From Candidatus Hydrogenedentota bacterium (lineage in GTDB: Bacteria > Hydrogenedentota > Hydrogenedentia > Hydrogenedentales > JAEUWI01): a stretch of 64,000 nt of DNA. Position 1 is the first letter of the stretch. The number at the start of each line of letters is the position of its first letter. Both the position numbers and the translations under genes were made by a program. The stretch spans positions 1-64,000 of the forward strand of contig JAHBVV010000032.1 in NCBI GenBank assembly GCA_019637335.1. Direction: 5' to 3'. Below, in pieces: positions 1 through 64,000 of this stretch. The notes beneath the pieces were generated by a model. It searched no databases. It saw nothing but the letters and a program-made list of their open reading frames with translations, and had not been told where the DNA came from.

Positions 1-162
1 GTGGGTGGGCGAGGTGTTTCGGGCTATTGCCCAAGACTGCGTATTCCGGTCGAGTCGGCCACCGATTCCGCTGGGAGTCGGTCCGTGAATCCGCTCCGGG
101 GCGGCCGGCCGTTCCGGTGTCGGTCGGCCACCTCTCGGAGCGAAGCGACGATGGTGTTGGCG

Positions 163-312
163 TTAGCGGTCGTTGGCTGGCTCGGAGAGCTTGCCTTTGG
201 CCGTTTTTCTCATGGAGTCGCCCTTGAGGTCGAGGAAGTCCTTCGGCGTAAACGCACTGCCTGGACCGGACCGATGCGCGCGCGCAAGTATTTTGCCTTC
301 AATAGTTTGCAT
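163..312 (-). pseudogene. 5' remnant of a DUF6088/AbiEi-type antitoxin gene
   Basis: From the ATG at 312 the minus strand reads 49 codons. The first 31 or so (KILARAHRSGPGSAFTPKDF and the following LDLKG) closely match the N-terminus of the intact DUF6088-type antitoxin at 45693-46313 (KILARIQGSGRGSAFTAKDF, LDLAN). After DFLDLKG the match stops and the frame runs to a stop in unrelated sequence, so only the start of the first helix-turn-helix domain is left. The two genes also share a 30-bp palindrome at the same distance upstream. I infer a second copy of the same antitoxin locus, truncated by deletion or rearrangement. A short functional peptide cannot be excluded. Confidence 0.6.
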
Positions 313-331
313 GGGTATAGTTACTCTTGCC

Positions 332-361
332 TGTCCCGAATTATAGCGCGAATTCGGGACA
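332..361. promoter_or_regulatory. Operator-like palindrome, copy 1
   Basis: Perfect 11-bp arms, TGTCCCGAATT and AATTCGGGACA, are separated by an 8-bp spacer. It begins exactly 20 bp upstream of the ATG at 312. A nearly identical element with the same arm and spacer lengths lies 20 bp upstream of the intact DUF6088 gene at 46313. This fits an operator bound by the antitoxin (AbiEi proteins are known autorepressors); binding itself is inferred. Confidence 0.65.
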
Positions 362-420
362 AAGTGAAGTGGCGCGAGCACTTTAGATCAGAATGGAGGC
401 GTGGGTTGAGCACGCCGCAC

Positions 421-435
421 CTTCGGACGTCCGAA
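421..435. repeat. Dispersed palindrome, copy 1
   Basis: CTTCGGACGTCCGAA, the core of a palindrome seen four times in this window (also near 2652, 54058 and 63535), always outside genes. This copy lies between the stop of the abiEii gene and the DUF6088 remnant. No T-run follows on either strand, so it is not a standard intrinsic terminator. Confidence 0.6.
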
Positions 436-495
436 CCGCTGCCCTCGAGCGTCTATTCTGGTTACGATATGCCAAAATCATGTGTTGGGTTTCGT

Positions 496-1416
496 TTACA
501 CCCAGCCTTTTCCGGCCGTCCACATCTTGTTGAAGTCACCGGGGTGCGCGGCAGCGAAGAGGGGCAGGGAGAGGAATTCGATCAGTTCCCGGTGTACGGC
601 CACAAAGTCATTCTCGCGATTGTCCGGCAGGCCTGCGCGCTGGAGAAACGCGGCCCAGAGGTCGCGTTTGTCCGTTCGTTTTGGGAAGGTTTCCCACAGG
701 CACGCGGGTATTTCTTTTGGGAGGTCTGTTTTCCGACGCTCGAAGGTCGCGTGTATGGCCTGGCACAGGGTGGGACCGTCGAAGTCAAATTCGCGTGCGA
801 GCACACACAGGTCGTAGAAGTCCTTCATTCGGGTATTGAGCACGTCAAGAGAAACCATCGCCTGAAGCTTCTCGGCTATCACGGTTTCACGCGGGTAAAC
901 GCGGATGTATGGCGCGGGCAAGGAGGAAAGGAGCGCCGTATATTCCGCCTGCTGAGGTTCGGGGGTGATGGCGTCGCCGAATCCAATGTCTATCTGCAAT
1001 GGGATGCGGGCGTTTTGAAGATGGGCCACGAGTCTGATGCGCTGACCGTTGTACTCGTGCTCGACACGAATCTCCTCGACATGGATGGACTGTTCATCGA
1101 AGATCAGACCGTCCGGAATCACCTCCATGCGGCAGATGTCGCGGATGACTTTTCCGAGTGCTTCGGGGGATGGCTCGCCAAAGCCCAGCAAGTCGAGATC
1201 GCGTGTAGGGCGGTGCGGTTTATGGGACCAGAGCGCAAAGAGCCGCGCTCCCTTGAGGACGAAAAGCTCCGCGTGTTTCGATTGGCTCAGGCGGTAGAGG
1301 AAGCGTTCCGTGGCGAAGGCCGCAAGGAGCAGATTGAAGTCCGAGCCGTCGGGCCTTGCCAGATTGCGGAGACGTTCGCGAATGGAGGCGGGCATGTTCT
1401 TTGGCGGCGGGGTCAT
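496..1416 (-). CDS. abiEii: AbiEii-type nucleotidyltransferase toxin
   Basis: 306-residue toxin of a type IV AbiE toxin-antitoxin or abortive infection pair. Family members are nucleotidyltransferase-fold enzymes; several transfer nucleotides to tRNA and stop growth. Visible family motifs are LKGA near residue 55, RPTRDLDLLGF with the D-x-D metal-binding pair near 70-78, IDIGFGD near 142, and AEKL...RMKDFYDL near 181-203. I choose the ATG at 1416 over an upstream one at 1461 because it overlaps the antitoxin stop as ATGA, the usual translationally coupled arrangement, and the residues before it are not family-like. No frameshift or missing motif is seen, so it should be active. Confidence 0.88.
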   Translation of the reverse strand: MTPPPKNMPASIRERLRNLARPDGSDFNLLLAAFATERFLYRLSQSKHAELFVLKGARLFALWSHKPHRPTRDLDLLGFGEPSPEALGKVIRDICRMEVIPDGLIFDEQSIHVEEIRVEHEYNGQRIRLVAHLQNARIPLQIDIGFGDAITPEPQQAEYTALLSSLPAPYIRVYPRETVIAEKLQAMVSLDVLNTRMKDFYDLCVLAREFDFDGPTLCQAIHATFERRKTDLPKEIPACLWETFPKRTDKRDLWAAFLQRAGLPDNRENDFVAVHRELIEFLSLPLFAAAHPGDFNKMWTAGKGWV

Positions 1417-2021
1417 TGAAGCATCTCGATATAGGGCTGTACGACCTTGGTAACTCGGCAAATGACGGCATATTTCACGAGTTCCGGCACGGTCGCCTTT
1501 TTTTGCGCCATGGCATCCCGCAGGGCTTCCACCGCCACGTCGCGTCCGATTCTGCGCCGATGGCGGAAGCAGTCGATCACGGTGCGGGCGGGGCTGGTGA
1601 TACGAACGGGGACACCATCAACCAGGTGTTCCTCGATGCCTTCGGTGAGGGCTTTCCCGGAAAAGCGAACCACCTCAAAGGACAGTTCGGGGATGTGGGG
1701 GCGTCTGGCCTTGGGGTGCAGCGCGATCCAGATTGTGGCCGGCAGTTGGGTCGTAAGTTCATGGAACCGGAGCGCGGAAAGCAGGCAGATGATCGCGCCC
1801 GTCGTCCGTTTCGTGATAAGCGCGAAGTCGTGGTTTTCCGTTGGCGACGTTTCCGGATGAGCATAGAGTCCGCGTCCAACGCGGACCAGCCGTCCGGAGC
1901 GATACAGGACGGCAAGTACATGCCGCGGTATCCCGTGCTTTTCCAGATCGCGGGGGCGCAGAATTCCCTGCTCTTTGGCGAGGGCAAGTACCCGGTCCGA
2001 TGGTGAAATCATTTCGCCCAT
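1413..2021 (-). CDS. abiEi: AbiEi-type antitoxin and autoregulator
   Basis: 202 residues. The N-terminal part (about 1-75: RVLALAKEQGILRPRDLEKHG, then VLAVLYRSGRLVRVGRGLY) is the winged-helix domain of AbiEi antitoxins. The rest (IWIALHPKARRPHIPELSFE; PVRITSPARTVIDCFRHRR) is the characteristic C-terminal antitoxin domain with the SPARTVIDCF motif. AbiEi proteins neutralise AbiEii without stable binding in known cases and repress their own promoter. The gene is first in the pair and its stop overlaps the abiEii start by 4 bp. Another ATG at 2012 is possible. No palindrome like those of the DUF6088 loci is seen just upstream, so this locus probably uses a different operator. Confidence 0.87.
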   Translation of the reverse strand: MGEMISPSDRVLALAKEQGILRPRDLEKHGIPRHVLAVLYRSGRLVRVGRGLYAHPETSPTENHDFALITKRTTGAIICLLSALRFHELTTQLPATIWIALHPKARRPHIPELSFEVVRFSGKALTEGIEEHLVDGVPVRITSPARTVIDCFRHRRRIGRDVAVEALRDAMAQKKATVPELVKYAVICRVTKVVQPYIEMLQ

Positions 2022-2433
2022 TGTTTCATTTCGTCGTTAATGGCCACTAAGTATCCGACGTTTTGTAACACATTCTCGACGTGTAATGCAAAAGAGCAGA
2101 TCAAGGCCGTGTCCTTCCTGAGCCATGATCGGCTGCAAGTAAGAAGGGGTGGTGGTTTGGGGTACTGGGCATAGTGCGACTCCAAAACTTCGACCGGAGG
2201 CCTCGCATGCCCGCCACTTCACCGTTTCTTGCCCGAATCCCGCCGAGAATTTTCCCTATTCAATGCGCCGCCGCCTTGGTATATTGAGGCGCGCGGACCC
2301 TTCGGGGTCTGCCATAGCCAATGCGCTCAACGGCGTGGCGGCATCATTCAAGTGGGCTGGCGACCCGGCAAACCCGATCCAGCCAATCGGGCTAAGGGGG
2401 CGGACTTCATCACCCGCCATAGCCAGACCCGTA
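2022..2433. other. Non-coding stretch upstream of abiEi, no gene seen
   Basis: About 410 bp without a convincing gene on either strand. Its left end must hold the leftward abiEi promoter. A GTGCGAC string near 2174 resembles the 5' end consensus of group II introns and lies upstream of the domain V-like element. The distance, about 260 nt, is too short for a normal domain I, so I do not call an intron start. Confidence 0.4.
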
Positions 2434-2494
2434 GAGCCGGATGCGTGGAGACGCGCTTGTCCGGTTCGATGGAGGCTTGCCGGCGTAATCCTCC
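2434..2494 (+). ncRNA. Group II intron domain V/VI-like remnant
   Basis: A 34-nt element (2434-2467) begins GAGCCGGA and ends TCCGGTTC. These pair over 8 bp, carry the AGC triad at positions 2-4 as in group II intron domain V, and enclose a UGCGU/ACGCG upper stem. Total length is the canonical 34 nt. A 3-nt linker follows, then a GGAGG/CCTCC hairpin (2471-2494) with unpaired A residues on its 3' side, as expected of J5/6 and domain VI. Deviations are the GGAG loop instead of GNRA and a larger bulge. No reverse transcriptase lies upstream, so this is a degenerate 3' fragment or a convergent look-alike. Confidence 0.5.
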
Positions 2495-2651
2495 TGGCCC
2501 GTCCCCCTGCGGGGCGCGCGAGGAGAGTAATCCCGGCATTCTATCCAATAGCGATTGCCTTGAAGCAGGGCGACGCGGACACGCCTCGGTGGAGCGCATG
2601 CGCGCCATGCGTTCCATCGGGGCGGTGTTGGTCCAAGCCGGTGCGCGGCGT

Positions 2652-2669
2652 ACTTCGGACGTCCGAAGT
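2652..2669. repeat. Dispersed palindrome, copy 2
   Basis: Perfect 18-bp palindrome ACTTCGGACGTCCGAAGT, extended by flanking GCGGCG and CGCCGC arms, so the whole could form a hairpin or cruciform of about 15 bp per arm. It marks the boundary between the domain V-like remnant and the long hairpin block that begins near 2690. Confidence 0.65.
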
Positions 2670-2689
2670 TGCGCCGCAAATCCGCCCAG

Positions 2690-3811
2690 GGGGTTCGTGA
2701 CTACAGGGCGCAAGCCCCAGGTTCGTTCAACCTGCGCTGGCGTGGGGAGCGCCCGTCCTGGCGACAGGCGGGCTCGGGTCTTTGAAAGGGCCCGGCGACC
2801 GGCGAGAAAAAGCCGGCGGCGAATAGCTCAACCATGAGAGGGGCGAAAGCCCTTGCCAGTAAGAATCGCGCGAGACGGCGCCGAACCGCGAAAGGCTGTG
2901 ACCGGCGGGTAAGGGGGAGCTTCTTACTTCTGCCCCCTGAAATCGCCTCCTTGCATGCAATGCACGGGGCGGAAACTGCAACGGGACGGGAGTCCCGCTG
3001 TACGGTCATTGGCTCCGGGGGATAACACCCCCTAGCAACGTGACGCGTGATTTGTGGATCAATACTAACGCGGGAACCGCTGAGGCGGCCGGGGTGATGC
3101 CCGGCGCCTGGCCCTTTCAGCCAGGTAATTGAAATGCCTCAGTGGGGGAGTGGGGTCCGAGTAGAAGTCGAAGGTTTCGAGGGTGCGGGCGGCAAGGCAG
3201 TCGCACGCGCCCTGGTGTGTTTCCGGGTGGCGCCGAAGCACGTACGCCACGACGAAAGGACCGACGGGTTTTTACCCACTTGATTGATGCCCGGGGGACG
3301 GTCAGCCATTGCCTGGCCGTCCCCCATTGCCCCTGGCGGGGACACGACCGGCCGCGCCGCTTTCATCGGGAGATGGATCGGGCGCGGTGTGTGCATCGGA
3401 GTGCCGCGGCAATGCGGGAAAGGAGGTTATGCAACGAGAGGATTTGAGTGCGCAACGGGTATGAATTGGGCACGGGGAACTTACGGAAGTAAGTGCGCCG
3501 TGCCGGATGAGCGGACGCCGGGGCATTCCGCACTTGCGGGAAGCGCGCCGGATGCCGGGCGCGAGACGCGGGTTTATCGGGCATTTGCCCTTTCCCGCGG
3601 ATCGTGCTAAGAAACCCCGCGAGGCGCTCGTGTCGCGGGTTCTGTCTGATGGCTGTAACGCATATCGAGACCGCGGTACGGGCGCTTCTGCAACTTGGCC
3701 GTTTGGCCATGGCGGAAGCGTGCGCCGTATAGGATGAACCAGAGGCTTTGCGGGATTGTGCCTTCACCAAACAATCCCGCCCCATTCAACGGGGAAATCG
3801 AGCGAGGGAAC
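2690..3811 (+). ncRNA. Hairpin-rich 1.1-kb leader, candidate large structured RNA
   Basis: No coding sequence is convincing here, but hairpins are dense. Clear examples are AGGTT/AACCT around 2720-2735, GGGGGACGG/CCGTCCCCC (3293-3325), GGCACGG/CCGTGCC enclosing a second ACTTAC/GTAAGT stem (3469-3504), CCCGCGA/TCGCGGG (3616-3639) and GCGGGATTG/CAATCCCGC (3750-3780). GNRA-like GAAA segments occur between stems. The last hairpin ends about 30 bp before the ATG of the 224-residue gene, on the same strand. This could be one long structured RNA, a long leader, or decayed mobile-element DNA. Transcription is not shown by sequence, and I could not match it to a known large RNA class. Confidence 0.4.
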
Positions 3812-4486
3812 ATGAATTATCGCGGCGTGGCCACCAGCCTTGCTGGCTTTGTCCAACAGGTGGCCACGGCGTATCTTCCGCACGGCTACTGGTTCTACAG
3901 CCAGGGCTGCATACCGGCGGGGAAGCGCCCGGAGGCTATCGACGCCAAACTGATCGCGAAGTATGGCGCGGCCCTGTCCAAATGGCAGCGCGCGCGGCGG
4001 AAGCGGGCCGGTCTGGCCAACGTCCAGTACATACGGCTGGGGCGCATCTTCCTGGTTATGGCCACGAAGGGCGCGCATCCGTTCTTCCAGGAGGAGGCCG
4101 CGTCCATCCGCGACGCCCGCACGGTTCCGATCCGCGTTGGCGGCTATTCCATCAGCGTGCGGAAAGGGCCGGACGGACGGCTGCACAGCCACGTGCGAAT
4201 TGATCGCGCGCCCTACGCCGAGCTGATGGCGCGCTACCTGGAGCGCTGCAACCGCCTGTCCACCGCGCGGCTCGCCAGCGAGCTGTACCATCTGCCCTAT
4301 GAACCCTACGCCCCGGTGCGGCGGCAATACCTCATCCTGTTGCGGCGGATAAACGCGGTCCGCAAGGCGCATGGCCGGCCGGCCGTCCCCGTGGAGGCGC
4401 TGCCCCTGCGCAGGCGGATCATCCGGCCCTTTGAGCCGGACAACCGGGCGTGGGAGTCTACGCCGCTTCCGGATGCAGCGCCATGA
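3812..4486 (+). CDS. Unrecognised basic protein downstream of the hairpin block
   Basis: 224 residues, start ATG at 3812 preceded by GAGGGAAC. I do not recognise the family. The protein is rich in Arg, Lys and Tyr: segments such as KWQRARRKRAG (about 55-65), YSISVRKGPDGRLHSHVRID (about 110-130), YEPYAPVRRQYLILLRRINAVRK and RRRIIRPFEP near the end suggest nucleic-acid binding. No membrane segment, signal peptide or nuclease motif is evident. Its position directly after a 1.1-kb hairpin block on the same strand suggests an RNA- or DNA-binding partner of that element (inference). Its last 29 bp overlap the 3' end of the convergent ArdC-like gene, so the two coding ends share DNA. Confidence 0.65.
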   Translation: MNYRGVATSLAGFVQQVATAYLPHGYWFYSQGCIPAGKRPEAIDAKLIAKYGAALSKWQRARRKRAGLANVQYIRLGRIFLVMATKGAHPFFQEEAASIRDARTVPIRVGGYSISVRKGPDGRLHSHVRIDRAPYAELMARYLERCNRLSTARLASELYHLPYEPYAPVRRQYLILLRRINAVRKAHGRPAVPVEALPLRRRIIRPFEPDNRAWESTPLPDAAP

Positions 4487-5264
4487 TGATTTCCGAGGCG
4501 GCTTTGCGGATTCCGTCAAGGGAGGCTTCGAGGGTTTCCACGTTGCCGTTGTAGAGCTGGATGTAGTCGCTGGATGCCGTGCTGCATTCCAATCCGATGG
4601 CGCTGGATACGATGTAGGCCACGGCTTCGGCCTCCAGTTCGCGGGATTTGCGCGTGCCTACGAGGCCGTGATCCGTCCAATGGAGCAATTCATGGGCGAG
4701 TTCATGAACCAGCACGGAGAACTCCGCGGCGGGACTCAGCGATGGGCGGATGCGGATTCTGCCGCCGGAGGAAGCCCCTTCGGCATTGCCCAGCTCGTCG
4801 GAATAGGTCAGTGCGATGCCCTGGCTCGCGATGAAGGCTTTCAGGCGCTCCGTGTGGCCGCGTGGATCGCCACTGGCTTCGGCGGGGCAGGGGAGGGGAT
4901 CGCCGTCGGTCTGGGACACATCGAACACATACGCCGCACGGAAACGGATGCGGGGTTGCTCGTCCTGCAACGCGGTTTCGCTGGAATCACGGAAAACCAT
5001 CGGCGCAATGATCGTGATGCCCTGCTCGCCCTTCTTCACGAAACGCCCAAGCTTCTTCCACGCCCGAAATCCAGCCACCCGGGACGCCATCGGGAATTGC
5101 GACTGGATCAGCAGGATATTCCGGAAGCTGTAGCGATGGAACCGCGCCATGGCCGCGAGATAGGCCACGAGCTGGTCGCTCTTGCCGCTTTCAAGATTCT
5201 CGACAAGGTTTTTCAGGCCCTGATCGATGAGTTGCTTTACCTCATCTGTTTTCTCCGTATTCAT
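4458..5264 (-). CDS. ArdC-like anti-restriction/zincin-domain protein
   Basis: 268 residues. The N-terminal half (FRNILLIQSQFPMASRVAGF, AWKKLGRFVKKGEQGI, ITIIAP) is the ArdC-like DUF1738/ssDNA-binding domain. The second half carries a zincin motif, HELAHELLHW, near residue 190, followed by ELEAEAVAYIV, as in ImmA/IrrE-like peptidases. ArdC proteins are carried by conjugative elements and protect incoming single-stranded DNA from restriction. The ATG at 5264 is chosen because AGGAGG lies 7 nt upstream; the frame stays open further up without another good site. It reads alone, downstream of the terminator of the DUF499 operon, and fits a mobile-element origin of this region. Confidence 0.82.
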   Translation of the reverse strand: MNTEKTDEVKQLIDQGLKNLVENLESGKSDQLVAYLAAMARFHRYSFRNILLIQSQFPMASRVAGFRAWKKLGRFVKKGEQGITIIAPMVFRDSSETALQDEQPRIRFRAAYVFDVSQTDGDPLPCPAEASGDPRGHTERLKAFIASQGIALTYSDELGNAEGASSGGRIRIRPSLSPAAEFSVLVHELAHELLHWTDHGLVGTRKSRELEAEAVAYIVSSAIGLECSTASSDYIQLYNGNVETLEASLDGIRKAASEIIMALHPEAA

Positions 5265-5390
5265 GTCCGCCTCCTGGGGGTTAAGGTTGTTTTCTTCGCG
5301 GAGACGGCCGACGAAGCGAACCCGGCGGTCAAGGTGGAGGCGCAGCACAACCTTGACGGCCCCAGGGGTGAGCGCAGTCAGAATCCGCGC

Positions 5391-5426
5391 CAAAAGAAAA
5401 CCACCGCCCGGGAGGCGGGACGGTGG
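5391..5426 (-). terminator. Intrinsic terminator of the DUF499 operon
   Basis: Read leftwards, a GC-rich hairpin (arms CCACCGCCCG and CGGGACGGTGG, one bulged base, 5401-5426) is followed by TTTTCTTTT (5391-5400). It sits 82 bp after the DUF499 stop and ends the leftward defence operon before the ArdC-like gene. Confidence 0.7.
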
Positions 5427-5508
5427 GGGAGGGGAGAGATGGGGAGTAATGAGACGGGTGCAGATAGATCGAACGCACTACCGAGAAGTGTGGCGGGTCA
5501 GCGTGGAA

Positions 5509-8500
5509 TCAATCAAGCGTTAACCCGTCGGAAACGCCTTCCAAAATCGTCTGAATATTGGCCCGCGCAGGTTCGGTGACCGGATTATCAACACCAACCT
5601 CGATGGTGACTTGAATTTCCAATCCAGCCCCAGCTGCAGCTTTCTTAATTTCGCCGATATTATCGGCCAGATCCTGGATTTGGTCGGTGCTAAGTTTCGC
5701 GGACGCGCGGAGGACCCCGGGACGAACGGGTGGTGGCGCAGATACTGAAGCGACTGTGGGAATGGTGCCCGTGACGGCCTGTAACTTTACGCTACTGGCT
5801 GCCGCAATGTCACAGGGCCAGGGGCCACTGTCCTCGGTGCGCTCCAGGTAGTGGCCGTGAATAGCGCTGTCGATGGCATCCCGCACGAGGGGCCAGGGCT
5901 GTGGTTGTCCCGCGCGGCCGGAGCACGCGTTCAACAAGGCAATCGCGGTGGTGGCATTCTGTTCCCACGCATCCGGAAGGGCCTCGTGCAGAATGTCCGT
6001 CACGGGAATGGGAGAAGGCGGGCCGTGTAATTCGGCGCTGTCATTCAGGACACCCGCCGGGACGCTTTCTTTCCAGATGCTCGCCTGCCCCGCGATGAGC
6101 CATATGCTGCCCGTCTGTACAGCAGACTTGATGCCTTCCGCCACCGCGTCCGGCGAGGCGCTGGGCACGGACAGGGGCTCCTCGAAGGCGCCCCGCGACA
6201 CCTGAACCACCGTGCCGCCTCCGAAATAGGCCTTGACCGCACTGACTGTGAGCACACCAGAGTCAGGCCAGAGCTGCGGAAGAGTCTTCGGCGTGAGCAA
6301 TTCCCCAGGGATGGCGGCGAGCTTGGCGTTCTCCGGCAACACCAGCTCGAGGCTGGGATCCTTCATGTCCGTATCCGTCGGCCGCTGCATCCACCAGGTC
6401 CGGAGCGATCCATCGGGCCGCCGCGCCCGCAACACGAAACTGCCCTGTTCCGCACCGCGCGCAAGCGTACCCAGGATTTCCTGGTGCCGAAGCATTTTCG
6501 GCAGGTGGGGAAACTGCGCGAAGGCCCCCGCGAGGTCCTTCACCCGGCGTTCGGTTTCCCCGCCGCGCCACAAATCGAAAGGCCCACCCGGAAGCAGGGC
6601 ATCCGCCTCGATGGCGGTATCCTGAATGCGGGATCGCTTGTCATTCTTGATGGTTTGGAAGAGCGGCTCGCTCTCGACGGCGATTTTAAAAGCGTGGATC
6701 TCACCTTTTTCGTTCACCGACACAACCACGCAATAGGCCTGCTTGATCGCCTCGGGGATCCGGCTCTTGGCATCGCCCAGATAGCCCGCGAGGCGCGTCG
6801 ACCGAAGCACGTCCAGATCCTGCCCCTTGAGCAACTGATGCACCTCGTCCCACGCGAGATAATCCCGCACGGCGCTCCGGGCCGCGTCCAGGGCTGCCTT
6901 CTCCGGCACCGCCAGCACCACCGCATTCCGGCATACCCGCGGCCGGTTCGGTGCTGTGGTGTCGTTGATGAAGCGCTGCGACTCCGCACTGGGATTGCCC
7001 GACGTGGACACCGCCCTGGGGCTCAATATGGCGAAGTGGAAATCGCCATCGTCCTCGATGTCACTCGGCTTGGTGGGCAACGTGTGTACCCGCGCCCCGG
7101 CGGCGCTCGCGCCCTGGGTCAGGGTCTTGGTGTCGCCGATAAATTTGACCAGCACATCCTCCACCGCGCCATCGGAGACCCGGTTCTGCGCGGCGTCACT
7201 GTGCATCTGCTTCAAGTTGGGCTTCCCGCCCAGGCGCCACGATTTCGGCAGCATCTTCTGCCCGCCGGGCGCCGTCTCCGCGTCCTCGATGCATTCCTCA
7301 TCCAGAAACCACGAAACCTCGGTCCAGCGCCGCAGGGCCTTCTCCAGCTCGATCTTGTCGGGACGCGTCGGTCCCAGCAGCACCATCAGATCCCGCGCCA
7401 GGGCCTTGCTTCCCTTGGGCTGGGAATGGAGGAAGGTCGCGATGACCGCCTGCTCCATCTCACGGTGGTTCAGGGCCGTCGATTCGTGTTCCAACGCCGC
7501 CGCCTTCTCCAGTTCGCCCAACAGAATCTTGTCCCATTCCTCGCGCTTGCCCTCATACTCCTCCGTGGTGGCCACGGAAGACAGCTCGCGCAGCGCCTCC
7601 GACAGGTCCGACTGGCCAGGAGGGGAGAGGAACACGTTACAGCCCACCAGGGGCGACTGATCCCACTTGGCCGCATCGCGCAGGCCCAGGGCAAAGGTCC
7701 GCAGCACGCCGCGCGTCCGCTGGAAGCGCTGCATGCTGGTCCACTTGGTGTACAGCACCTCCGTCACGTCCGGGTGGAAGGGATAGCTCTTCTCGAAGCG
7801 CTCCTCGGCGCTGTTGGCCTCGCGCTTGGTCTGCTCGTCCAGGTCGTAGACGCCCTTGAGCGCCGCCAGCACGTGCTGCTTGAAGGCACCCGATTGCTGG
7901 ATGGATTTCGGCGTGAAAAAGCGGCGGCGCAGCACCTCGGCCACGTCCTGCTTCTCCACCGGCTGCACGCTCTCTTCCTGCTCCCGGCGGAACAGATCGG
8001 AGAGATTGCCCACGATCTTCTGGCCCGTCGAATCCATTTTCCGGGGGTCCGTCGCGAGCAGGGAGGCCACCACCGCGCAATGCTTCACCTTCGTCGCCGC
8101 CTGGGTCAGCGCCTGGAAAAAGCTCTCCAGATAGCCTTCATAGGCTTTCTTGACGTTGATCTTGTCCCGCGCATACATCAAGACCTCATCAATGAGTATG
8201 AGTGTCGAAAGCCCGTCTTTTTGCGGCATGGACAGGAGTTCCACCAGCAACGGCTCATACGGTGCGCTCTCGCGCTCCTTGTCCTTGCCCTCGCCGTGGA
8301 GCAGTTTCAGGCCCGCGCTCCCGGCAATCTGCCACGCCAGTACGCTCCACGGCTCCTTCAGCCAGCGCAGCTTGCCCGAAGGATCCCCAATCTCCATGCC
8401 CTTCTCGATGTCCAGCTTGTCGAAAGGCAACACCACCACCCGCGTCTTCGGCGGATTCAATCCGTCCAGGTGCGACCGGAACTCCTGCACCGAGGACAAA

Positions 8501-8832
8501 TCCCCCGGCAGGTGCTCGGGATCCGCCACCAGGTGGTACAGCGTGATCAGCGTGTGCGTCTTCCCGCCGCCATAGGTCAGTTCGAGCTGGCGCACCGCCT
8601 TCTCGTTCTTCCCCGCCAGGCGATAGACCACATCCTTCACCAGTTCCCGCAGGTTGCGCGTGGGGTAGGTCAGCGCGAAGAACTCACGCGGATCCTGATA
8701 CACCGTCCGCGCCCGGCCGAGCTTCACCTCGTAAAGATCGGCGGCAAAGCTGTTCAGGGCCAGATCGCCGGCCTTCACGTCGTCCCGCAGCGTCACCACT
8801 TCGTGCCACGGGGTCCAGGGGGTTTTAGGCAT
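5509..8832 (-). CDS. DUF499 P-loop ATPase of a DISARM-related defence operon
   Basis: 1107 residues. DUF499 proteins are large ATPases of unknown biochemical role that recur next to DUF1156 methyltransferases and SNF2 helicases in defence islands. The Walker A motif TYGGGKTHTLITLYHL lies near residue 85 and a Walker B-like LILIDEVLMYARD near 200. The N-terminal WHEVVTLRDDVKAGDLALNS and FALTYPTRNLRELVKDV segments are typical of the family. The start at 8832 is taken because family-like sequence begins there and it overlaps the upstream PIN-like gene stop by 8 bp. The longer frame to 8955 reads Arg/Trp-rich sequence within the upstream gene. It is the last gene of the operon. Confidence 0.88.
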   Translation of the reverse strand: MPKTPWTPWHEVVTLRDDVKAGDLALNSFAADLYEVKLGRARTVYQDPREFFALTYPTRNLRELVKDVVYRLAGKNEKAVRQLELTYGGGKTHTLITLYHLVADPEHLPGDLSSVQEFRSHLDGLNPPKTRVVVLPFDKLDIEKGMEIGDPSGKLRWLKEPWSVLAWQIAGSAGLKLLHGEGKDKERESAPYEPLLVELLSMPQKDGLSTLILIDEVLMYARDKINVKKAYEGYLESFFQALTQAATKVKHCAVVASLLATDPRKMDSTGQKIVGNLSDLFRREQEESVQPVEKQDVAEVLRRRFFTPKSIQQSGAFKQHVLAALKGVYDLDEQTKREANSAEERFEKSYPFHPDVTEVLYTKWTSMQRFQRTRGVLRTFALGLRDAAKWDQSPLVGCNVFLSPPGQSDLSEALRELSSVATTEEYEGKREEWDKILLGELEKAAALEHESTALNHREMEQAVIATFLHSQPKGSKALARDLMVLLGPTRPDKIELEKALRRWTEVSWFLDEECIEDAETAPGGQKMLPKSWRLGGKPNLKQMHSDAAQNRVSDGAVEDVLVKFIGDTKTLTQGASAAGARVHTLPTKPSDIEDDGDFHFAILSPRAVSTSGNPSAESQRFINDTTAPNRPRVCRNAVVLAVPEKAALDAARSAVRDYLAWDEVHQLLKGQDLDVLRSTRLAGYLGDAKSRIPEAIKQAYCVVVSVNEKGEIHAFKIAVESEPLFQTIKNDKRSRIQDTAIEADALLPGGPFDLWRGGETERRVKDLAGAFAQFPHLPKMLRHQEILGTLARGAEQGSFVLRARRPDGSLRTWWMQRPTDTDMKDPSLELVLPENAKLAAIPGELLTPKTLPQLWPDSGVLTVSAVKAYFGGGTVVQVSRGAFEEPLSVPSASPDAVAEGIKSAVQTGSIWLIAGQASIWKESVPAGVLNDSAELHGPPSPIPVTDILHEALPDAWEQNATTAIALLNACSGRAGQPQPWPLVRDAIDSAIHGHYLERTEDSGPWPCDIAAASSVKLQAVTGTIPTVASVSAPPPVRPGVLRASAKLSTDQIQDLADNIGEIKKAAAGAGLEIQVTIEVGVDNPVTEPARANIQTILEGVSDGLTLD

Positions 8833-9205
8833 TGTCCGCTCTCTCTTCCTTTTGCCGCAGGGGCACCATGCGTACGCGGCGATCTTCGACCACCGTGAAA
8901 TGCCCCGCGAAATCCTCCCGGCTCGACAACGCAGCCACCGCCACGCGCGCCACATGCTCCGGCGAAGCCATCGAAATCCGAAACAATATTACGCCACACG
9001 CGGCGGGGAGCCGGTGGCGAAAAGCCAGTTCACCAAAATCCTTGTCAAAAGTCACCACGATCCGGCCCTCCCGCTGCGCGCGTTCGAGCACGGCGGGATC
9101 CGCCGCGCCCGGCATGTCGCGCCGGACCCACACCATGTCGTGGCCCGCCGCCGCAAGCGCCTCCACAGCCGCCAGGGGAAAGTTCTCGTTCGCCAGCACA
9201 CGCAC
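8825..9205 (-). CDS. DUF5615 PIN-like toxin
   Basis: 126 residues. MRVLANENFPLAAVEALAAAGHD at the start, then the invariant-looking VTFDKDFGELAF and GVILFRI segments, identify a DUF5615 PIN-like protein. These are predicted toxin ribonucleases; the conserved Asp residues sit in DKDFGEL (about 55-60) and the early N-E-N segment. GTG start at 9205, 3 bp after the DUF433 stop, so the two form the usual antitoxin-toxin pair. It lies between the methyltransferase and the ATPase of the defence operon and overlaps the latter by 8 bp, so it is transcribed with it. A role as a guard that kills the cell if the operon is damaged is possible but inferred. Confidence 0.8.
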   Translation of the reverse strand: MRVLANENFPLAAVEALAAAGHDMVWVRRDMPGAADPAVLERAQREGRIVVTFDKDFGELAFRHRLPAACGVILFRISMASPEHVARVAVAALSSREDFAGHFTVVEDRRVRMVPLRQKEERADNA

Positions 9206-9208
9206 GCG

Positions 9209-9439
9209 TCAGATGCTCAACGGGTACACCCGCTCCGCGTGCAGCAGCTCGCTGGCGTACTGCAGGCACGCCCGCACATCCTCGGGCGTGAGGCCGGGAT
9301 AATTCTCCAGCACCTCGTCCTCGCGCCAGCCCTGCGCCAGGAGCTCGACGATGAACTCCACCGCCAGCCGCGTTCCGCGAATGACAGGCTTGCCGCACAA
9401 GACCTCCCCGTCCGTGACAATTCGCTCGTGCCAATCCAT
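9209..9439 (-). CDS. DUF433 antitoxin
   Basis: 76 residues. The core GEVLCGKPVIRGTRLAVEFI, then ELLAQGWREDEVLENYPGLT, is the DUF433 signature, a small MerR-like HTH antitoxin normally paired with a DUF5615 toxin, which follows here after 3 bp. The ATG at 9439 has CAGGAGA 8 nt upstream; the open frame continues to 9520 but without family sequence. Likely autoregulatory DNA binder and inhibitor of the neighbouring PIN-like protein. Confidence 0.82.
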   Translation of the reverse strand: MDWHERIVTDGEVLCGKPVIRGTRLAVEFIVELLAQGWREDEVLENYPGLTPEDVRACLQYASELLHAERVYPLSI

Positions 9440-9563
9440 GGTTGGTTCTCCTGTAAATCCAATGTGATTCGGCGGCTTTGATCCACGCCTTCTACACCTT
9501 CCAGTGAAAGGTATTTTCAACGCGCAATGCGGCGCAGGCCGGATTGCCTGGAATACATCTCTT

Positions 9564-9591
9564 ATTCGTGTGAATTCGTGTCCATTCGTGG
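9564..9591. repeat. Intergenic three-fold ATTCGTG motif
   Basis: In the 204-bp gap between the DUF1156 stop and the DUF433 start, the string ATTCGTG occurs three times in 28 bp, spaced about 10 bp apart. From memory, very similar strings are scattered between genes in several environmental phyla; I cannot check this here. No other feature is seen in the gap. Confidence 0.4.
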
Positions 9592-9643
9592 TCTAACTTC
9601 ACGCACATTGTGGCGCTCGACCAGCCGCCGGACAGGGCGCCGG

Positions 9644-12600
9644 TCACATTGTATCTCCACCCGAGTCCATCGCCATTTGCCTGTCCTCATGCCGCTCGCC
9701 TCGGGCGCGGACGTGGTTGCTGATGCTTTCCAGTAGCGACCTTTCCTGGCTGCCGCGTTCGGCGAGTTCTATTATGGCCTGGAGGAGTTGCTGGAAGAGT
9801 TTATTATTGCGCAACGCGCGCTCGTCGAGGTATTCGTTGACCGTGGCCACGTCGCCGGCTTTCCAGAGGTGCATGAGGCGGTGGGTCTGATCGATCAGGG
9901 GCACGGGCTTGCCGTTGGGCGCCTGGAGGCCCATGTTCTTCTTGATGCGCCTGTTCCAGGGCACGAGCTTGGCCTTGCCGCCGGAACTGACGCCGTCGTC
10001 GCCGGGCGCGTCGTCTTCCCCGGCGGATTCCTCGTCCGCGGTTGCGGCGCCGTCGATCAGGCCGCCTTTCGTGGGCGCGCTGTCCTTGGTCTGCAAAATG
10101 CCGTACTGATCCGCCAGCGCCTTGTCCGACAGCCCGCAGGACAGTGCATACATGATGCACGCGCCGCTCGGGGCCTCGCCCATCCCGAAATCGTTCCGGT
10201 GGAGCAGGTAATAGATGGTCACGTCGTCCAGGCCCGTCACCGTCACCTCCTCCTCGCCGTGCGAGAGGATGCGGCCCACCGCGAAGTCCACCACCATGCG
10301 CCGGACGTGCTGGAGAAACTCGGACACGCTCATGACCGCGCCGGGCTCGTCCGCCTTGCGCACCACGGGGTGCTTGGAATAGGCCTCCAGCGCCGGGCCC
10401 GTCGCCGCCCACACAAAGTCAGGGCCCCGAATGCCCGCGTCCCAGAAGTAGCGCAGCCGCTCCGTGATCCGCTCCCGCATCGCATCCAGCACCGGGCCGT
10501 CCCAGCCGGGGCGGGCGATGGCGGGGCGCTTCTTGCAGACGAGCCAGAGGGAGGAGGCGAGAGAAGCGCGATTTAAGTTACGAATTCCTCCAGGCATCTC
10601 GGTCGCAATCGGCCATGAACCCGTGACAGCAAAGCCCGCCCGAATGATTCCTGCCACCAGCGCTTCCCAAGCGTTGGGATTCTTATTTGCGAACACAACT
10701 ACGAGTCTTCCATTTGGATGCATTTTCTCACAGGCCGACGAGAATGAGCGGTACATGCCGTCTTCGTAAGTCTGCTTTGAAAGTGCAGCATTTTTCTCGT
10801 GGCGACTTGAATCGTCTATAAGTTCGCCGTCACCAGTGCTTGAATTCCACTTCGGTCCAAGAGCTTCACGGGTTGCCTTGTCAAACTCAGGGCTCAATCC
10901 GTAAATGGCTCGCCGTATCCAAATGTAGAAAAAGTCCATTAGGTCCGAGTAGGGAATGGCATCATAGTATGGCGGATCAGTGAAAACGATGTCGTTATCG
11001 AATTCGATGCCAGTAATCGCGGATGCGTTTAGGGCATGTGGAGCTACCGTTGAACTCCAATCTGTTTGAAAGAAACGAGCGAGTACGCGATACGCTGAAT
11101 TGATACCACCATTGTAAAAGCGCTCGATAGGTGAAAGGGGATTCCCTTCAGCATGATCCCATGTAATTGGCAAGGCCCATCTCATGAATACATGCTTAAC
11201 TTCTTCTGCGCCATTTTCCCATATACAAAGGTTGGCCATGTAGTCAGCGGTGCGGCTGAAGACACAAGTTAGAAGAGCTGTTACTGCTTCTTGCCACAGT
11301 GGCGGAAATCCTGTCTTTTCCATCGCCTTTGGGCAAGTACGTGTGAGCCTGATCAATACTCCCAACGTAAGAAGTTGCCTATGGACAAATAGTTTGTGCC
11401 ATTGGTCGAACCCGTAAAGCGGAACACGGAACCCAAGCGCTTCCTTTCCAGGAAGTGGCTCGGTTGGCAGCCCGAAGGGAATGTCCTTGTAAACATCTTC
11501 CAGGCACGACTCTGCCTCCTCCGCTTTCGCGATCTCGTCACGTATCGGCAATCGATACTCTTTGCAGGTCGGCCCTTCGACAACGACCGCAGTCATCATG
11601 GCCCCCAGCCGTCCTGACTTACCTTCGACTCGGATATCTTCCATAGTCATCATGGCTGGGCAGCACGGGCATTGCGCACCGGAGCGAGACATCGTGCCTC
11701 CGCCGAGTTTCTTATCGAGGGCGCGCTTTTGGGCGGCGTTGCCACCCTGTTGCGGGACATTGTCTCGTACCCGAAACACGACGCCCGACTTGTCGGCGTT
11801 CGGTTCCATCTCCAGCACGACGCGCTTCTTGTCCTTCTTGCAGAGCCAGCGCGTCTTGAGCAGGGGGACGATGGCGCGGCAGTTCTTGCACTTGACCGTG
11901 CGCGCCCAGAGGTAGGCGACGGTGGGCTTGGCCACCCAGCGCGGGTTCTGGGGGTGCTTGAGGTAGTCCTCGCCATAGTCCACGTTGAGCGTGTGGATGT
12001 CGGCGTTGCCGTCGGGATCGAGGGGGACGAGGCGGGGCGGGCGCGCCTCGAAGGCGACGCCGCCATCCACCAGGGGCTGGTAGTCGGCGTAGGTGGGGTA
12101 GAACTCGGCCAGTTCCTTGCGCGCTTCCTTCAAGACCCAGAGGCCCCAGGCGCGGACGTGCCAGGCGAGGTCGGCGTCGGGCGGGGGGAGGAGCTCCATC
12201 TGGTATTCCCGGAGCTTCGCCGCCACCTTCGATTTCGTCGCCTTCTTGCCGCCCGTACCCTTGAAATAGGCCTCCATGAACTCCGGGTCGTTCGCGGCGA
12301 AATCGGGTAGGGGGAGCTTCTGGCCCGCCAGCTTCTGGGGGTATTCCAGCGTACACTTGAGGATGAACCACGCCACGGGGTTGATGTCGATGGCCGTGGC
12401 CTCGCAGCCCAGGCGCATGGCCTCCAGCGGGATGGCCCCGCCCCCGGCGAAGGGGTCCAGCACGCGCGGCGCGCGTCCGCCATAGGCCTTGCGGATCTCC
12501 TCCCGGAAATAGTCCAGATCCGGACCCGACTCCCGGCCCCAATGGAGGATGCCGCCCTCCGTCTCCTCCTTGATGCTGCCATCCTTCTGCACCGTCTGCA

Positions 12601-12838
12601 CCACCGTACCCGCCAGGCGCTCCAACAGCTTCTGGCGCGCCTCCTCATTGCCGGGATCCGGCAGCAACGTGGCGATCAGCGCCGCCCGGCACGCCGCCAA
12701 AGGACGCCGCGCCGGCCAGATATGCAGCGTAGAGATATGCCCGTGCCGCACGTTCTTCTCGTGCACCGAGTCAATGGACGTCTGTTTAAGCGGAAAAGCC
12801 ACCTCAATAAGGCGCGGGGGATCGGGATTAGTATCCAT
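9644..12838 (-). CDS. DUF1156 DNA (adenine/cytosine-N4) methyltransferase
   Basis: 1064 residues. The N-terminus IEVAFPLKQTSIDSVHEKN, then HGHISTLHIWPARRPLAACR, is the DUF1156 domain. An AdoMet-binding motif LDPFAGGGAIPLEAMRLGC lies near residue 135-155, and the catalytic DPPY motif (IVFTDPPYYDAIPYSDLMDF) near residue 620-640, so this is an amino-methyltransferase of exocyclic nitrogens. A Cys-rich segment in the middle (CKNCRAIVPLLKTRWLCKK; CPCCPAMM) suggests a zinc-binding insert. In DISARM-related operons such enzymes probably mark self DNA. ATG at 12838, 62 bp after the deaminase gene stop; second-last functional block before DUF499. Confidence 0.9.
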   Translation of the reverse strand: MDTNPDPPRLIEVAFPLKQTSIDSVHEKNVRHGHISTLHIWPARRPLAACRAALIATLLPDPGNEEARQKLLERLAGTVVQTVQKDGSIKEETEGGILHWGRESGPDLDYFREEIRKAYGGRAPRVLDPFAGGGAIPLEAMRLGCEATAIDINPVAWFILKCTLEYPQKLAGQKLPLPDFAANDPEFMEAYFKGTGGKKATKSKVAAKLREYQMELLPPPDADLAWHVRAWGLWVLKEARKELAEFYPTYADYQPLVDGGVAFEARPPRLVPLDPDGNADIHTLNVDYGEDYLKHPQNPRWVAKPTVAYLWARTVKCKNCRAIVPLLKTRWLCKKDKKRVVLEMEPNADKSGVVFRVRDNVPQQGGNAAQKRALDKKLGGGTMSRSGAQCPCCPAMMTMEDIRVEGKSGRLGAMMTAVVVEGPTCKEYRLPIRDEIAKAEEAESCLEDVYKDIPFGLPTEPLPGKEALGFRVPLYGFDQWHKLFVHRQLLTLGVLIRLTRTCPKAMEKTGFPPLWQEAVTALLTCVFSRTADYMANLCIWENGAEEVKHVFMRWALPITWDHAEGNPLSPIERFYNGGINSAYRVLARFFQTDWSSTVAPHALNASAITGIEFDNDIVFTDPPYYDAIPYSDLMDFFYIWIRRAIYGLSPEFDKATREALGPKWNSSTGDGELIDDSSRHEKNAALSKQTYEDGMYRSFSSACEKMHPNGRLVVVFANKNPNAWEALVAGIIRAGFAVTGSWPIATEMPGGIRNLNRASLASSLWLVCKKRPAIARPGWDGPVLDAMRERITERLRYFWDAGIRGPDFVWAATGPALEAYSKHPVVRKADEPGAVMSVSEFLQHVRRMVVDFAVGRILSHGEEEVTVTGLDDVTIYYLLHRNDFGMGEAPSGACIMYALSCGLSDKALADQYGILQTKDSAPTKGGLIDGAATADEESAGEDDAPGDDGVSSGGKAKLVPWNRRIKKNMGLQAPNGKPVPLIDQTHRLMHLWKAGDVATVNEYLDERALRNNKLFQQLLQAIIELAERGSQERSLLESISNHVRARGERHEDRQMAMDSGGDTM

Positions 12839-12900
12839 TTCTTACTCCACCGATACTACCCAATAGAATCGTCAGCGGGTGTTGCACTGGGTGAAATCTG

Positions 12901-14958
12901 CTACTGCTCATCGAAGAGTGCTCTTTTCCATTCTTTCCAGCCTTTGTATTCAGTATTCAGTTTGGTGAAGTGGTTCATATAAGCGCTAAGTTCGTCACTC
13001 TTACCGATGGAATTCTCCAATCGACTCAGCAAATCTGTTAGCTGGTAAGAGGCTGCAACCTCCTTATCCAAGTAGGATCCAGGAAAAAGCTGAACCCTAA
13101 GACGTTGTTTGGAATGATCCCACTTAAAGGAAGTTCCGCTGTGATCGGTTTCTGGCTCTAGCAGGATATTGCCTGCATCATCTTTGCGCTCGATCTCAAA
13201 TCCTCTGCTTAACTGCATCGAGAAGAAATCAAAAAAGCGCCTGGGCCCCACGCCAAAAAACGGCTCAAATCGGACGTGTGTGTTTTCGCCCAACTGATCG
13301 CCGACGACTTGAGCAAGGGAGTCCGGATGAAAATGTGCGGCTTTGCTCTTGGGATAGGGCTCAACGTATACCACCCGCTCAATGCCAGCGGCGATAATGT
13401 GTTTTGCACAGTTGTGACAGGGAAATGTTGTGCAATACAAGTGCGCTCCTCGGGTCGAAATGTTATTACGTGCACAGGATAGAAGGGCCTCCATTTCGGC
13501 ATGAACGACGCGGCCATACTCGGTGATATCACCAATTAGAGAACGTTTGACCACATCTGCCAAGTCGTCTTTGTCGATAGGAGGAGATTTCTGTTGCTCG
13601 CCGTCTTGATTTGCGATGAGCTTATTCAGGACACGATTTACAATGTCATCAACGATCTTGTCCTTCTCCTTCTTATTCGAGTCACACTCTAACGTGCAAT
13701 CTCGTCCGCCTGGCTGATCTCTGATCTCATGGGACTTCGAATCGTACTCCGGCCAGTAGAGCCCCCCTCCGAACTTTGGGCAATCATTCGCTCCAGTTGA
13801 AAGTATTTCCCTTCCCTTGGCTGCGACCGCCCCGACCTGTCGCGATAAATCAGCAGATCGGAGCGCGGCAGAGAACGCCATGAACATAGCGTATTCGTCG
13901 AATGTTGGAGTGACATATGGATGACCAAAAACCAAGTCGAGAACTCGCCAGATGCCGTGTGTCATCCGGTCGTTGTTCTCATCAATGTATAGGAAAAAAT
14001 CAGCAAGATGAAATGTCTTACTTGTCTGCTGGCCATGCTTGAGGTGTTCATCAGCGTCACGCTTTATGAGCTTTTCCGCATCGTTCTGATGGAGACCCTT
14101 ATTCTTTGTGAGGTACTTGATTCGACGCTTTTCATCGGCAAATACGCCAAGGAGGTAAAAACCGTCTCCATAAATATCGCGGAGACAGGAGACTTCTTCT
14201 GGATGCTTCAAAGAGCGAACGATGTACGCAGCTCGGTTACGTGGCGCGGTATCCGAAACCTCTTTTTGACGCCGCAGGGCGATTTCAGCAGCTACCCCGA
14301 GTGCGAGGATCCCGTTGTATCCGGATTTTTCTCTCGCTTCGTCTCCTGCTGTCATTAGTCTATCTATACGGTCAAATTCATTTGTCCCAAAGTCGGGAAA
14401 TTGTGAAATCTTCATTATCACGTCGCGTGATACCGAAATTGTGTCGGGAAAGTACCCAAAACTTTGTAGGCGCTCCTTGAGTACGTTACAGACATTCTCC
14501 AACTCAGTGCCCACAGCGCCAACCAACCCAATTACAATTTCTGAGTTTCGAAAGCGACGACCGATGGCCGTTTCGCGATTAATCGACGCAGATGACAACG
14601 CCGTGGTATCAAAATCATCTGGACGAGTCTCTACCGGCTCGGTACCGATAGGCGTTGATATTGTCTCCCACGGCGGCGGGTTGTCATCACCAACGACAGG
14701 CCCTGGCTGTCCTTGCGAAGAACTCGGGTCGCTCTCAGTGTCAAGTATCGCTCGTACTTCGTCCTCAAGGGCTTTTGGTCCGCTGCCTCGACCCTGAAAC
14801 ATGATTGTTCCTGTACTTGGATACCAATTCATGATTCCGCCGTTAGAGTGACGAAACTGTTTTTGATTGTCGCCGATGTCCAACCATGTCCCTTGGGCCT
14901 CCAAGTGACCTAATGCGGCCCTTAGCGCCTCGTAGTCTTCGATAAAACGGAGTGTCAT
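12901..14958 (-). CDS. avcD: AvcD-like anti-phage dCTP/dCMP deaminase
   Basis: 685 residues. A P-loop-like kinase domain begins near residue 140 (EIVIGLVGAVGTELENVCNV) and a cytidine-deaminase domain follows, with zinc ligands in VHAEMEALL (about 486) and TTFPCHNCAKHII (about 513). This two-domain order is that of AvcD enzymes, which drain the dCTP pool during phage infection. An extra N-terminal segment of about 130 residues, with NGGIMNWYPSTGTIMFQG near 40-60 and a low-complexity linker, lies in front. ATG at 14958 with GGAG about 9 nt upstream. Base composition is less GC-rich than the flanking operon genes, and its position between helicase and methyltransferase genes suggests an acquired cargo gene. 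No antitoxin RNA-sized gap is available upstream. Confidence 0.82.
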   Translation of the reverse strand: MTLRFIEDYEALRAALGHLEAQGTWLDIGDNQKQFRHSNGGIMNWYPSTGTIMFQGRGSGPKALEDEVRAILDTESDPSSSQGQPGPVVGDDNPPPWETISTPIGTEPVETRPDDFDTTALSSASINRETAIGRRFRNSEIVIGLVGAVGTELENVCNVLKERLQSFGYFPDTISVSRDVIMKISQFPDFGTNEFDRIDRLMTAGDEAREKSGYNGILALGVAAEIALRRQKEVSDTAPRNRAAYIVRSLKHPEEVSCLRDIYGDGFYLLGVFADEKRRIKYLTKNKGLHQNDAEKLIKRDADEHLKHGQQTSKTFHLADFFLYIDENNDRMTHGIWRVLDLVFGHPYVTPTFDEYAMFMAFSAALRSADLSRQVGAVAAKGREILSTGANDCPKFGGGLYWPEYDSKSHEIRDQPGGRDCTLECDSNKKEKDKIVDDIVNRVLNKLIANQDGEQQKSPPIDKDDLADVVKRSLIGDITEYGRVVHAEMEALLSCARNNISTRGAHLYCTTFPCHNCAKHIIAAGIERVVYVEPYPKSKAAHFHPDSLAQVVGDQLGENTHVRFEPFFGVGPRRFFDFFSMQLSRGFEIERKDDAGNILLEPETDHSGTSFKWDHSKQRLRVQLFPGSYLDKEVAASYQLTDLLSRLENSIGKSDELSAYMNHFTKLNTEYKGWKEWKRALFDEQ

Positions 14959-14990
14959 AGTTCCAACTCCAGGATTCTCCTTAACACTTC

Positions 14991-15101
14991 ATTCCCCTTC
15001 CGCCGCGGCCTGAATCTGGCCCGCGTTGATGACCACGCCGCCCCCCTTGGCGACCAGCTTCTGAAACGGGTTCTGGACCCGGATCAGGCGGGGGTGGGCC
15101 G
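14991..15101. repeat. 111-bp direct repeat, left copy (SNF2 gene 3' end)
   Basis: Matches 17191-17301 at 108 of 111 positions, offset exactly 2200 bp. It corresponds to the last 36 or so codons and stop of the SNF2 helicase gene, here detached from the rest of that gene. The copies share the ending QAAAEGE and its stop. Sequence on both sides of the repeat is unrelated between copies. Confidence 0.9.
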
Positions 15102-15125
15102 AAACACTCATGTATTCGGAAGCAA

Positions 15126-17180
15126 TCATCGGAGTTTCATCTCCTGCAGGTAGGGGGAGAGGGTGGTGCTTTCTCCGAGCATGGATTTGTGCGAGACGAT
15201 ATAGAGGCGCTCTCGAGGCCGTGTAACGGCGACGTAGAACAGTCGGCGTTCCTGTTCGAGTTCTGCCGGTGTCTTGGCCAGCCTGCTCGGCCAAATCCCG
15301 TCAATGGCATCGAGCACGACAACCGTATGGTATTCCTTGCCTTTGGCTCGGAGGGCGGTCATGAGGTGGATGGAGCGCAGTTCATCCATGTCCCGCTGTT
15401 CTTCTCCTTCGGGCACGGGCTGGGCCTTAAGATGAGAGATGGCATCTTCGAGATCGTCCAGAAAGGCGTCGTAGTCGTCACTATAGCGCTGGGCGTAGTC
15501 GGCCAGGTGGAGGAAGGGGGGATCGACGTAGAAGATGTCTTCCAGGGACATAGCCTTTCCATAGTCTTTAGAAAAGCCGTCAAACTCCTCACCGAGGACA
15601 TTGAGCGTGTCTGCGACGGTCTTCGTGGCCAGCAGGCGATTGATGGGCCCGTAGAAGCGCTCGTTATCGATGTTCTTGAGCGAACCGGGGTAGGCCATAA
15701 GTGCCTCTATTGCCTCGTCGAAGCTCCGGGGCCTTTTCGTATGAAGGTGCGCGTTCAGTTCGGCGCGGTCCTTTTTATTCAGAGGATAGCGCTTGACCTT
15801 GTCAAGGAGGCCCACAAAGTCATTGACAACTTCGGGTGCCCTCCGGCGACGATCATCCCGGCGTGACACCATTAGAAGGATGTCGCGAAGGCTATCGAAG
15901 GATGCTTGAAGGAATATATTCAGGTCTTCCTTCGCAAAAAAGGGGATATCCGAGGCAGCAAGCAGAATCTGATAGGGAATAATCTGCCCGCGCTTACGTC
16001 CGAGAATGGCCAGTTTTTGACCATCATTCTGATTCATTTCTTTGGCCAGAGTCATCACAAACTCGCAGCTTTCCTGATAGGTCGCGAATTCCCTGACGGA
16101 GATATCTGCTTTGCGGGTGCTTTTTGCCTGGACTGTTTTCGGAATTCGAATCTCGTTGTGTTCGATCAATCGGGTCGCGTGGTTAACGATGTTTGAAGGG
16201 GAGCGGTAATTCTTTTCAAGGATGTGGGTCTCGAACTCGCCACCGAGAAACTTCTCGGGTTCCAGAATGAACTTTGGCACCGCGCCGCGCCACTCGAAGA
16301 TGGCTTGGTCGTCGTCTCCGGCAATGGTGAGGGTGCTCTTGTGAATTTGTACGAGGGTCCGGATTAGATTCATATCCAACGGGTCGACATCTTGAAATTC
16401 ATCGACAAGGATATGGTGAAAGCGTTGATTTGCGGCTACCGTAGTTGCCTCAAGCTTGAGCAATGCATGGTATTTCTGGTCGGCGAAGGTAAGCAGATTG
16501 GAACGGAGCAGGTGCTCGGTGGCCGTGGCCCAGAAATGGATGAAATCGTGCTGCTGGTGCTGCTCGTAGAGTTTCATCTTGTCGAGTCGAGATTGATATG
16601 CGTTTGCAAAATACCGATCCAGACCCACACTTTCGATCCACTTTGTGTTTTTCACAAAGTCTTTGATGAGATTCTTGCTCTGATGGCGGAATCCCAATCC
16701 CTTCAAGACGTCGAACACGTCCAGGATGTCGCCCTTCAGCGCGTTGAGCGCGTTGCCTGACGACAGGACTTGGGCCATGGTGGCATTCTCCGTCCAAAGA
16801 GGCCGCAACGTATGGTGAAAAATGCTATAGGCGTCTTTTCTGGAGACAAGTTTGAGGCCACTTTGCTGACTGCGGAGATGCCGATAGCCCAGTGCGTTCA
16901 GGGTATTCACCTGGACATGTGACGCGAGAAAAGCCAGATCCGGATCATTCTCTATTCGGTGCCGAATTTCATCTCTCGCGCCTCTGGTGAAGGTAACGAT
17001 GAGGAAGCGTTGAGGTTTCTTTGCATTGCGTTCCTGTATCGTCTTGCAGCGCCAAAGGAGAGACAGGGTTTTGCCGCTGCCGGCAGGCGCGAGCAGTCGA
17101 ATTCGTTCGGCCTTGCTTGCGCAGAAGCTTCGTTGCGACAGGTCAAGTTTCACGTCAGGCATGGGTTGCACCCTTTCCAT
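15126..17180 (-). CDS. UvrD/PcrA-like SF1A helicase
   Basis: 684 residues. Superfamily 1A motifs are in order: LLAPAGSGKTLSLLW (motif I, about 29-43), FTRGARDEI (Ia), HILVDEFQDVDPLD (II, about 275), IAGDDDQAIFEWRGA (III), EKNYRSPSNI (IV), MTALRAKGKEYHTVVVLD (V) and FYVAVTRPRERLYIVS (VI). The protein is close to UvrD/PcrA and to the stand-alone UvrD-like helicases of defence loci. ATG at 17180 with AGGAAAAAGT before it. The gene sits between two 111-bp copies of the upstream SNF2 gene's 3' end, which marks it as an insertion into the operon that left the SNF2 gene complete. All motifs look intact. Confidence 0.88.
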   Translation of the reverse strand: MERVQPMPDVKLDLSQRSFCASKAERIRLLAPAGSGKTLSLLWRCKTIQERNAKKPQRFLIVTFTRGARDEIRHRIENDPDLAFLASHVQVNTLNALGYRHLRSQQSGLKLVSRKDAYSIFHHTLRPLWTENATMAQVLSSGNALNALKGDILDVFDVLKGLGFRHQSKNLIKDFVKNTKWIESVGLDRYFANAYQSRLDKMKLYEQHQQHDFIHFWATATEHLLRSNLLTFADQKYHALLKLEATTVAANQRFHHILVDEFQDVDPLDMNLIRTLVQIHKSTLTIAGDDDQAIFEWRGAVPKFILEPEKFLGGEFETHILEKNYRSPSNIVNHATRLIEHNEIRIPKTVQAKSTRKADISVREFATYQESCEFVMTLAKEMNQNDGQKLAILGRKRGQIIPYQILLAASDIPFFAKEDLNIFLQASFDSLRDILLMVSRRDDRRRRAPEVVNDFVGLLDKVKRYPLNKKDRAELNAHLHTKRPRSFDEAIEALMAYPGSLKNIDNERFYGPINRLLATKTVADTLNVLGEEFDGFSKDYGKAMSLEDIFYVDPPFLHLADYAQRYSDDYDAFLDDLEDAISHLKAQPVPEGEEQRDMDELRSIHLMTALRAKGKEYHTVVVLDAIDGIWPSRLAKTPAELEQERRLFYVAVTRPRERLYIVSHKSMLGESTTLSPYLQEMKLR

Positions 17181-17188
17181 ACTTTTTC

Positions 17189-20100
17189 CTATTCCCCTTC
17201 CGCCGCGGCCTGAACCTGGCCCGCGTTGATGACCACGCCGCCCCCCTTGGCAACCAGCTTCTGAAACGGGTTCTGTACCCGGATCAGGCGGGGGTGGGCC
17301 GTTGCGCAGTCATATACTACATAGAGCCAGTAGCGATCACCAAGGTTGCAGGCCTTGGCCCATTCGTTGGGGCTGAGCTCGATTTCTCCGGAGCGCATGC
17401 GGCCCTTGACCTCGACGGCGATGGTGCTGCGGTCGGCGCGTCGGACGTGGAGGTCGAAGCCGCAGTGATCGTCGAGCCCCTGGGCGCGGGCCAGGGCGGG
17501 GGTGGAGACCTCGTGTACGGTGGAACCGCGCACTTCCTCCCACGCGCTGGCGATCTGGACGGCGATGGCTTCCACATCGCGGTCGACCCGCTCGCGCTCG
17601 GCGGGGTCGTCGGTGGGTACAATGAGTGCATGGGCCAGGAACTGGACGGCACCCGGCTCGATAAGTTCCGCCTCGCGGTGGAGCACGGCCAGGGCGTCGG
17701 CCTTGCGTTGGGCCAGGTGGCGCTGTTGGAGTTTGACCTCTTCCAGTTGCTTCTTGGCCACGGCGATGCCCTCGCGCACGCGCTGGGAGAGGCGGGTTCG
17801 CCGGGAGGCCAGCTCGGCATCCTGATAGTCGAAGCCCCGGCGGATGAACTCATCGCGCATGGGGATTTCCCGCTGTAGCGTGGCGCGGCGCTGCTCGGCC
17901 AGGGGGACGGCGATGGTGCCGGTGGCGTGGGCGCGGGCCTTCTCCGCCAGGGCGGGGGCCTTGGCGCGGATGGGCTGGGCGGCGGCGGGGATGCCGCGAC
18001 CGCCCTTGAGGAGCATGAGATGCTCCACGGGACACTCCTCCGTGCGGCCGTCCGCCGTTTGGCGGAGGGCGAAGAGGCGCGATTCCAGGCATTCGGCGTG
18101 GGCCAGGGGCGGATGGGCCGGATCGGCCCCGCGCTCGATGTGGACCAGGCCGAGGTGGATCAAATAGGGCGCTTCCGCCGTGGGGTCCACGAAAATGGCC
18201 CCGCGCAGGGCATCCTGCCGGAAGCGGTCGCAGACGTGCTGTCGGAAGGTATCGAAGAGATAATCGCCGGGGTGGAGCCAGATGCGGTCGGACAGATCGC
18301 CATCGGCGGGCCGGTAGAAGGTCATCTGCTCCCGCTGCGGGGGGGTGTAGGCGTCCAGCGCGGGCCAGAGGGCGTCCATGGCACCGGGTTGATCCGGGCG
18401 CAGGGTGAAGATCGCGTCGGGGTCGCCATCGAAGCCGATCCCCAGCACGGGTGCGGCCCGCTCGACATAGCGCCGGATGAATCCGGGCAGGAGGCGGCGG
18501 AATTGCTCGCGCTCCAGGCTTTCGCGGATAGCGGGCAGCTCCTTTTTCACGTCGCCGCCGTCGCCGTAGAGGCGTTGCTCCCGATCCGCGAGGGCCTTGA
18601 CCTGCTCTTCCGTGAGGGTGCCCGCGAAAGGGTCCGCCGGATCGTTCGGGTCGCCGTCGAGGGCCTGCACCATATAGTCCCGCACGGAGACATTCTCGAA
18701 GAGGCGCCCGATCACGTCGAAGACCTTGTCGGACCCGAGGGACTTGCGGATGCTCTCCAGCTTCTCCAGGAGGGTCTTCATCACCCGGCCTTCGCGCGTT
18801 TTGCCCGCGACGAGGTTGAGGATGACGACGGGGTCGTGCCTCTGGCCATAGCGGTGGATCCGGCCCATACGCTGCTCCAGGCGAGCCGGATTCCAGGGGA
18901 TGTCGAAGTTCACCATGATCCAGCAGAACTGGAGGTTGATGCCTTCGCCGGCCGCATCGGTCGCGATGAGGAACTGGGCTCCGCCGTCGGCGTGATCGTG
19001 TTTGAAAAACTCCTTCTGCTCGTCGCGGCGGGTGTAGTCCATGCCGCCGTGGATGGTGGCGATGCGCCCGGCGAAGCCGATGCCGGAGAGGCGCTTGACG
19101 AGGTAGTCCAGGGTATCCCGGTGCTCGGTGAAGATGAGCACCTTCTCCTTCTTGTGGGCGCGGTCGTCCAGGATGGAGCGGAGCTTGTCGAATTTGGACT
19201 CCTGGCCGCTGTCGTAGACGTGGCGTGCGAGGGCGGCCAAAGCCTGGGCCTGCTCGCGCTCCAGCAGTAGCTCAGCCAGATTGCGGGCGACCACGCCGCC
19301 CATGGCTTTTTCCTCCACCGCTTCCCGTTCCTCCATGCCATCGCTGGTACCTTCCTCGTCGGCGGTGCGGGCTTCGTGGGCATCGTAGTCCTCCTCGTCG
19401 AGGTGGCCCTGGCGTCGGCGGAGTTCATCTTCGCTAATGCGGCCGGATTCGATGTCCTCGATGAGGCCGCTGAGCTTCTCGGCGCGGCGTTCGAGGGAGC
19501 GGAGAATGGCCCAGGTGGAGCTGGCGAGGCGTCGCTGAAACACGCTCATGGCGAAGCGGGCGGCAGAACGGTTCAGCATTTTGGCTTTGTTGTAGTAGGT
19601 GCGGATGTACTCCGTCACGTTGTCGTAGAGGGCCTGTTCGCTGTTGGCCCCCGGCGTGAGATCGTAGGAGAGGGTATCCGTGATCCGGGTGGGGTAGAGG
19701 GGGTTCCCCTCCAGGGTGACCATCTCCTCCTTGGTGCGGCGGATGAAATGGCGGAGCTTCTCCTCCTCCGGAAATTCATCGAGGGCCTCGGGCGTGGCGA
19801 AGACATTGGGGTCCAGCAGACGCCACAGGCAATAATAGGGGAAATCCTTGCCCATGTGGGGCGTGGCACTGAGCAGGAGCAGGTGCGTGGCGTGCCAGGG
19901 CAATTGCCAGCGGGGATCGTGGGCCGTGGCCCCGGCCAGCGCCTCGCCGAGTTTGTAGCGGTCCGTCTTCTTCACGCCGCCGTCCAGATCCTGCCGGACG
20001 GAAAGCTTGTGGCATTCGTCGAAGATGATGAGGTCGTAGGGCACCACGGCGGGATCCTGGAGCCGTGCGAACATCTTGTCGCCCGCGAGGGTGTCCACGC

Positions 20101-20788
20101 TGACCACCAGCCGGTCACTGCCGGGGCCGACGAAGGGGTTGCCCTTGCGCGCGTCCGCCCCTTCGATGATCCGGAAATGGAGTCCGAAAAGGGCGCGGAG
20201 TTCCCGTTCCCAGTTGCCCAGGAGGCCTGCGGGCGGGACCACGAGCACCCTACGGATCAGACGGCGGGAGAGCATTTCGCGGATGTAGAGCCCGCTCATG
20301 ATGGTCTTGCCCGCACCGGCGTCGTCGGCCAGCAGGAAGCGCAGCCGGGGCTGGAGCAGCATGCGGTCGTAGACGGCAATGCGCTGGTGGGGCAGGGGAT
20401 CGATCAGCGCCGTCTCGGTGGCGAAAGCGGGATTGAAGAGGTGGCCGTAGGTCAGGCGCTCGCCCTCGGCCACGAGCCAGACGTGATCCGGGTTGGCGAT
20501 GAAGTCCATCTCCGGCGCGGGGGACTCGCTATACAGGTCGCGTTCCTCGCGCGCTGCGGAGCGAGGGGACTGGAGGCTATCGATGCCGTGTGCTTCGAGA
20601 CCGGCCACTTGCTGCCAGGCCAGATCACTCGGACGGGTCTGACCGTTTTCCCAGCGATTCACCGAGGCAAAGGACACGCCAAGCAACTCGGCCAGACGCG
20701 TCTGCGTCAAGCCGAGGGTGTCTCGAAGTGCCTTGATGCGCTCACCCGCATCCGGCGGCACCGCAGTTGTCTTAGCACGAGGCGACAA
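17189..20788 (-). CDS. SNF2-family helicase with HTH and DUF3883 domains (DrmD-like)
   Basis: 1199 residues. An XRE-type HTH at about 15-65 (IKALRDTLGLTQTRLAELLG) is fused to a SNF2 helicase: LLADDAGAGKTIMSGLYIRE (motif I), IIFDECHKLSV (II), LLSATPHMGKD (III), FTEHRDTLDYLV (IV), ATDAAGEGINLQFC (V) and QRMGRIHRYGQ (VI). The C-terminus (HVRRADRSTIAVEVKGRM through AHPRLIRVQNPFQKL) is DUF3883, a nuclease-like or DNA-binding fold. DISARM uses a similar helicase, DrmD. TTG start at 20788 with GGGAGAA 6 nt upstream. First gene of the leftward defence operon; the HTH may bind the palindrome at its promoter (inference). Confidence 0.9.
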   Translation of the reverse strand: MSPRAKTTAVPPDAGERIKALRDTLGLTQTRLAELLGVSFASVNRWENGQTRPSDLAWQQVAGLEAHGIDSLQSPRSAAREERDLYSESPAPEMDFIANPDHVWLVAEGERLTYGHLFNPAFATETALIDPLPHQRIAVYDRMLLQPRLRFLLADDAGAGKTIMSGLYIREMLSRRLIRRVLVVPPAGLLGNWERELRALFGLHFRIIEGADARKGNPFVGPGSDRLVVSVDTLAGDKMFARLQDPAVVPYDLIIFDECHKLSVRQDLDGGVKKTDRYKLGEALAGATAHDPRWQLPWHATHLLLLSATPHMGKDFPYYCLWRLLDPNVFATPEALDEFPEEEKLRHFIRRTKEEMVTLEGNPLYPTRITDTLSYDLTPGANSEQALYDNVTEYIRTYYNKAKMLNRSAARFAMSVFQRRLASSTWAILRSLERRAEKLSGLIEDIESGRISEDELRRRQGHLDEEDYDAHEARTADEEGTSDGMEEREAVEEKAMGGVVARNLAELLLEREQAQALAALARHVYDSGQESKFDKLRSILDDRAHKKEKVLIFTEHRDTLDYLVKRLSGIGFAGRIATIHGGMDYTRRDEQKEFFKHDHADGGAQFLIATDAAGEGINLQFCWIMVNFDIPWNPARLEQRMGRIHRYGQRHDPVVILNLVAGKTREGRVMKTLLEKLESIRKSLGSDKVFDVIGRLFENVSVRDYMVQALDGDPNDPADPFAGTLTEEQVKALADREQRLYGDGGDVKKELPAIRESLEREQFRRLLPGFIRRYVERAAPVLGIGFDGDPDAIFTLRPDQPGAMDALWPALDAYTPPQREQMTFYRPADGDLSDRIWLHPGDYLFDTFRQHVCDRFRQDALRGAIFVDPTAEAPYLIHLGLVHIERGADPAHPPLAHAECLESRLFALRQTADGRTEECPVEHLMLLKGGRGIPAAAQPIRAKAPALAEKARAHATGTIAVPLAEQRRATLQREIPMRDEFIRRGFDYQDAELASRRTRLSQRVREGIAVAKKQLEEVKLQQRHLAQRKADALAVLHREAELIEPGAVQFLAHALIVPTDDPAERERVDRDVEAIAVQIASAWEEVRGSTVHEVSTPALARAQGLDDHCGFDLHVRRADRSTIAVEVKGRMRSGEIELSPNEWAKACNLGDRYWLYVVYDCATAHPRLIRVQNPFQKLVAKGGGVVINAGQVQAAAEGE
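17191..17301. repeat. 111-bp direct repeat, right copy (in place in the SNF2 gene)
   Basis: The in-gene copy of the repeat at 14991-15101, covering the SNF2 gene's final codons and stop. Three substitutions separate the copies, so the duplication is recent or maintained by conversion. Confidence 0.9.
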
Positions 20789-20798
20789 CGGTGATTCT

Positions 20799-20826
20799 CC
20801 CGGTAGAACTGCCGGGTAGAATTATA
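20799..20826 (-). promoter_or_regulatory. Promoter -10 and palindrome of the defence operon
   Basis: Read leftwards, a perfect TATAAT (20826-20821) is followed after a few bases by an inverted repeat with CCCGG and CCGGG arms around an 8-bp centre (20799-20816), just before the SD and TTG of the SNF2 gene. The expected start of transcription falls inside the palindrome. No strong -35 is seen at the right spacing, which fits a regulated promoter. The HTH domain of the first gene is the obvious candidate regulator. Confidence 0.5.
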
Positions 20827-20861
20827 ACAGGTGCTATATTGCGAGGTACAGTGGAATTAGG

Positions 20862-20917
20862 TAAAAAAAGGGCAGGGAGGCCCGGTGGTGCAATCGAACC
20901 ATTGAAAAATCCCTGCC
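20862..20917 (-). terminator. Intrinsic terminator of the DUF932 operon
   Basis: Read leftwards, GGCAGGGA (20917-20910) pairs with TCCCTGCC (20878-20871), with a further TGGT/ACCA stem in the loop, and is followed by a run of seven T (20868-20862). It lies 15 bp after the 87-residue gene and separates the DUF932 operon from the SNF2 promoter. Confidence 0.75.
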
Positions 20918-20931
20918 GCAATCAACAAGTA

Positions 20932-21195
20932 CTATTCGTCGTCGTCCTCCGTGCGCTGGCTGGCGCCGAAGATCCAGGTGTGGGCCATGTCGGCGATCTT
21001 GGCGACCACGGGGAGTTCGTCCCGCCCGAAGGAGTCGGAGGTTTTCCACTCCTCGCCGTCCTTGTAGAGCCGCGTGATCCGGACGTTGTAGCGGTGTCCG
21101 TTTTTCGACTCGTTTTGCCAGATGGCGGCCTTGATCGTCCCGAGCCGGAGCTCTTCCACGGGCTTGTTCGCCGTGCTTTTCTTGCTGTTGGCCAT
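20932..21195 (-). CDS. Small conserved-type protein paired with DUF932
   Basis: 87 residues, no named function. It reads MANSKKSTANKPVEELRLG, then TIKAAIWQNESKNGHRYNVRI, YKDGEEWKTSDSFGRDELPV and VAKIADMAHTWIF; the shape (short beta-rich body with a charged tail ending EDDDE) is that of small proteins that commonly follow DUF932 genes in plasmids and integrative elements. ATG at 21195 with AAAGGAGG close upstream. The gene follows DUF932 after 25 bp and is followed by a terminator. A role in single-stranded DNA handling is a guess from context. Confidence 0.8.
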   Translation of the reverse strand: MANSKKSTANKPVEELRLGTIKAAIWQNESKNGHRYNVRITRLYKDGEEWKTSDSFGRDELPVVAKIADMAHTWIFGASQRTEDDDE

Positions 21196-21220
21196 GTGGG
21201 CCTCCTTTCGTGGGTTGTGT

Positions 21221-22246
21221 TTACGCGGCGAGGGCCAGCAGGCCCGACGCGCGCGTGTCCAGTTCGATGCGGTCGCCGGCGTTGGGCAGCTTTCCGGCCA
21301 TGCGCGTAAGTGCGTCGATGACCGCGAAGAGCGAGAAACCGCTGCCGTCGCCAGCAACCCTGATGGCTTCTCGCGCGAGGTTTCGGGGGATGCCGTGTTT
21401 GTGGAGGGCCTTCAGGACCTCCTCGGCATCGGTTCCCATGCGCGTGCGCATCGCATTCTCGATGACGCGCACGAAACCGTCGCGCCGCTCGTCCCGTTTC
21501 CAGACGAGGTGTTCGATGATCCGCCGGATGTCATTCAGCGAATCGTGGACCCGCGCGGTGTGCTTGCGGGTGAATTCGACGACTTCCACGGCGTCCCAGA
21601 CGATGTGGTTCCGGCAGATGGCCTGAAACCAGAAGGTCTGCACGCCAATCGAGCGCTTGCCCACCTCGGAGTTCCACAGGAAGAACCCTGGAGCGAAGGC
21701 CTCGCCCTGGATCTCGGTCCAGCCGGTCGGGTCGATGAGGAAGCAGAACATGTCCTGCTCCCCGCAATAGAGCCCGCTCGCACCCGTGATCGCCTGCTGC
21801 GGCGGACAAAAGTCGCCCGCCACCTCGCGAACCACATCCAGCAAGTCCGCGTTGTGCAGCCGGGTGTAGCTGGCGCCGTGAATGGAGCGGATGCCACCCG
21901 GCTGCACCAGCGCCTGGATGGGCCGCGATCCCGCCGGGAGCGTTTCCCGCAGCGCCGCGACCGCCGTTTCCGGCCGGAGCTTGTTCACCGTGTCCTTGCT
22001 GACCTTCGCCAGGCCGCAGACCTGCGTGAAGCTCCAGTCATTGAGCCGGTAGACGCCATCCTCGCCCAGGCGCAGGGTGAGCGTTCCCTCATCCAGTTCC
22101 GGGCGGATCGCCGAAGGCGCGTTCCACTTCTCCTCCGAGCGCTCGCGCTGCTCGTTGCAATGGCGCGTGAGCGCCTCCAGGTTCGCATACTGTTCATCCG
22201 GCGAACGCCGGAAGAGCTCATTGTGAGCTCGCGTCAAATGGGCCAT
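21221..22246 (-). CDS. DUF932 (plasmid/phage-type) protein
   Basis: 341 residues of the DUF932 family, frequent on plasmids, prophages and integrative elements; function unknown, often near ssDNA-handling and anti-restriction genes. Visible are IRSIHGASYTRLHNADLLDV, GLYCGEQDMFCFLIDPTG, FAPGFFLWNSEVGKRSIGVQ, FWFQAICRNHIVW and a helical C-terminal part. ATG at 22246 with AGGAGA 8 nt upstream. It is the first gene of a two-gene leftward unit ending at the terminator near 20870. Together with the ArdC-like gene it points to a conjugative or mobilisable origin for the region. Confidence 0.87.
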   Translation of the reverse strand: MAHLTRAHNELFRRSPDEQYANLEALTRHCNEQRERSEEKWNAPSAIRPELDEGTLTLRLGEDGVYRLNDWSFTQVCGLAKVSKDTVNKLRPETAVAALRETLPAGSRPIQALVQPGGIRSIHGASYTRLHNADLLDVVREVAGDFCPPQQAITGASGLYCGEQDMFCFLIDPTGWTEIQGEAFAPGFFLWNSEVGKRSIGVQTFWFQAICRNHIVWDAVEVVEFTRKHTARVHDSLNDIRRIIEHLVWKRDERRDGFVRVIENAMRTRMGTDAEEVLKALHKHGIPRNLAREAIRVAGDGSGFSLFAVIDALTRMAGKLPNAGDRIELDTRASGLLALAA

Positions 22247-22472
22247 GAGACTATCTCCTAGTTGTTGAAACCCGTTGAAAAACCGTGTTGCACCACCGGT
22301 CTCCCATAAGGCATGGAAGACGGGGGTATCCCGTCTACGCGTGTTCGTTTTTCAAAGAGCATCAACTTGGAGGGTTATGCGGGGAGCATACGCGAACGTG
22401 ACATTTAGTCAAGTTCCGGGTCGGGAATGGGGGAGAGAACGCGGCATCGCCTGCAGGATGCGGCGTAATTGT

Positions 22473-22798
22473 TCAAGGCATCCGCCTATGCGTAAGACTT
22501 CGGACAGCGGCAGGGCGGAGGAGGCCGGCGTCGGGCCGCCGCCATGCGCCAGGTGACCGCCCGCGTTCCACGGCCCAGTCGCCGACGCCGAGCGCCGCCT
22601 CCTTGTAGGCGAAGATCCCGTAGTCGCGGTACGTTTCCGGGTCAACGATTGCGGAGAAGAAATTGGCGAGGAAGGAATTCCCACCCGCCGCCAACCCAAA
22701 CGGATCCACCAGTGACCACGGGTTGCTCGCGGCGTAGGTGTAGCCGTTTCCCAGGTTCAGCGGGTCGCCCCAGAGGCCGAGCGGGTCGCGGCTGGCAG
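22473..22798 (-). pseudogene. Orphan Rhs tip, cassette C (decayed)
   Basis: Minus-strand sequence 22798-22682 copies the end of the Rhs core (ASRDPLGLWGDPLNLGNGYT, YAASNPWSLVDPFGL), then continues into a short unrelated tip (FLANFFSAIVDPETYRDYGI, FAYKEAALGVGDW). At 22575 it joins a 69-bp copy of an internal segment of the giant rhs gene, but in another frame. Upstream of 22798 the core similarity ends abruptly. There is no start codon context, so this is a silent displaced C-terminal cassette that has also lost its end; no immunity gene follows it. Confidence 0.65.
22507..22575. repeat. 69-bp copy of an internal rhs segment
   Basis: Matches 26645-26713 within the giant rhs gene with one visible substitution. 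In the rhs gene the segment encodes a GGYLAHGGGPTPASSALP stretch. Its presence at the end of orphan cassette C shows that recombination between rhs copies has shaped this region. Confidence 0.8.
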
Positions 22799-22915
22799 AG
22801 CCTGTCGTCGCGAGGTGCGAGTCTGGGCGGGCGTTGGACTGTCTTTTCAGGTCGCAGCACCACCGATCAGACCGGAGCGTGGCCCTATGAGTAATTGCGC
22901 GTGCTGCGCATCTTG

Positions 22916-23449
22916 CTAGCGGAAAATGCTCACCTTAAACACCAACGCCTCAAAATCCGGGGGATCCGCCATGCCATGGCTGCAGTGATAAATACGTTCT
23001 GATTCCGACAATTCCTCAACCCAGAACCCCGCGTTGCCCGTCCACTTTTCCTCTACCACGCGATCATTACCATACATGCGTTTGAAGACGTTCCAGACGC
23101 CGATTTCTCCCTTTCTACAGAAAAAGGGGTATTCAACAGAGTCCTCGTATCGATTATCCTTCCAGGTCCTCAGGATATCCACCCGCTCGCCTTTTTCCAA
23201 CTCGAGCCAGCCATCGTATACTTTTAAATCGAATCCTTGCTCGAATTCAGGCTTTACCGACAAGAATTCAGCACGGATAAGTCCACTTTCGGCTACGGGA
23301 ATTCTGTCATAGGTTTTAACTACTCTGCCATTCCATAAAATGTGATCTGGCCTCTTGGATTTGTCCGGATACCTCTTTACCTGGTCCACCATAGCCCATT
23401 GTATGTCTCGACCGCTGTCGGCATACTCATCACCTCGCAACTGCACCAT
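22916..23449 (-). CDS. Putative immunity protein for orphan Rhs tip B
   Basis: 177 residues, unrecognised family. Acidic and aromatic-rich, with no signal peptide or membrane segment (YDGWLELEKGERVDILRTWK; VEYPFFCRKGEIGVWNVFK). It directly follows the orphan Rhs tip B, 11 bp after its stop, which is the standard place for a cognate immunity gene. Function is inferred from position only. Low GC and different codon use compared with the Rhs core agree with a cassette origin. Confidence 0.6.
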   Translation of the reverse strand: MVQLRGDEYADSGRDIQWAMVDQVKRYPDKSKRPDHILWNGRVVKTYDRIPVAESGLIRAEFLSVKPEFEQGFDLKVYDGWLELEKGERVDILRTWKDNRYEDSVEYPFFCRKGEIGVWNVFKRMYGNDRVVEEKWTGNAGFWVEELSESERIYHCSHGMADPPDFEALVFKVSIFR

Positions 23450-23460
23450 GGCTTGCTCCT

Positions 23461-24360
23461 TTAGCGTTTTTTCAACCTTCGGTGCGGGTCTCTCGCAGCG
23501 TGCTCTTCAGGCCAGAGCGGAACAACATCCTTGCCACCTTTTCTAAGTGGAACTGGTTCATGAGATAGTTCCATCGTCTCTAACTCTCCATAGTCATTTC
23601 GTTGTTGCGGTCCACGCCAGCCACGTTCTCTAATCATGTCACGCTGGTCGGGGGTCAGTCCAGAGTTTGGATCCTCCGCCAGTTTTCGCCATGCTTTCCG
23701 CCGCTCCGCGTCTGTGAACGTGTAGGGTGAAGGTGGATTATTCGGATCGGAAACGAATCTGCCTGTTTTCGGGTCTCGAAGACGAGGAGGACTGACTGCT
23801 TCTTTGACAGCACCCGCCCTGATAACGTTCCCCGCTTCCCTCAAGAGATTTGGGAGGCTCTTGATGGACATGGCGATGTCCGGGGCCCCGTAACCTGCAT
23901 CTTCCCACCCGAAATTCTGCAACTTTTCTTTAGCAGCATCCCCCACTGCTCTTGCGGCGCCAACGGGGTCCTCCTTAACCGCGCCAATGGTGGACTTTAC
24001 TTCATCCGTTGCCTTGAGCGTCTGTTCCGCAAGATGATCGGGATCTTTCATCAACTTATCGGCCTCCAGAACAAAGAGACCAAGGTCCCAAATGCGCTTC
24101 CAGAAGCCGCGCCACATCTTGCCAAGCGGTCCTTCCTGATTCGAATTCCCGCCCGCCGCCAGCCCAAACGGGTCCACCAGCGACCACGGGTTACTTGCGG
24201 CGTACGTATACCCGTTCCCCAGGTTCAGCGGGTCGCCCCAGAGGCCGAGGGGATCGCGGCTGGCGAAGCGTCCGTGGGTGGGGTCGAGGTAGCGGTTGCG
24301 GTAGTAGTAATAGCCGAGCTCCGCGTCCCATTGGCGGCCGGTGAAGAGGTAGGGGTTGGC
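23461..24360 (-). pseudogene. Orphan Rhs C-terminal cassette B with nuclease-like tip
   Basis: 24360-24146 repeats the end of the Rhs core (PYLFTGRQWDAELGYYYYRN through LVDPFGLAAGGNS). It then enters a unique tip of about 220 residues: a helical part (ADKLMKDPDHLAEQTLKATD) and an end of the kind seen in HNH/EndoVII-fold toxins (ETMELSHEPVPLRKGG, then PLWPEEHAARDPHRRLKKR, with spaced His and Asp). The frame has no start of its own; an ATG inside DPFGL at 24177 could in principle be used. Classical displaced rhs-CT: it can be swapped into the main gene by recombination through the shared core. Its immunity gene follows. Confidence 0.7.
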
Positions 24361-24383
24361 ATGAGTCCCGCAGTATTATCGAC

Positions 24384-24803
24384 CTAGCCCAGCATTTGCA
24401 TGATATCCTCTATCGTTTGTGCCCGATCAAGCGATTTTTCGATTGTCTCAATGTCTCTCGCCAACCATAAAGATTGGTACTTCTCAATGTCGGCTAGAAC
24501 CAGTCTCCGTAGTTCGGCTACTGTAATGGTATCAATAATGCCTACGCGCCACCTGACTCGCGACTTTCGGCCCATGAGTTTTGCAAGTAGAGAAGGCGGG
24601 GAAGCATATTCAGGACTCTCTAGACAGTACCTCGTTCCCTTCGAATCCACGAGAAAGTAATACTCCATATTCTTCCACCTGGCAAGCTTCTTGGTGGATG
24701 CGTAAATAAACACCTCGCTTGAGTCATACTTCAATACACTGCAATCCGGTGCGCCGAATCGTAGTGCGGGCCAGTGAATATCATCAAAATCCATTTCTGT
24801 CAT
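24384..24803 (-). CDS. Putative immunity protein of the giant Rhs toxin
   Basis: 139 residues, unrecognised. Sequence such as TEMDFDDIHWPALRFGAPDC, then EYYFLVDSKGTRYCLES, and helical C-terminal VAELRRLVLADIEKYQSLWL and IEDIMQMLG, suggests a small cytosolic globular protein. It starts 22 bp after the stop of the giant rhs gene, on the same strand, where the cognate immunity protein of an Rhs toxin normally lies. I choose the ATG at 24803, with GAGGGG upstream, over a TTG at 24812. Confidence 0.7.
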   Translation of the reverse strand: MTEMDFDDIHWPALRFGAPDCSVLKYDSSEVFIYASTKKLARWKNMEYYFLVDSKGTRYCLESPEYASPPSLLAKLMGRKSRVRWRVGIIDTITVAELRRLVLADIEKYQSLWLARDIETIEKSLDRAQTIEDIMQMLG

Positions 24804-24824
24804 GAAATACAACCCCTCAAATTA

Positions 24825-27800
24825 TTAGTCGCCAACCAGGTAAGAACCGGCAGCACCCATACCGATACCAGCACCTCCAACAATAGCCTTATCCAATACA
24901 TTGCTACCGTACCAAATCCGTTGCAAGGCGTTGAGCGGCATTTCCGGGTTAATCCTGTGTAGAGCCTCGTGCAGGCCAGTTCCTCCGAATCTCCTCGGCT
25001 GGCCAAGATTGGTTATATTCCACCTCGAGTTCTTGATAAAGTTCGGCACATACCTGCCGTACTGTTCCCCAAAGAAGCCCTTCCACGTCAGCCTGCCAGC
25101 CCCGCCGCGGGTACCGCCTTGCGCAATGATGCGGTGGTGAATGTTGTCATTCGGTGCGGCGTTCAACCTTTGAGCATGCGCATTCCGCATCCCGTTTCGG
25201 CCTTCCCACCGGTATCTTCCTGTGTCCGCGAAGCCGTCCTTCCATCCCCGCCACTCGCCCGCAATATCTTTCCACCAGGAGCCAAACTTCGAAGACAGCC
25301 CTGGCCTGCCCGGAATGCTCCTTCCGTAACGTCCAAGTTTTCCGAGGATACCAGCTTTCGATCCCGCCTGGACAATTCCTGCGCCAAATACAGCGCCCGC
25401 GATCGTGACGCTCACTTCCGGGGCGAGTCGCCCGAGGTCTCGATCACTGAAGTTTCCCACGTAATTTGAGAAATCGTTGGATACGCGCTCGGCCGTCTCT
25501 GCCGGATTGGAGGCCGCGGTCCACAAGCCAAAGGAAGAAGCCAGCAGGTTGTCGCTCCGGTGCATGGGGTTTATTTGTCCGTACCAGAAATCTATCCCCT
25601 GACCGACCATTGCGAGTCCGAAATCAATATTGCCTTGCGCATAGGCCGCGAGCCTATCGTTCAAGGCCGTGCCGCCGCCGTTCCCACTACACAACCCAAA
25701 CGGATCCACCAGGGACCACGGGTTGCTCGCGGCGTAGGTGTAGCCGTTGCCCAGGTTGAGCGGGTCGCCCCAGAGGCCGAGGGGATCGCGGCTGGCGAAG
25801 CGCCCGTGGGCGGGGTCGAGGTAGCGGTTGCGGTAGTAGTAATAGCTCAGCTCGGCGTCCCATTGGCGGCCGGTGAAGAGGTAGGGGTTGGCGAATTGGG
25901 ACGCGGTCACATTCAGGCGCGCGCCGGCGGCGTCGAAGAATTCCGGCAGGCCGTAGTCGGCGTAGTCGTAGGCCTCCACGACGGCCCCGGCGCCATCCGT
26001 CAGCTTGACGACATTGTGCTGGTCGTCGGCGTGGTAATAGTAGTCCGCGCCGCCGCGGCGCATGGTGAGGACTTCGTCGATGTAGTTGCCGTAGACATAG
26101 CTTGCCGCGAGCGCCGGACTCCCCGCCGCCGGGACGTTCCACTCCTCCGCCACGCGCGCGCCATCGTGGAGATAGCGCGTGGCGCCGCCCCCCGAACGCT
26201 TCTCGATGCGCCGGCCCAGGGCGTCATAGACGTATTCCGACACCCCGTCGCCGATGTTCACGTCGTCCACCAGGCACGCGTTCGACGCCTCCAAGATGAA
26301 GCGGTCCGTGCCCTGGACGGGCGCGTTGTCCGCGCGCAGGACCGTCGCCAGCGGCTGCCCCAAGGGCCCGCGCCGGATGACGACCTGGTCGCGGAAGACA
26401 TGCGCGTGGATGAGGTACGGCGTGTCGTTCGCCGTGGCGACGGGCGCCGAGGCCAGCTGCCCGCCCGTTCCCTCGCGCCAGAGGCTGATGCCGTCCGCGT
26501 CGATATCCAGCTTCAGGAATTCCGCGTCAAACGTGGTGTCCGTGTTCTGCCCCGTGATGCGCAGGTAGGCGTCCAGCACGTCGTTGCCCGAGGCGCCGGA
26601 CGGGCGCGTGTACACCCACCAGAAATCGCCGTCCGGATTCGTGCGCGGCAGGGCGGAGGAGGCCGGCGTCGGGCCGCCGCCATGCGCCAGGTAACCGCCC
26701 GCGTTCCACGGCCACGGCGCGGACAACACGCCACCCGCGCTCGCCGGGTTGTGCTCCCACGCCGCATCGAGGCCCGTCGCGAAGTCATCGCTGAAGACGC
26801 TCCCCGCCGGGACGCCGTTGGCGCTGTCGATTTCCGGCGCCCGCGCCGCCCGGACAATGCGGTCGCGGTAGTCGTGCTCGTAGAAGGCCGGGAGCGCCTG
26901 GCCGGTCCGGAGGGTGTTGCCGTTCTCGTCATAGACGCGGTCATCGATGTCGCCCGGCGCCAGCGTGTACTGGTTCATCTGCGCGTCCGCCGGCGCGGGC
27001 GTGGCGTCATCCTCCGAGTAGGCCGCTGTCGCGAGGTCGGTGTAGGTATCCGGCGCGGTTTCGACCCGCGTCTTCACCGCCTCCCGGTTCCCCGCGCCGT
27101 CGAGGTCGTATTCGGTCACATGCGGGCCGTATGTAATCGAAACGGGATTCGAATACACGCGCGTCCCGCCATCCAGCGCGCTCGCGTAGATATCGAAGGT
27201 TCCCTGGTCCGGCCGCGCGGGCGCGAGGGCGTCGATCTGGGTCGCGGTGTAGCCCTGCAAGTCGGCCGCGTAGTCCACCGTCTCGTCGCGGGCGCCCTGG
27301 GTCTTTGTAATATAGACGCCGAGCGTGCCCGGGTCGAAGGTGGCGCTGAAATCGCCGTTCAACTGCAGCGGCGCGCCGCCCGTGAAGCTCGCAACGTCCG
27401 GCGTGACGCTGTTCAGCGCCATGGCCCCGGTCCAGTTGCCCGCCGCGCCGGAGGCCGCCGCGCCGATAGTCTTGATGGAACGCTCCAGCCGGTTCAGCGA
27501 GTCGTACTGGTAGTCGTAGGTCTTAACCGGAACGCCGCCCGCCAATTCGACGCGCTGGGTCTTATTGTTCGCCTTGTCCCACGTATAGGTCCGCGCGTCG
27601 AAAGCCGTTCCCGGCGACTCCGGATTCTGCGGGTCGTACTGCTCGTGCGTGGTGGCGTTCACCCGCCCGACGGCGTCGAACGCATAGCGGAGACGCGTGC
27701 CGTTGCCCGCCATCGTGCGCCGCTCGACGCGGCCCGCGCCGACGTAGTCGTAGGAAGCAAGCAGATTCGCTCCATCGCCGCCCTGGGAGCTGTGGATGGT

Positions 27801-30800
27801 GGAAATACGCTCCAGTTCGTCGTAGGCGTGGGTCACCGTGCGCCCAGCGGGATAGGTGGTGGACTCCCGATCGCCCGTCAACCCATAGGTGTGGCTGATG
27901 GTCTTGGTGAAACCATCCGCCGCGAACTCAATCGTCTCCGACCGCATGTTCGACATGGAGTCGAAGGTGCGCGTCACCGTGGCGAAGTCGTTCGCGGCTA
28001 CAGTGGTGTTGGAGAGGCTGTCGTATTGGTAGCTCTCGAAGGTAGCGCCCTGGATGGACCCTTGCGGGTCGTCCGGCGTGATGGTCTTGTCCGTGAGGCG
28101 ATTCAGGGCGTCGTACGTCGAGACGATTGCCGTCAAATTCGCGTCGAGCTTGTGCTTCACATTGCCGAAGCTGTCGTAGGTGTAGTCCACCTCGGTGGCG
28201 TCGGCGAAGACGACCTTGTCCAGCCGGTCGAGGGCGTCGTAGACGTTGGTCGTCCGGTTGCCGTTGGGGTCCTCCTGCCACGCCAGCCGGGAGTTGTCGT
28301 CCCACCCTTGCTCGGTCGTCACGTCTGCCGGGTATTCCGGGGCAATGCGGGTGGTCTTCAGGAGCCGGCTGAGGCCGTCGTATTCGAACCGGGAAACGTT
28401 GTCCTCGGCGTCCTTCGCATAGACCACATTGCCACGGGAATCGTACTTTGCCACGGTGACGTGGCCCGCGTTGTTCTCCGTCTGGATGGGCCGGTTCAGT
28501 TCGTCATAGGTCACGTCCACATAGTAGACCGCGTCCGGGTCGCCCACGTCCGATTTTGCCGTCTCCGTCGTACGGGTCACATTGCCGTTGTCGTCCAGAG
28601 CCAGCGCGATCTGGTTGCCCTTGGCGTCGGTGGTCGTGATCAGGCGGTAGGCGGTGTCGTATTCATACTCCGTGGCGTGCCCGTTCGCGTTGATCACCCG
28701 CTCGATTGTGCTGTTGAGGTTGTAGACGGTCTCCACGGTGGATACACCGCCCAGGAACGCCGTTTGCGCGTCCGGATCGAAGTACGCCACCTGGTTGTGG
28801 GTCTTCCGATTGAGATTGTCGTAAACGTTCGTCGTTTCCGCCATGCGCGTCAGGGTGGCGCGGTGCGTGTCCAGCGTGGCGTCGGCGCCATCCGCCGGCA
28901 CGGTGGAAGTATCCTCGCTCACTTCGCCCCAGAGGATGGTACGCGTTATGTTGCCGTTCTCATCGTAAGAGAATTCCGTCACGTTACCCATGGGGTCCGT
29001 GACGTAATGCAGGCGATTGAAGCCGTCATACTGGTTGTAGGTGATACGGTCGGGCTCCGTGCCGGACGGCTCCTGCGTCACCTGGCGGGCATTCCCGTTA
29101 GCGTCGTAGGTGTACCGGATGGTGAGGGTATCGTCCTGCGTGGCCGGATCCCCCCGTGTTTCCGCGACGACCAGTTGTCGCGTGTTGTATTCGTAGGTCG
29201 TATAGTTCAGCGGCTCGTTCCCCGCCACGGCCTCGCCCGACCACTGCACGGTCGGATTCTCGTTCCGGTCGTAGTCCGTGTGGGTGTGGATGAACTCGCC
29301 CTCTTCCACCTCCTCCAGGATGTCCGTGGGGCTATTGAGCGTGTTGTAGCGGATTTCCCGGACAATCACCTCATTCGAATCGTCGTCCGTGCCCTCCTCG
29401 TCGAAGTTCTCCGTGTAGGTATAGCGGAGGTTGTTGTTGCCGTCATATTTGAAAACCGTCTCTCGGGCACGGTTTACGGCGCCGGTCACGGTGGGCGTGC
29501 GCTCCAAGACCAGGCGATCGCGGTGGTCAAAACGGCGCTCCGCCGTGTTCCCATTGGGGTCGGTGATGGCCTCCGCCAGCCCGCGGGCATTGGGCACGTA
29601 GACCGTGGTGAGGTTCAGCCCGTCGTCATCGATGACCTGCTGCACGAGGTAGCCGTCACTCCGATAGCCGTAGGTATCCACACGCGGCGGCCCGGTCTCG
29701 CCCACCGGGTGTGTATGGGAGGTCATCTGGCCGAACGCGTTATAACCAAACGACTCCGTGAGGCCGTTGATGGCGTAGGTCCGGGTTAGTGGGTTGCCCT
29801 CCGTTGTGTGCGTGGTGAGGGTTTCATTACCGCGACCATCCCGATAGCGCGCGACGAAGCGGCTGTGGTTCCCGTGGTTGCCAAAGCCCTCCGCGTAGTC
29901 CCACTCCTGTGTGATGGGGGCGCCACCGCCCGCCAGATAGTGGGACGCCGTTCGCATATTCCCCACGGTCCACCAGGCCGGCTCCGTTTCGCTGCCCGCG
30001 CCGCCATAGGTGAAGGTCTCGTAGTCCCCGCCGGGATAGTCGATGCGGGTGACCAGGCTGGTATCGCCTTGATAGCTGTAGGTCGTCTCGAAATAGTCCG
30101 ACGGGTCCGTCGGCAACGCGGAGAACGCCGTCGTCTCGTCCGCGTTCTCGCGCGGGGCCGCGTAGACCCGTTCCGAGCGTGTGCGGTTCTTGTCGTCGAA
30201 GACGGTGACGCGAATATTCCCCTCTGGATCGTTGACCGTCACCCGCCACATGGCGTCCGCCTCGCCAAGAAGTTCATACGAGAAGTTATATACGCCGTCT
30301 CCATAAATCTGCCGGGTCACCCGGTTTTTCATGAAGTCCGCGGAGGCTGTGTCGTAATCGTTGTCCAGATAGACTTGGCCGTTGCCGTCCGTGATGGTAT
30401 CGATGAGGTCGGTCCCTGGTACGTAACTGTAGCGGTTCACCGTCCAGCCGCGGCTGTCGCGTACGGTCGTCAGCTGGTCACCGTCGTAGGAGTAATACAC
30501 CGAACGCCCGGTGAAATCCGTCACCCGGCTGATGCGCCCAGTATCGTAATAGCGGATCCGGTAGCTTCGGCCGGCCGTATCAACGACTCTCGAGAGGCGC
30601 GCCGAGCCATCCTCCAGCTCCTCGTAGTGGAAATCCATCTGGTTACCAAAGCGGTCCTTGATGTGTCGCAATCGCCCCCGCTTGCCTCCGGAAGACGCAT
30701 CCAGCGGATAGAACTCGTACACCGTCTTGTCGGCGTAGGTCATTCTGACCCAGCCCGATAGGTTCTCGGAATCCTCCATCGTGATCTGGGTCGGATAATC

Positions 30801-33800
30801 CCCGTTCGTCCACGGCCCCGATGCGCCCTCGCGCTCCCAGATCTCCTCGCGCCCGCTCCGGCCATCATGGACCAGAATTCTCCGCCCATCGTTCTGGCGC
30901 CGGACCCACACATTGTAAGCATAATCCCACTGCTCGCCAATCGGATTCCGCTCCGCCTTGATGTTCTGAAGCTGTTCCTGAACAATCTCCGCCGGTCCGA
31001 CAAACTGCCGGACACCCGTGTTGTTCCGGGCATGCTTCGATCGGTAGACCCTGGACCAGTCAAAGTCGAACCCCGGGCTCGAAACCCGAAGATCCGTCAT
31101 GTTCTCCGTAAACTCACCAGAGAACTGATAGACAGGATCGCCGGCCGCGCCGTTCGAGGCAATACCCCCATGTTCTGCTCCCGTACCGTGCATCCCGTCG
31201 GGACTGTAGCTTGCGGGATTTTCATCGCTTGACGCCAGCTCGAATCCCTCCACTGCACCATGAATAACACGGAACCGTATATCCTGCGCCGCGCGCAGAA
31301 CACCATTCTTGTAAAGTTGAAATGTAGCGGTGACATCGTGGGGAATACTCTGCTCGGGAATGTTATACGCGAGGGCATAAACCCCGAGACCATCGAGGTC
31401 GCTAAGCTTGAAGCGGTCTACGATTACCGTTGCGAGGTCGACCGAGTACTGAGGGGACGCCGAAGGGCTGGCCGAGAATCGGCGAGTCCAGGCATTCGTG
31501 GCAAAAAACAACAACTCGGGGCTGGTGTCCTGTTCGATTGAGACTTCCCATTTGTCCCTTTGAAGGGCCTCCCCAAGTTCTCCCACATCCGTGACTTCGA
31601 AGCCGATTCGTCGAGCGAGCATATGAACGCTCTCCGGCAAATACTGTTCCCGCGACAAGTCGGGAACGTTGACCAATTGAACGACTCCCTCCGGATTCGC
31701 CTCCGGAACACCGTCTCCGTCGGTATCGAGAGCAACAATGAACCCTGGAACGTCGATCGGCTCGAACAATGCGCCTACATTCCAGTTTCTGCTCGTCGGC
31801 AGGGAAATCGGGTTAGTAGACATGTCCTGGAGATCACCGGTCCACCCAACAAACGTGAAGCCTATGTCCGGAACTGCTTCCAGGGAAATCGTCTCATTGC
31901 AATCATATATCGCGTAGTTGCTATTTCTGGATATGACGCCGCCCTCAGACGTTTCCAGGTCCACGTCAACAACATTTCTGCAATTCGCCTCAAACACGGC
32001 CCGAAACCAATTTATCTCGGGATGTTCAACGATTTGGCAGGAGGTTAACTCCAGGCGTTTGCTGGTTGAAAAGGGTACGTTTTCCCGATTGTGGTATGCC
32101 AGTTCCCAGTACTTGAACTTGTACCCGGGTCTCGGCGTCGCTACGAGTGTAACAGTTTCATGGATTGGGTAAATCCCTGCTCCTTCGACCGTGCCACCAG
32201 GCGTCGCGGTGGCCGACACCTGCATTTCGCGCCCGTCTGGCCGAAGTGTATAGGTTACATCTCGGCCTTCAGAGGTGTCTACATACGAAACGGACTCCAC
32301 CTCCAAGCCGTGCTCCGGAGCAAGTGCAACTTTGCCCCAAAACGTAGAACCCGAGCTACTGTGGGCATCTCCGATTGTCAGGTACTCTCCCTCCTCGAGT
32401 ACCCAACCTGCACGCTCCCCGTCGAGGGATAGGCGAGTTCCTCCGACAATTGTCAGGTGGTTTCGAGTCAATTGCAGGGTTAAGTCAAGATAGGGAGGGC
32501 GCGAGCCATCATAGTACGAAGAATTGGGAGCCAGGCACGTAACAGGACTTGTTGTTCCACAGGCGGTTTCAAGCGTAGTATTCACTGGGGGGTTTCTGAT
32601 GTAAGATACCCAGCACCGGAAAGTCTCCAAATCGACGCGCCCGTGACGCAGATCGACGTCGTAAGCGACGAATCCGCTCCCCAGCCATTGGTGGCATTCC
32701 GTTTCCGAAGGTAACACCGTCACTGAATCCGTCCCTAGTATTATCAGGCTATTTTCCTCCCCCAGGGGAAGGCCCCCGTTCAAGGGAAGGCCTATCGTCT
32801 TTGCTCCGGGAACTTCTACAGTTACCTCGGGAATTGGATGATCGTAGTAGTACGTCCAACCACAATATCGGGCGGTACCCTCGTGGCAAAAGTCATGCCT
32901 TGGATTCCACCTTGAGTAAGTATACATTTCATACCACGGACGACAGTCGTGCGATACCGTACGCTTTGGTGCGGGAGTGAGTATCGGTGGCGATGGAGGG
33001 GCGGTCGAGTCGCCTGTTATCCAGTAGCCAATGTTGATGGTTGCTTCCGGGTTCGACTGGCCCGTGTACGCATATACGGGCGCAACCGTAATATCGCTTG
33101 TCAGCCGAGGAATGGTAAGAATCTGCGTATCACCACTTATGTCGCCGGTCCAGTACAGAAAAGTGTAGTCGGGAATACCCGGCGCGGCTAGAACGACCCG
33201 AGTTCCAGCCTCATATACCGGTCCTGGGCTTGGGTACATAGTCACGGGATGTGAGTTCACCAGGACCAGATTACCGAAAGATTCGCGCATCCATCCAGGA
33301 ATATCGATCCGGAAAGTCCTGCCAGTTGATACGAATACAGCCTCAACATAGACGTCATTCGGGGGCATGTCGAACTCCCAGATCACGTCTTCTGAGCCAG
33401 GCGAAGAGGATCGCCACTCAAGAAGCTCCATGCCATCGCCGGGAAGAGCAACGAGTTTCACCCGCTCTCCGGCGATGTATCCATTCTTATTGGGCGAGCG
33501 CCATATCGTGCCTTCACCGATGGAACGTGTAGATACCGAATACTTCGTTTGCTTAAACACTGCCCATACTATATAAGGCGCGGTCGTAATTGCGGTGGTG
33601 ATGGACCCATCCGCAGGGCTGCTCTTTGTCGCCTTACCCGAGTCCCCGCTCAACCGTGCGGTTTTCTGCGCACTGAGAGAAATATCCCCTTGCCAGTGGT
33701 CAAACTCCCACCCGGGATCTGGAATTGGCGTGAATGTGACTACGTCACCAAGCTTGTATCCCTCGGGCTTATATGGCTGAATTTCAAACGTGCCGCCAGG

Positions 33801-36800
33801 CATGGCACCCGGCGGTGGGATCTGAATCTTGACCAACGGAGCAAAAAACGCCTTAAGTTGCTTGTTGCTGTTTATTAATATTTGGATCGAGGGCGAATCG
33901 CTACCATCTACATCATCACCTTCCCAGTGATCGAACTCCCAGCCTTCCGCAGGAGAGGCGATCACCGTAACGGACGCTCCAGACGCATAATTGTCAAAGA
34001 CTGGAGTCACGCTTCCACCGTCTCCCGCGACGACATTCAGTGAGTACCAAACGCCATCCGGCTCGAATGTTGCGTGCACCGACATATCCGCCGACATTTC
34101 CGACACGGTGTGAGTAATGTCGGTGCTCGTGATGTCCCCAGACCACCCGGAAAAGAGCCACCCTTTGGCGGGCTCAGCGGTGAAGATGACCTCGGCGTCT
34201 TTGTCGAATCGGGTGATTCCCGGCGCGGGTATAACATTGCCCTCACCGGTCTGGGTGAGCGTGAGGGTGACCTTGTCGTCGGAATCCGGTTCATTGCGGA
34301 ACACGGCCGTGATTTCCGTGCTTTCGGTCACAGGCGGCAGGGGGCCGGTGACGACATCGACTCCGGCTGCGTCGTTAACAATCCAGTGGTCGAACACCCA
34401 CCCGCTTGCGGGCGTTTGCGTGGCGGTAACGCTTGCTCCCGGAGGCAGATATTCCTCGAAGGGCCCGTCCGAGGCAACGAGGTCGCGGTCATTGGATTCG
34501 AGGCCCGCGGAGTGGGCGAGATGTACGGCGCCCTCGCCGACGACATTCGCCGCGAAGCGGAAATGCGTGCCGCCCGGAAGGAATACGGCGACAATGTCGT
34601 GGGCGGCGTCCATGGTGATGCTCTGGGGGGCGTCGCTGTAGATGGGGCTCCCGTCGACGATCCAGTGGTCCAGATGCCGGAAACCGTCTTCCACGGCGGA
34701 CACGGTCACTACGGTGGCCGGTTCCTGGGTGTGGGCCGGGTCCGGGTAGAACTCGTATCCTCCGGGTTCTGCGATGACGCGGCCAGGCGGGTTGAGGGAA
34801 ACGGACCCGCCCCCGAAGCTGCGGACGGTGAGAGCGAAGGAGGGTATATAGACCGCGGTGAGTTCGGTGTTCTCCGTGAGGGGGAAGGTCTCTTCGTGGT
34901 TTGTGCTGTTGTGGATGCTCCCACCTTCCCAGTGGTCGAATCGGTAGTCACTGTCGAGCAGGTCTACGGCCCGAACGGTGACATTTTGGTCCGCGCGGAA
35001 GGGATTGAAATACTCGACGCGCTGGCCGGGCGCCTCATCTCCGTTGATGGGGTCGGGCGTGAACTCTATCCGGCCGGTTCCGGCGGGGTTGATATTTACC
35101 GTGAGCACATGAGGATCCAACCTGTAGACCGGATCAACAGTCCAATCGTCGGTCATGTCCAGGACGAGGGGGACGTCCCCGCTCTCCGTCGGCACGCCTC
35201 CCGAGCCGACGTATTCCCAATGGTCCAGGGCATAACCCAGTTCCGGGGCGGGGGACAAGGAGGTGGTTGCCCCGTTCAGGATGTAGTAGCGTGTGGCTGC
35301 GCCGTCGGTAGTTGGGAAGGACACGGACAGGAGGTCTTCCGGCGGGTTGACGGTAAAGGTGGCGGAGCCGCGGAGAGCATAGTCCCCGCCGGGCACGGGG
35401 TAGCCGTAGTCATCGCGCACCTCGAGCGAGTGGAAATCGTGTGTACCCACGGCGCTCAGTGTCAGGTGGTCCGTCACGGTGATGTCGATTGCCGGATCCC
35501 GGCTCCCATCAAAAGGTTGCCCGCTGCCGCTCCAGTGACTGAAGCAGACACCGTCGTCGAAGTTGACAAGCTGATGGTCGGGAATCGTGAGTGTGACGGT
35601 ATTGCCTGTTGCGACGGCAATGGTCCGCGTGGAACCATTGTCTCCAATGATAAAGCCGTTGTCCACGTACACTTCGGGCGTGAAGTAGGGCGTGGGGAAC
35701 TCCAGCGTGAGGATGGACTCACCGACGAAGTCGGCTTCGATGTGCTTGTCGCCGTCCATGGAGAAGGTGTAAGCGCCATTGAGCAGTTCCACGGGAGTTC
35801 CGTTGACACGCAGTTCGTCGACGAGCATGCCGGTTCCCGGTAGGGGCGTTATGGTGACCTCGGCGCCTCCCTCAATACATCCATAGGTGCTATCCGCCAC
35901 GAAACAGTCGTCCGGCGCGGGCGTTACGAGGATGGTGCAGCCGTGATCCGGGGGCAACACCGTGCCGCCCGCGCCAGAGACGGACGCGGATAGTCGGTAG
36001 CGAGACACAAGATCGGGGCAGGCATCCGTGTCGATGGCCACGGTCGCGCCCTTTTCGGGGCTTTCCAGCGCCCGGACAGCGGGAGAGTTCGCGTCAAAGT
36101 GGACATCACTTACCTCAACAAGGTCGCCACTCCCGATGCCGGGACACCGAACCAAAGGATAGAGGTTGCGCACCTGGGTGCAGCGGAGATCAACTCGCGA
36201 GAGATTCTCCAGGCTGGAGAGCCCGTTCAATGCGACGCCTTGTGTGACGGAGTCCGCCATCTCTTCAACAGTCCCGAACAGCAGATCGTATAGGCCGGTG
36301 TCTGCCAGATAGATTTCCTCCAGGGCCACAAGTGCCACGGCCCCATCCAGCGCTCCTGGCTCATCGAGCGGATTACCCGAGAGATCGAGGCTTAAGAGTA
36401 GGTCGCCATCGTCCAGGTGGGACAGTCGGGTCACCTGATTATCCCGCAATGATAGTCTTGCGAGCAGCGGTGGCTGGGTCAGGGGATATAGCTCGGAAAC
36501 GGAGTGCCCGTTGAGATTAACCTCCTGCGTTGTGCGAAAATATTCCACTCCCCGCAGGCTGGCGACGCTTTCGCACGACTCGCAGTCCCAATTGAGAACC
36601 ACGGGCGCCGCATCCAGATCCATCGAATAGAATGCGCCCTCTGGCCGCCCAATACTGCTTCGCACGAGAAATTCAAGTTCGCTATCCACGAACGGTGGCT
36701 GGAAATCGCCGGTGCGGGCGCTCATGCCATAGTCGTCAATCCAGACCGCGTTCGGGTAATAATTGTCGAACTCATCCAGATACACAATGTGGATAGAGGT

Positions 36801-39800
36801 GATAGCGGACGAATCCAAAGGCGCCACTGGCGGGTCACGTTCGATCAGCTTGTCCTGGCTCCTCCAGGCGTCTGGCGGCCCCGAAGTGGCCGAATCCCAA
36901 TCGTAGTCGCCTTTCGCGCCGCCGGGCTCTCCCTCTCCACGGATCCACACTTGCCGAAGTTTACCGTAGGTTTCGATGTAGACGTTGTACCACGCTCCGG
37001 GATCGAGCGGTTCAGCGAGGGGAAACTCCACCTGCTCCACATCGTCAGACCCGAAGGCGCCCCAACGTTCAACGAGCGTAATCTTGTTAGGGAAGATCTT
37101 CACCGTACTTGATATGGTTTCGTCCGCCGCACGCGTACGAAACGCCGCGCATATACTGTCCGCCAGTTTCTCGCCTTCTTGCCAGTCGGGATCCTCGTTG
37201 AAGCGAAGAGCGACATTGAGCCGGTTGTTCGGGGCCGTCATTGGGCGCTGGACGATGGCCACGTCTGTGAGATTCGGCGGAGCTTGCGCGTTTACGGTCA
37301 GGTATGCGTTTAACGTGTCGTCGCTCGCCACGACGATACCCGTTCGCAGCCATTCACCAGAACCCTCGACCGTCCAATCACCATCCGAGAACGCGCCGGG
37401 GTATGAGAGCTCAAAGTCATCCACAACCCCGTATGCGGGAAAAGATTCGTCTGCGTAGACGTGAACAGTCTCCGTGGCGACAAAAGTGTTGACACCGTCC
37501 CCCGCCACAAGTGTGACTGTATAGGCGCCAGGCGCGTTGTACTCATGGGTTTCTTGCTGGCTGCCCGCTTGCAGGCCAGACCCGTCCCCGAAGTCCCATG
37601 ACCAAGACGTTATGGTTGTAGGAGCACTCGAGTTTATCTGGCAGTTCTCGGTGAATCGTAACGGAATCGTTCCGGTACCCGTGGCTTCTAATACTTCCAC
37701 GGTAAACGCCGGGAGTACTTGATCACTAAATCGGACGGGGAGACGCACGCTATGGAGCGCATTCGCTATGCTCTCAGCCTCCGTACCTATGCGAAGCGTC
37801 ACATAGTGGTCGGTATTCGGGGAAGCGAAGGTCTTCGTCTCCACCAGATTCGAGGCAAAATCCGTACTTTCAAAAACGCCATCGTCATCAAAATCCCACT
37901 CGCGAACCTCGTAGGGCAGATTCCCAGCAATTGAGGAATCCCGTAGCGTAATGCTGCCTTGGAAGCCATTCTGCGTCCAGGTGAACTGAGGGATGGGGTC
38001 AGTGAGGAAACTGACTTCCTGAGATGTCCTCGAGGTTCCATTGTGGCCGATGGCCGTCAAAGTCACCGTATAGTTGCCCGGACGAGCGTACTCATGTGCC
38101 GCGTCTCCCGAATCGGGATTCGCCGGGACATGATCTATAGTCACTCCGCTTCCGTCGCCGAAATTCCACAGATAGCGAACAACCGAATCCGCATTTGCCG
38201 TGGTATTGTCAAAAACCACTTCTCCGGGAAGGCTAATCCCATTGAGATCTGTTTGGATCACAAAATCGGCGACGGGCGCGGCAGTCACATATATGCTTCT
38301 GGTTGATTCGATCGTATTCTCATTGGGAGTGCCTGGACTCAGCAACAGGCGCAGGGTTACGTTATATTGTGTGCCGGCCTCGAGCTCGAAGGTAGCCCCC
38401 GACGTAACATCGCCTGTCGCAATATCGTCGACGAGCCAGGTTCGACTCACGTTCCCGCCGCCGATATAGGTCCGATCTTCAGCATGTACGCGATACACAT
38501 CGGGAGAACTTCCGACCTGTTCACCCTGGCGTAGCGTGAAGAATGGCGTAACATCGGGCTTACGATTCTGCCCGATGATGTCTCCGATCACTTGTTCCTC
38601 ACAACTCTTTAGGGCAAAAAGGCAGTCGATATAGTTGGACTCTGCCACTAGCACGTACTGGTTGGACATGCTCCCGACGGCACAATCTATCCGGCACAAT
38701 CCTGCGTACTCGGAATAGCATCCTTGCCAACGGCTAACTCTCCATGGAGAGTTCTCTACGCTGGGTAAATTCTCTATGCAGCCAACACATTTGGCGTAGT
38801 CTAGCGCGCAAGACTCATACGCCATTAAACCTGCCCATTTCCCTTCTAAACGTTTGGAACATGGCTTGCCTAATGATGCGGGCGCGTCGCCATACATCTC
38901 CAACACGGTTGAGTTGCTCGGTCGGTAGTGCTCCTGGCTCTTGGGCTCATAGATAGCCCCGCGATATCCCAGAGGCATTGCCGCACCAGAAAGCTCGGTC
39001 ACCTCGCCGAAGGGCAGGTATTCCATGCTGGATAGCCTGGCCGCATTTCCATCATAAGCCCGCCGGATGCTTCCCTTGATATCGTGAACGTAGTATGCCG
39101 CCTGGCTGCTTTCGGGCTCATTAGCGTCAAGATGTCCGAGAACTGTCGTCGATGGCGCCATCGGATTAAGCGGCACGAAGGTCAAGCGCGTACTACCGCT
39201 TGAGGCGCTCTTCAATGCCGTGGCGTTGTGTAGGACTTCCATTCCCGCTGGAAAGCCACCGAGCCCCCATTGGAAGAAGGATATCTCGTTGGGGACGTCA
39301 TGCCGCCTTCTCTTTGTGTCTCCCCGGTGACTGTAACTTACGTCCTGCTCTCCAGGAAAGTCACTCGTGAAGGAGGTCGGTTGTAAGCCCTCTGTGTACG
39401 TGTAGTGTGCATAGTGCGTGCCGTCCGTCTTCGATACGACCCGACCCCAGCCGTCGTAGATGTAGGAGACCGGCGTACCGCCATTGGAAGTCACCGTCGC
39501 CAGCTTATTGTCTTCGTCGTAGGTAAAAGATTGGCTTTCAAGTACGCCGTTTACATTACTTACTACGCGAGTCAAGAGATTATTGGCGGGGTCGTACGTG
39601 TACCTATAGGTTGCGACAAATGAGCCGCCCGCGCCCCGACGAGTGGCTTCCGTCAATCGCTGGCGGACATCATAGTCATATACCCACCCGGATCCATCAA
39701 GCCTCGATTCCTCAAGCAGTTCTCCGGCAGCATTGTAGATATACTGGAAGCGCTCGACCAGCGCCGCGCCACTCGTATGTCGTATTTCAATGACTCGCTT

Positions 39801-42800
39801 ATTGTCGTCGTAGGTGTAGGACGTAGTCATTCCATTGGGGGCTGTGGACGCCTTCAGATCTCCCTCGCCGTTGTATTCGAAAGTCCACACCTTTCCGCCC
39901 GGGGCCTCAATTCGACTCACCTTCCCGTGGATTTGCTCATAGCGATATGCAATATCGTTCCCGAAATAATCATTGAGATTTGCAACACGCCCCATGCTGT
40001 CATATGTATAACGCATTTGTGCGCCGTATGGGTCCCGTATTTGCGCTACTCGCCCCAGAACGTCGTAAGTGATTCGCAATCCGTGATTCGGGTCCAGCCA
40101 ATCGGTGATTTCCGTGGTGCGGCCCTTGACATCATATTTCATGCCTACGCTTGCCACACTACTTCCGTTACTATACGATGTTGTGGCGAGACGCCCCAGA
40201 TCGTCGTAGGTATGTTCTATTGGATTATCTGTACCGGTGGGGCCCGCAGCGGCGGCAATGCGCCTGCCATAATCATCATACGTAAAATGCTTTTCCCGAC
40301 CCGCCTGATTAACCTCGGACATGAGGCGATTTGCCTCGTCGTAGCTATACGTAGTTGTGTTGTTTCTCTCATCAGTCAATTCAATGAGACGGTCTTTCGC
40401 ATTGTCGTAGGAGAATTGCTTGCCGCCAAATTCGTCCGTTGTCGTGGCGATTCGCATGAAAGCGTCGTAGGTGTGGGTGGCGTCATTTCCCGATACGTTC
40501 GTCTCCGAAAGCACATTCCCGTAGCTGTCGTATGTAAAGGGTGTGCTTATTGCGCCATCGCTTCGAGAGAGTAGTCGGCCCATCGAATCATACGTGAGGC
40601 TTATCACTTGCCCTGAAGGCTCTTCACGGCTCGTCAACCGACCCAAGAGATCGTAATCGTATAGCGTAGTTCCCGTCGAGTCTGTACTCGAAATGAGTTG
40701 CCCACTCGCGCTGTATGCGAGTACCCGCTCGCTACCATCCGGGTGTATCTCTCGCACAAGATTGCCGTGAACATCGTATTCGTACTCGGTCACTCCCCAA
40801 AGCGAGTCCGTCTTCCTGGCAATCAGTCCCATCGAGCCAAGACATGTCTGGCATCCGCTCGTATCGAACTCGAATTGGGTTATGGCGCCAAGACTATCGT
40901 ATTCAACGACAGCATTGCCGAAATCGTCGTAAATGCGCGATACGGCATATCCTCCCGGCGCTGTTTCATTAATGACATTCCCCATCTCGTCGTAAGTAAA
41001 CGTCGTGTCATTACCCAAAGGGTCTGTGATTGTGACAATTTGCCCGTAACTATCGTACGTGTAGGTTGTGCCGTCTATAACTCCGGTCTCCAAGGCATTC
41101 TCGATGCGACCGTTGGCGTCGTACGTGATGGCAACGCTGGTCCCGTCGCGGCGAGTGATACTGCTGGGCAGCGCGTCGTCCGCACTGGCGTAGGTGAGCG
41201 TCTTGCCATAGCCGCTTACATCCGTGGTAACGGTGGCGCGCCCGTAAGCGTCGTGGGTATAGTCCGCGAGTACAACTGACCCGGGCCCTACAATCTGCTC
41301 CAGGGTGTAACCGTCTGTTCCATAGAGGTAAGTCCATCTTTCGAAGGTCGTGGCTGTCCCACTCGCGTAATAGTCGACGTGCCATGGCATGCCGGTAGCC
41401 CCTACGGGGGTGTAGACGTATTTGCTCAGCGGCGTGCTCTCGTCGTAGGTGATGACACTGGCTATGTAGGTGCTCAAGCTCCTTTGGTAAACCGTGCTAA
41501 GTCCGTCGGCTGTATTAATGGAAATCTGGCTGGCCAGGTAGCCCAACCCTGAAGCATAAGAGAACGACCATACGAGGTCGGTCGGCGCTGAGTTTTTGTC
41601 CGTAAGCTGCGTGAGGTAACGTGAAGCGGGCACGGAGCCGTGGGTGTCGTAGGTATAGGTAACAGGATTCTCGCCCGGATCTTCCACAGCCACCAGTTCA
41701 TCATTGCCGTTATAGGTATAGATAAACGCGGCCAGCACTGTGGTGTCCTTCTTGAGCGATGCTTGCGAAATGAGGTTTCCGGTGTATGTGAATTCCAGGT
41801 ACCGTGGATCATCGATTGGTGCGTAAGCCTTAATGAGCTTACCGACTCCCACCACATCGTCGTATTCCAGCGTGATCTGGTTCCCATGGCTGTCGACGAT
41901 AGCTTCCAACCGCGCATAACGATCCGTGGTCGTGGTGGGCATAGAGAATTCGTACCGTCCATTGTCCGCGCGCCACAATATGTACGTACCTGCGGCCTTG
42001 TTGCGGACCAAAACCTGGCGCTTCTCTTCGGGATAAACAGCAATGGAGCGGTAGTAGATATCCTCGCTGGCGGTGCTGTCGGTGGGACTCCGGGCAAAGG
42101 TTCGAGCCTCGCCTGTCTCGTCGTAGACGATGACCGTGAGTGGGTAGCCGCCCACCGTGGGCGTAGAGGTGGTCAGGTGGACGTTAAGGTTGTGGGTCCA
42201 GCCAGATCCGATGTTGTTACTCCACGGTTTGGCTGGGTCCGTGTATTCAGACGTGGCAAAGCCTGCCTTGCACAGGTAGTGGCGGGTGAAGGCCAATTGC
42301 AGGTCGCCGCGTACCGGCGCCCGAACATCGGAAATCGCCAATTGGACCGTGGCGCCGGAAGGGATGACGGAGAGAAAGCCACCCGGCACCAATACGCCCG
42401 AATGGGCGATGCCGCCGGTCGCCGTATCCGGCGCGCCCGGCATGCCCGTCTGCGGTATGTGTCGCGTATCGCCGTCCCACGGATCCCAAGCATGCACCAG
42501 TGAGCCTTGGCTCGACTGAGGAAGGGACGACAGAGCCACCGTTTGGGGGCCCGGTGGGGGAGGTGGCGGAGCGTTGTTGTCATTGGAGCTGCCCGTGCCG
42601 CCCCGGGCGCCCTTGAGCGTATCCAAGTCCAGGACGGTTAGGGCGGCCAGGCTCTCATTCCCCTGATACTCGATTAGGGCCTTGCCATTCCACCGCGCTA
42701 GAAAATCCGCCAGCGCCATGGGCGCAGGGTCCGCGCCGTTGTCAGATACGAAGAGAGAATTACTCTCCCTCGCCAGAACGAGCAGAAAATGGTCGCCATC

Positions 42801-44459
42801 CACGTGGGCCACGAAGGGCACGGGTAATTGCTCCACTGACTCGGCCGCCACACCGAGGGTGTCGAGGCCGTGAAGTTTCGCAGCCTCGATCAATCCGAAC
42901 ATGCTCGCCCCGTGTTGATCGTTCCGGGATTCAATCGCCAGCGACTCCAACGTCACGTCGGTCCCCCGGAGAGCCAGCCAGCGGTGGATTGCGCGGGGGC
43001 CGCAGACTTGGGCATAGACTCGTTTGTCCGCAGGCGCGAAGTTATAGACCTCCATGGAGTTATACAGGTTGTCGTAGATGAACTTCAGGTCCTGCTCCAC
43101 ACCGGGAACAATCTTGTCGTCCGGGTGTTCCAATAGCAGTTGCTCCAAGATCTGCGCCGCGCCCCGGTAGTCGCCATAGTTGAGGTACACCGCGCCCAGT
43201 TTGTGCAAGGCCCGCGCCCGGTATTCCGCCTGGTAGCCCCCGGATTTGTCCATGCTGGCTACGATGCCCTCGTAGGCCTTGGCTTGGGCGAAGGCGTCTT
43301 GGGGATTCAGCATCTTGATCAGGTCCGCCATTTCCAGGCGGATACCGCCACCGGCCCTGCCGAGGATCCACTGGTCATACTCGGTGTAGAGGTCCATAGC
43401 GTCTTCGTGGCGACCCACTGCCCGAAGGGCTTGGCCAAGGTTGAGGAGCAGCCAGGACTTCACCCAATAGATGACGTTCGGGTCCGTGAATACACTGTCC
43501 ACAAAACCCGCATCGAAGTCCTCCACCACCTCGCTCATGCGCAGAATGTAGGATCCGCGCTCGTTGGTGAAATTCTGAGCGTAGGCTGCCAGATTATATC
43601 GCGCTCCCAGCCGGTTCATGCTGGGCTGCGGCCGGGCCGCTAGTTCTTCCAAGTCGATGATGACATTCCGTAGCGCTTCGCCACCCTCTTCTACGCCATA
43701 GTCATAGTACGAGCCCACGGCGGAGTTCTGCAGCGGATCGTTGGGGTGCTCGTAGATCAGGCGCCGCGAACTCTCCAAAGCCCTCTGGCGGTATGGCGCA
43801 GCTATCGCCTCGTTCCCTTCGCGCTGCGCGACGTAGAACACTTCCTTGTAGTAGTCCGTGATGGCATATTTCCCAGCCGGACCCAGGGTCTCCCAGTCCG
43901 GGAATCCCAACTCAAATTCTTCGAAGCTCGTCAGCGAGGCTTTCTGCACCACCATGGCTTCAGCCTTGTCCATGAGCAACCGATTCGCGTCGGTTATCGC
44001 CTTCGTGCCGCGGTATTGGTCGAAGATGGGTAGAAGAATGGATGCAGCGTCTCGCCCTCGATTCTGCGAGAGGGCCGCCCGTGCGGAATCAAGCGCGTCC
44101 TCGGCCTCCTCCGGTGCGCGGCGCGGTGATGGCGACTTCAAGCTCCACAACGGCGCCGGGGCGGCTTTGACAACCTCAAGCACCTGTTCCACGGCAGGCA
44201 GGCTGGCCCGCGCGAGCATGGGTTTTGTTCCGGACGAAAGAACCGACATATCCGGTGGCGCTTTATCAGGTCGTTCTTCTCCAATGGCTGGCGGAGACGG
44301 CTCGTTCACAGAGGAAATTTCTTCAGATATTTCCGGGAGTATGTTAGCTGAATCGCTCGGCGTCGCGCCGGCGCGTCCAAACGAAAGGGCAAATACAACT
44401 ACCCCGCCGATCGTTAGAAGACAAAAAGAAGCCCATGCCAGTTGATAGAATCTGCGCAT
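24825..44459 (-). CDS. Giant two-module Rhs polymorphic toxin / surface protein
   Basis: 6544 residues. Order: signal peptide or anchor (1-33, FCLLTIGGVVVFALSFG); TPR-like helices (about 120-470); C39-type cysteine peptidase with QVCGPRAI (Cys about 486), DGDHFLLV (His about 557) and FVSDNGAD; first DUF6531 and YD repeats (about 695-1830); a Cys-rich stretch (about 1840-1960); PKD domains (about 2060-2340); a concanavalin-like segment; leucine-rich repeats (about 2600-2780); many InlB B-type repeats (W-E/G-D-x motifs, about 2820-4240); second DUF6531 and YD repeats (about 4430-6230) ending at RDPLGLWGDP...LVDPFGL; a 290-residue tip. The tip has NIHHRIIAQGG, WNITNL and LHEALHRINP, an HNH-like His pattern. 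Start ATG at 44459 with GAGGAGA upstream. Secreted contact-dependent toxin is the likely role. Confidence 0.9.
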   Translation of the reverse strand: MRRFYQLAWASFCLLTIGGVVVFALSFGRAGATPSDSANILPEISEEISSVNEPSPPAIGEERPDKAPPDMSVLSSGTKPMLARASLPAVEQVLEVVKAAPAPLWSLKSPSPRRAPEEAEDALDSARAALSQNRGRDAASILLPIFDQYRGTKAITDANRLLMDKAEAMVVQKASLTSFEEFELGFPDWETLGPAGKYAITDYYKEVFYVAQREGNEAIAAPYRQRALESSRRLIYEHPNDPLQNSAVGSYYDYGVEEGGEALRNVIIDLEELAARPQPSMNRLGARYNLAAYAQNFTNERGSYILRMSEVVEDFDAGFVDSVFTDPNVIYWVKSWLLLNLGQALRAVGRHEDAMDLYTEYDQWILGRAGGGIRLEMADLIKMLNPQDAFAQAKAYEGIVASMDKSGGYQAEYRARALHKLGAVYLNYGDYRGAAQILEQLLLEHPDDKIVPGVEQDLKFIYDNLYNSMEVYNFAPADKRVYAQVCGPRAIHRWLALRGTDVTLESLAIESRNDQHGASMFGLIEAAKLHGLDTLGVAAESVEQLPVPFVAHVDGDHFLLVLARESNSLFVSDNGADPAPMALADFLARWNGKALIEYQGNESLAALTVLDLDTLKGARGGTGSSNDNNAPPPPPPGPQTVALSSLPQSSQGSLVHAWDPWDGDTRHIPQTGMPGAPDTATGGIAHSGVLVPGGFLSVIPSGATVQLAISDVRAPVRGDLQLAFTRHYLCKAGFATSEYTDPAKPWSNNIGSGWTHNLNVHLTTSTPTVGGYPLTVIVYDETGEARTFARSPTDSTASEDIYYRSIAVYPEEKRQVLVRNKAAGTYILWRADNGRYEFSMPTTTTDRYARLEAIVDSHGNQITLEYDDVVGVGKLIKAYAPIDDPRYLEFTYTGNLISQASLKKDTTVLAAFIYTYNGNDELVAVEDPGENPVTYTYDTHGSVPASRYLTQLTDKNSAPTDLVWSFSYASGLGYLASQISINTADGLSTVYQRSLSTYIASVITYDESTPLSKYVYTPVGATGMPWHVDYYASGTATTFERWTYLYGTDGYTLEQIVGPGSVVLADYTHDAYGRATVTTDVSGYGKTLTYASADDALPSSITRRDGTSVAITYDANGRIENALETGVIDGTTYTYDSYGQIVTITDPLGNDTTFTYDEMGNVINETAPGGYAVSRIYDDFGNAVVEYDSLGAITQFEFDTSGCQTCLGSMGLIARKTDSLWGVTEYEYDVHGNLVREIHPDGSERVLAYSASGQLISSTDSTGTTLYDYDLLGRLTSREEPSGQVISLTYDSMGRLLSRSDGAISTPFTYDSYGNVLSETNVSGNDATHTYDAFMRIATTTDEFGGKQFSYDNAKDRLIELTDERNNTTTYSYDEANRLMSEVNQAGREKHFTYDDYGRRIAAAAGPTGTDNPIEHTYDDLGRLATTSYSNGSSVASVGMKYDVKGRTTEITDWLDPNHGLRITYDVLGRVAQIRDPYGAQMRYTYDSMGRVANLNDYFGNDIAYRYEQIHGKVSRIEAPGGKVWTFEYNGEGDLKASTAPNGMTTSYTYDDNKRVIEIRHTSGAALVERFQYIYNAAGELLEESRLDGSGWVYDYDVRQRLTEATRRGAGGSFVATYRYTYDPANNLLTRVVSNVNGVLESQSFTYDEDNKLATVTSNGGTPVSYIYDGWGRVVSKTDGTHYAHYTYTEGLQPTSFTSDFPGEQDVSYSHRGDTKRRRHDVPNEISFFQWGLGGFPAGMEVLHNATALKSASSGSTRLTFVPLNPMAPSTTVLGHLDANEPESSQAAYYVHDIKGSIRRAYDGNAARLSSMEYLPFGEVTELSGAAMPLGYRGAIYEPKSQEHYRPSNSTVLEMYGDAPASLGKPCSKRLEGKWAGLMAYESCALDYAKCVGCIENLPSVENSPWRVSRWQGCYSEYAGLCRIDCAVGSMSNQYVLVAESNYIDCLFALKSCEEQVIGDIIGQNRKPDVTPFFTLRQGEQVGSSPDVYRVHAEDRTYIGGGNVSRTWLVDDIATGDVTSGATFELEAGTQYNVTLRLLLSPGTPNENTIESTRSIYVTAAPVADFVIQTDLNGISLPGEVVFDNTTANADSVVRYLWNFGDGSGVTIDHVPANPDSGDAAHEYARPGNYTVTLTAIGHNGTSRTSQEVSFLTDPIPQFTWTQNGFQGSITLRDSSIAGNLPYEVREWDFDDDGVFESTDFASNLVETKTFASPNTDHYVTLRIGTEAESIANALHSVRLPVRFSDQVLPAFTVEVLEATGTGTIPLRFTENCQINSSAPTTITSWSWDFGDGSGLQAGSQQETHEYNAPGAYTVTLVAGDGVNTFVATETVHVYADESFPAYGVVDDFELSYPGAFSDGDWTVEGSGEWLRTGIVVASDDTLNAYLTVNAQAPPNLTDVAIVQRPMTAPNNRLNVALRFNEDPDWQEGEKLADSICAAFRTRAADETISSTVKIFPNKITLVERWGAFGSDDVEQVEFPLAEPLDPGAWYNVYIETYGKLRQVWIRGEGEPGGAKGDYDWDSATSGPPDAWRSQDKLIERDPPVAPLDSSAITSIHIVYLDEFDNYYPNAVWIDDYGMSARTGDFQPPFVDSELEFLVRSSIGRPEGAFYSMDLDAAPVVLNWDCESCESVASLRGVEYFRTTQEVNLNGHSVSELYPLTQPPLLARLSLRDNQVTRLSHLDDGDLLLSLDLSGNPLDEPGALDGAVALVALEEIYLADTGLYDLLFGTVEEMADSVTQGVALNGLSSLENLSRVDLRCTQVRNLYPLVRCPGIGSGDLVEVSDVHFDANSPAVRALESPEKGATVAIDTDACPDLVSRYRLSASVSGAGGTVLPPDHGCTILVTPAPDDCFVADSTYGCIEGGAEVTITPLPGTGMLVDELRVNGTPVELLNGAYTFSMDGDKHIEADFVGESILTLEFPTPYFTPEVYVDNGFIIGDNGSTRTIAVATGNTVTLTIPDHQLVNFDDGVCFSHWSGSGQPFDGSRDPAIDITVTDHLTLSAVGTHDFHSLEVRDDYGYPVPGGDYALRGSATFTVNPPEDLLSVSFPTTDGAATRYYILNGATTSLSPAPELGYALDHWEYVGSGGVPTESGDVPLVLDMTDDWTVDPVYRLDPHVLTVNINPAGTGRIEFTPDPINGDEAPGQRVEYFNPFRADQNVTVRAVDLLDSDYRFDHWEGGSIHNSTNHEETFPLTENTELTAVYIPSFALTVRSFGGGSVSLNPPGRVIAEPGGYEFYPDPAHTQEPATVVTVSAVEDGFRHLDHWIVDGSPIYSDAPQSITMDAAHDIVAVFLPGGTHFRFAANVVGEGAVHLAHSAGLESNDRDLVASDGPFEEYLPPGASVTATQTPASGWVFDHWIVNDAAGVDVVTGPLPPVTESTEITAVFRNEPDSDDKVTLTLTQTGEGNVIPAPGITRFDKDAEVIFTAEPAKGWLFSGWSGDITSTDITHTVSEMSADMSVHATFEPDGVWYSLNVVAGDGGSVTPVFDNYASGASVTVIASPAEGWEFDHWEGDDVDGSDSPSIQILINSNKQLKAFFAPLVKIQIPPPGAMPGGTFEIQPYKPEGYKLGDVVTFTPIPDPGWEFDHWQGDISLSAQKTARLSGDSGKATKSSPADGSITTAITTAPYIVWAVFKQTKYSVSTRSIGEGTIWRSPNKNGYIAGERVKLVALPGDGMELLEWRSSSPGSEDVIWEFDMPPNDVYVEAVFVSTGRTFRIDIPGWMRESFGNLVLVNSHPVTMYPSPGPVYEAGTRVVLAAPGIPDYTFLYWTGDISGDTQILTIPRLTSDITVAPVYAYTGQSNPEATINIGYWITGDSTAPPSPPILTPAPKRTVSHDCRPWYEMYTYSRWNPRHDFCHEGTARYCGWTYYYDHPIPEVTVEVPGAKTIGLPLNGGLPLGEENSLIILGTDSVTVLPSETECHQWLGSGFVAYDVDLRHGRVDLETFRCWVSYIRNPPVNTTLETACGTTSPVTCLAPNSSYYDGSRPPYLDLTLQLTRNHLTIVGGTRLSLDGERAGWVLEEGEYLTIGDAHSSSGSTFWGKVALAPEHGLEVESVSYVDTSEGRDVTYTLRPDGREMQVSATATPGGTVEGAGIYPIHETVTLVATPRPGYKFKYWELAYHNRENVPFSTSKRLELTSCQIVEHPEINWFRAVFEANCRNVVDVDLETSEGGVISRNSNYAIYDCNETISLEAVPDIGFTFVGWTGDLQDMSTNPISLPTSRNWNVGALFEPIDVPGFIVALDTDGDGVPEANPEGVVQLVNVPDLSREQYLPESVHMLARRIGFEVTDVGELGEALQRDKWEVSIEQDTSPELLFFATNAWTRRFSASPSASPQYSVDLATVIVDRFKLSDLDGLGVYALAYNIPEQSIPHDVTATFQLYKNGVLRAAQDIRFRVIHGAVEGFELASSDENPASYSPDGMHGTGAEHGGIASNGAAGDPVYQFSGEFTENMTDLRVSSPGFDFDWSRVYRSKHARNNTGVRQFVGPAEIVQEQLQNIKAERNPIGEQWDYAYNVWVRRQNDGRRILVHDGRSGREEIWEREGASGPWTNGDYPTQITMEDSENLSGWVRMTYADKTVYEFYPLDASSGGKRGRLRHIKDRFGNQMDFHYEELEDGSARLSRVVDTAGRSYRIRYYDTGRISRVTDFTGRSVYYSYDGDQLTTVRDSRGWTVNRYSYVPGTDLIDTITDGNGQVYLDNDYDTASADFMKNRVTRQIYGDGVYNFSYELLGEADAMWRVTVNDPEGNIRVTVFDDKNRTRSERVYAAPRENADETTAFSALPTDPSDYFETTYSYQGDTSLVTRIDYPGGDYETFTYGGAGSETEPAWWTVGNMRTASHYLAGGGAPITQEWDYAEGFGNHGNHSRFVARYRDGRGNETLTTHTTEGNPLTRTYAINGLTESFGYNAFGQMTSHTHPVGETGPPRVDTYGYRSDGYLVQQVIDDDGLNLTTVYVPNARGLAEAITDPNGNTAERRFDHRDRLVLERTPTVTGAVNRARETVFKYDGNNNLRYTYTENFDEEGTDDDSNEVIVREIRYNTLNSPTDILEEVEEGEFIHTHTDYDRNENPTVQWSGEAVAGNEPLNYTTYEYNTRQLVVAETRGDPATQDDTLTIRYTYDANGNARQVTQEPSGTEPDRITYNQYDGFNRLHYVTDPMGNVTEFSYDENGNITRTILWGEVSEDTSTVPADGADATLDTHRATLTRMAETTNVYDNLNRKTHNQVAYFDPDAQTAFLGGVSTVETVYNLNSTIERVINANGHATEYEYDTAYRLITTTDAKGNQIALALDDNGNVTRTTETAKSDVGDPDAVYYVDVTYDELNRPIQTENNAGHVTVAKYDSRGNVVYAKDAEDNVSRFEYDGLSRLLKTTRIAPEYPADVTTEQGWDDNSRLAWQEDPNGNRTTNVYDALDRLDKVVFADATEVDYTYDSFGNVKHKLDANLTAIVSTYDALNRLTDKTITPDDPQGSIQGATFESYQYDSLSNTTVAANDFATVTRTFDSMSNMRSETIEFAADGFTKTISHTYGLTGDRESTTYPAGRTVTHAYDELERISTIHSSQGGDGANLLASYDYVGAGRVERRTMAGNGTRLRYAFDAVGRVNATTHEQYDPQNPESPGTAFDARTYTWDKANNKTQRVELAGGVPVKTYDYQYDSLNRLERSIKTIGAAASGAAGNWTGAMALNSVTPDVASFTGGAPLQLNGDFSATFDPGTLGVYITKTQGARDETVDYAADLQGYTATQIDALAPARPDQGTFDIYASALDGGTRVYSNPVSITYGPHVTEYDLDGAGNREAVKTRVETAPDTYTDLATAAYSEDDATPAPADAQMNQYTLAPGDIDDRVYDENGNTLRTGQALPAFYEHDYRDRIVRAARAPEIDSANGVPAGSVFSDDFATGLDAAWEHNPASAGGVLSAPWPWNAGGYLAHGGGPTPASSALPRTNPDGDFWWVYTRPSGASGNDVLDAYLRITGQNTDTTFDAEFLKLDIDADGISLWREGTGGQLASAPVATANDTPYLIHAHVFRDQVVIRRGPLGQPLATVLRADNAPVQGTDRFILEASNACLVDDVNIGDGVSEYVYDALGRRIEKRSGGGATRYLHDGARVAEEWNVPAAGSPALAASYVYGNYIDEVLTMRRGGADYYYHADDQHNVVKLTDGAGAVVEAYDYADYGLPEFFDAAGARLNVTASQFANPYLFTGRQWDAELSYYYYRNRYLDPAHGRFASRDPLGLWGDPLNLGNGYTYAASNPWSLVDPFGLCSGNGGGTALNDRLAAYAQGNIDFGLAMVGQGIDFWYGQINPMHRSDNLLASSFGLWTAASNPAETAERVSNDFSNYVGNFSDRDLGRLAPEVSVTIAGAVFGAGIVQAGSKAGILGKLGRYGRSIPGRPGLSSKFGSWWKDIAGEWRGWKDGFADTGRYRWEGRNGMRNAHAQRLNAAPNDNIHHRIIAQGGTRGGAGRLTWKGFFGEQYGRYVPNFIKNSRWNITNLGQPRRFGGTGLHEALHRINPEMPLNALQRIWYGSNVLDKAIVGGAGIGMGAAGSYLVGD

Positions 44460-45110
44460 CCGAACACTCTCCTCAGAGTCACAACGACTTAAGGCGCGCT
44501 CGGTAATTCTCCGATCCGAACACGTATCTCTGTTGGCTCAGTCAGTGGTTCTATAGATATCTATGTTAATATTTTTTCATATTGAAAAGCTGCCTTGGCG
44601 TGGTGCGGTGAAACTCACAACGACGAACGCGTTACTCGAACGCCCCTTGTCCCCGTGCGACACCCTCAATCGTGTCAACAGCTCTCTTTGAACCCAGGCC
44701 CGCGCGCCCCCTTTCCAAAGGTGGCGAGCCCGCTATACCCCTCGATTTCGAGAACTACTCATCCCTAGCTTGGTGAGATACAAGCTAGCATAGCGGATTT
44801 CAAATGTCAATGGTTTTGGCTCTTTTAGACTTCGCCCAAAGATCGTGCATACTGATCGAAGCGGCGTGCACTAACGTTATCACGCGAAATCCAGCATTGA
44901 ACACCAAGCTCAAGATGCGATTTTTTCGATATAGTTTGCTATTGCTTAGTCTTATTACAATAATCCGCAGTCCGGATAAGCCCTTCGGATGTACTCTACG
45001 TTCGATTACGCTTATGCCGACGAGTTCTGAGGGATGCACCAAAGAAACTGTTCTAGAGTCCGATAGTCCCACTCAGCGAGAAGTCGTATAGGGCTTGTTT
45101 GACTTGAAGA
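44460..45110. other. Intergenic region upstream of the giant rhs gene
   Basis: About 650 bp with no supported gene. Overlapping 90-95 codon frames exist on both strands near 44800-45090, but neither has a ribosome site or family-like sequence. An AT-rich segment near 44560-44590 is the likeliest place for the leftward rhs promoter. The base composition here is much less GC-rich than in the block starting at 45111. Confidence 0.4.
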
Positions 45111-45403
45111 TATCTCAGGCCCACCAGCAACCTGGCCGCGTGGCGTGGCCTGCGCGCGCGCAGGCCCCAGGCGCCGGGTGGCTTGCCACCGTCTTCGGCC
45201 GTCGTCGTCGGGTCTCACCCCGGCACGGGCCCGGCGCACGGCGGCCGGAGGCGGTGGGTGCGCCCGCTTCCCCTCCCACCGGATCGGTCCCGAGTCCGAG
45301 GGGTCTCCGGGGGCTTCGGTTGGCCCGCAGGGCCATCGGAAGCCCGGGTTATGCGCGCCGGCGCGCTCGGTGGCGACGGAGGAGCCTCGGAGCGCGGCCC
45401 GTG
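45111..45403. repeat. GC-rich hairpin block truncating the AbiEii gene
   Basis: About 290 bp of very GC-rich DNA made of short inverted repeats with tiny loops, for example CCTGCGC/GCGCAGG, GGTGGC-TT-GCCACC, TGGCCC-GCA-GGGCCA and GCGCGCCGGCGCGC. It resembles the block at 53000-53770 in style (GC stems, GCA or GAA loops). It begins where the AbiEii reading frame loses family similarity, so it either inserted into the gene or replaced its 3' part. Confidence 0.5.
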
Positions 45404-45700
45404 TTGCGTCGCGCTCCGGTCCGCGGTCGGCTCGTCTTCGGAGTATCCGAGAACTCGCCAGTCGAGCACCAGGTCGATATCCTCGGAGAAGCGCTCGATG
45501 AGTCCGAAGGCCTTGCATAGACTCGTGCCGCCTTTGAATGCAAGACGGTCTTTCCAGGCGCATTCCGTAAAGAGGTAGTCCAGTATCCAGCAGACCCAAA
45601 AGTCCTTCTCCGCGATGGCGGGATGCACCCCCATCTCCGCGGCCGTTTCCTGGAAGAGGTCCCGGCGCGCATGGTTCGGGCAGCGCGCCACATCACGCAT
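45404..45700 (-). pseudogene. Truncated AbiEii-type nucleotidyltransferase toxin gene
   Basis: From the ATG at 45700, which overlaps the antitoxin stop by 8 bp, about 99 codons are recognisable: MGVHPAIAEKDFWVCWILDY, AFKGGTSLCKAFGLIERFSE, EDIDLVLDWRVLGYSEDEP and RSATQ. These contain the KGGTSL and SEDIDL catalytic motifs of AbiEii/AbiGii toxins. Past 45404 the frame runs into GC-rich hairpin DNA and yields low-complexity Pro/Arg sequence. Usual members have about 250-300 residues, so two thirds are missing and activity is unlikely. The nucleotidyltransferase core motifs are still there, so a partial product might be made. Confidence 0.75.
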
Positions 45701-46313
45701 GGGGCGTTTCCTGCCGCGCCGCCAGGCGTTTGACCGTTTCGTAGACCCATGTCGTGGCATAGCGTGCTTCGCGCAGGGCCCGGGCGCGATCCTGCGCGCT
45801 CAGCTTGGAGCGAAGATGGTCCAATACCTGTTCATCCACCTTGTCTTCGCCGAGGGCCTTGAGCGCCTGGACCATGAGGGCCGTTTGGGGGGAGAGGCCC
45901 GCCATTTCCTTGTTCGCGCGGTGTTTCATGTGAACACTGCCACCTTCCCAGGTATAGCGCTTTGTCGGACCATCGCTGAAATACTGCCACCGGGCGGGCA
46001 CCTGCGTGGACAGGCCCAACAGATTGAGGGCCGCCTCACCGGTAGGGATCAGCGTCCATCCGTGCGCGCGGGCAATGGCGCGCGCCACGGCATCCGGATC
46101 GGGACGGGACGGGCCATTCCGAACCGCGCTGTGGGCTGGGTAGTCGTACACGCCACGAAGGGGCCGTCGCAACGTGCCGGCATTGGCCAGCCGAAGCAGG
46201 GACTTCTTTGCGGCTTCGTAATTGGCAAGATCGAGGAAGTCTTTCGCGGTAAAGGCGCTTCCCCTACCGGATCCTTGAATTCTCGCAAGTATTTTCTCTT
46301 CATTCGTTGGCAT
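45693..46313 (-). CDS. DUF6088/AbiEi-type antitoxin
   Basis: 206 residues. N-terminal HTH-like part (EEKILARIQGSGRGSAFTAK, DFLDLANYEAAKKSLLRLAN, GTLRRPLRGVYDYP), then a domain of the AbiEi/DUF6088 type (VARAIARAHGWTLIPTGEAA, LNLLGLSTQVPARWQYFSDG, KRYTWEGGSVHMKHR). These proteins are antitoxins and autoregulators paired with AbiEii-type toxins, here the truncated gene that overlaps its end. ATG at 46313, 20 bp from a 30-bp palindrome. The intact antitoxin next to a broken toxin suggests the locus is decaying, or the antitoxin is kept for regulation or protection against a related toxin. Confidence 0.82.
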   Translation of the reverse strand: MPTNEEKILARIQGSGRGSAFTAKDFLDLANYEAAKKSLLRLANAGTLRRPLRGVYDYPAHSAVRNGPSRPDPDAVARAIARAHGWTLIPTGEAALNLLGLSTQVPARWQYFSDGPTKRYTWEGGSVHMKHRANKEMAGLSPQTALMVQALKALGEDKVDEQVLDHLRSKLSAQDRARALREARYATTWVYETVKRLAARQETPHA

Positions 46314-46332
46314 GGCGTTGATACCTTGCTTC

Positions 46333-46362
46333 TGTCCCGAATTCTACCTATATTTCGGGACA
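46333..46362. promoter_or_regulatory. Operator-like palindrome, copy 2
   Basis: Arms TGTCCCGAATT and ATTTCGGGACA, 10 of 11 matched, spacer 8 bp, beginning 20 bp upstream of the DUF6088 ATG. Same length, arms and placement as copy 1 at 332-361, while the spacer sequences differ. This is the pattern expected of a conserved protein-binding site. Confidence 0.7.
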
Positions 46363-46659
46363 AGATCAATCGGCAGATACCTCAAGCATGAGAGATGGCC
46401 GCGCCTGTAACTTGCACTCTTCTCTGAACCTGTACCCCGGTCATGTGACGCATTTACGGATTTGCAGCGGCAAACCCGTATGGGCAGCGTACAGCTACAA
46501 GTATTGGGGACCAACGTTCACAGGGGTCACCCTGTGTTGGGTACACCGCGCGGGAGCGCGCGAACACCGCCGAACGCGGCGCCGCGCGTCCCTCCAGGAA
46601 TCTTTGCAGCAATCGAGCTATCAACAGCGGACGGGAGCGCGTCAAGAAACGGTCTGGAT
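46363..46659. other. Intergenic, no gene seen
   Basis: About 300 bp between the divergent-side operator of the DUF6088 gene and the lipoprotein stop. A GC-rich inverted segment is present near 46553-46592. No open frame with a ribosome site and no clear terminator for the lipoprotein operon was found. Confidence 0.4.
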
Positions 46660-47796
46660 TCACGGATCCAGATGCCCGAGTTCCACCAGGGTGGTTCCGA
46701 GTTCCCGGAGCAAGGTCTGGTTCTCGCGCACCCAGTCCCAATGTTCCTTGGTGCTGGCGATGGGCCACGCCGGCCGGTCGTTTTGAGTGGAATTGGCGAT
46801 TTCGTGCAGATACCGGAGACCATCTTCCGTCGGTTCCAGGGCCTTGTGGCCGGCGATGGCGCTGAAGGAGAGCGGGCGTGTTTCGGTCCGGACGCGCTGC
46901 CACTGGTATACGAAGGGACGCGGGGTCTGGAGGGACATCGCCGCCTTCGTAACGAAGGGCTCCAGTCGCTTGAGGGTGTCCGGGGAGCTGGCCCTGGCCT
47001 TCAGGGCGTCCGCCTGCATGCGGTCGCGCAGGTGTGATTCCTCGGCCATGAGCGCCTGCAATTGCTGTTCTCCCCGGGCGCGAACCAGGGCCTGCTCCGC
47101 CTCGGCCAGCTTTGCCGTGACTTCCGCCTCCGCCGCTTTCCGGGCGGCCTCAACTTGCGTGGTTCGGTCCTGCGCATCCGCGTAATTCAGGGCGTCCACC
47201 GCCTGCTGGAGGGTCGATTCGCCGCGAACGCCCCGCTGCTTCGCGGTGGCGAGCATGGCTTGCATCGCGGGCACGGTCTCCAGGTAGGGCTCGAGTGTGC
47301 TCTTGACGCGGTTTTCGAGCGCCGCGAGGCGGATGGAGAGCTCCGGGTCCGGCGTACCCGCGATTGCTCCGCTGTCAATGATCTCCTTCGCGGGCCCGGT
47401 CAGGGCGTTGAGTTCGGAGGTCATGACTTCCAGGGAGCTTTGCGTTACGGCCTTCATCGTTTGGACGTAGGATCGAAACGACACCACATCGCCTTGTTCC
47501 GCGGTGAGAAAGCGCCCGTCTTCGGTGGAGAGGAGGGCGAGAATTTCGGCTTCCCACTGCCGGTGCAGCTCGCCGAGCGTTTCCAGGTCGCCGCGAATCC
47601 GCGAGCCCGTATCGAGGAGCTCCATATACATGCTTCTTGCGAGCGAGAGGGCCTCCTGCTGCTGGTTTCTCTCTCGCGCCGCCGCAAGTTTTTCCAGATC
47701 GCCCGACGTGACCGGAGCGGTCGGCTTGGAACAGGCGATGGCGGTGAAGGACAGCATTACAGCGGCCAGAATGGTGGGAATACGATCGCGATTCAT
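46660..47796 (-). CDS. Predicted lipoprotein with long coiled coil
   Basis: 378 residues, no recognised family. A signal peptide ends in a lipobox (LAAVMLSFTAIAC, Cys near residue 22), so the protein is probably a lipid-anchored envelope protein. Most of the mature part is helical and charged, with a strong coiled-coil stretch (VEAARKAAEAEVTAKLAEAE, QALVRARGEQQLQALMAEES) around 215-260. ATG at 47796 is preferred because GGGAG lies 8 nt upstream within the alternative start at 47811. It follows the coupling ATPase gene by 84 bp on the same strand and may belong to that operon, perhaps as an envelope component of the transfer apparatus (inference). Confidence 0.75.
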   Translation of the reverse strand: MNRDRIPTILAAVMLSFTAIACSKPTAPVTSGDLEKLAAARERNQQQEALSLARSMYMELLDTGSRIRGDLETLGELHRQWEAEILALLSTEDGRFLTAEQGDVVSFRSYVQTMKAVTQSSLEVMTSELNALTGPAKEIIDSGAIAGTPDPELSIRLAALENRVKSTLEPYLETVPAMQAMLATAKQRGVRGESTLQQAVDALNYADAQDRTTQVEAARKAAEAEVTAKLAEAEQALVRARGEQQLQALMAEESHLRDRMQADALKARASSPDTLKRLEPFVTKAAMSLQTPRPFVYQWQRVRTETRPLSFSAIAGHKALEPTEDGLRYLHEIANSTQNDRPAWPIASTKEHWDWVRENQTLLRELGTTLVELGHLDP

Positions 47797-47880
47797 GAAC
47801 AGCTCCCTCATCTCGTTCGGAGACGCATGTTGGTTGACACCCGGTTGGCGCCCGTATTTCCCGGAAGCGGGAAACGCGGG

Positions 47881-50856
47881 CTACGACAGCCGGAGGTGTG
47901 GATTCTCGTCATCGAATTTCTGTATTCGCGCGTCCAGCCTTGCGAGCACGGATATGGCGCGTTCGTCGACTTCTTCCGGAGACACGGCGGCCTCGGTGGC
48001 GGATGCGACGCCGATCTCCTCCAGCGAGGGCCACGGCAACACATCGCGGCGCTGTTGAAAGTCGAGCCAGCGCACGGGATGGAACATCTGGACCGCGAGC
48101 GTTGCGCCGCCAAACTGGGTGTATCCGCTGCCGGAACGAACGTCCATATACGCCTGCAGGGGGTGGTCCGTGACGCGGAGCATGTCATTGGTTGTCACCC
48201 TCGGCTTAATCACATGGGACCAGCGGTCGAAGTATGGCGCGTCGGGCAAGCCGTCCCGCGCCAGCGCGTACGAGCCCGAGCGGATGTAGGCGAGCTCATC
48301 GCCGGAGCGCTTCGCGAAGTCGGTCATCTCCTTGCAATCGGAGAAGGAGAAGTAGAGTTTGAGGCGGGTGTTCTGAAGCACCGTTGAACGGAGGTCGTAC
48401 GCGGGCGTCTTGAGATCGGATATGGATTGGTTGGAGAGTATGGCGGAGAGGCCGAATCCTCGGGCCTGCTGCAATATGACGTTGAAGCGGTCGCCGGCGA
48501 GCTTCTGAAATTCGTCGACGACCAGGTAGGACTGGCGCAACGGCACACGGAGTTTCGCGCGCGAGCGCATCGCGGAGAAATAGGAGAAAAGCGCCAGATT
48601 GCCGATCTCGCGCGCGATGATACTGCTTTCCACCGTGGGCAGCCAGAAGTAGACGACCTGCCGCTTCTCCACAACCTGGCGCATGGAGATGATCTCGGAT
48701 TCCGGAACGTCCGGCGGCGGTTTGAGTTGTTTGAACTCCGTGAGCCCGTACAGGGTGGCCAGCAGCTCGAAGGCCTGGTGCCGTTCCTCCTGGGTCCGCA
48801 TGCTTGCTTTGGACACGCGGTCGCACAGCTCGTCAAAGGTGCTGGCGTCTTCCGCGCGCAAGACCTCGTGCAAAAGCATGAAGTTCTTGCGGCTGTAGTA
48901 GGATCGGCCGTATCCGGGACCGTGATTCAATTCCAGGGCGTCGAGCAGAAGGTTTGCCAGGTCGGAAACATAGCGATCGGAGTAGGTCATGTCGCCGAGC
49001 GGGTTGAAGTAATGGGTCGCCATCCCTTTCTCCGAGGTGAACAGGCGAAAGCAGTCGTTCAGCGTTCGCCCCTCGCGCTCGGCCTGTTTTCTGACCTCTT
49101 CCCGCACGGTGTGCAGCAGCGCGTATTCGCCCTTGAGGTCGATGATGACGATGGGGGGCATGCCGCCCTCCTGGTTTTCCTCGTCCTGCGGGCGCGACCG
49201 GATCAGCTGGACCAGAAGCGAGAGAATGCCCAGGGATGTCTTTCCCGATCCGCTTCCGCCGGCGATGTAGGCGTGTTCGGCGAGAATGTCGCGGTGCAGG
49301 AGCAGCGGGAAGCCGTTGGTCGCCTCCAGGCCCATGAAAAGGTGGTCGGACTCCCGAATTGGGATATCGGGGTTGCCCGGTTCATAGGCAACGTGCCGGG
49401 AGTTGCGCAAGCGGTCCACAAACCATTCCCAGGGGCTGCGTGTATCCTCGGTGGCGGCGCGCGCGCCCATCCTGTCACCCAGGCGCAGCACGCTGTGAAC
49501 GGTTCGCTGTCCCGCCGATACAATGAACAGGGCGGGTAGCAGCAGGGCGTTCAACAGGGCCACACCAAAGCTGGCGGCCACAGTGGCCGGGTACTCCGTC
49601 AGATTACGAACAGCCATTTCCATCCAGGAAGTCGTCGAGTGCGAATACCAGGCGGCCGCGAAATCATCAAGTTCGGGCTCGGCGTTCGAAACCTGTTCCG
49701 CGAGTTGATTCATCTCTATGTCTATTTCAATCTTCTTATCGAGGTCCGCACTCGCGCGCGCGATGCGCAAGCTGTCCAGGCGCTCCAGTTGCCTTTGTGA
49801 CTCGTCTCGATCCGGGAGCGCCGCCCAATTCAATTCGGGCATCTTGTCGCTCAAGAATTCGCGCCCACCCCTGTCGTCGTAGGCCATTCCTCGAAACATT
49901 TCCGTGTACTGGCCGCGAAAACCGGGCATATCCCAGGCGAAGAAGAAACTGGTCCCAACGCAGAACGAGAACAGGAGGAGGAGGAGGCAAAGCGTGGCCA
50001 TGCGCCTTCGGACGAGGTAACTCGTCTGGGGCGTCCAGACGCCTGGCATGGGATGGGGGAACTTCCTTCCGTACGTGAAGTATTCGGTGAAGAGGTAGAA
50101 CAGGGTATTCATCAGATACCGAAGCGTGATTGACCGGTCTGAGGCGCGGAGCGCCCGAAGCGGGCCCCGGAGTATGCTGTACAGGAGGACGCCGTATATG
50201 AGCGCGAGTATGAGAAACGGGGACTGGCTGGTTCCCAACACCAAGAGGACATACACCGTCAGGACAGTGCCCAGGTCAATGCCCGGCCAGGGCTGTTTGA
50301 GCGCTTCCATCCGCTCGTCATTCCGAAGGCAGGGGTGCGAATTCATGAATCCGACCGTGAAATCGAAGAAGTCCCGGGCGACCATCCTGGTGACCAGAAC
50401 CGCCGGCGCCCCGACCGCGATCACCGCGAGGTAGGAGTAGTCGAGCATGTCGGCTACCAAAAAAACTGTCGCGGCGAGCAGGGAGAAGAATATCGCCAGC
50501 GATATCTGGATCTGCCGCCGCCGCAAGAGCAGGATGCTCTGACCAAAGAAGAAGTCGGGGAGAGCGAGGATTAGGATGAGCGTAATCGCGCCAGTGACAG
50601 CAAGGCCGAAGGCCATGTAAAACGCCAGCACGGCCAGCATGATGGAAGCGTATTTCAGATAGGGGAACACGCTGAAGATTGAGAACAGGGGCGGGTCGAA
50701 ATAGTCCTCGCGAAAGGCGAGTTCCATATCCCGCAGTTGTTCTGGCGGTGGGAGCCGTTCAAAGTTGTATTCGATGGGTGGACGCGAATAGCGGAGAAGG
50801 CTCCGGCGCAACGCGTTGGCGGCGTAGGAGCCGACGTTAAACAGGTCATCAATCAC
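47881..50856 (-). CDS. VirD4/TraD-like type IV coupling ATPase
   Basis: 991 residues. The N-terminal 450 residues hold several membrane segments (YASIMLAVLAFYMAFGLAV, IFFSLLAATVFLVADMLDY, LLLLFSFCVGTSFFFAW and VALLNALLLPALFIVSA). The cytosolic part has Walker A AYIAGGSGSGKTSLGIL (about 527-543), IVIIDLKGEYALL, and Walker B SYLVVDEFQKLAG (about 780), followed by the RecA-like FGLSAILSNQSISDL. This is the layout of conjugative coupling proteins that bring DNA to a type IV secretion channel. GTG start at 50856, overlapping the upstream gene's stop by 8 bp. No relaxase or channel gene is in the window, so this is a partial or split mobilisation module. Confidence 0.85.
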   Translation of the reverse strand: MIDDLFNVGSYAANALRRSLLRYSRPPIEYNFERLPPPEQLRDMELAFREDYFDPPLFSIFSVFPYLKYASIMLAVLAFYMAFGLAVTGAITLILILALPDFFFGQSILLLRRRQIQISLAIFFSLLAATVFLVADMLDYSYLAVIAVGAPAVLVTRMVARDFFDFTVGFMNSHPCLRNDERMEALKQPWPGIDLGTVLTVYVLLVLGTSQSPFLILALIYGVLLYSILRGPLRALRASDRSITLRYLMNTLFYLFTEYFTYGRKFPHPMPGVWTPQTSYLVRRRMATLCLLLLLFSFCVGTSFFFAWDMPGFRGQYTEMFRGMAYDDRGGREFLSDKMPELNWAALPDRDESQRQLERLDSLRIARASADLDKKIEIDIEMNQLAEQVSNAEPELDDFAAAWYSHSTTSWMEMAVRNLTEYPATVAASFGVALLNALLLPALFIVSAGQRTVHSVLRLGDRMGARAATEDTRSPWEWFVDRLRNSRHVAYEPGNPDIPIRESDHLFMGLEATNGFPLLLHRDILAEHAYIAGGSGSGKTSLGILSLLVQLIRSRPQDEENQEGGMPPIVIIDLKGEYALLHTVREEVRKQAEREGRTLNDCFRLFTSEKGMATHYFNPLGDMTYSDRYVSDLANLLLDALELNHGPGYGRSYYSRKNFMLLHEVLRAEDASTFDELCDRVSKASMRTQEERHQAFELLATLYGLTEFKQLKPPPDVPESEIISMRQVVEKRQVVYFWLPTVESSIIAREIGNLALFSYFSAMRSRAKLRVPLRQSYLVVDEFQKLAGDRFNVILQQARGFGLSAILSNQSISDLKTPAYDLRSTVLQNTRLKLYFSFSDCKEMTDFAKRSGDELAYIRSGSYALARDGLPDAPYFDRWSHVIKPRVTTNDMLRVTDHPLQAYMDVRSGSGYTQFGGATLAVQMFHPVRWLDFQQRRDVLPWPSLEEIGVASATEAAVSPEEVDERAISVLARLDARIQKFDDENPHLRLS

Positions 50857-51550
50857 GAAGCGCCACTCCGATTTCGTTCAGGTCCGGCGTGACCGCAATA
50901 CGGACGTGCCCGAGCCGTTTCAGTTTCAACGCCTGGACGCGCTCTTCCAGCCGCTTTTTGCGTTCCGGTTTGCTGACAACCAGGAGGTTGCCATAGCGGG
51001 CATGCTCCACGTACTCCCCGAGAGCCGGTATCTCCGCGCATTCCAAGAGGTCTTTTCGGGTTTCGCGCAGCGCATACCCGTCGTCAGAATGCGCGCCGAG
51101 CAGGCGTATCCGGTATACACGCCGTTTTCCCGCGATCTCGATACAGTACGGGCAGTCCTTCGCCTTGAGCGGGTGGTCAAACAGGGTTATCAGGTGATTT
51201 TCTTCAAGGCGAGAGTAACGGTCGGAGGACATGCAGCATAGCCAGAGAACCCGAAACGAAAGTTCCAGCGAGTTCTCGTTGAGTTTCTTGGCCCGCTTGG
51301 GGGAAAAACCGGCGTGCGCCGCGCCCTGGGGAGTGAGCTGATAGGCCGTGTGCCCGCCCAGAATACTGCCATAACCCTCGGCGCGCCCCAGCGACTTGAC
51401 GAGGTTTCTTGACCTGAGATCGCGAAGCGCGGCGGAAACGTCACCCCGGCCGTCAAAGACCTTCTGCATGATCTTCAAGAACGATATCCTGTATCGGCCT
51501 ATGTGTTCCGCCATCAGATCCGGCAGTGTCTTCTCGGCTCCGTTCGTCAC
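50849..51550 (-). CDS. Winged-helix-type protein upstream of the coupling ATPase
   Basis: 233 residues, no named family. The first 80 residues (LPDLMAEHIGRYRISFLKIM, ALRDLRSRNLVKSLGRAEGY, HTAYQLTPQGAAHAGFS) look like a winged-helix domain. The remainder (LWLCCMSSDRYSRLEENHLI through RVYRIRLLGAH and LLVVSKPERKKRLEERVQAL) could be a compact alpha/beta domain. The GTG start at 51550 overlaps the previous gene's stop as GTGA, and the gene overlaps the ATPase start, so all three are translationally coupled. Probably a DNA-binding accessory or regulator of mobilisation; I am sure of the gene, not the role. Confidence 0.72.
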   Translation of the reverse strand: MTNGAEKTLPDLMAEHIGRYRISFLKIMQKVFDGRGDVSAALRDLRSRNLVKSLGRAEGYGSILGGHTAYQLTPQGAAHAGFSPKRAKKLNENSLELSFRVLWLCCMSSDRYSRLEENHLITLFDHPLKAKDCPYCIEIAGKRRVYRIRLLGAHSDDGYALRETRKDLLECAEIPALGEYVEHARYGNLLVVSKPERKKRLEERVQALKLKRLGHVRIAVTPDLNEIGVALRD

Positions 51551-52191
51551 CAAATCTCGTACGAAAGTCCTATGCGCTGGCAGTAGGTGTGAAATGAACG
51601 CAACTTCTCTACCCTATATGCGCCTCCGAATTCAATCGCCGTTCGCCTCGGCCGCGTCACGATGGCGTCGGGGAGGTGCAGTTTTTCCCGGGTCCGGGCG
51701 CCTTTTCCGCGCTCCCGGAGCTTTTCCTCCGAAATCCAATTCCCGGCGATTGCTGGCTCCAGCATCCGTTTTCTCAGAAAGACGGCGGCCATATGGAGGT
51801 CGTGGGTGCGCTCCGTCGGGCGCGGATGGCGTCCGCCCCAACCACCGTATAGCCGGCCGGATTTCCGGGTTGCGATAACCGCCGTGTGGCGGATCGGGGG
51901 AAGCGCCCAGCGCTTTCCAAGCCGGTACGCGAGTTCGTCGAAATCCGGGGTAGGGGCCCCCGGGCGCCAGTGCCCGATCGGGGACTCCAGCGAGAGTTCG
52001 GGGTGCGCCAGCATATCGAACGTATGAATACTGCCGGCCAATTCGAGTACTTCCAGACGCCTGACCGCCGCACGACGGCCATGGCGAAGTCCACTCCACC
52101 AGGTGCGCGTGATTTGTTCAACCGTAAGGACTCGCACGCGAAGTGTGAGAGCGTCGAGGATTTCATTGTCTCGGCTTGTAATCGCGGGCAT
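51547..52191 (-). CDS. Replication-relaxation-like protein
   Basis: 214 residues. The N-terminus (ITSRDNEILDALTLRVRVLT, VEQITRTWW, AAVRRLEVLELAGSI) is a winged helix of the type found in Replic_Relax-family proteins. The C-terminal part (KLHLPDAIVTRPRRTAIEFG, then SFHTYCQRIGLSYEIW) has the LPDA...IE pattern of the nuclease-like fold seen in that family. Such proteins accompany coupling ATPases on integrative elements. ATG at 52191 with GGAGAGAG 7 nt upstream is preferred over a TTG at 52212. It is first in the leftward operon; its promoter must lie in 52200-52330. Confidence 0.68.
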   Translation of the reverse strand: MPAITSRDNEILDALTLRVRVLTVEQITRTWWSGLRHGRRAAVRRLEVLELAGSIHTFDMLAHPELSLESPIGHWRPGAPTPDFDELAYRLGKRWALPPIRHTAVIATRKSGRLYGGWGGRHPRPTERTHDLHMAAVFLRKRMLEPAIAGNWISEEKLRERGKGARTREKLHLPDAIVTRPRRTAIEFGGAYRVEKLRSFHTYCQRIGLSYEIW

Positions 52192-52383
52192 GCCGGTTCT
52201 CTCTCCGCTCAAACCACCTCCTCAACCACCTCTTGACTGCCTTTAGGTGGGTTACAGAGGTGGGCGCGGGGTCAGCTCTAACACCAAGGAAGTAGGGGAC
52301 TTAAGATAAACTGAACGGACGCCGCTGCGCAAACGTATTGGGACGACGGGATTGTGGGTTCGCGCGGTGGCCGGAGCGTCCAG

Positions 52384-52912
52384 CGGAGGCCTGGCGACGC
52401 CACCCGTTCAGGGGGGCGTCGCGGCGCTGCACCCCGCCCCAGCGGGGTCAGCGCCAGCGCGAGCGGCCCAGCGAGCGCAAGGCCCGTCCAGGGCCGGGAG
52501 CCCTCGCGCCCAAGCGCGAGGCGACTACCGCGCGTTCAGCGCGGAGGCTCCGTTCAGGAGCCCGGCGACGCCGGACGTTCAGGAAGGCGTTGCGGCGCTG
52601 CACCCCGCCCCAGCGGGGTCAGCGCAGGCGCGAGCGGCCCAGCGAGCGCAAGGCCCGTTCAGGGCCGGGAGCCCTCGCGCCCAGGCGCGAGGCGACTACC
52701 GCGCGTTCAGCGCGGGGGCTCCGTTCAGGAGCCCGGCGACGCCGGACGTTCAGGGAGGCGTTGCGGCGCTGCACCCCGCCCCAGCGGGGTCAGCGCAGGC
52801 GCGAGCGGCCCAGCGAGCGCAAGGCCCGTTCAGGGCCGGGAGCCCTCGCACCCCAGTGCGAGGCGACTACCGCGCGTCCAGCGCGGAGGCTCCGTTCAGA
52901 AGCCCGGAAGAG
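52384..52912. repeat. 171-bp tandem repeat, three units, GTTCA-loop hairpins
   Basis: Units begin at 52406, 52577 and 52748, exactly 171 bp apart, with partial homology back to 52384. Each holds several perfect short hairpins that share the loop GTTCA (or GTCCA) on different stems: GGCCC/GGGCC, CGCGC/GCGCG and GGCTCC/GGAGCC. Two more have other loops: CCCCGC/GCGGGG and CCTCGCG/CGCGAGG. Because 171 is divisible by 3, all frames stay open across the array; those frames are low-complexity Arg/Pro/Gly and are not genes. Not a CRISPR array: there are no unique spacers. Confidence 0.85.
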
Positions 52913-52999
52913 GGGCGGCCCGGGAACGGGCGAGGGGCGTGACAGCTTCGCTGGCGCGAGCCTCGCTTCCGGGGCGTGGCTGCCAGGAATAGAGGCCGA

Positions 53000-53770
53000 G
53001 CGACTTCCGGGCGCGGAATAAGGGAGGCCTCGGGGTGGGGCCGAGTCGACAGCATGTCCTGACCAGGGCGACGGGTCGGGAATGCCGAGAGCTCGGTGAG
53101 AGACCGGTTGAGGATTTTCCGCAAGGCGGAAATCCGAGCCGGGTTCGACCCGTATACCCGCCGCGCGCGCCGCGTGCGTCCGAGGAAAGGGCCGCTGCGC
53201 GCCCGCGCAGCCGGTGGGGATGGGTCGTGGCGGGTGTGGCGTTGGCCGGGGCGGGGCCATGCCGGAGGCGCCGGACCGGAGGGAGGGGCGCGAGCGGAGG
53301 TCCGGCGTCGCAGGCCGGGAGAGCGGGCGAGCGATGTCCCTGCCAACGGCGGGGAATCGCGAGCTGGCGAACCATGGACACTGCGCGCGCGAAGCGCGCG
53401 TCCCTGGACGTATCGGGGATGGGTTGCGGGGTGCAGACAGCCCACGGCAAGCCGCAGGCTTGACGTGATCGGCTTGCGAGCGATCAAGCGATGTCCTGAC
53501 CGAAGGTCGGGAATCGCGAGACGCGAGCGGCAACAGGGCCGGGCCGAAGGCCCGCACCGAGGAGGGGCGGCGTGGGGCGTCCCGCGCGAAGCGGATGGTG
53601 ATCTCTTCACCGTCCGCGTGCGTCATGGACACTACCGGGCCACAGGCCCGGACGATGTTGGGGGGTGGCGTGGGGCGCCCGCGCAGGCGGGCGGTGATCG
53701 GTCCACCGCCCGTGCGCCAGAGACACGGCCGGGCCGCAGGCCCGGACCATTTGGGGCGCGGGTGGCGTAT
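53000..53770. ncRNA. Dense GC-rich hairpin block with a thrice-repeated nested stem
   Basis: No convincing coding frame. Perfect hairpins with 3-nt loops follow one another: GGGCC-GAA-GGCCC, GGGCC-GCA-GGCCC, GGGCC-ACA-GGCCC, CGCCCGC-GCA-GGCGGGCG and TTCCGC-AAG-GCGGAA. A nested stem recurs at 53052-53085, 53331-53360 and 53488-53517: an outer GCAT/ATGC or GCGAT/ATCGC pair around an inner CCTGACC/GGTCGGG or CCCTGCC/GGCGGGG pair. The bases differ but the pairing is kept, which supports a structured nucleic acid. Strand and transcription are unknown; the adjacent 68-residue gene reads leftwards. Confidence 0.4.
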
Positions 53771-53771
53771 G

Positions 53772-53978
53772 TCAGTTCAGGTGGAGTTGAGGAAAGCCCC
53801 GTTGGCGTTTCTCCCGCTCCAGGGCGTGCATCAGCTGGAAAGCTTCGCCGGCTTCGAGCATCCAGAGGCTGTCCAAGTCCCGCCGAAGGCGCGCGAGGCG
53901 CAAGCCCTGGGCAAGGTCAAGGTGAAGTTGAATAAGCATGGTGGCGATGTAGGCAAGCTGCGCGGGTGTTGGGTTCAT
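53772..53978 (-). CDS. Small helical protein, 68 residues, unrecognised
   Basis: Starts at ATG 53978 with TGAGGTAACTCC directly before it, a good ribosome site. The sequence (MNPTPAQLAYIATMLIQLHL, DLAQGLRLARLRRDLDSLWM, LEAGEAFQLMHALEREKRQR) predicts two or three amphipathic helices and no membrane segment. Family unknown. It lies between the palindrome-bearing gap downstream of the Ski2-like helicase and the hairpin block, reading towards the block. It could be part of a small element together with that block (inference). Confidence 0.55.
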   Translation of the reverse strand: MNPTPAQLAYIATMLIQLHLDLAQGLRLARLRRDLDSLWMLEAGEAFQLMHALEREKRQRGFPQLHLN

Positions 53979-54044
53979 GGAGTTACCTCAGAAGGGTTGC
54001 TAATGGCCTGAGAATCTCCCACATGACGCGATCGTTGTCGAGGG

Positions 54045-54105
54045 GTGCTCCGGGGACAACTTCGGATGTCCGAAGTTCCACGGTTACCTGAATATTCCGG
54101 AGCAC
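54045..54105. repeat. Dispersed palindrome, copy 3, inside a larger inverted repeat
   Basis: AACTTCGGATGTCCGAAGTT (54058-54077, one central mismatch) is enclosed by GTGCTCCGG (54045-54053) and CCGGAGCAC (54097-54105). It lies about 50 bp downstream of the Ski2-like helicase stop. There is no T-run, so intrinsic termination is not indicated. Confidence 0.6.
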
Positions 54106-54152
54106 GCAGTTGGCTGGAGCGGTTGAAGCGAAAGGTAGAGAAAACAGCCTGC

Positions 54153-57100
54153 CTAACTCGTGCAATCCGCCACTCCAGGCTCATAGAACGATAACAGTCT
54201 CTCACGGATTTCGCCTGGAATATCTCGGACGCCTGCACGTTCGGGCGAAAAGTATGCTAAGAGATCTTGTATGGACCAAAAACCGTGTCGGCCACCGTCG
54301 CTCCAAGATTGAAGTGCAGTTCGGCCGATGAATCCACGTGCAAAAAACGCAAGCAACACCAATGCTCCAAGGGCGGTTAGCTCCTTAAACCCACTTTCAA
54401 TCCCAGGCGAATTTTGACAACGCCATGGATACCAAATGACTATATCACCGAGACGTGGCAACTCCGTCTTGTTTTCTGTGCTCTGTCCGATCAAGCGAAA
54501 TCTGATATTCTCGTTCGGACCAATCGTCATGCGGATACCCATGTCCTTGTAAAGCTCTCCTGCTTGGTATTCTTCACCAAACCCATCGCCCTCTTTGAGA
54601 AGATCCAGTAACATTCTATTGGCATCTCTAACGGCGCTCTCTTCAATCACTAAACCCTCGCCAGAATCGCGGGTGCCCCCGTGCAATCCAAGTGATTGCC
54701 TAATCTGGTCACAGTATTGACGCCAATGAGAATCAATCTTTGGGCGCCGGGCCATTAGGTCCTTGATAGACTCACATTCATTTGCAAAGAATTCGAAGAC
54801 TCCATCGACCACACATCTCGCATTAATCTCAACGTCAAGTACAATATTATGAAATCGATCTTGTGGATGTCTTGACGTAAGTATCACATGAGGAGTTATG
54901 TGTTTCGAAAGTAAGCAACGAATAGTCTCCCTTCGCAGTGCACGAGACCCGCCTGAGTCCCCACCCCGTAGAGCAATGCCTTCCGTGGGCACGCCCCACA
55001 TAAGGCGACGGGAAAAACGAGGCAGCTTGGTCTGAAACTCTCGGGGTGCCACATCGGAAAGATCAGCAAAACACCGCCAACAGAACATGACGAGCCAAGA
55101 CAGTCGGTCACAATATTTTTGAGCAAATGGTTTTCGGGATTCGGAGTTTTCCGGGTTAGAAAGCTCGGCAATCTTGCCTAACTCTTCGCCTCTGATCCAC
55201 ATTAGAGACGCGGCGCAGAGTCGCATAAGCATGGGCTCTATGAACTCTTCTCGACGGGTTTTTCCGAGATCATCGCGCTCAATACACTCCTTCGCCTGCT
55301 CACGAATCGCCTCAATCAAAGACTCCAGTGCGTGGTCAGAAATTGACAGCCGACGCAGTTCGTCACGAAGACGAGCCTCGACTTCTGAATCATTCTTCGT
55401 AAAGAACTCCTCACCACGGTCCCTGTTCCCTTTTTCCTGCTCATAACAATACACTCGTGCAGACAACCAGAAGTCACGAGCAGTTATCAGTCCCGGTAAA
55501 ACGAGTTCGACAGGAGGGTTCTCTACGCCAATCTGGCGGAGCCGCAATAGCCATCGTTGAATCGGCCATATACTCGCGAATTGAGTACCCGTATCCAACA
55601 GCGCGAAAACATGGGGCAGGGCTTGGTAGGTATTGTCGAGAAGAATTCCATCCGGGTGCCCACTAGCGGTATCCTCAGCGACTTTGCTAACCAGCGGAGG
55701 TCGAACATTTGGCGCGCTGGCTAATTCGAGGATGCGAAAGACAAGATCCTTCGCAAGTTCGCGTGACTCTTCCGTGGCCGCTTCGTAATACAACGTATTT
55801 TTAAACAGCGCGAGAATGTCTCGTACTCTTACAGATCGCCCTTCACCCAAATGGCGCATCAGTGTTATCACGGTCCGCAAACTGGGAAACGATACGTCGT
55901 CTATTTTGGCCAGTGTTTGCTTTTGCAGCTTTCGAATGTCAGCCTCAAGTATCGCATTACTTAATTGTTCGCCTCCCGGAGAAGACCTCAAATAGTACCT
56001 TCTAATGACTTCCGAAGCATCACTAAACATTTCTATGCAAACTAACGCTTCACCTCGGTCCGCGAGGCCAAAACGTCCCGCACGGCCCAACAAATTGTGA
56101 TACTCGTTCGGTTTCAGCCAACGCTTTGGAGAAATATCATCACTGTCGTAATCGACTCGGGGCCACTTGAGGTCCGCGAGGATTACGCAATCAACGCTTA
56201 AATTCACGCCATACGTCAAAGTTTCGGTGGTGTATATGATCAGACCGGCTTTGGAATCGTGACGTTGAGAGAAGTGATGCTCAATGGATTGGCGAATCTC
56301 TCGATGGGTATCACTAACGTGTACATATATTCCCTGCTCCGCAAGGTCTCGAAATAATCGCTCTTCCTTCTGATCTTCCATATATCTCAGGGCGAGTTCG
56401 AACCCTTCAGGCAATCGCCTCTTATTATTTTTGCTTGACGCACTTCTCGCTCGGAGGTGCAAATCGGCTAACCGACGCGTACCAAAGGACGAGTTGACGC
56501 ATACAAGGACAACACCGTATTCAAGGCTCTTCTTCTGCACCAATGGCACAAGTTTTTCATAAAAAGTGCCGTCGTTTTTCTTGACCGTCTCAAAACCTGA
56601 GCTAAATGAACGCTTGGTCAGAGTTTCCTGGACCTTGACTATTAATTTTCTTGCCTCAGAAGACTCCAGATGGCGGTCCTTCTCTTCCTTAAATTCGACG
56701 ATTCTGATTGATTCATCACCGTTTGGCCAAACAAGCTGATGAAGTAAAGGCACCGGCCGCTCAGGCGCGACAATCCTGATAGGAGGGACTTCTCTACTCC
56801 TCTTATCTTTATATGTAAGCAAGTTCTTTACAGAGTCTACACTGGCAATCTGCTCGGTGCTGATACCAACAATCCGGCATATCTTCTCTGCTTTTCCGTT
56901 AGCATCGAGTATTCGAGCCAACAAAGTATCGAGAACACCGCCCCGTTGCTCATTGGCGAGCATATGGATTTCATCAATGACGACCATCCCGATTCCATTG
57001 TTCGCAATCTCACTCAAGAAGAGATCGGCTTTCTCATAGACGATCATCGCGACCTTGAAATCGCCGCTCCGAATACGGCTGTCGTCTTCCGGAAACTCGC

Positions 57101-58247
57101 CCGAAGAGCGCAATACCCCTCGTTTATCGAGGACCCCGGCAACGCAATATCTATCTATGAATTTATCATAGCGTTCATTAACGAGAGAGCGCGTTGGCGC
57201 GATATAGATGACAGGACGAAAATGTTCGACAGCCATGCTCAGGACCAGTAATTCAGCTACGGTTGTCTTTCCACAGCCCGTTGGCCCTCCAAGTAGCACA
57301 TGAGTGAATTCGCTATTCGCTCCAAAAGTAGGAAACAGCTTGTTTTGCTCGCTTGTAGCCCCTGAACTTCTGAGCTCGACTTGTGGACTCGAAGCGCCTT
57401 CGTAATTAAGTGCAGCTTCTACCATACCCCCTGGGTTAGCCGTTTCATCCCAGGCACGTTGATTCTTATCCAGGATTTTACCGACCGACCCAGGGTCGGA
57501 TGGGATTGCGAGGTGGAGGAGGTCTTTCAGTCTCGGCCGCCGCCCAGGATTCTCATCGACTCCATCCTTGGCAATTCTTCCTCTTTTTTCCAGACCCAAC
57601 CATTTCGCCAATCCATCAAGAGCAGGGTGATCGGACGTATTTCTCGCCGTGTTCTCTCGCAATTGAAACAAGAAAACTTGACCCAAGTCGGAGTGTGCCA
57701 TTTCTTCCCACAGCTCTTCAAAAGAGTTTGGAACTGGCTTCGGATCAATGCCTTCCGAAACGAATACCTTGTCGTCAGGATGTAGTAGAAGTACCGCGCC
57801 TGTCTCGAGTGCATGGACAACCTTCTCCGCTACATAGCCATATTCTCCCAGTTTCTGCGCTTGAATCTGAGAATCGAGTCGGGCACTCAACAACACGAGG
57901 AGAGAGCTTGCGTTGGCACGCTTCCCAGGAAACACGTAACGTGCCATAAGTTCACAGAGCATGGCGGCCGATTTGCCCTCTATCTGGCTATTGGCAACCT
58001 CTTCTGCTTTGACACTCTTGGACTCAAAATGCACCGCTACTGTTTTTGCAAGATGCTCTACTGACGTGTTTAGAAAGGAATCTTTGAAAGGTTTATTTGT
58101 GTTTAAAGGAGAGTCGTTCCACCACAATCCCGCTTCGCCATCACCCTCATAGACAAGTACAGTCTCTACTTTTTCGGCTTCATCACGGTCATTAAGAACG
58201 ACCAGCGGAAATCCTAGCAAAAATGGGGTTGTCGCTTTACTGTTCAA
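54153..58247 (-). CDS. Ski2-like DExH helicase of an unassigned four-gene operon
   Basis: 1364 residues. SF2 motifs: LLGGPTGCGKTTVAEL (I, about 320-335), YIAPTRSLVNERYD (Ia), GMVVIDEIHMLANEQRGG (II, DEIH, about 420), VGISTEQ (III), TTETLTYGVNLSVDCVI (V) and LLGRAGRFGLADRGEAL (VI, about 722). The DEIH box and GVNL motif are those of Ski2/Hel308-type helicases. The first 300 residues and the last 450 are not recognised. TTG start at 58247 overlaps the upstream gene's stop by 11 bp; no ATG exists for about 90 residues after it. Ski2-like helicases drive Hachiman and other defence systems, but the partner genes here are not HamA-like. Composition is less GC-rich than the flanks, suggesting transfer. 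Confidence 0.85.
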   Translation of the reverse strand: MNSKATTPFLLGFPLVVLNDRDEAEKVETVLVYEGDGEAGLWWNDSPLNTNKPFKDSFLNTSVEHLAKTVAVHFESKSVKAEEVANSQIEGKSAAMLCELMARYVFPGKRANASSLLVLLSARLDSQIQAQKLGEYGYVAEKVVHALETGAVLLLHPDDKVFVSEGIDPKPVPNSFEELWEEMAHSDLGQVFLFQLRENTARNTSDHPALDGLAKWLGLEKRGRIAKDGVDENPGRRPRLKDLLHLAIPSDPGSVGKILDKNQRAWDETANPGGMVEAALNYEGASSPQVELRSSGATSEQNKLFPTFGANSEFTHVLLGGPTGCGKTTVAELLVLSMAVEHFRPVIYIAPTRSLVNERYDKFIDRYCVAGVLDKRGVLRSSGEFPEDDSRIRSGDFKVAMIVYEKADLFLSEIANNGIGMVVIDEIHMLANEQRGGVLDTLLARILDANGKAEKICRIVGISTEQIASVDSVKNLLTYKDKRSREVPPIRIVAPERPVPLLHQLVWPNGDESIRIVEFKEEKDRHLESSEARKLIVKVQETLTKRSFSSGFETVKKNDGTFYEKLVPLVQKKSLEYGVVLVCVNSSFGTRRLADLHLRARSASSKNNKRRLPEGFELALRYMEDQKEERLFRDLAEQGIYVHVSDTHREIRQSIEHHFSQRHDSKAGLIIYTTETLTYGVNLSVDCVILADLKWPRVDYDSDDISPKRWLKPNEYHNLLGRAGRFGLADRGEALVCIEMFSDASEVIRRYYLRSSPGGEQLSNAILEADIRKLQKQTLAKIDDVSFPSLRTVITLMRHLGEGRSVRVRDILALFKNTLYYEAATEESRELAKDLVFRILELASAPNVRPPLVSKVAEDTASGHPDGILLDNTYQALPHVFALLDTGTQFASIWPIQRWLLRLRQIGVENPPVELVLPGLITARDFWLSARVYCYEQEKGNRDRGEEFFTKNDSEVEARLRDELRRLSISDHALESLIEAIREQAKECIERDDLGKTRREEFIEPMLMRLCAASLMWIRGEELGKIAELSNPENSESRKPFAQKYCDRLSWLVMFCWRCFADLSDVAPREFQTKLPRFSRRLMWGVPTEGIALRGGDSGGSRALRRETIRCLLSKHITPHVILTSRHPQDRFHNIVLDVEINARCVVDGVFEFFANECESIKDLMARRPKIDSHWRQYCDQIRQSLGLHGGTRDSGEGLVIEESAVRDANRMLLDLLKEGDGFGEEYQAGELYKDMGIRMTIGPNENIRFRLIGQSTENKTELPRLGDIVIWYPWRCQNSPGIESGFKELTALGALVLLAFFARGFIGRTALQSWSDGGRHGFWSIQDLLAYFSPERAGVRDIPGEIRERLLSFYEPGVADCTS

Positions 58248-59472
58248 TGATCAGTACCTTCACGGTTTGAGCGGAATACTCAATTGCTGGTGAGTCAACA
58301 ATCCGAATGGCCACATCCACGGCACCACGAAGCTGAATACTTTCGGAGATGCTACCGTCGTCGCACTCGATAGTAAGACGTTGCGAAGGCGCGACACACT
58401 CAAAGACGACGGAAATGCTGGTTCTTGGAGATTCTGCAAACACGCTGATACGACCCACGCCATCTCCATCAAGTGTTACATCGACATGACCCCCGTCTTT
58501 CAACTCTATTGTTTCTGCAATACCGCCACTTGATGCTGCCAACCTAAGAGACTTCTCAGGCCTTGATAGTTGTTGTGTCACCGCAGGCTCGCCGCCCTCG
58601 GTTTCGACCGGCCAAGACCCGTCATTGTCACCCTTCTTTAGTCCTTGGTGTTCGCTCCAGAGTGCGCGAGCATCGACGACATTGGGTTCTTCGGTCATTT
58701 CCGTATCTCTTATCCCCCCGGACATCAACTTAATTGCCGCGTCTCTGTACGGTGTATCACAGATCTGCACATATTCCTGATACATACGAACCACGGCCCC
58801 GTCATCCACAGATATGGAGCCAGTAAATGAAGCGATGGTGTCCGCATTATGGGCAGCGCCGTATGAGGCATACCGCCAATGAACGAGCGCTTCGAGCTCA
58901 TCTTCCTCGAGAAACCCCACACCTTTCATAAGCAGTGATCTGGGCACGGGGTGTTCCATTCCCATAGCGGCGAAACCGGCGAGGTGATGTGGCCGGTCCC
59001 CCAGAAGAAAGTCATCAAGGGTTGCCAGTTCGGGGCAGTAGGCAACCGGTACGACTTGAACTAACTCGTCCTCCTCACCGGGAGTCGCGAGTATCAAGTA
59101 CCCATCTGGTATGGGCACTACCTTGCGATTATCAATGGGCCATGGAGACCACAGGGTTCCCATCACCATCGGGATTTGTGGTTGCGATGCTCTTCGGGCC
59201 CTTGCATTTCGAATCTCAATCAACCGATCCATATCCGCAAGAAATTTTTCTTCCGCTTCTTTATTGAGTGGGGGAGGAGACACTGCTTTAGATTCAGCTG
59301 CCTCTTCGTCATCTGCGATGGTAAGCAGAAACAAGCGCAGGTGCTTTGATAAGCATTCCTCCTGATCTGCCACAAAGAAACGGAGCGACTTAACGCTATC
59401 AAAGTCTTTCAAGATCACGTCGGCCAAATAGGATTGCGCAAGGCCCGGATCGGACCAGTCAGGTTGTATCAT
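58237..59472 (-). CDS. Unrecognised 411-residue protein of the helicase operon
   Basis: No known family recognised. The N-terminal half is mixed alpha/beta with an acidic stretch (ADDEEAAESKAVSPPPLNKE) and a central part (VPIPDGYLILATPGEEDELV; VVPVAYCPELATLDDFLLGD). After about residue 300 the sequence becomes a run of short beta strands (ETIELKDGGHVDVTLDGDGV, RISVFAESPRTSISVVFECV, RLTIECDDGSISESIQLRGA), which looks like one or two beta-sandwich domains. No signal peptide, membrane segment or nuclease motif. The gene is coupled to the helicase gene by an 11-bp overlap, so the two products probably work together, perhaps as target sensor and helicase (inference). Confidence 0.75.
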   Translation of the reverse strand: MIQPDWSDPGLAQSYLADVILKDFDSVKSLRFFVADQEECLSKHLRLFLLTIADDEEAAESKAVSPPPLNKEAEEKFLADMDRLIEIRNARARRASQPQIPMVMGTLWSPWPIDNRKVVPIPDGYLILATPGEEDELVQVVPVAYCPELATLDDFLLGDRPHHLAGFAAMGMEHPVPRSLLMKGVGFLEEDELEALVHWRYASYGAAHNADTIASFTGSISVDDGAVVRMYQEYVQICDTPYRDAAIKLMSGGIRDTEMTEEPNVVDARALWSEHQGLKKGDNDGSWPVETEGGEPAVTQQLSRPEKSLRLAASSGGIAETIELKDGGHVDVTLDGDGVGRISVFAESPRTSISVVFECVAPSQRLTIECDDGSISESIQLRGAVDVAIRIVDSPAIEYSAQTVKVLIIEQ

Positions 59473-59543
59473 AACAGTGCTTGCTTTCCGCAGAAGCTAC
59501 GTTTGTAAACTTGATGACTACATCTAAGCATTACTTGCGCCGT

Positions 59544-60560
59544 TTATCCGGGTTGAGGGGTATTACTCTCAAGCAGCAGCTCCATCGGACCCGCATAGAC
59601 GGCAGCAAGTGCTGCCTTGAACAACTCTTCGTCATCACATTCTACCTTCAGCTTTGCCAGTTTCTTTTTTACTCTTCCAAAAGCATCCGACACACGCTGT
59701 GCGTTCCGGGGGCCATCAGGCACTCCACTGGCGGCACACCATGCAATAATTCCTCTAGCGCTCAGATTGTTTTCGCGACCCGCCCAGACGTATCGCTCGG
59801 CGAGGGTCATGGTGCTCCAGATACGAGTCTTCCAAGCTTCGAGTTCCTCTACGTCTATCAGAGATTGGTCCCGCTTGCCTATAGTATCCTGCCGCGTAAG
59901 ACCAGACCCGTCCTCTTCGCTGACGGGCTCGTCCAAATCAACTTGTGCCGCTCGTGAAGGAAAATGCAAGCCCGGAGGCATAAGAGCTACAAGTGCATAA
60001 GCCAGGGTACTACGGTTAACCGCTCCAAGTGTCTCGACCACATGACGACCGATACGCTTCAAATCTTCATTGCGCAATATAGGATCGTCAAGTTTGGAGT
60101 CCTCCCCGTAAAGGACTAGCCTTATAACGTCAAAATCTTCATCCAGGTGGGTCGAGGTCTGGTTCACACAGAAAACAAACCGGTCCCTAATCGCTTCCGC
60201 CACAGTATTCACATCGTGGTTGGAAATTCTCGAGAGCCCCAGCTCTTCCTGGAGTGGGCCCAAGCGCATGTAGAACTTCCCACTCAATTTCCCCTGGTTT
60301 TCCTGGTTGAGATACTGCCGCCACAACAGACGAATGCCTGGAACTGGGTCCGGACAATCTATGAGCTCTTGGCGTTTGCGATCACTCTCGATATATTCCC
60401 AGAACCCACTCAACAGACCATCGGGATCTTTCAGCCAAGCCAGTCGACTACCCACACTCTGCCTCAAGTGTTCATTCAATTTGCGCACATCCGGCTGCGG
60501 TTCTGCTCCGGAAAAAAGAGAATGAACCATGTGGCAAACTTTGATTGGGAGACGTGCCAC
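59544..60560 (-). CDS. Helical protein with a sigma-4-like end
   Basis: 338 residues. The region TMTLAERYVWAGRENNLSAR, then GIIAWC and AQRVSDAFGRVKKKLAKLK (about 245-310) has the spacing of a sigma-factor region 4-like helix-turn-helix, and the whole protein is mostly helical. It may be a diverged sigma-like or DNA-binding protein; I cannot confirm an ECF assignment. GTG start at 60560 with AAAGGA 10 nt upstream, 2 bp after the stop of the preceding gene; 71 bp separate it from the next one. A regulatory role within the operon is plausible but inferred. Confidence 0.7.
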   Translation of the reverse strand: MARLPIKVCHMVHSLFSGAEPQPDVRKLNEHLRQSVGSRLAWLKDPDGLLSGFWEYIESDRKRQELIDCPDPVPGIRLLWRQYLNQENQGKLSGKFYMRLGPLQEELGLSRISNHDVNTVAEAIRDRFVFCVNQTSTHLDEDFDVIRLVLYGEDSKLDDPILRNEDLKRIGRHVVETLGAVNRSTLAYALVALMPPGLHFPSRAAQVDLDEPVSEEDGSGLTRQDTIGKRDQSLIDVEELEAWKTRIWSTMTLAERYVWAGRENNLSARGIIAWCAASGVPDGPRNAQRVSDAFGRVKKKLAKLKVECDDEELFKAALAAVYAGPMELLLESNTPQPG

Positions 60561-60562
60561 TG

Positions 60563-61198
60563 TTATTTGTTCCTTTCCCCGTCCTTACTACAGTTTGCAG
60601 TGGGCACTTGCCAAGTTGCAGCGAGGTCACAATCCGACCATGCCGGATACTCTTTGAAAATCTTTCTCACCTGTTGCAGATCGCATTGAATCTCGCTGGA
60701 GATCAGCATCTCGACCCGCTTGAGTTCAGCAAGTTCTCCGGAATCAAGGCTTGACTTGTGCCGGTTCGGGCGAATGCCTCCACGTGAACTATAGAATTGC
60801 TCGCGCATGAACATAAAACGGTGCAAGACGTCGAAATACCCCCCGCGCCCGTCACCGACCAAGTTGTCTACACGAATACTGTAACGTACGAGAGTATTCT
60901 TGGTGTGCCCGTGGAGGATTGGAATCCGCGCGAATGGCGTAGCGTCGTCGCGCGTGGTGGCGCAGCCGAAGTGTCCTTTTCGGTCCTCGCGCTGCACACG
61001 GCTATAGCCCGGGTTCGTCTCACCCCACAGGTGCTCGGGTACCCAGTAGATACTGCCCCGCGGTACGGGCTGTACTTCCGCGAGCAGCATCTCTGCCATT
61101 CTTAGATTTTCCACCGAAGGCATTCGCATATCTCCCCGTGCTTTCGAAAGGACTTCCAGCGTCCCTCTACCCTTGGCGGGTAACTGTATAGTGGACAC
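60563..61198 (-). CDS. First gene of the helicase operon, possibly MazF/PemK-like
   Basis: 211 residues. A middle segment, PRGSIYWVPEHLWGETNPGY, SRVQREDRKGHFGCATTRDD and IPILHGHT, has the order of conserved residues of MazF/PemK-like beta-barrel proteins (strand, R-x-D/E-R-K-G-H, P-x-x-H-G). Similarity is only by eye and the protein is longer than usual toxins. The end is helical (ELAELKRVEMLISSEIQCDL, QQVRKIFKEYPAW). GTG at 61198 is the first in-frame start; the ribosome site is weak, and ATG codons about 23 and 33 residues further on are alternatives. It opens the leftward four-gene unit; the promoter must be in 61199-61400, shared with the divergent DUF1232 gene. Confidence 0.6.
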   Translation of the reverse strand: MSTIQLPAKGRGTLEVLSKARGDMRMPSVENLRMAEMLLAEVQPVPRGSIYWVPEHLWGETNPGYSRVQREDRKGHFGCATTRDDATPFARIPILHGHTKNTLVRYSIRVDNLVGDGRGGYFDVLHRFMFMREQFYSSRGGIRPNRHKSSLDSGELAELKRVEMLISSEIQCDLQQVRKIFKEYPAWSDCDLAATWQVPTANCSKDGERNK

Positions 61199-61410
61199 TG
61201 CGCGACATACAAGTCTCAGTAAACGGAACTATTCACTGAGGGGGGCTCATTCGATACGGAATTTCGCGAAGGTTGCCGCTGCATCCCACGGAAATTCTTC
61301 CGGACCTGCTCTTATTACAAGAAGAACGCCGAGGACACCAAGCTTAGATCGGCAAGGACTAACAAAGCAGCAACGATAACCGTAGCGCGCAATTGAAGGT
61401 GAGAAGAATC

Positions 61411-61785
61411 ATGAAAAAAATCAAGGGCAAAAAGCACCTGACGACGGTCACCGCGAAAGACGTGCAGAATGTTCTCGGGCAATTGGATGAAGTGAATCGG
61501 AAGGTAAGATCCTCTGGCTCCCTTAGAGAATTCTTCGACGATGTCGTTGACATGGGCACTCTGATTCGCGACTTCACTACTGGCCGTTATTCCTTGGTTC
61601 CCTGGCGAACCGTTTCAGCAGTGACTGTGACGCTTACGTATGTTTTCATGCCGTTGGATGCCATCCCCGACCTGATACCTGGCATCGGTCTCACCGACGA
61701 TGCCGCCGTGGTCGCGCTCTGCCTGTCTCTGATACAGGACGACCTCGAGGACTATCGCCGCTGGCGGCTGCGGAGTGGGGGCTAA
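61411..61785 (+). CDS. DUF1232 (YkvA-like) membrane protein
   Basis: 124 residues. The C-terminal half carries the DUF1232 signature: VPWRTVSAVTVTLTYVFMPL, then DAIPDLIPGIGLTDDAAVVA, a membrane-associated hairpin with the D-x-I-P-D-x-I-P motif. Function of the family is unknown. ATG at 61411 with GGTGAG before it; an upstream TTG at 61393 is less likely. It is divergent from the helicase operon. A short terminator-like hairpin follows 85 bp after the stop. Confidence 0.82.
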   Translation: MKKIKGKKHLTTVTAKDVQNVLGQLDEVNRKVRSSGSLREFFDDVVDMGTLIRDFTTGRYSLVPWRTVSAVTVTLTYVFMPLDAIPDLIPGIGLTDDAAVVALCLSLIQDDLEDYRRWRLRSGG

Positions 61786-61869
61786 TACGCCTCTGCGTCA
61801 GACCTACATCCACCACAAGAACGATAACCATGTCCATCAAGCTTTCGTCATTCGCATTAGACAATCCTT

Positions 61870-61887
61870 CCCCAGTTTGGGGGTTTT
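61870..61887 (+). terminator. Weak intrinsic terminator after the DUF1232 gene
   Basis: A 5-bp stem (CCCCA/TGGGG, loop GTT) is followed by GTTTT on the plus strand. Short, so only moderately convincing. Confidence 0.4.
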
Positions 61888-61980
61888 AACTGCGGCGAAA
61901 ACATCATCCTCCATGATGACCGGAAATCTTCCTCAACTCGCTCTTAGTTACCTTTGTAATCAGCCCACGGAGAAGGAACC

Positions 61981-62100
61981 ATGAATCTGATCGCCCTACT
62001 AAAATCCCCGCTGGCTCGTGAGGTGGCCAGTATGGTCGTTCTGAGTCTAGTGGGCATGCTGCTCGACAAACTTGAGGATAGTCGGGCAAGGCCCAATTGA
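61981..62100 (+). CDS. 39-residue ORF with a strong ribosome site
   Basis: Encodes MNLIALLKSPLAREVASMVV, then LSLVGMLLDKLEDSRARPN, a hydrophobic or amphipathic helix with a charged tail. GGAGAAGGAACC directly precedes the ATG. It lies 150 bp before the exported nuclease-like gene on the same strand. It could be a small membrane peptide, a leader, or an immunity-type or holin-like partner of that gene; none of this is shown. Confidence 0.5.
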   Translation: MNLIALLKSPLAREVASMVVLSLVGMLLDKLEDSRARPN

Positions 62101-62250
62101 CTGGTTTGATCCATAGGCCGCGTACCACAACCGACACAAGGATCCGCCATGAGATCAATCACCATTTCTCTCGCCGCAGCCGACTTCAATACCAACTCAA
62201 ACCCAAGCAACGCCATAGAACATACCACCTCCTACAAAGGAAACAAATCC

Positions 62251-63366
62251 ATGAAAAGCACCCTCTCCTTCACCGCCATGGTTGCCGCTGGCCTTCTGCT
62301 TGCCGGCTTCGCCGCAGCCGACACCAGTCTCAAGCCCCCTGCGGATCTCAGCACGCTTACCAGCCACCAGCACGCGTGGCACGAAGCCTCTTCCGAGACC
62401 CGAAAGCTCATGGCCGAAGCCCTCGGCGAGGCGGGTGCCGCCCAGTGGGCCAAGGGCCAGGGTTACGAGCCCGTCCTCGACCACACCCAGAAGCAGTTCC
62501 GCCAGGGCGTGGATCAGGTCTACCGCACGCCCGACGGCAAGATCGTGTGCCTCGAAGCCAAAGGCGGCACCAGCACCCTCGGGCAGCGCAAGGGCCTCAC
62601 CCAGGGCACGCCCGAGTTCGCCGTCGAATCCGCCGCCGACATGCTCAAAAGCCCCAGAACCACCGTCGAGGAGAAGAGGGTCGCCGCCCTGGTGCTCCAG
62701 GCCGCCAAAGAAGGCGCCCTCGAGACGGTCGTGATCCACACCGAACACACCTACGGCGAGCCCAAGGCCCCTCGCGTGAAAGAGGGCTTCCACTTCACCA
62801 CCGACCACCCGAAGTCGAAGGCCGCCGCCAGCCGCGCCGCCACCCTCGTCGAAGAGCTTCAGGACATCATCCAAGTCGCACTGAACGGCACCAACACCGC
62901 CGCCAGAAAGGCCGCCCAGGAGGCCGCGGACGCCCTCAAAGGCAGCGCCCTCGCACTCAAGCTCACCAAAACCCTCGCCAAATTCGCGGCTCCCGTCCTC
63001 GTCATCGTCGATCTCTACGCGGCAACCCAAGAGTACCAATCCATCGAAGCCGAATTCGCCCAGGGCCGCATCACCGAAGACGAACGCCTCAACCGCCACG
63101 TCCAGCAGGTGACCGGCATGATCGGTGGCTGGGCCGGCGCCGCCGGCGGGGCCTGGGTCGGGGCGATCGGCGGGAGCGCCGCCGGCGCCGCCATCGGCTC
63201 CTTCGTGCCGGTCATCGGCAACGCCGTAGGCGCCACCGTCGGCGGTGTCGTCGGCGCTGTTGCCGGCGGTATCGGTGGCTACGCCGGCGGTGATCGCGCG
63301 GGACGCGCCACCACCGACTGGGTCCTCGGCACCGCGCTGGAAGCCGCCCCGAAAACCGGCGACTGA
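62251..63366 (+). CDS. Exported PD-(D/E)xK-like nuclease with glycine-zipper tail
   Basis: 371 residues. A signal peptide (MKSTLSFTAMVAAGLLLAGF, AAADT) leads to a domain with AQWAKGQGYEPVLDHTQ, then QGVDQVYRTPDGKIVCLEAK and GGTS (about 90-115). The D...LEAK-G pattern is that of restriction-endonuclease-fold nucleases seen in polymorphic toxins. After a helical middle the C-terminus is a long glycine zipper (GAAGGAWVGAIGGSAAGAAI, VGATVGGVVGAVAGGIGGYA) able to insert in membranes. ATG at 62251 with AAAGGA upstream; the frame is open from 62149 but without a better start. I infer an envelope-acting or secreted nuclease effector; no clear immunity gene except perhaps the 39-residue ORF. Confidence 0.7.
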   Translation: MKSTLSFTAMVAAGLLLAGFAAADTSLKPPADLSTLTSHQHAWHEASSETRKLMAEALGEAGAAQWAKGQGYEPVLDHTQKQFRQGVDQVYRTPDGKIVCLEAKGGTSTLGQRKGLTQGTPEFAVESAADMLKSPRTTVEEKRVAALVLQAAKEGALETVVIHTEHTYGEPKAPRVKEGFHFTTDHPKSKAAASRAATLVEELQDIIQVALNGTNTAARKAAQEAADALKGSALALKLTKTLAKFAAPVLVIVDLYAATQEYQSIEAEFAQGRITEDERLNRHVQQVTGMIGGWAGAAGGAWVGAIGGSAAGAAIGSFVPVIGNAVGATVGGVVGAVAGGIGGYAGGDRAGRATTDWVLGTALEAAPKTGD

Positions 63367-63534
63367 CCTGAGACCGCCTAATCTGGACATCACCCCAATG
63401 AAGCTTCCCCATGAAACTTCTACTAAACGAAACGTGGCGGGGTGTACCCCGACGATGAAAATTGTCAGTGCTACTAAAGATTCAGCGGACCTAGATTCTA
63501 TCACCACACGATTTTTGATGCAGAATACGACGAG

Positions 63535-63554
63535 AACTTCGGACGTCCGAAATT
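63535..63554. repeat. Dispersed palindrome, copy 4
   Basis: AACTTCGGACGTCCGAAATT, one mismatch at the outer ends, between the convergent nuclease-like and Dam-like genes. Same core as the copies at 421, 2652 and 54058. Confidence 0.6.
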
Positions 63555-63584
63555 TCCCAAGCACACCACCTATCATCCGCGCCC

Positions 63585-64000
63585 CTAAACATTCCTCAAC
63601 GCCAGCAGCTCCCGCGCGGGTGTCCGGTCGCCGTTGGCGCTGATCCGTCGCGGGGCGTGCAGTTGCACGATGCGGAATCCAAGATCCTGATAGAGCGTTC
63701 GTACGCGGTCGGTGTCGTGGTTGGAGAGAACCACCGGACCGGGATGGCGCGCGAGCCAATGGGCGAGGCGCACCTGATCGTCCCATGAGAAGCTCTCGGC
63801 GCCGTACTGGGTGAAGGCGTCGTCGTAAGGCGGGTCGGCGTAGACGAAGTCGCTGGGGCGCAGGCGAAGCCGCGCGAAGTCGCGGGACTGGAACCGCCAG
63901 GATGCGAGCTGTTGGCGATGGGCCTCAAAGCGGGTTGCGCAGCGCGTCCGGCGGTAGCGCCCGAAGGGCACGTTGAAGTCGCCGCGCCGGTTGAAGCGAC
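63585..64000 (-). CDS. Dam-like DNA adenine-N6 methylase, 3' part
   Basis: Cut by the window edge; 138 codons are visible. The edge sequence RFNRRGDFNVPFGRYRR is the N-proximal motif region of Dam/DpnM D12-class methylases, and DFVYADPPYDDAFTQYGAE holds the catalytic DPPY. The end LYQDLGFRIVQLHAPRRISA and GDRTPARELLALRN fits the family C-terminus. It would methylate adenine in a short site, often GATC. Whether it belongs to a restriction system depends on genes outside the window. Confidence 0.88.
   Translation of the reverse strand, partial: RFNRRGDFNVPFGRYRRTRCATRFEAHRQQLASWRFQSRDFARLRLRPSDFVYADPPYDDAFTQYGAESFSWDDQVRLAHWLARHPGPVVLSNHDTDRVRTLYQDLGFRIVQLHAPRRISANGDRTPARELLALRNV

Follow-up and report, generated by a model that had tools for sequence, protein, structure and literature searches.

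The window analysed here, 64,000 nucleotides of a contig from a Candidatus Hydrogenedentota bacterium, carries near its left end a structured RNA followed on the same strand by an open reading frame (ORF) for a 224-residue protein (Table 1). The protein is basic (17% K+R, 7% D+E), as the first-pass annotation of this DNA had described it, and its start codon lies 482 nt past the end of domain 3 (D3) of the RNA. The RNA is, with near certainty, a circularly permuted (CP) group II ribozyme. Ribozyme and gene are co-oriented and are probably co-transcribed.

The element sits between an AbiE pair and ArdC, beyond which lie Hma-like, DUF499, DUF1156, dCTP-deaminase and helicase genes. Positions 5509-20788 encode HmaC/DUF499, DUF5615, an HmaB/DUF1156 methylase, a dCTP deaminase, a UvrD helicase and an HmaA/DrmD-like SNF2 helicase with NOV_C; these genes belong to a defence island in which the CP RNA and its gene also lie. 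Further along, a 6544-aa open frame (24825-44459, minus strand) contains RHS repeats, PKD, peptidase C39 and InlB-type B repeats, and a match to a TraD/TrwB-type coupling protein (47884-50856, minus strand) hints at a conjugative contig or a plasmid.

Table 1. Coordinates of the CP RNA, the downstream gene and the neighbouring AbiE pair in the window
Feature	Position	Strand	Basis or remark
AbiEi/AbiEii pair	496-2021		upstream of element
Structured RNA (P1-P2-D5-D6-linker-D1-D2-D3)	about 2350-3330	+	3' boundary approximate
P1/P2 region	2354-2430	+	RNAalifold, 15 loci
P1/P2 outer helix	2354-2361 with 2422-2430	+
P1 hairpin	2373-2391	+
P2 hairpin	2399-2418	+	loop CATCAC (2408-2413) pairs with D2 loop GTGATG (3094-3099)
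Domain 5 with AGC triad, GAGCCGGATGCGTGGAGACGCGCTTGTCCGGTTC	2434-2467	+	RF00029, 47.7 bits; covariation
Domain 6, bulged branch-site A at 2543, CTATCCAAT	2468-2549	+	A5 alignment, pair counts
3' splice site	2549/2550	+	..AAT, then cut
Linker (permuted exons) AGCGATTGCCTTGAAGCA, 18 nt	2550-2567	+	between conserved splice-site motifs, 15 loci
IBS1 GAAGCA	2562-2567	+
5' splice site	2567/2568	+
Domain 1	2568-3080	+	motif scan including pTT8; alignments A7, A8
5' splice-site motif GGGCGACGCGGACAC	2568-2582	+	GGGCG start
Conserved D1 stretch GAATAGCTCAACCATGA	2821-2837	+
EBS1 TACTTC	2925-2930	+	in D1
Domains 2-3 and joiner	3084-3330	+	alignment A8; 3' boundary approximate
D2 hairpin loop	3094-3099	+
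Conserved GAGTGGGGTCCGAGTAGAAG	3148-3167	+	D2-D3 region
Conserved GACGAAAGGACCGACG	3251-3266	+	D2-D3 region
Terminal hairpin of D2-D3 region	3290-3330	+
H-type pseudoknot before ORF	3743-3780	+	in each of 18 loci with complete upstream sequence
Pseudoknot stem S1, AGGC with GCCT	3743-3746 with 3760-3763	+
Pseudoknot stem S2, GCGGGATTGT with ACAATCCCGC	3750-3759 with 3771-3780	+
acpG-like ORF, 224 aa	3812-4486	+	family A4; hhalign; AlphaFold; Foldseek

Ribozyme domains and their pairings

The domains follow one another in permuted order, D5-D6 first and D1-D2-D3 after, and the splice sites are reversed, with ..AAT after D6, then 18 nt, then GGGCG ahead of D1. RF00029 of Rfam matches D5-D6 (2432-2549, plus strand; 47.7 bits, E 2.8e-6), which overturns the earlier statement that no known large RNA is present; the gathering search matched D5-D6 alone and none of the CP group II families in Rfam 15. 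The first-pass annotation had also let the RNA start at 2690. That position falls within D1, the RNA begins about 340 nt earlier and, because D5-D6, the 18-nt linker and GGGCG (and with them both splice sites) all map upstream of 2690, the stretch 2690-3810 is D1 onward; D5-D6 is also the best-conserved portion of the RNA. A canonical mobile group II intron does not fit the locus, its order being permuted and no reverse transcriptase (RT) ORF lying near the element; nor does a retron, as the protein has no catalytic aspartates and the RNA shows CP group II features instead. The ribozyme belongs to a rare, scrambled class, from which the present copy would take its capacity to self-splice.

Folding supports the structured stretch reported earlier on the strand of the ORF: positions 2800-3799 have a minimum free energy of -489 kcal/mol against -439 +/- 6 in 20 dinucleotide shuffles (z = -8.1), and positions 2330-3329 likewise give z = -8.1. 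Since a MAFFT alignment of the whole upstream region was too gappy, anchor-based blocks were used, with anchors placed by hand in three loci (L007, L038 and L034). Among 28 named pairs of D5-D6 in 15 loci, 96% of cells are paired, a level reached in 0 of 500 shuffles; 24 of the 28 pairs are altered on both sides, and sliding the partner by one base lowers pairing to about 42%. This covariation count covers D5-D6, while D1-D3 are supported by alignment conservation, the EBS-IBS pairing and the P2-D2 pairing. EBS1 and IBS1 form five of six base pairs in the window and 83 of 102 over the loci together (shuffled mean 68.7; 0/10000). The P2-D2 loop-loop pseudoknot has 6 bp in the window and scores 67 against 55.9 when shuffled (14 loci; 0/2000); in L037 the same pairing reads CACTAC-GTAGTG. 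According to the accessible text of the paper that described the class, formerly T-large, CP circles are predicted at 15-86 nt, and the pseudoknots between P1 and the 3' end and between D3 and D1 are phylogenetically more restricted (Roth et al. 2021, PMC8637638). Linkers measure 12-48 nt in our 15 loci, with L008 (12) alone outside the published range.

Two sequence elements of the region stand apart. The palindrome CTTCGGACGTCCGAAG (2653-2668) lies in a peripheral D1 stem; its exact copies occupy five sites, all on the 83.5-kb contig in a genome of 7.16 Mb. Variant forms lie at 421, 54060 and 63537, and the L001 contig has similar copies as well; this distribution suggests a replicon- or element-specific repeat. 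Between D3 and the pseudoknot ahead of the ORF, a second conserved element, TATGAATTGGG with a hairpin (window 3460-3510; L001 2490-2545; L033 140-190), is possibly D4.

Distribution and synteny

Relatives of the protein occur in loci of Hydrogenedentota, Planctomycetota and cyanobacterial plasmids, and a scan of IMG/VR returned none. The layout is constant in the three phyla, with acpG following a CP RNA of the same orientation. Eighteen loci were compared, namely every locus whose protein is full-length and whose upstream sequence reaches far enough; L033, which begins 558 nt ahead of the ORF and keeps the pre-ORF pseudoknot, and L035, a fragment, stand outside this set. The 18 share a series 5' of the ORF, consisting of the D5 hairpin, D6 with its bulged A, a short linker, GGGCGAC....ACAG, GAATAGCTCAAC.ATGA, an EBS-type hairpin, GAGTGTGG..C.AGTAGAA and GACGAAAGGACCGACG. 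The first-pass annotation had proposed an RNA-protein element. That proposal stands insofar as three phyla retain both RNA and protein in fixed order and strand, the upstream structure persists among the homologues and the RNA covaries far above background; its partner RNA, however, is of a known class. We infer that the association is also physical.

A covariance model of the D5-D6-5' splice site region (R1), built without published members, matches pPNAP05 (50 bits, E 9e-16) and Thermus plasmids including pTT8 (22-27 bits; pTT8, E 1.4e-5) at the expected places, and pTT8 of T. thermophilus has the same splice motif GGGCGAC....ACAG (GGGCGACCCGGACAG). In genome counts, R1 matches were taken at >=100 bits only, because those of 20-45 bits (two of which, in other genomes, were inspected) resemble the D5-D6 of canonical introns. 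At that level R1 finds four of 68 Hydrogenedentota genomes, exactly the four with the protein, and nine of 392 Planctomycetota genomes, eight of which are the eight with the protein; in the ninth, the contig stops about 360 nt after D6. Wherever these two phylum samples offer a strong CP RNA with enough contig, acpG follows (12/12).

Rearranged copies were also seen. In a Phycisphaerae genome (G070), two contigs (L003:1-140, and L034 on the minus strand) have an identical beginning: 140 nt from the 3' end of a canonical group II intron, fused to the 3' half of D5 of the CP RNA. Apparently, two CP copies each received a canonical intron in D5. A Calothrix plasmid (L009) has tandem CP RNA copies (1626-1762 and 3777-3904), with acpG after the second only.

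Around the other AcpG loci, 192 PADLOC models were matched among 120 neighbourhood proteins and 25 among 100 control proteins (E<=1e-15), a comparison that counts families, not proteins, and is indicative only because the models are redundant. The matches include DrmA/B/C, DarG, type I S subunits and PD-T4-6, and DISARM-like genes adjoin L002.

AcpG and the pseudoknot ahead of its gene

AcpG is the one protein known to accompany such ribozymes, although its gene is divergent, convergent or absent in the published class, according to the accessible text (PMC8637638), and AcpG is therefore not strictly required by CP RNA. The ORF adjoining the CP RNA of pPNAP05 is not AcpG-like. BLASTP showed no similarity between the window protein and AcpG, so profiles were compared. 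The 19-member profile of its family (A4) aligns colinearly by hhalign with a set of six Thermus AcpG sequences (A3) over 168 columns, with a score of 52.6 and a probability of 92.7% (best of 100 column shuffles, 23.9). By this profile match, the 224-residue protein is a distant homologue of AcpG (TTHC007 family). Pfam, NCBIfam, PHROGs, PADLOC and PDB sequence searches with it gave no significant family, and Pfam specifically no RVT_1/GIIM match, in agreement with the earlier observation that neither an RT nor a transposase could be recognised. None of the 19 members has DD of the catalytic YxDD at the matching hairpin, where the YADD position reads YIRxGR.

The predicted fold of the window protein (AlphaFold; pLDDT 86.7, pTM 0.79) retrieved retron Eco8 RTs first in Foldseek (E 6e-4, probability 0.99), followed by the group II intron RT 6ar1 (0.93) and then by RdRps and AbiA, with TM <=0.38 on PDB and with GGDEF and Cse3 also matched. 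A second model, of the L002 protein, again placed Eco8 first, more weakly (best E 2.6e-3), and next a group II ribonucleoprotein chain, 8t2r_D (probability 0.57); it also matched spliceosome chains of 1945-2231 residues (6exn_A, 8qoz_A, 8r09_A and 8ro0_A), which we take to be Prp8. The predicted elements run in the order strand, two helices, hairpin, short helix, hairpin, three-helix bundle. This order reads as a short RT palm, a primer-grip hairpin and a three-helix thumb, without fingers or catalytic aspartates, and suggests that AcpG may be a degenerate intron-encoded protein (IEP).

In profile comparisons, A4 scored 30.6 with 16 ORFs of group II RT loci, a set in which L104 was taken in the wrong frame, whereas none of 100 shuffles exceeded 27.6. 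With a cleaner group II RT set it scored 23.1, a value reached by one of 200 shuffles. The first relaxed RT set had included non-RT ORFs, and the comparison was redone with clean sets. With mixed RTs and with retron RTs, A4 scored no higher than shuffles, and Thermus AcpG gave no signal with the RT profile. Because sequence support is weak, we regard RT descent as a lead with moderate support and not as membership; it may be over-read, given that the Foldseek similarity is modest and that palm/RRM-like folds are common.

The pre-ORF pseudoknot lies 30-70 nt from the acpG start codon across loci. The accessible main text of PMC8637638 does not mention it, and a simple pattern search found no match in pTT8 or pPNAP05. 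Its stem S2 is 96.5% paired in the 18 loci, against 70% when shuffled (0/5000), and S1 is weaker (89% against 78%; 2/5000). These counts come from a hand-curated table with shuffles, adopted because the MAFFT alignment A6 displaced the GGC. By analogy with ordinary introns, the pseudoknot is likely a control or binding site for AcpG.

Proposed mechanism, rival readings and known systems

In ordinary group II introns, DIVa is a control and binding site, and the pseudoknot would play this role at the acpG start. If the RNA behaves as its class does, the branch-site A2543 would attack the 5' splice site at 2567/2568, after which the linker would attack 2549/2550 with its liberated 3' end and leave as a predicted circle of 18 nt. 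A T-shaped RNA would remain, in which a 2'-5' bond links D5-D6 to the G that opens D1. Its 3' arm would be the AcpG message (D1-D3, pseudoknot and ORF), since acpG lies 3' of D1-D3 on the same strand, and the branched 5' end should block 5' decay of that message. The place of AcpG would be that of the D4 ORF in an ordinary group II intron opened within D4, and the protein would bind the permuted RNA as a maturase-like partner, aiding its folding. As the accessible text reports, the CP RNA class, including pTT8, has been tested in the laboratory and its back-splicing chemistry demonstrated, and in P. naphthalenivorans the processed RNA was not seen in vivo (PMC8637638).

We thus read the locus as a CP group II ribozyme with a distant AcpG, a degenerate IEP kept as a maturase-like RNA-binding partner, and put the probability of this joint reading at roughly two in three. 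A fuller scenario, to which we would give somewhat less than even odds, is that a dead, trimmed group II RT/maturase has been kept by the permuted intron as a counterpart of Prp8, with a branched, 5'-protected message, pseudoknot-controlled translation and a ribonucleoprotein that has a host function, possibly in defence. The same ribozyme and AcpG would also be accounted for if AcpG bound RNA or DNA but had no kinship with RTs, its palm/RRM-like (ferredoxin-like) core being a generic one that resembles theirs by convergence—a possibility that we take seriously while leaning against it. The low TM values and the presence of GGDEF and Cse3 among the matches suit such convergence, as do the retron-only and mixed RT profiles that stay within the shuffles and the empty Thermus comparison; yet the predicted elements follow the RT order of palm, primer grip and thumb, the top PDB matches of both models are RTs, and the gene position equals that of the IEP ORF. 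That CP RNA and AcpG form an anti-phage defence ribonucleoprotein of retron- or DRT-like layout, and not a decayed selfish intron, we consider unlikely: the AbiE pair on one side, the Hma/DUF499-DUF1156, dCTP-deaminase and helicase genes on the other and the PADLOC excess around other loci all point that way, but the excess compares family counts of redundant models, passengers also gather in defence islands, and AcpG has no PADLOC match.

Two readings of the RNA itself fare far worse. The 3' end of one canonical intron might have come to lie beside the 5' half of another and an unrelated ORF, with D5 canonical enough for RF00029 and canonical introns with RTs present in these genomes. Order, spacing and motifs nevertheless recur unchanged across three phyla (18 loci), P2-D2 and EBS-IBS covary, no RT lies nearby, and the published carriers are matched by the same model R1; the conserved permuted order refutes this chance juxtaposition, to which we assign a very small probability. 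A new, unrelated class of large structured RNA, which the confinement of the Rfam gathering match to D5-D6 and the failure to match any CP family might suggest, is scarcely credible and likewise refuted, every tested CP group II hallmark being present.

The ribozyme class and AcpG have already been published (PMC8637638). To our knowledge, the additions made here are a canonical-D5 lineage in phyla that the accessible text of that paper does not name (some loci may have been listed earlier), the invariant order and shared orientation of RNA and gene, the pseudoknot ahead of the ORF and a predicted fold of AcpG that resembles RTs. The lineage fixes the order ribozyme-pseudoknot-AcpG, with near-perfect co-occurrence in two phyla. 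If true, the dead-RT reading would be the first explanation of AcpG's identity, would explain how a permuted ribozyme retained its protein, and would offer a bacterial parallel to the relation between Prp8 and the spliceosome as well as a compact natural RNA-circle system plus cofactor.

Among known systems, the RNA resembles CP group II RNAs in its D5-D6-linker-D1-D2-D3 order, GGGCG and Y-U splice motifs, branch A, EBS1-IBS1 and P2-D2 loop pairings, lack of an RT ORF and nearby AcpG. It differs from the published members in a canonical-type D5 that scores in Rfam, whereas those of pTT8 and pPNAP05 do not, in an acpG that invariably follows the RNA in the same orientation and is preceded by a conserved pseudoknot, and in its hosts, which are Hydrogenedentota, Planctomycetota and Cyanobacteria instead of the Thermus, Firmicutes and Proteobacteria of the accessible text (PMC8637638). 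The protein shares with the TTHC007 family its colinear profile match and its place beside a CP RNA; unlike that family, it is shorter (195-278 aa; 224 here), shows no pairwise BLAST similarity and forms a separate branch.

Group II IEPs (RT/maturase) and Prp8 are approached in the predicted palm-thumb-like topology, the group II ribozyme partner and an ORF position that corresponds to D4. The RT-like domain of Prp8 has no catalytic aspartates, and AcpG likewise has none; unlike an IEP, AcpG lacks fingers and YxDD, and its sequence link is weak. The lariat-capping ribozyme GIR1, which is group I derived, forms a three-nucleotide lariat; the mRNA of its companion, a homing endonuclease ORF, carries a 5' end branched through a 2'-5' link. 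By analogy, the CP RNA would leave such an end on the acpG message, although the RNA here is group II and its companion is AcpG. With retrons and DRT systems, finally, the element has in common a protein of predicted RT fold (Eco8 RT being the top match) and a structured RNA in defence islands, but it is set apart by the missing catalytic aspartates, by the lack of an msr-msd and by an RNA that is a group II ribozyme.
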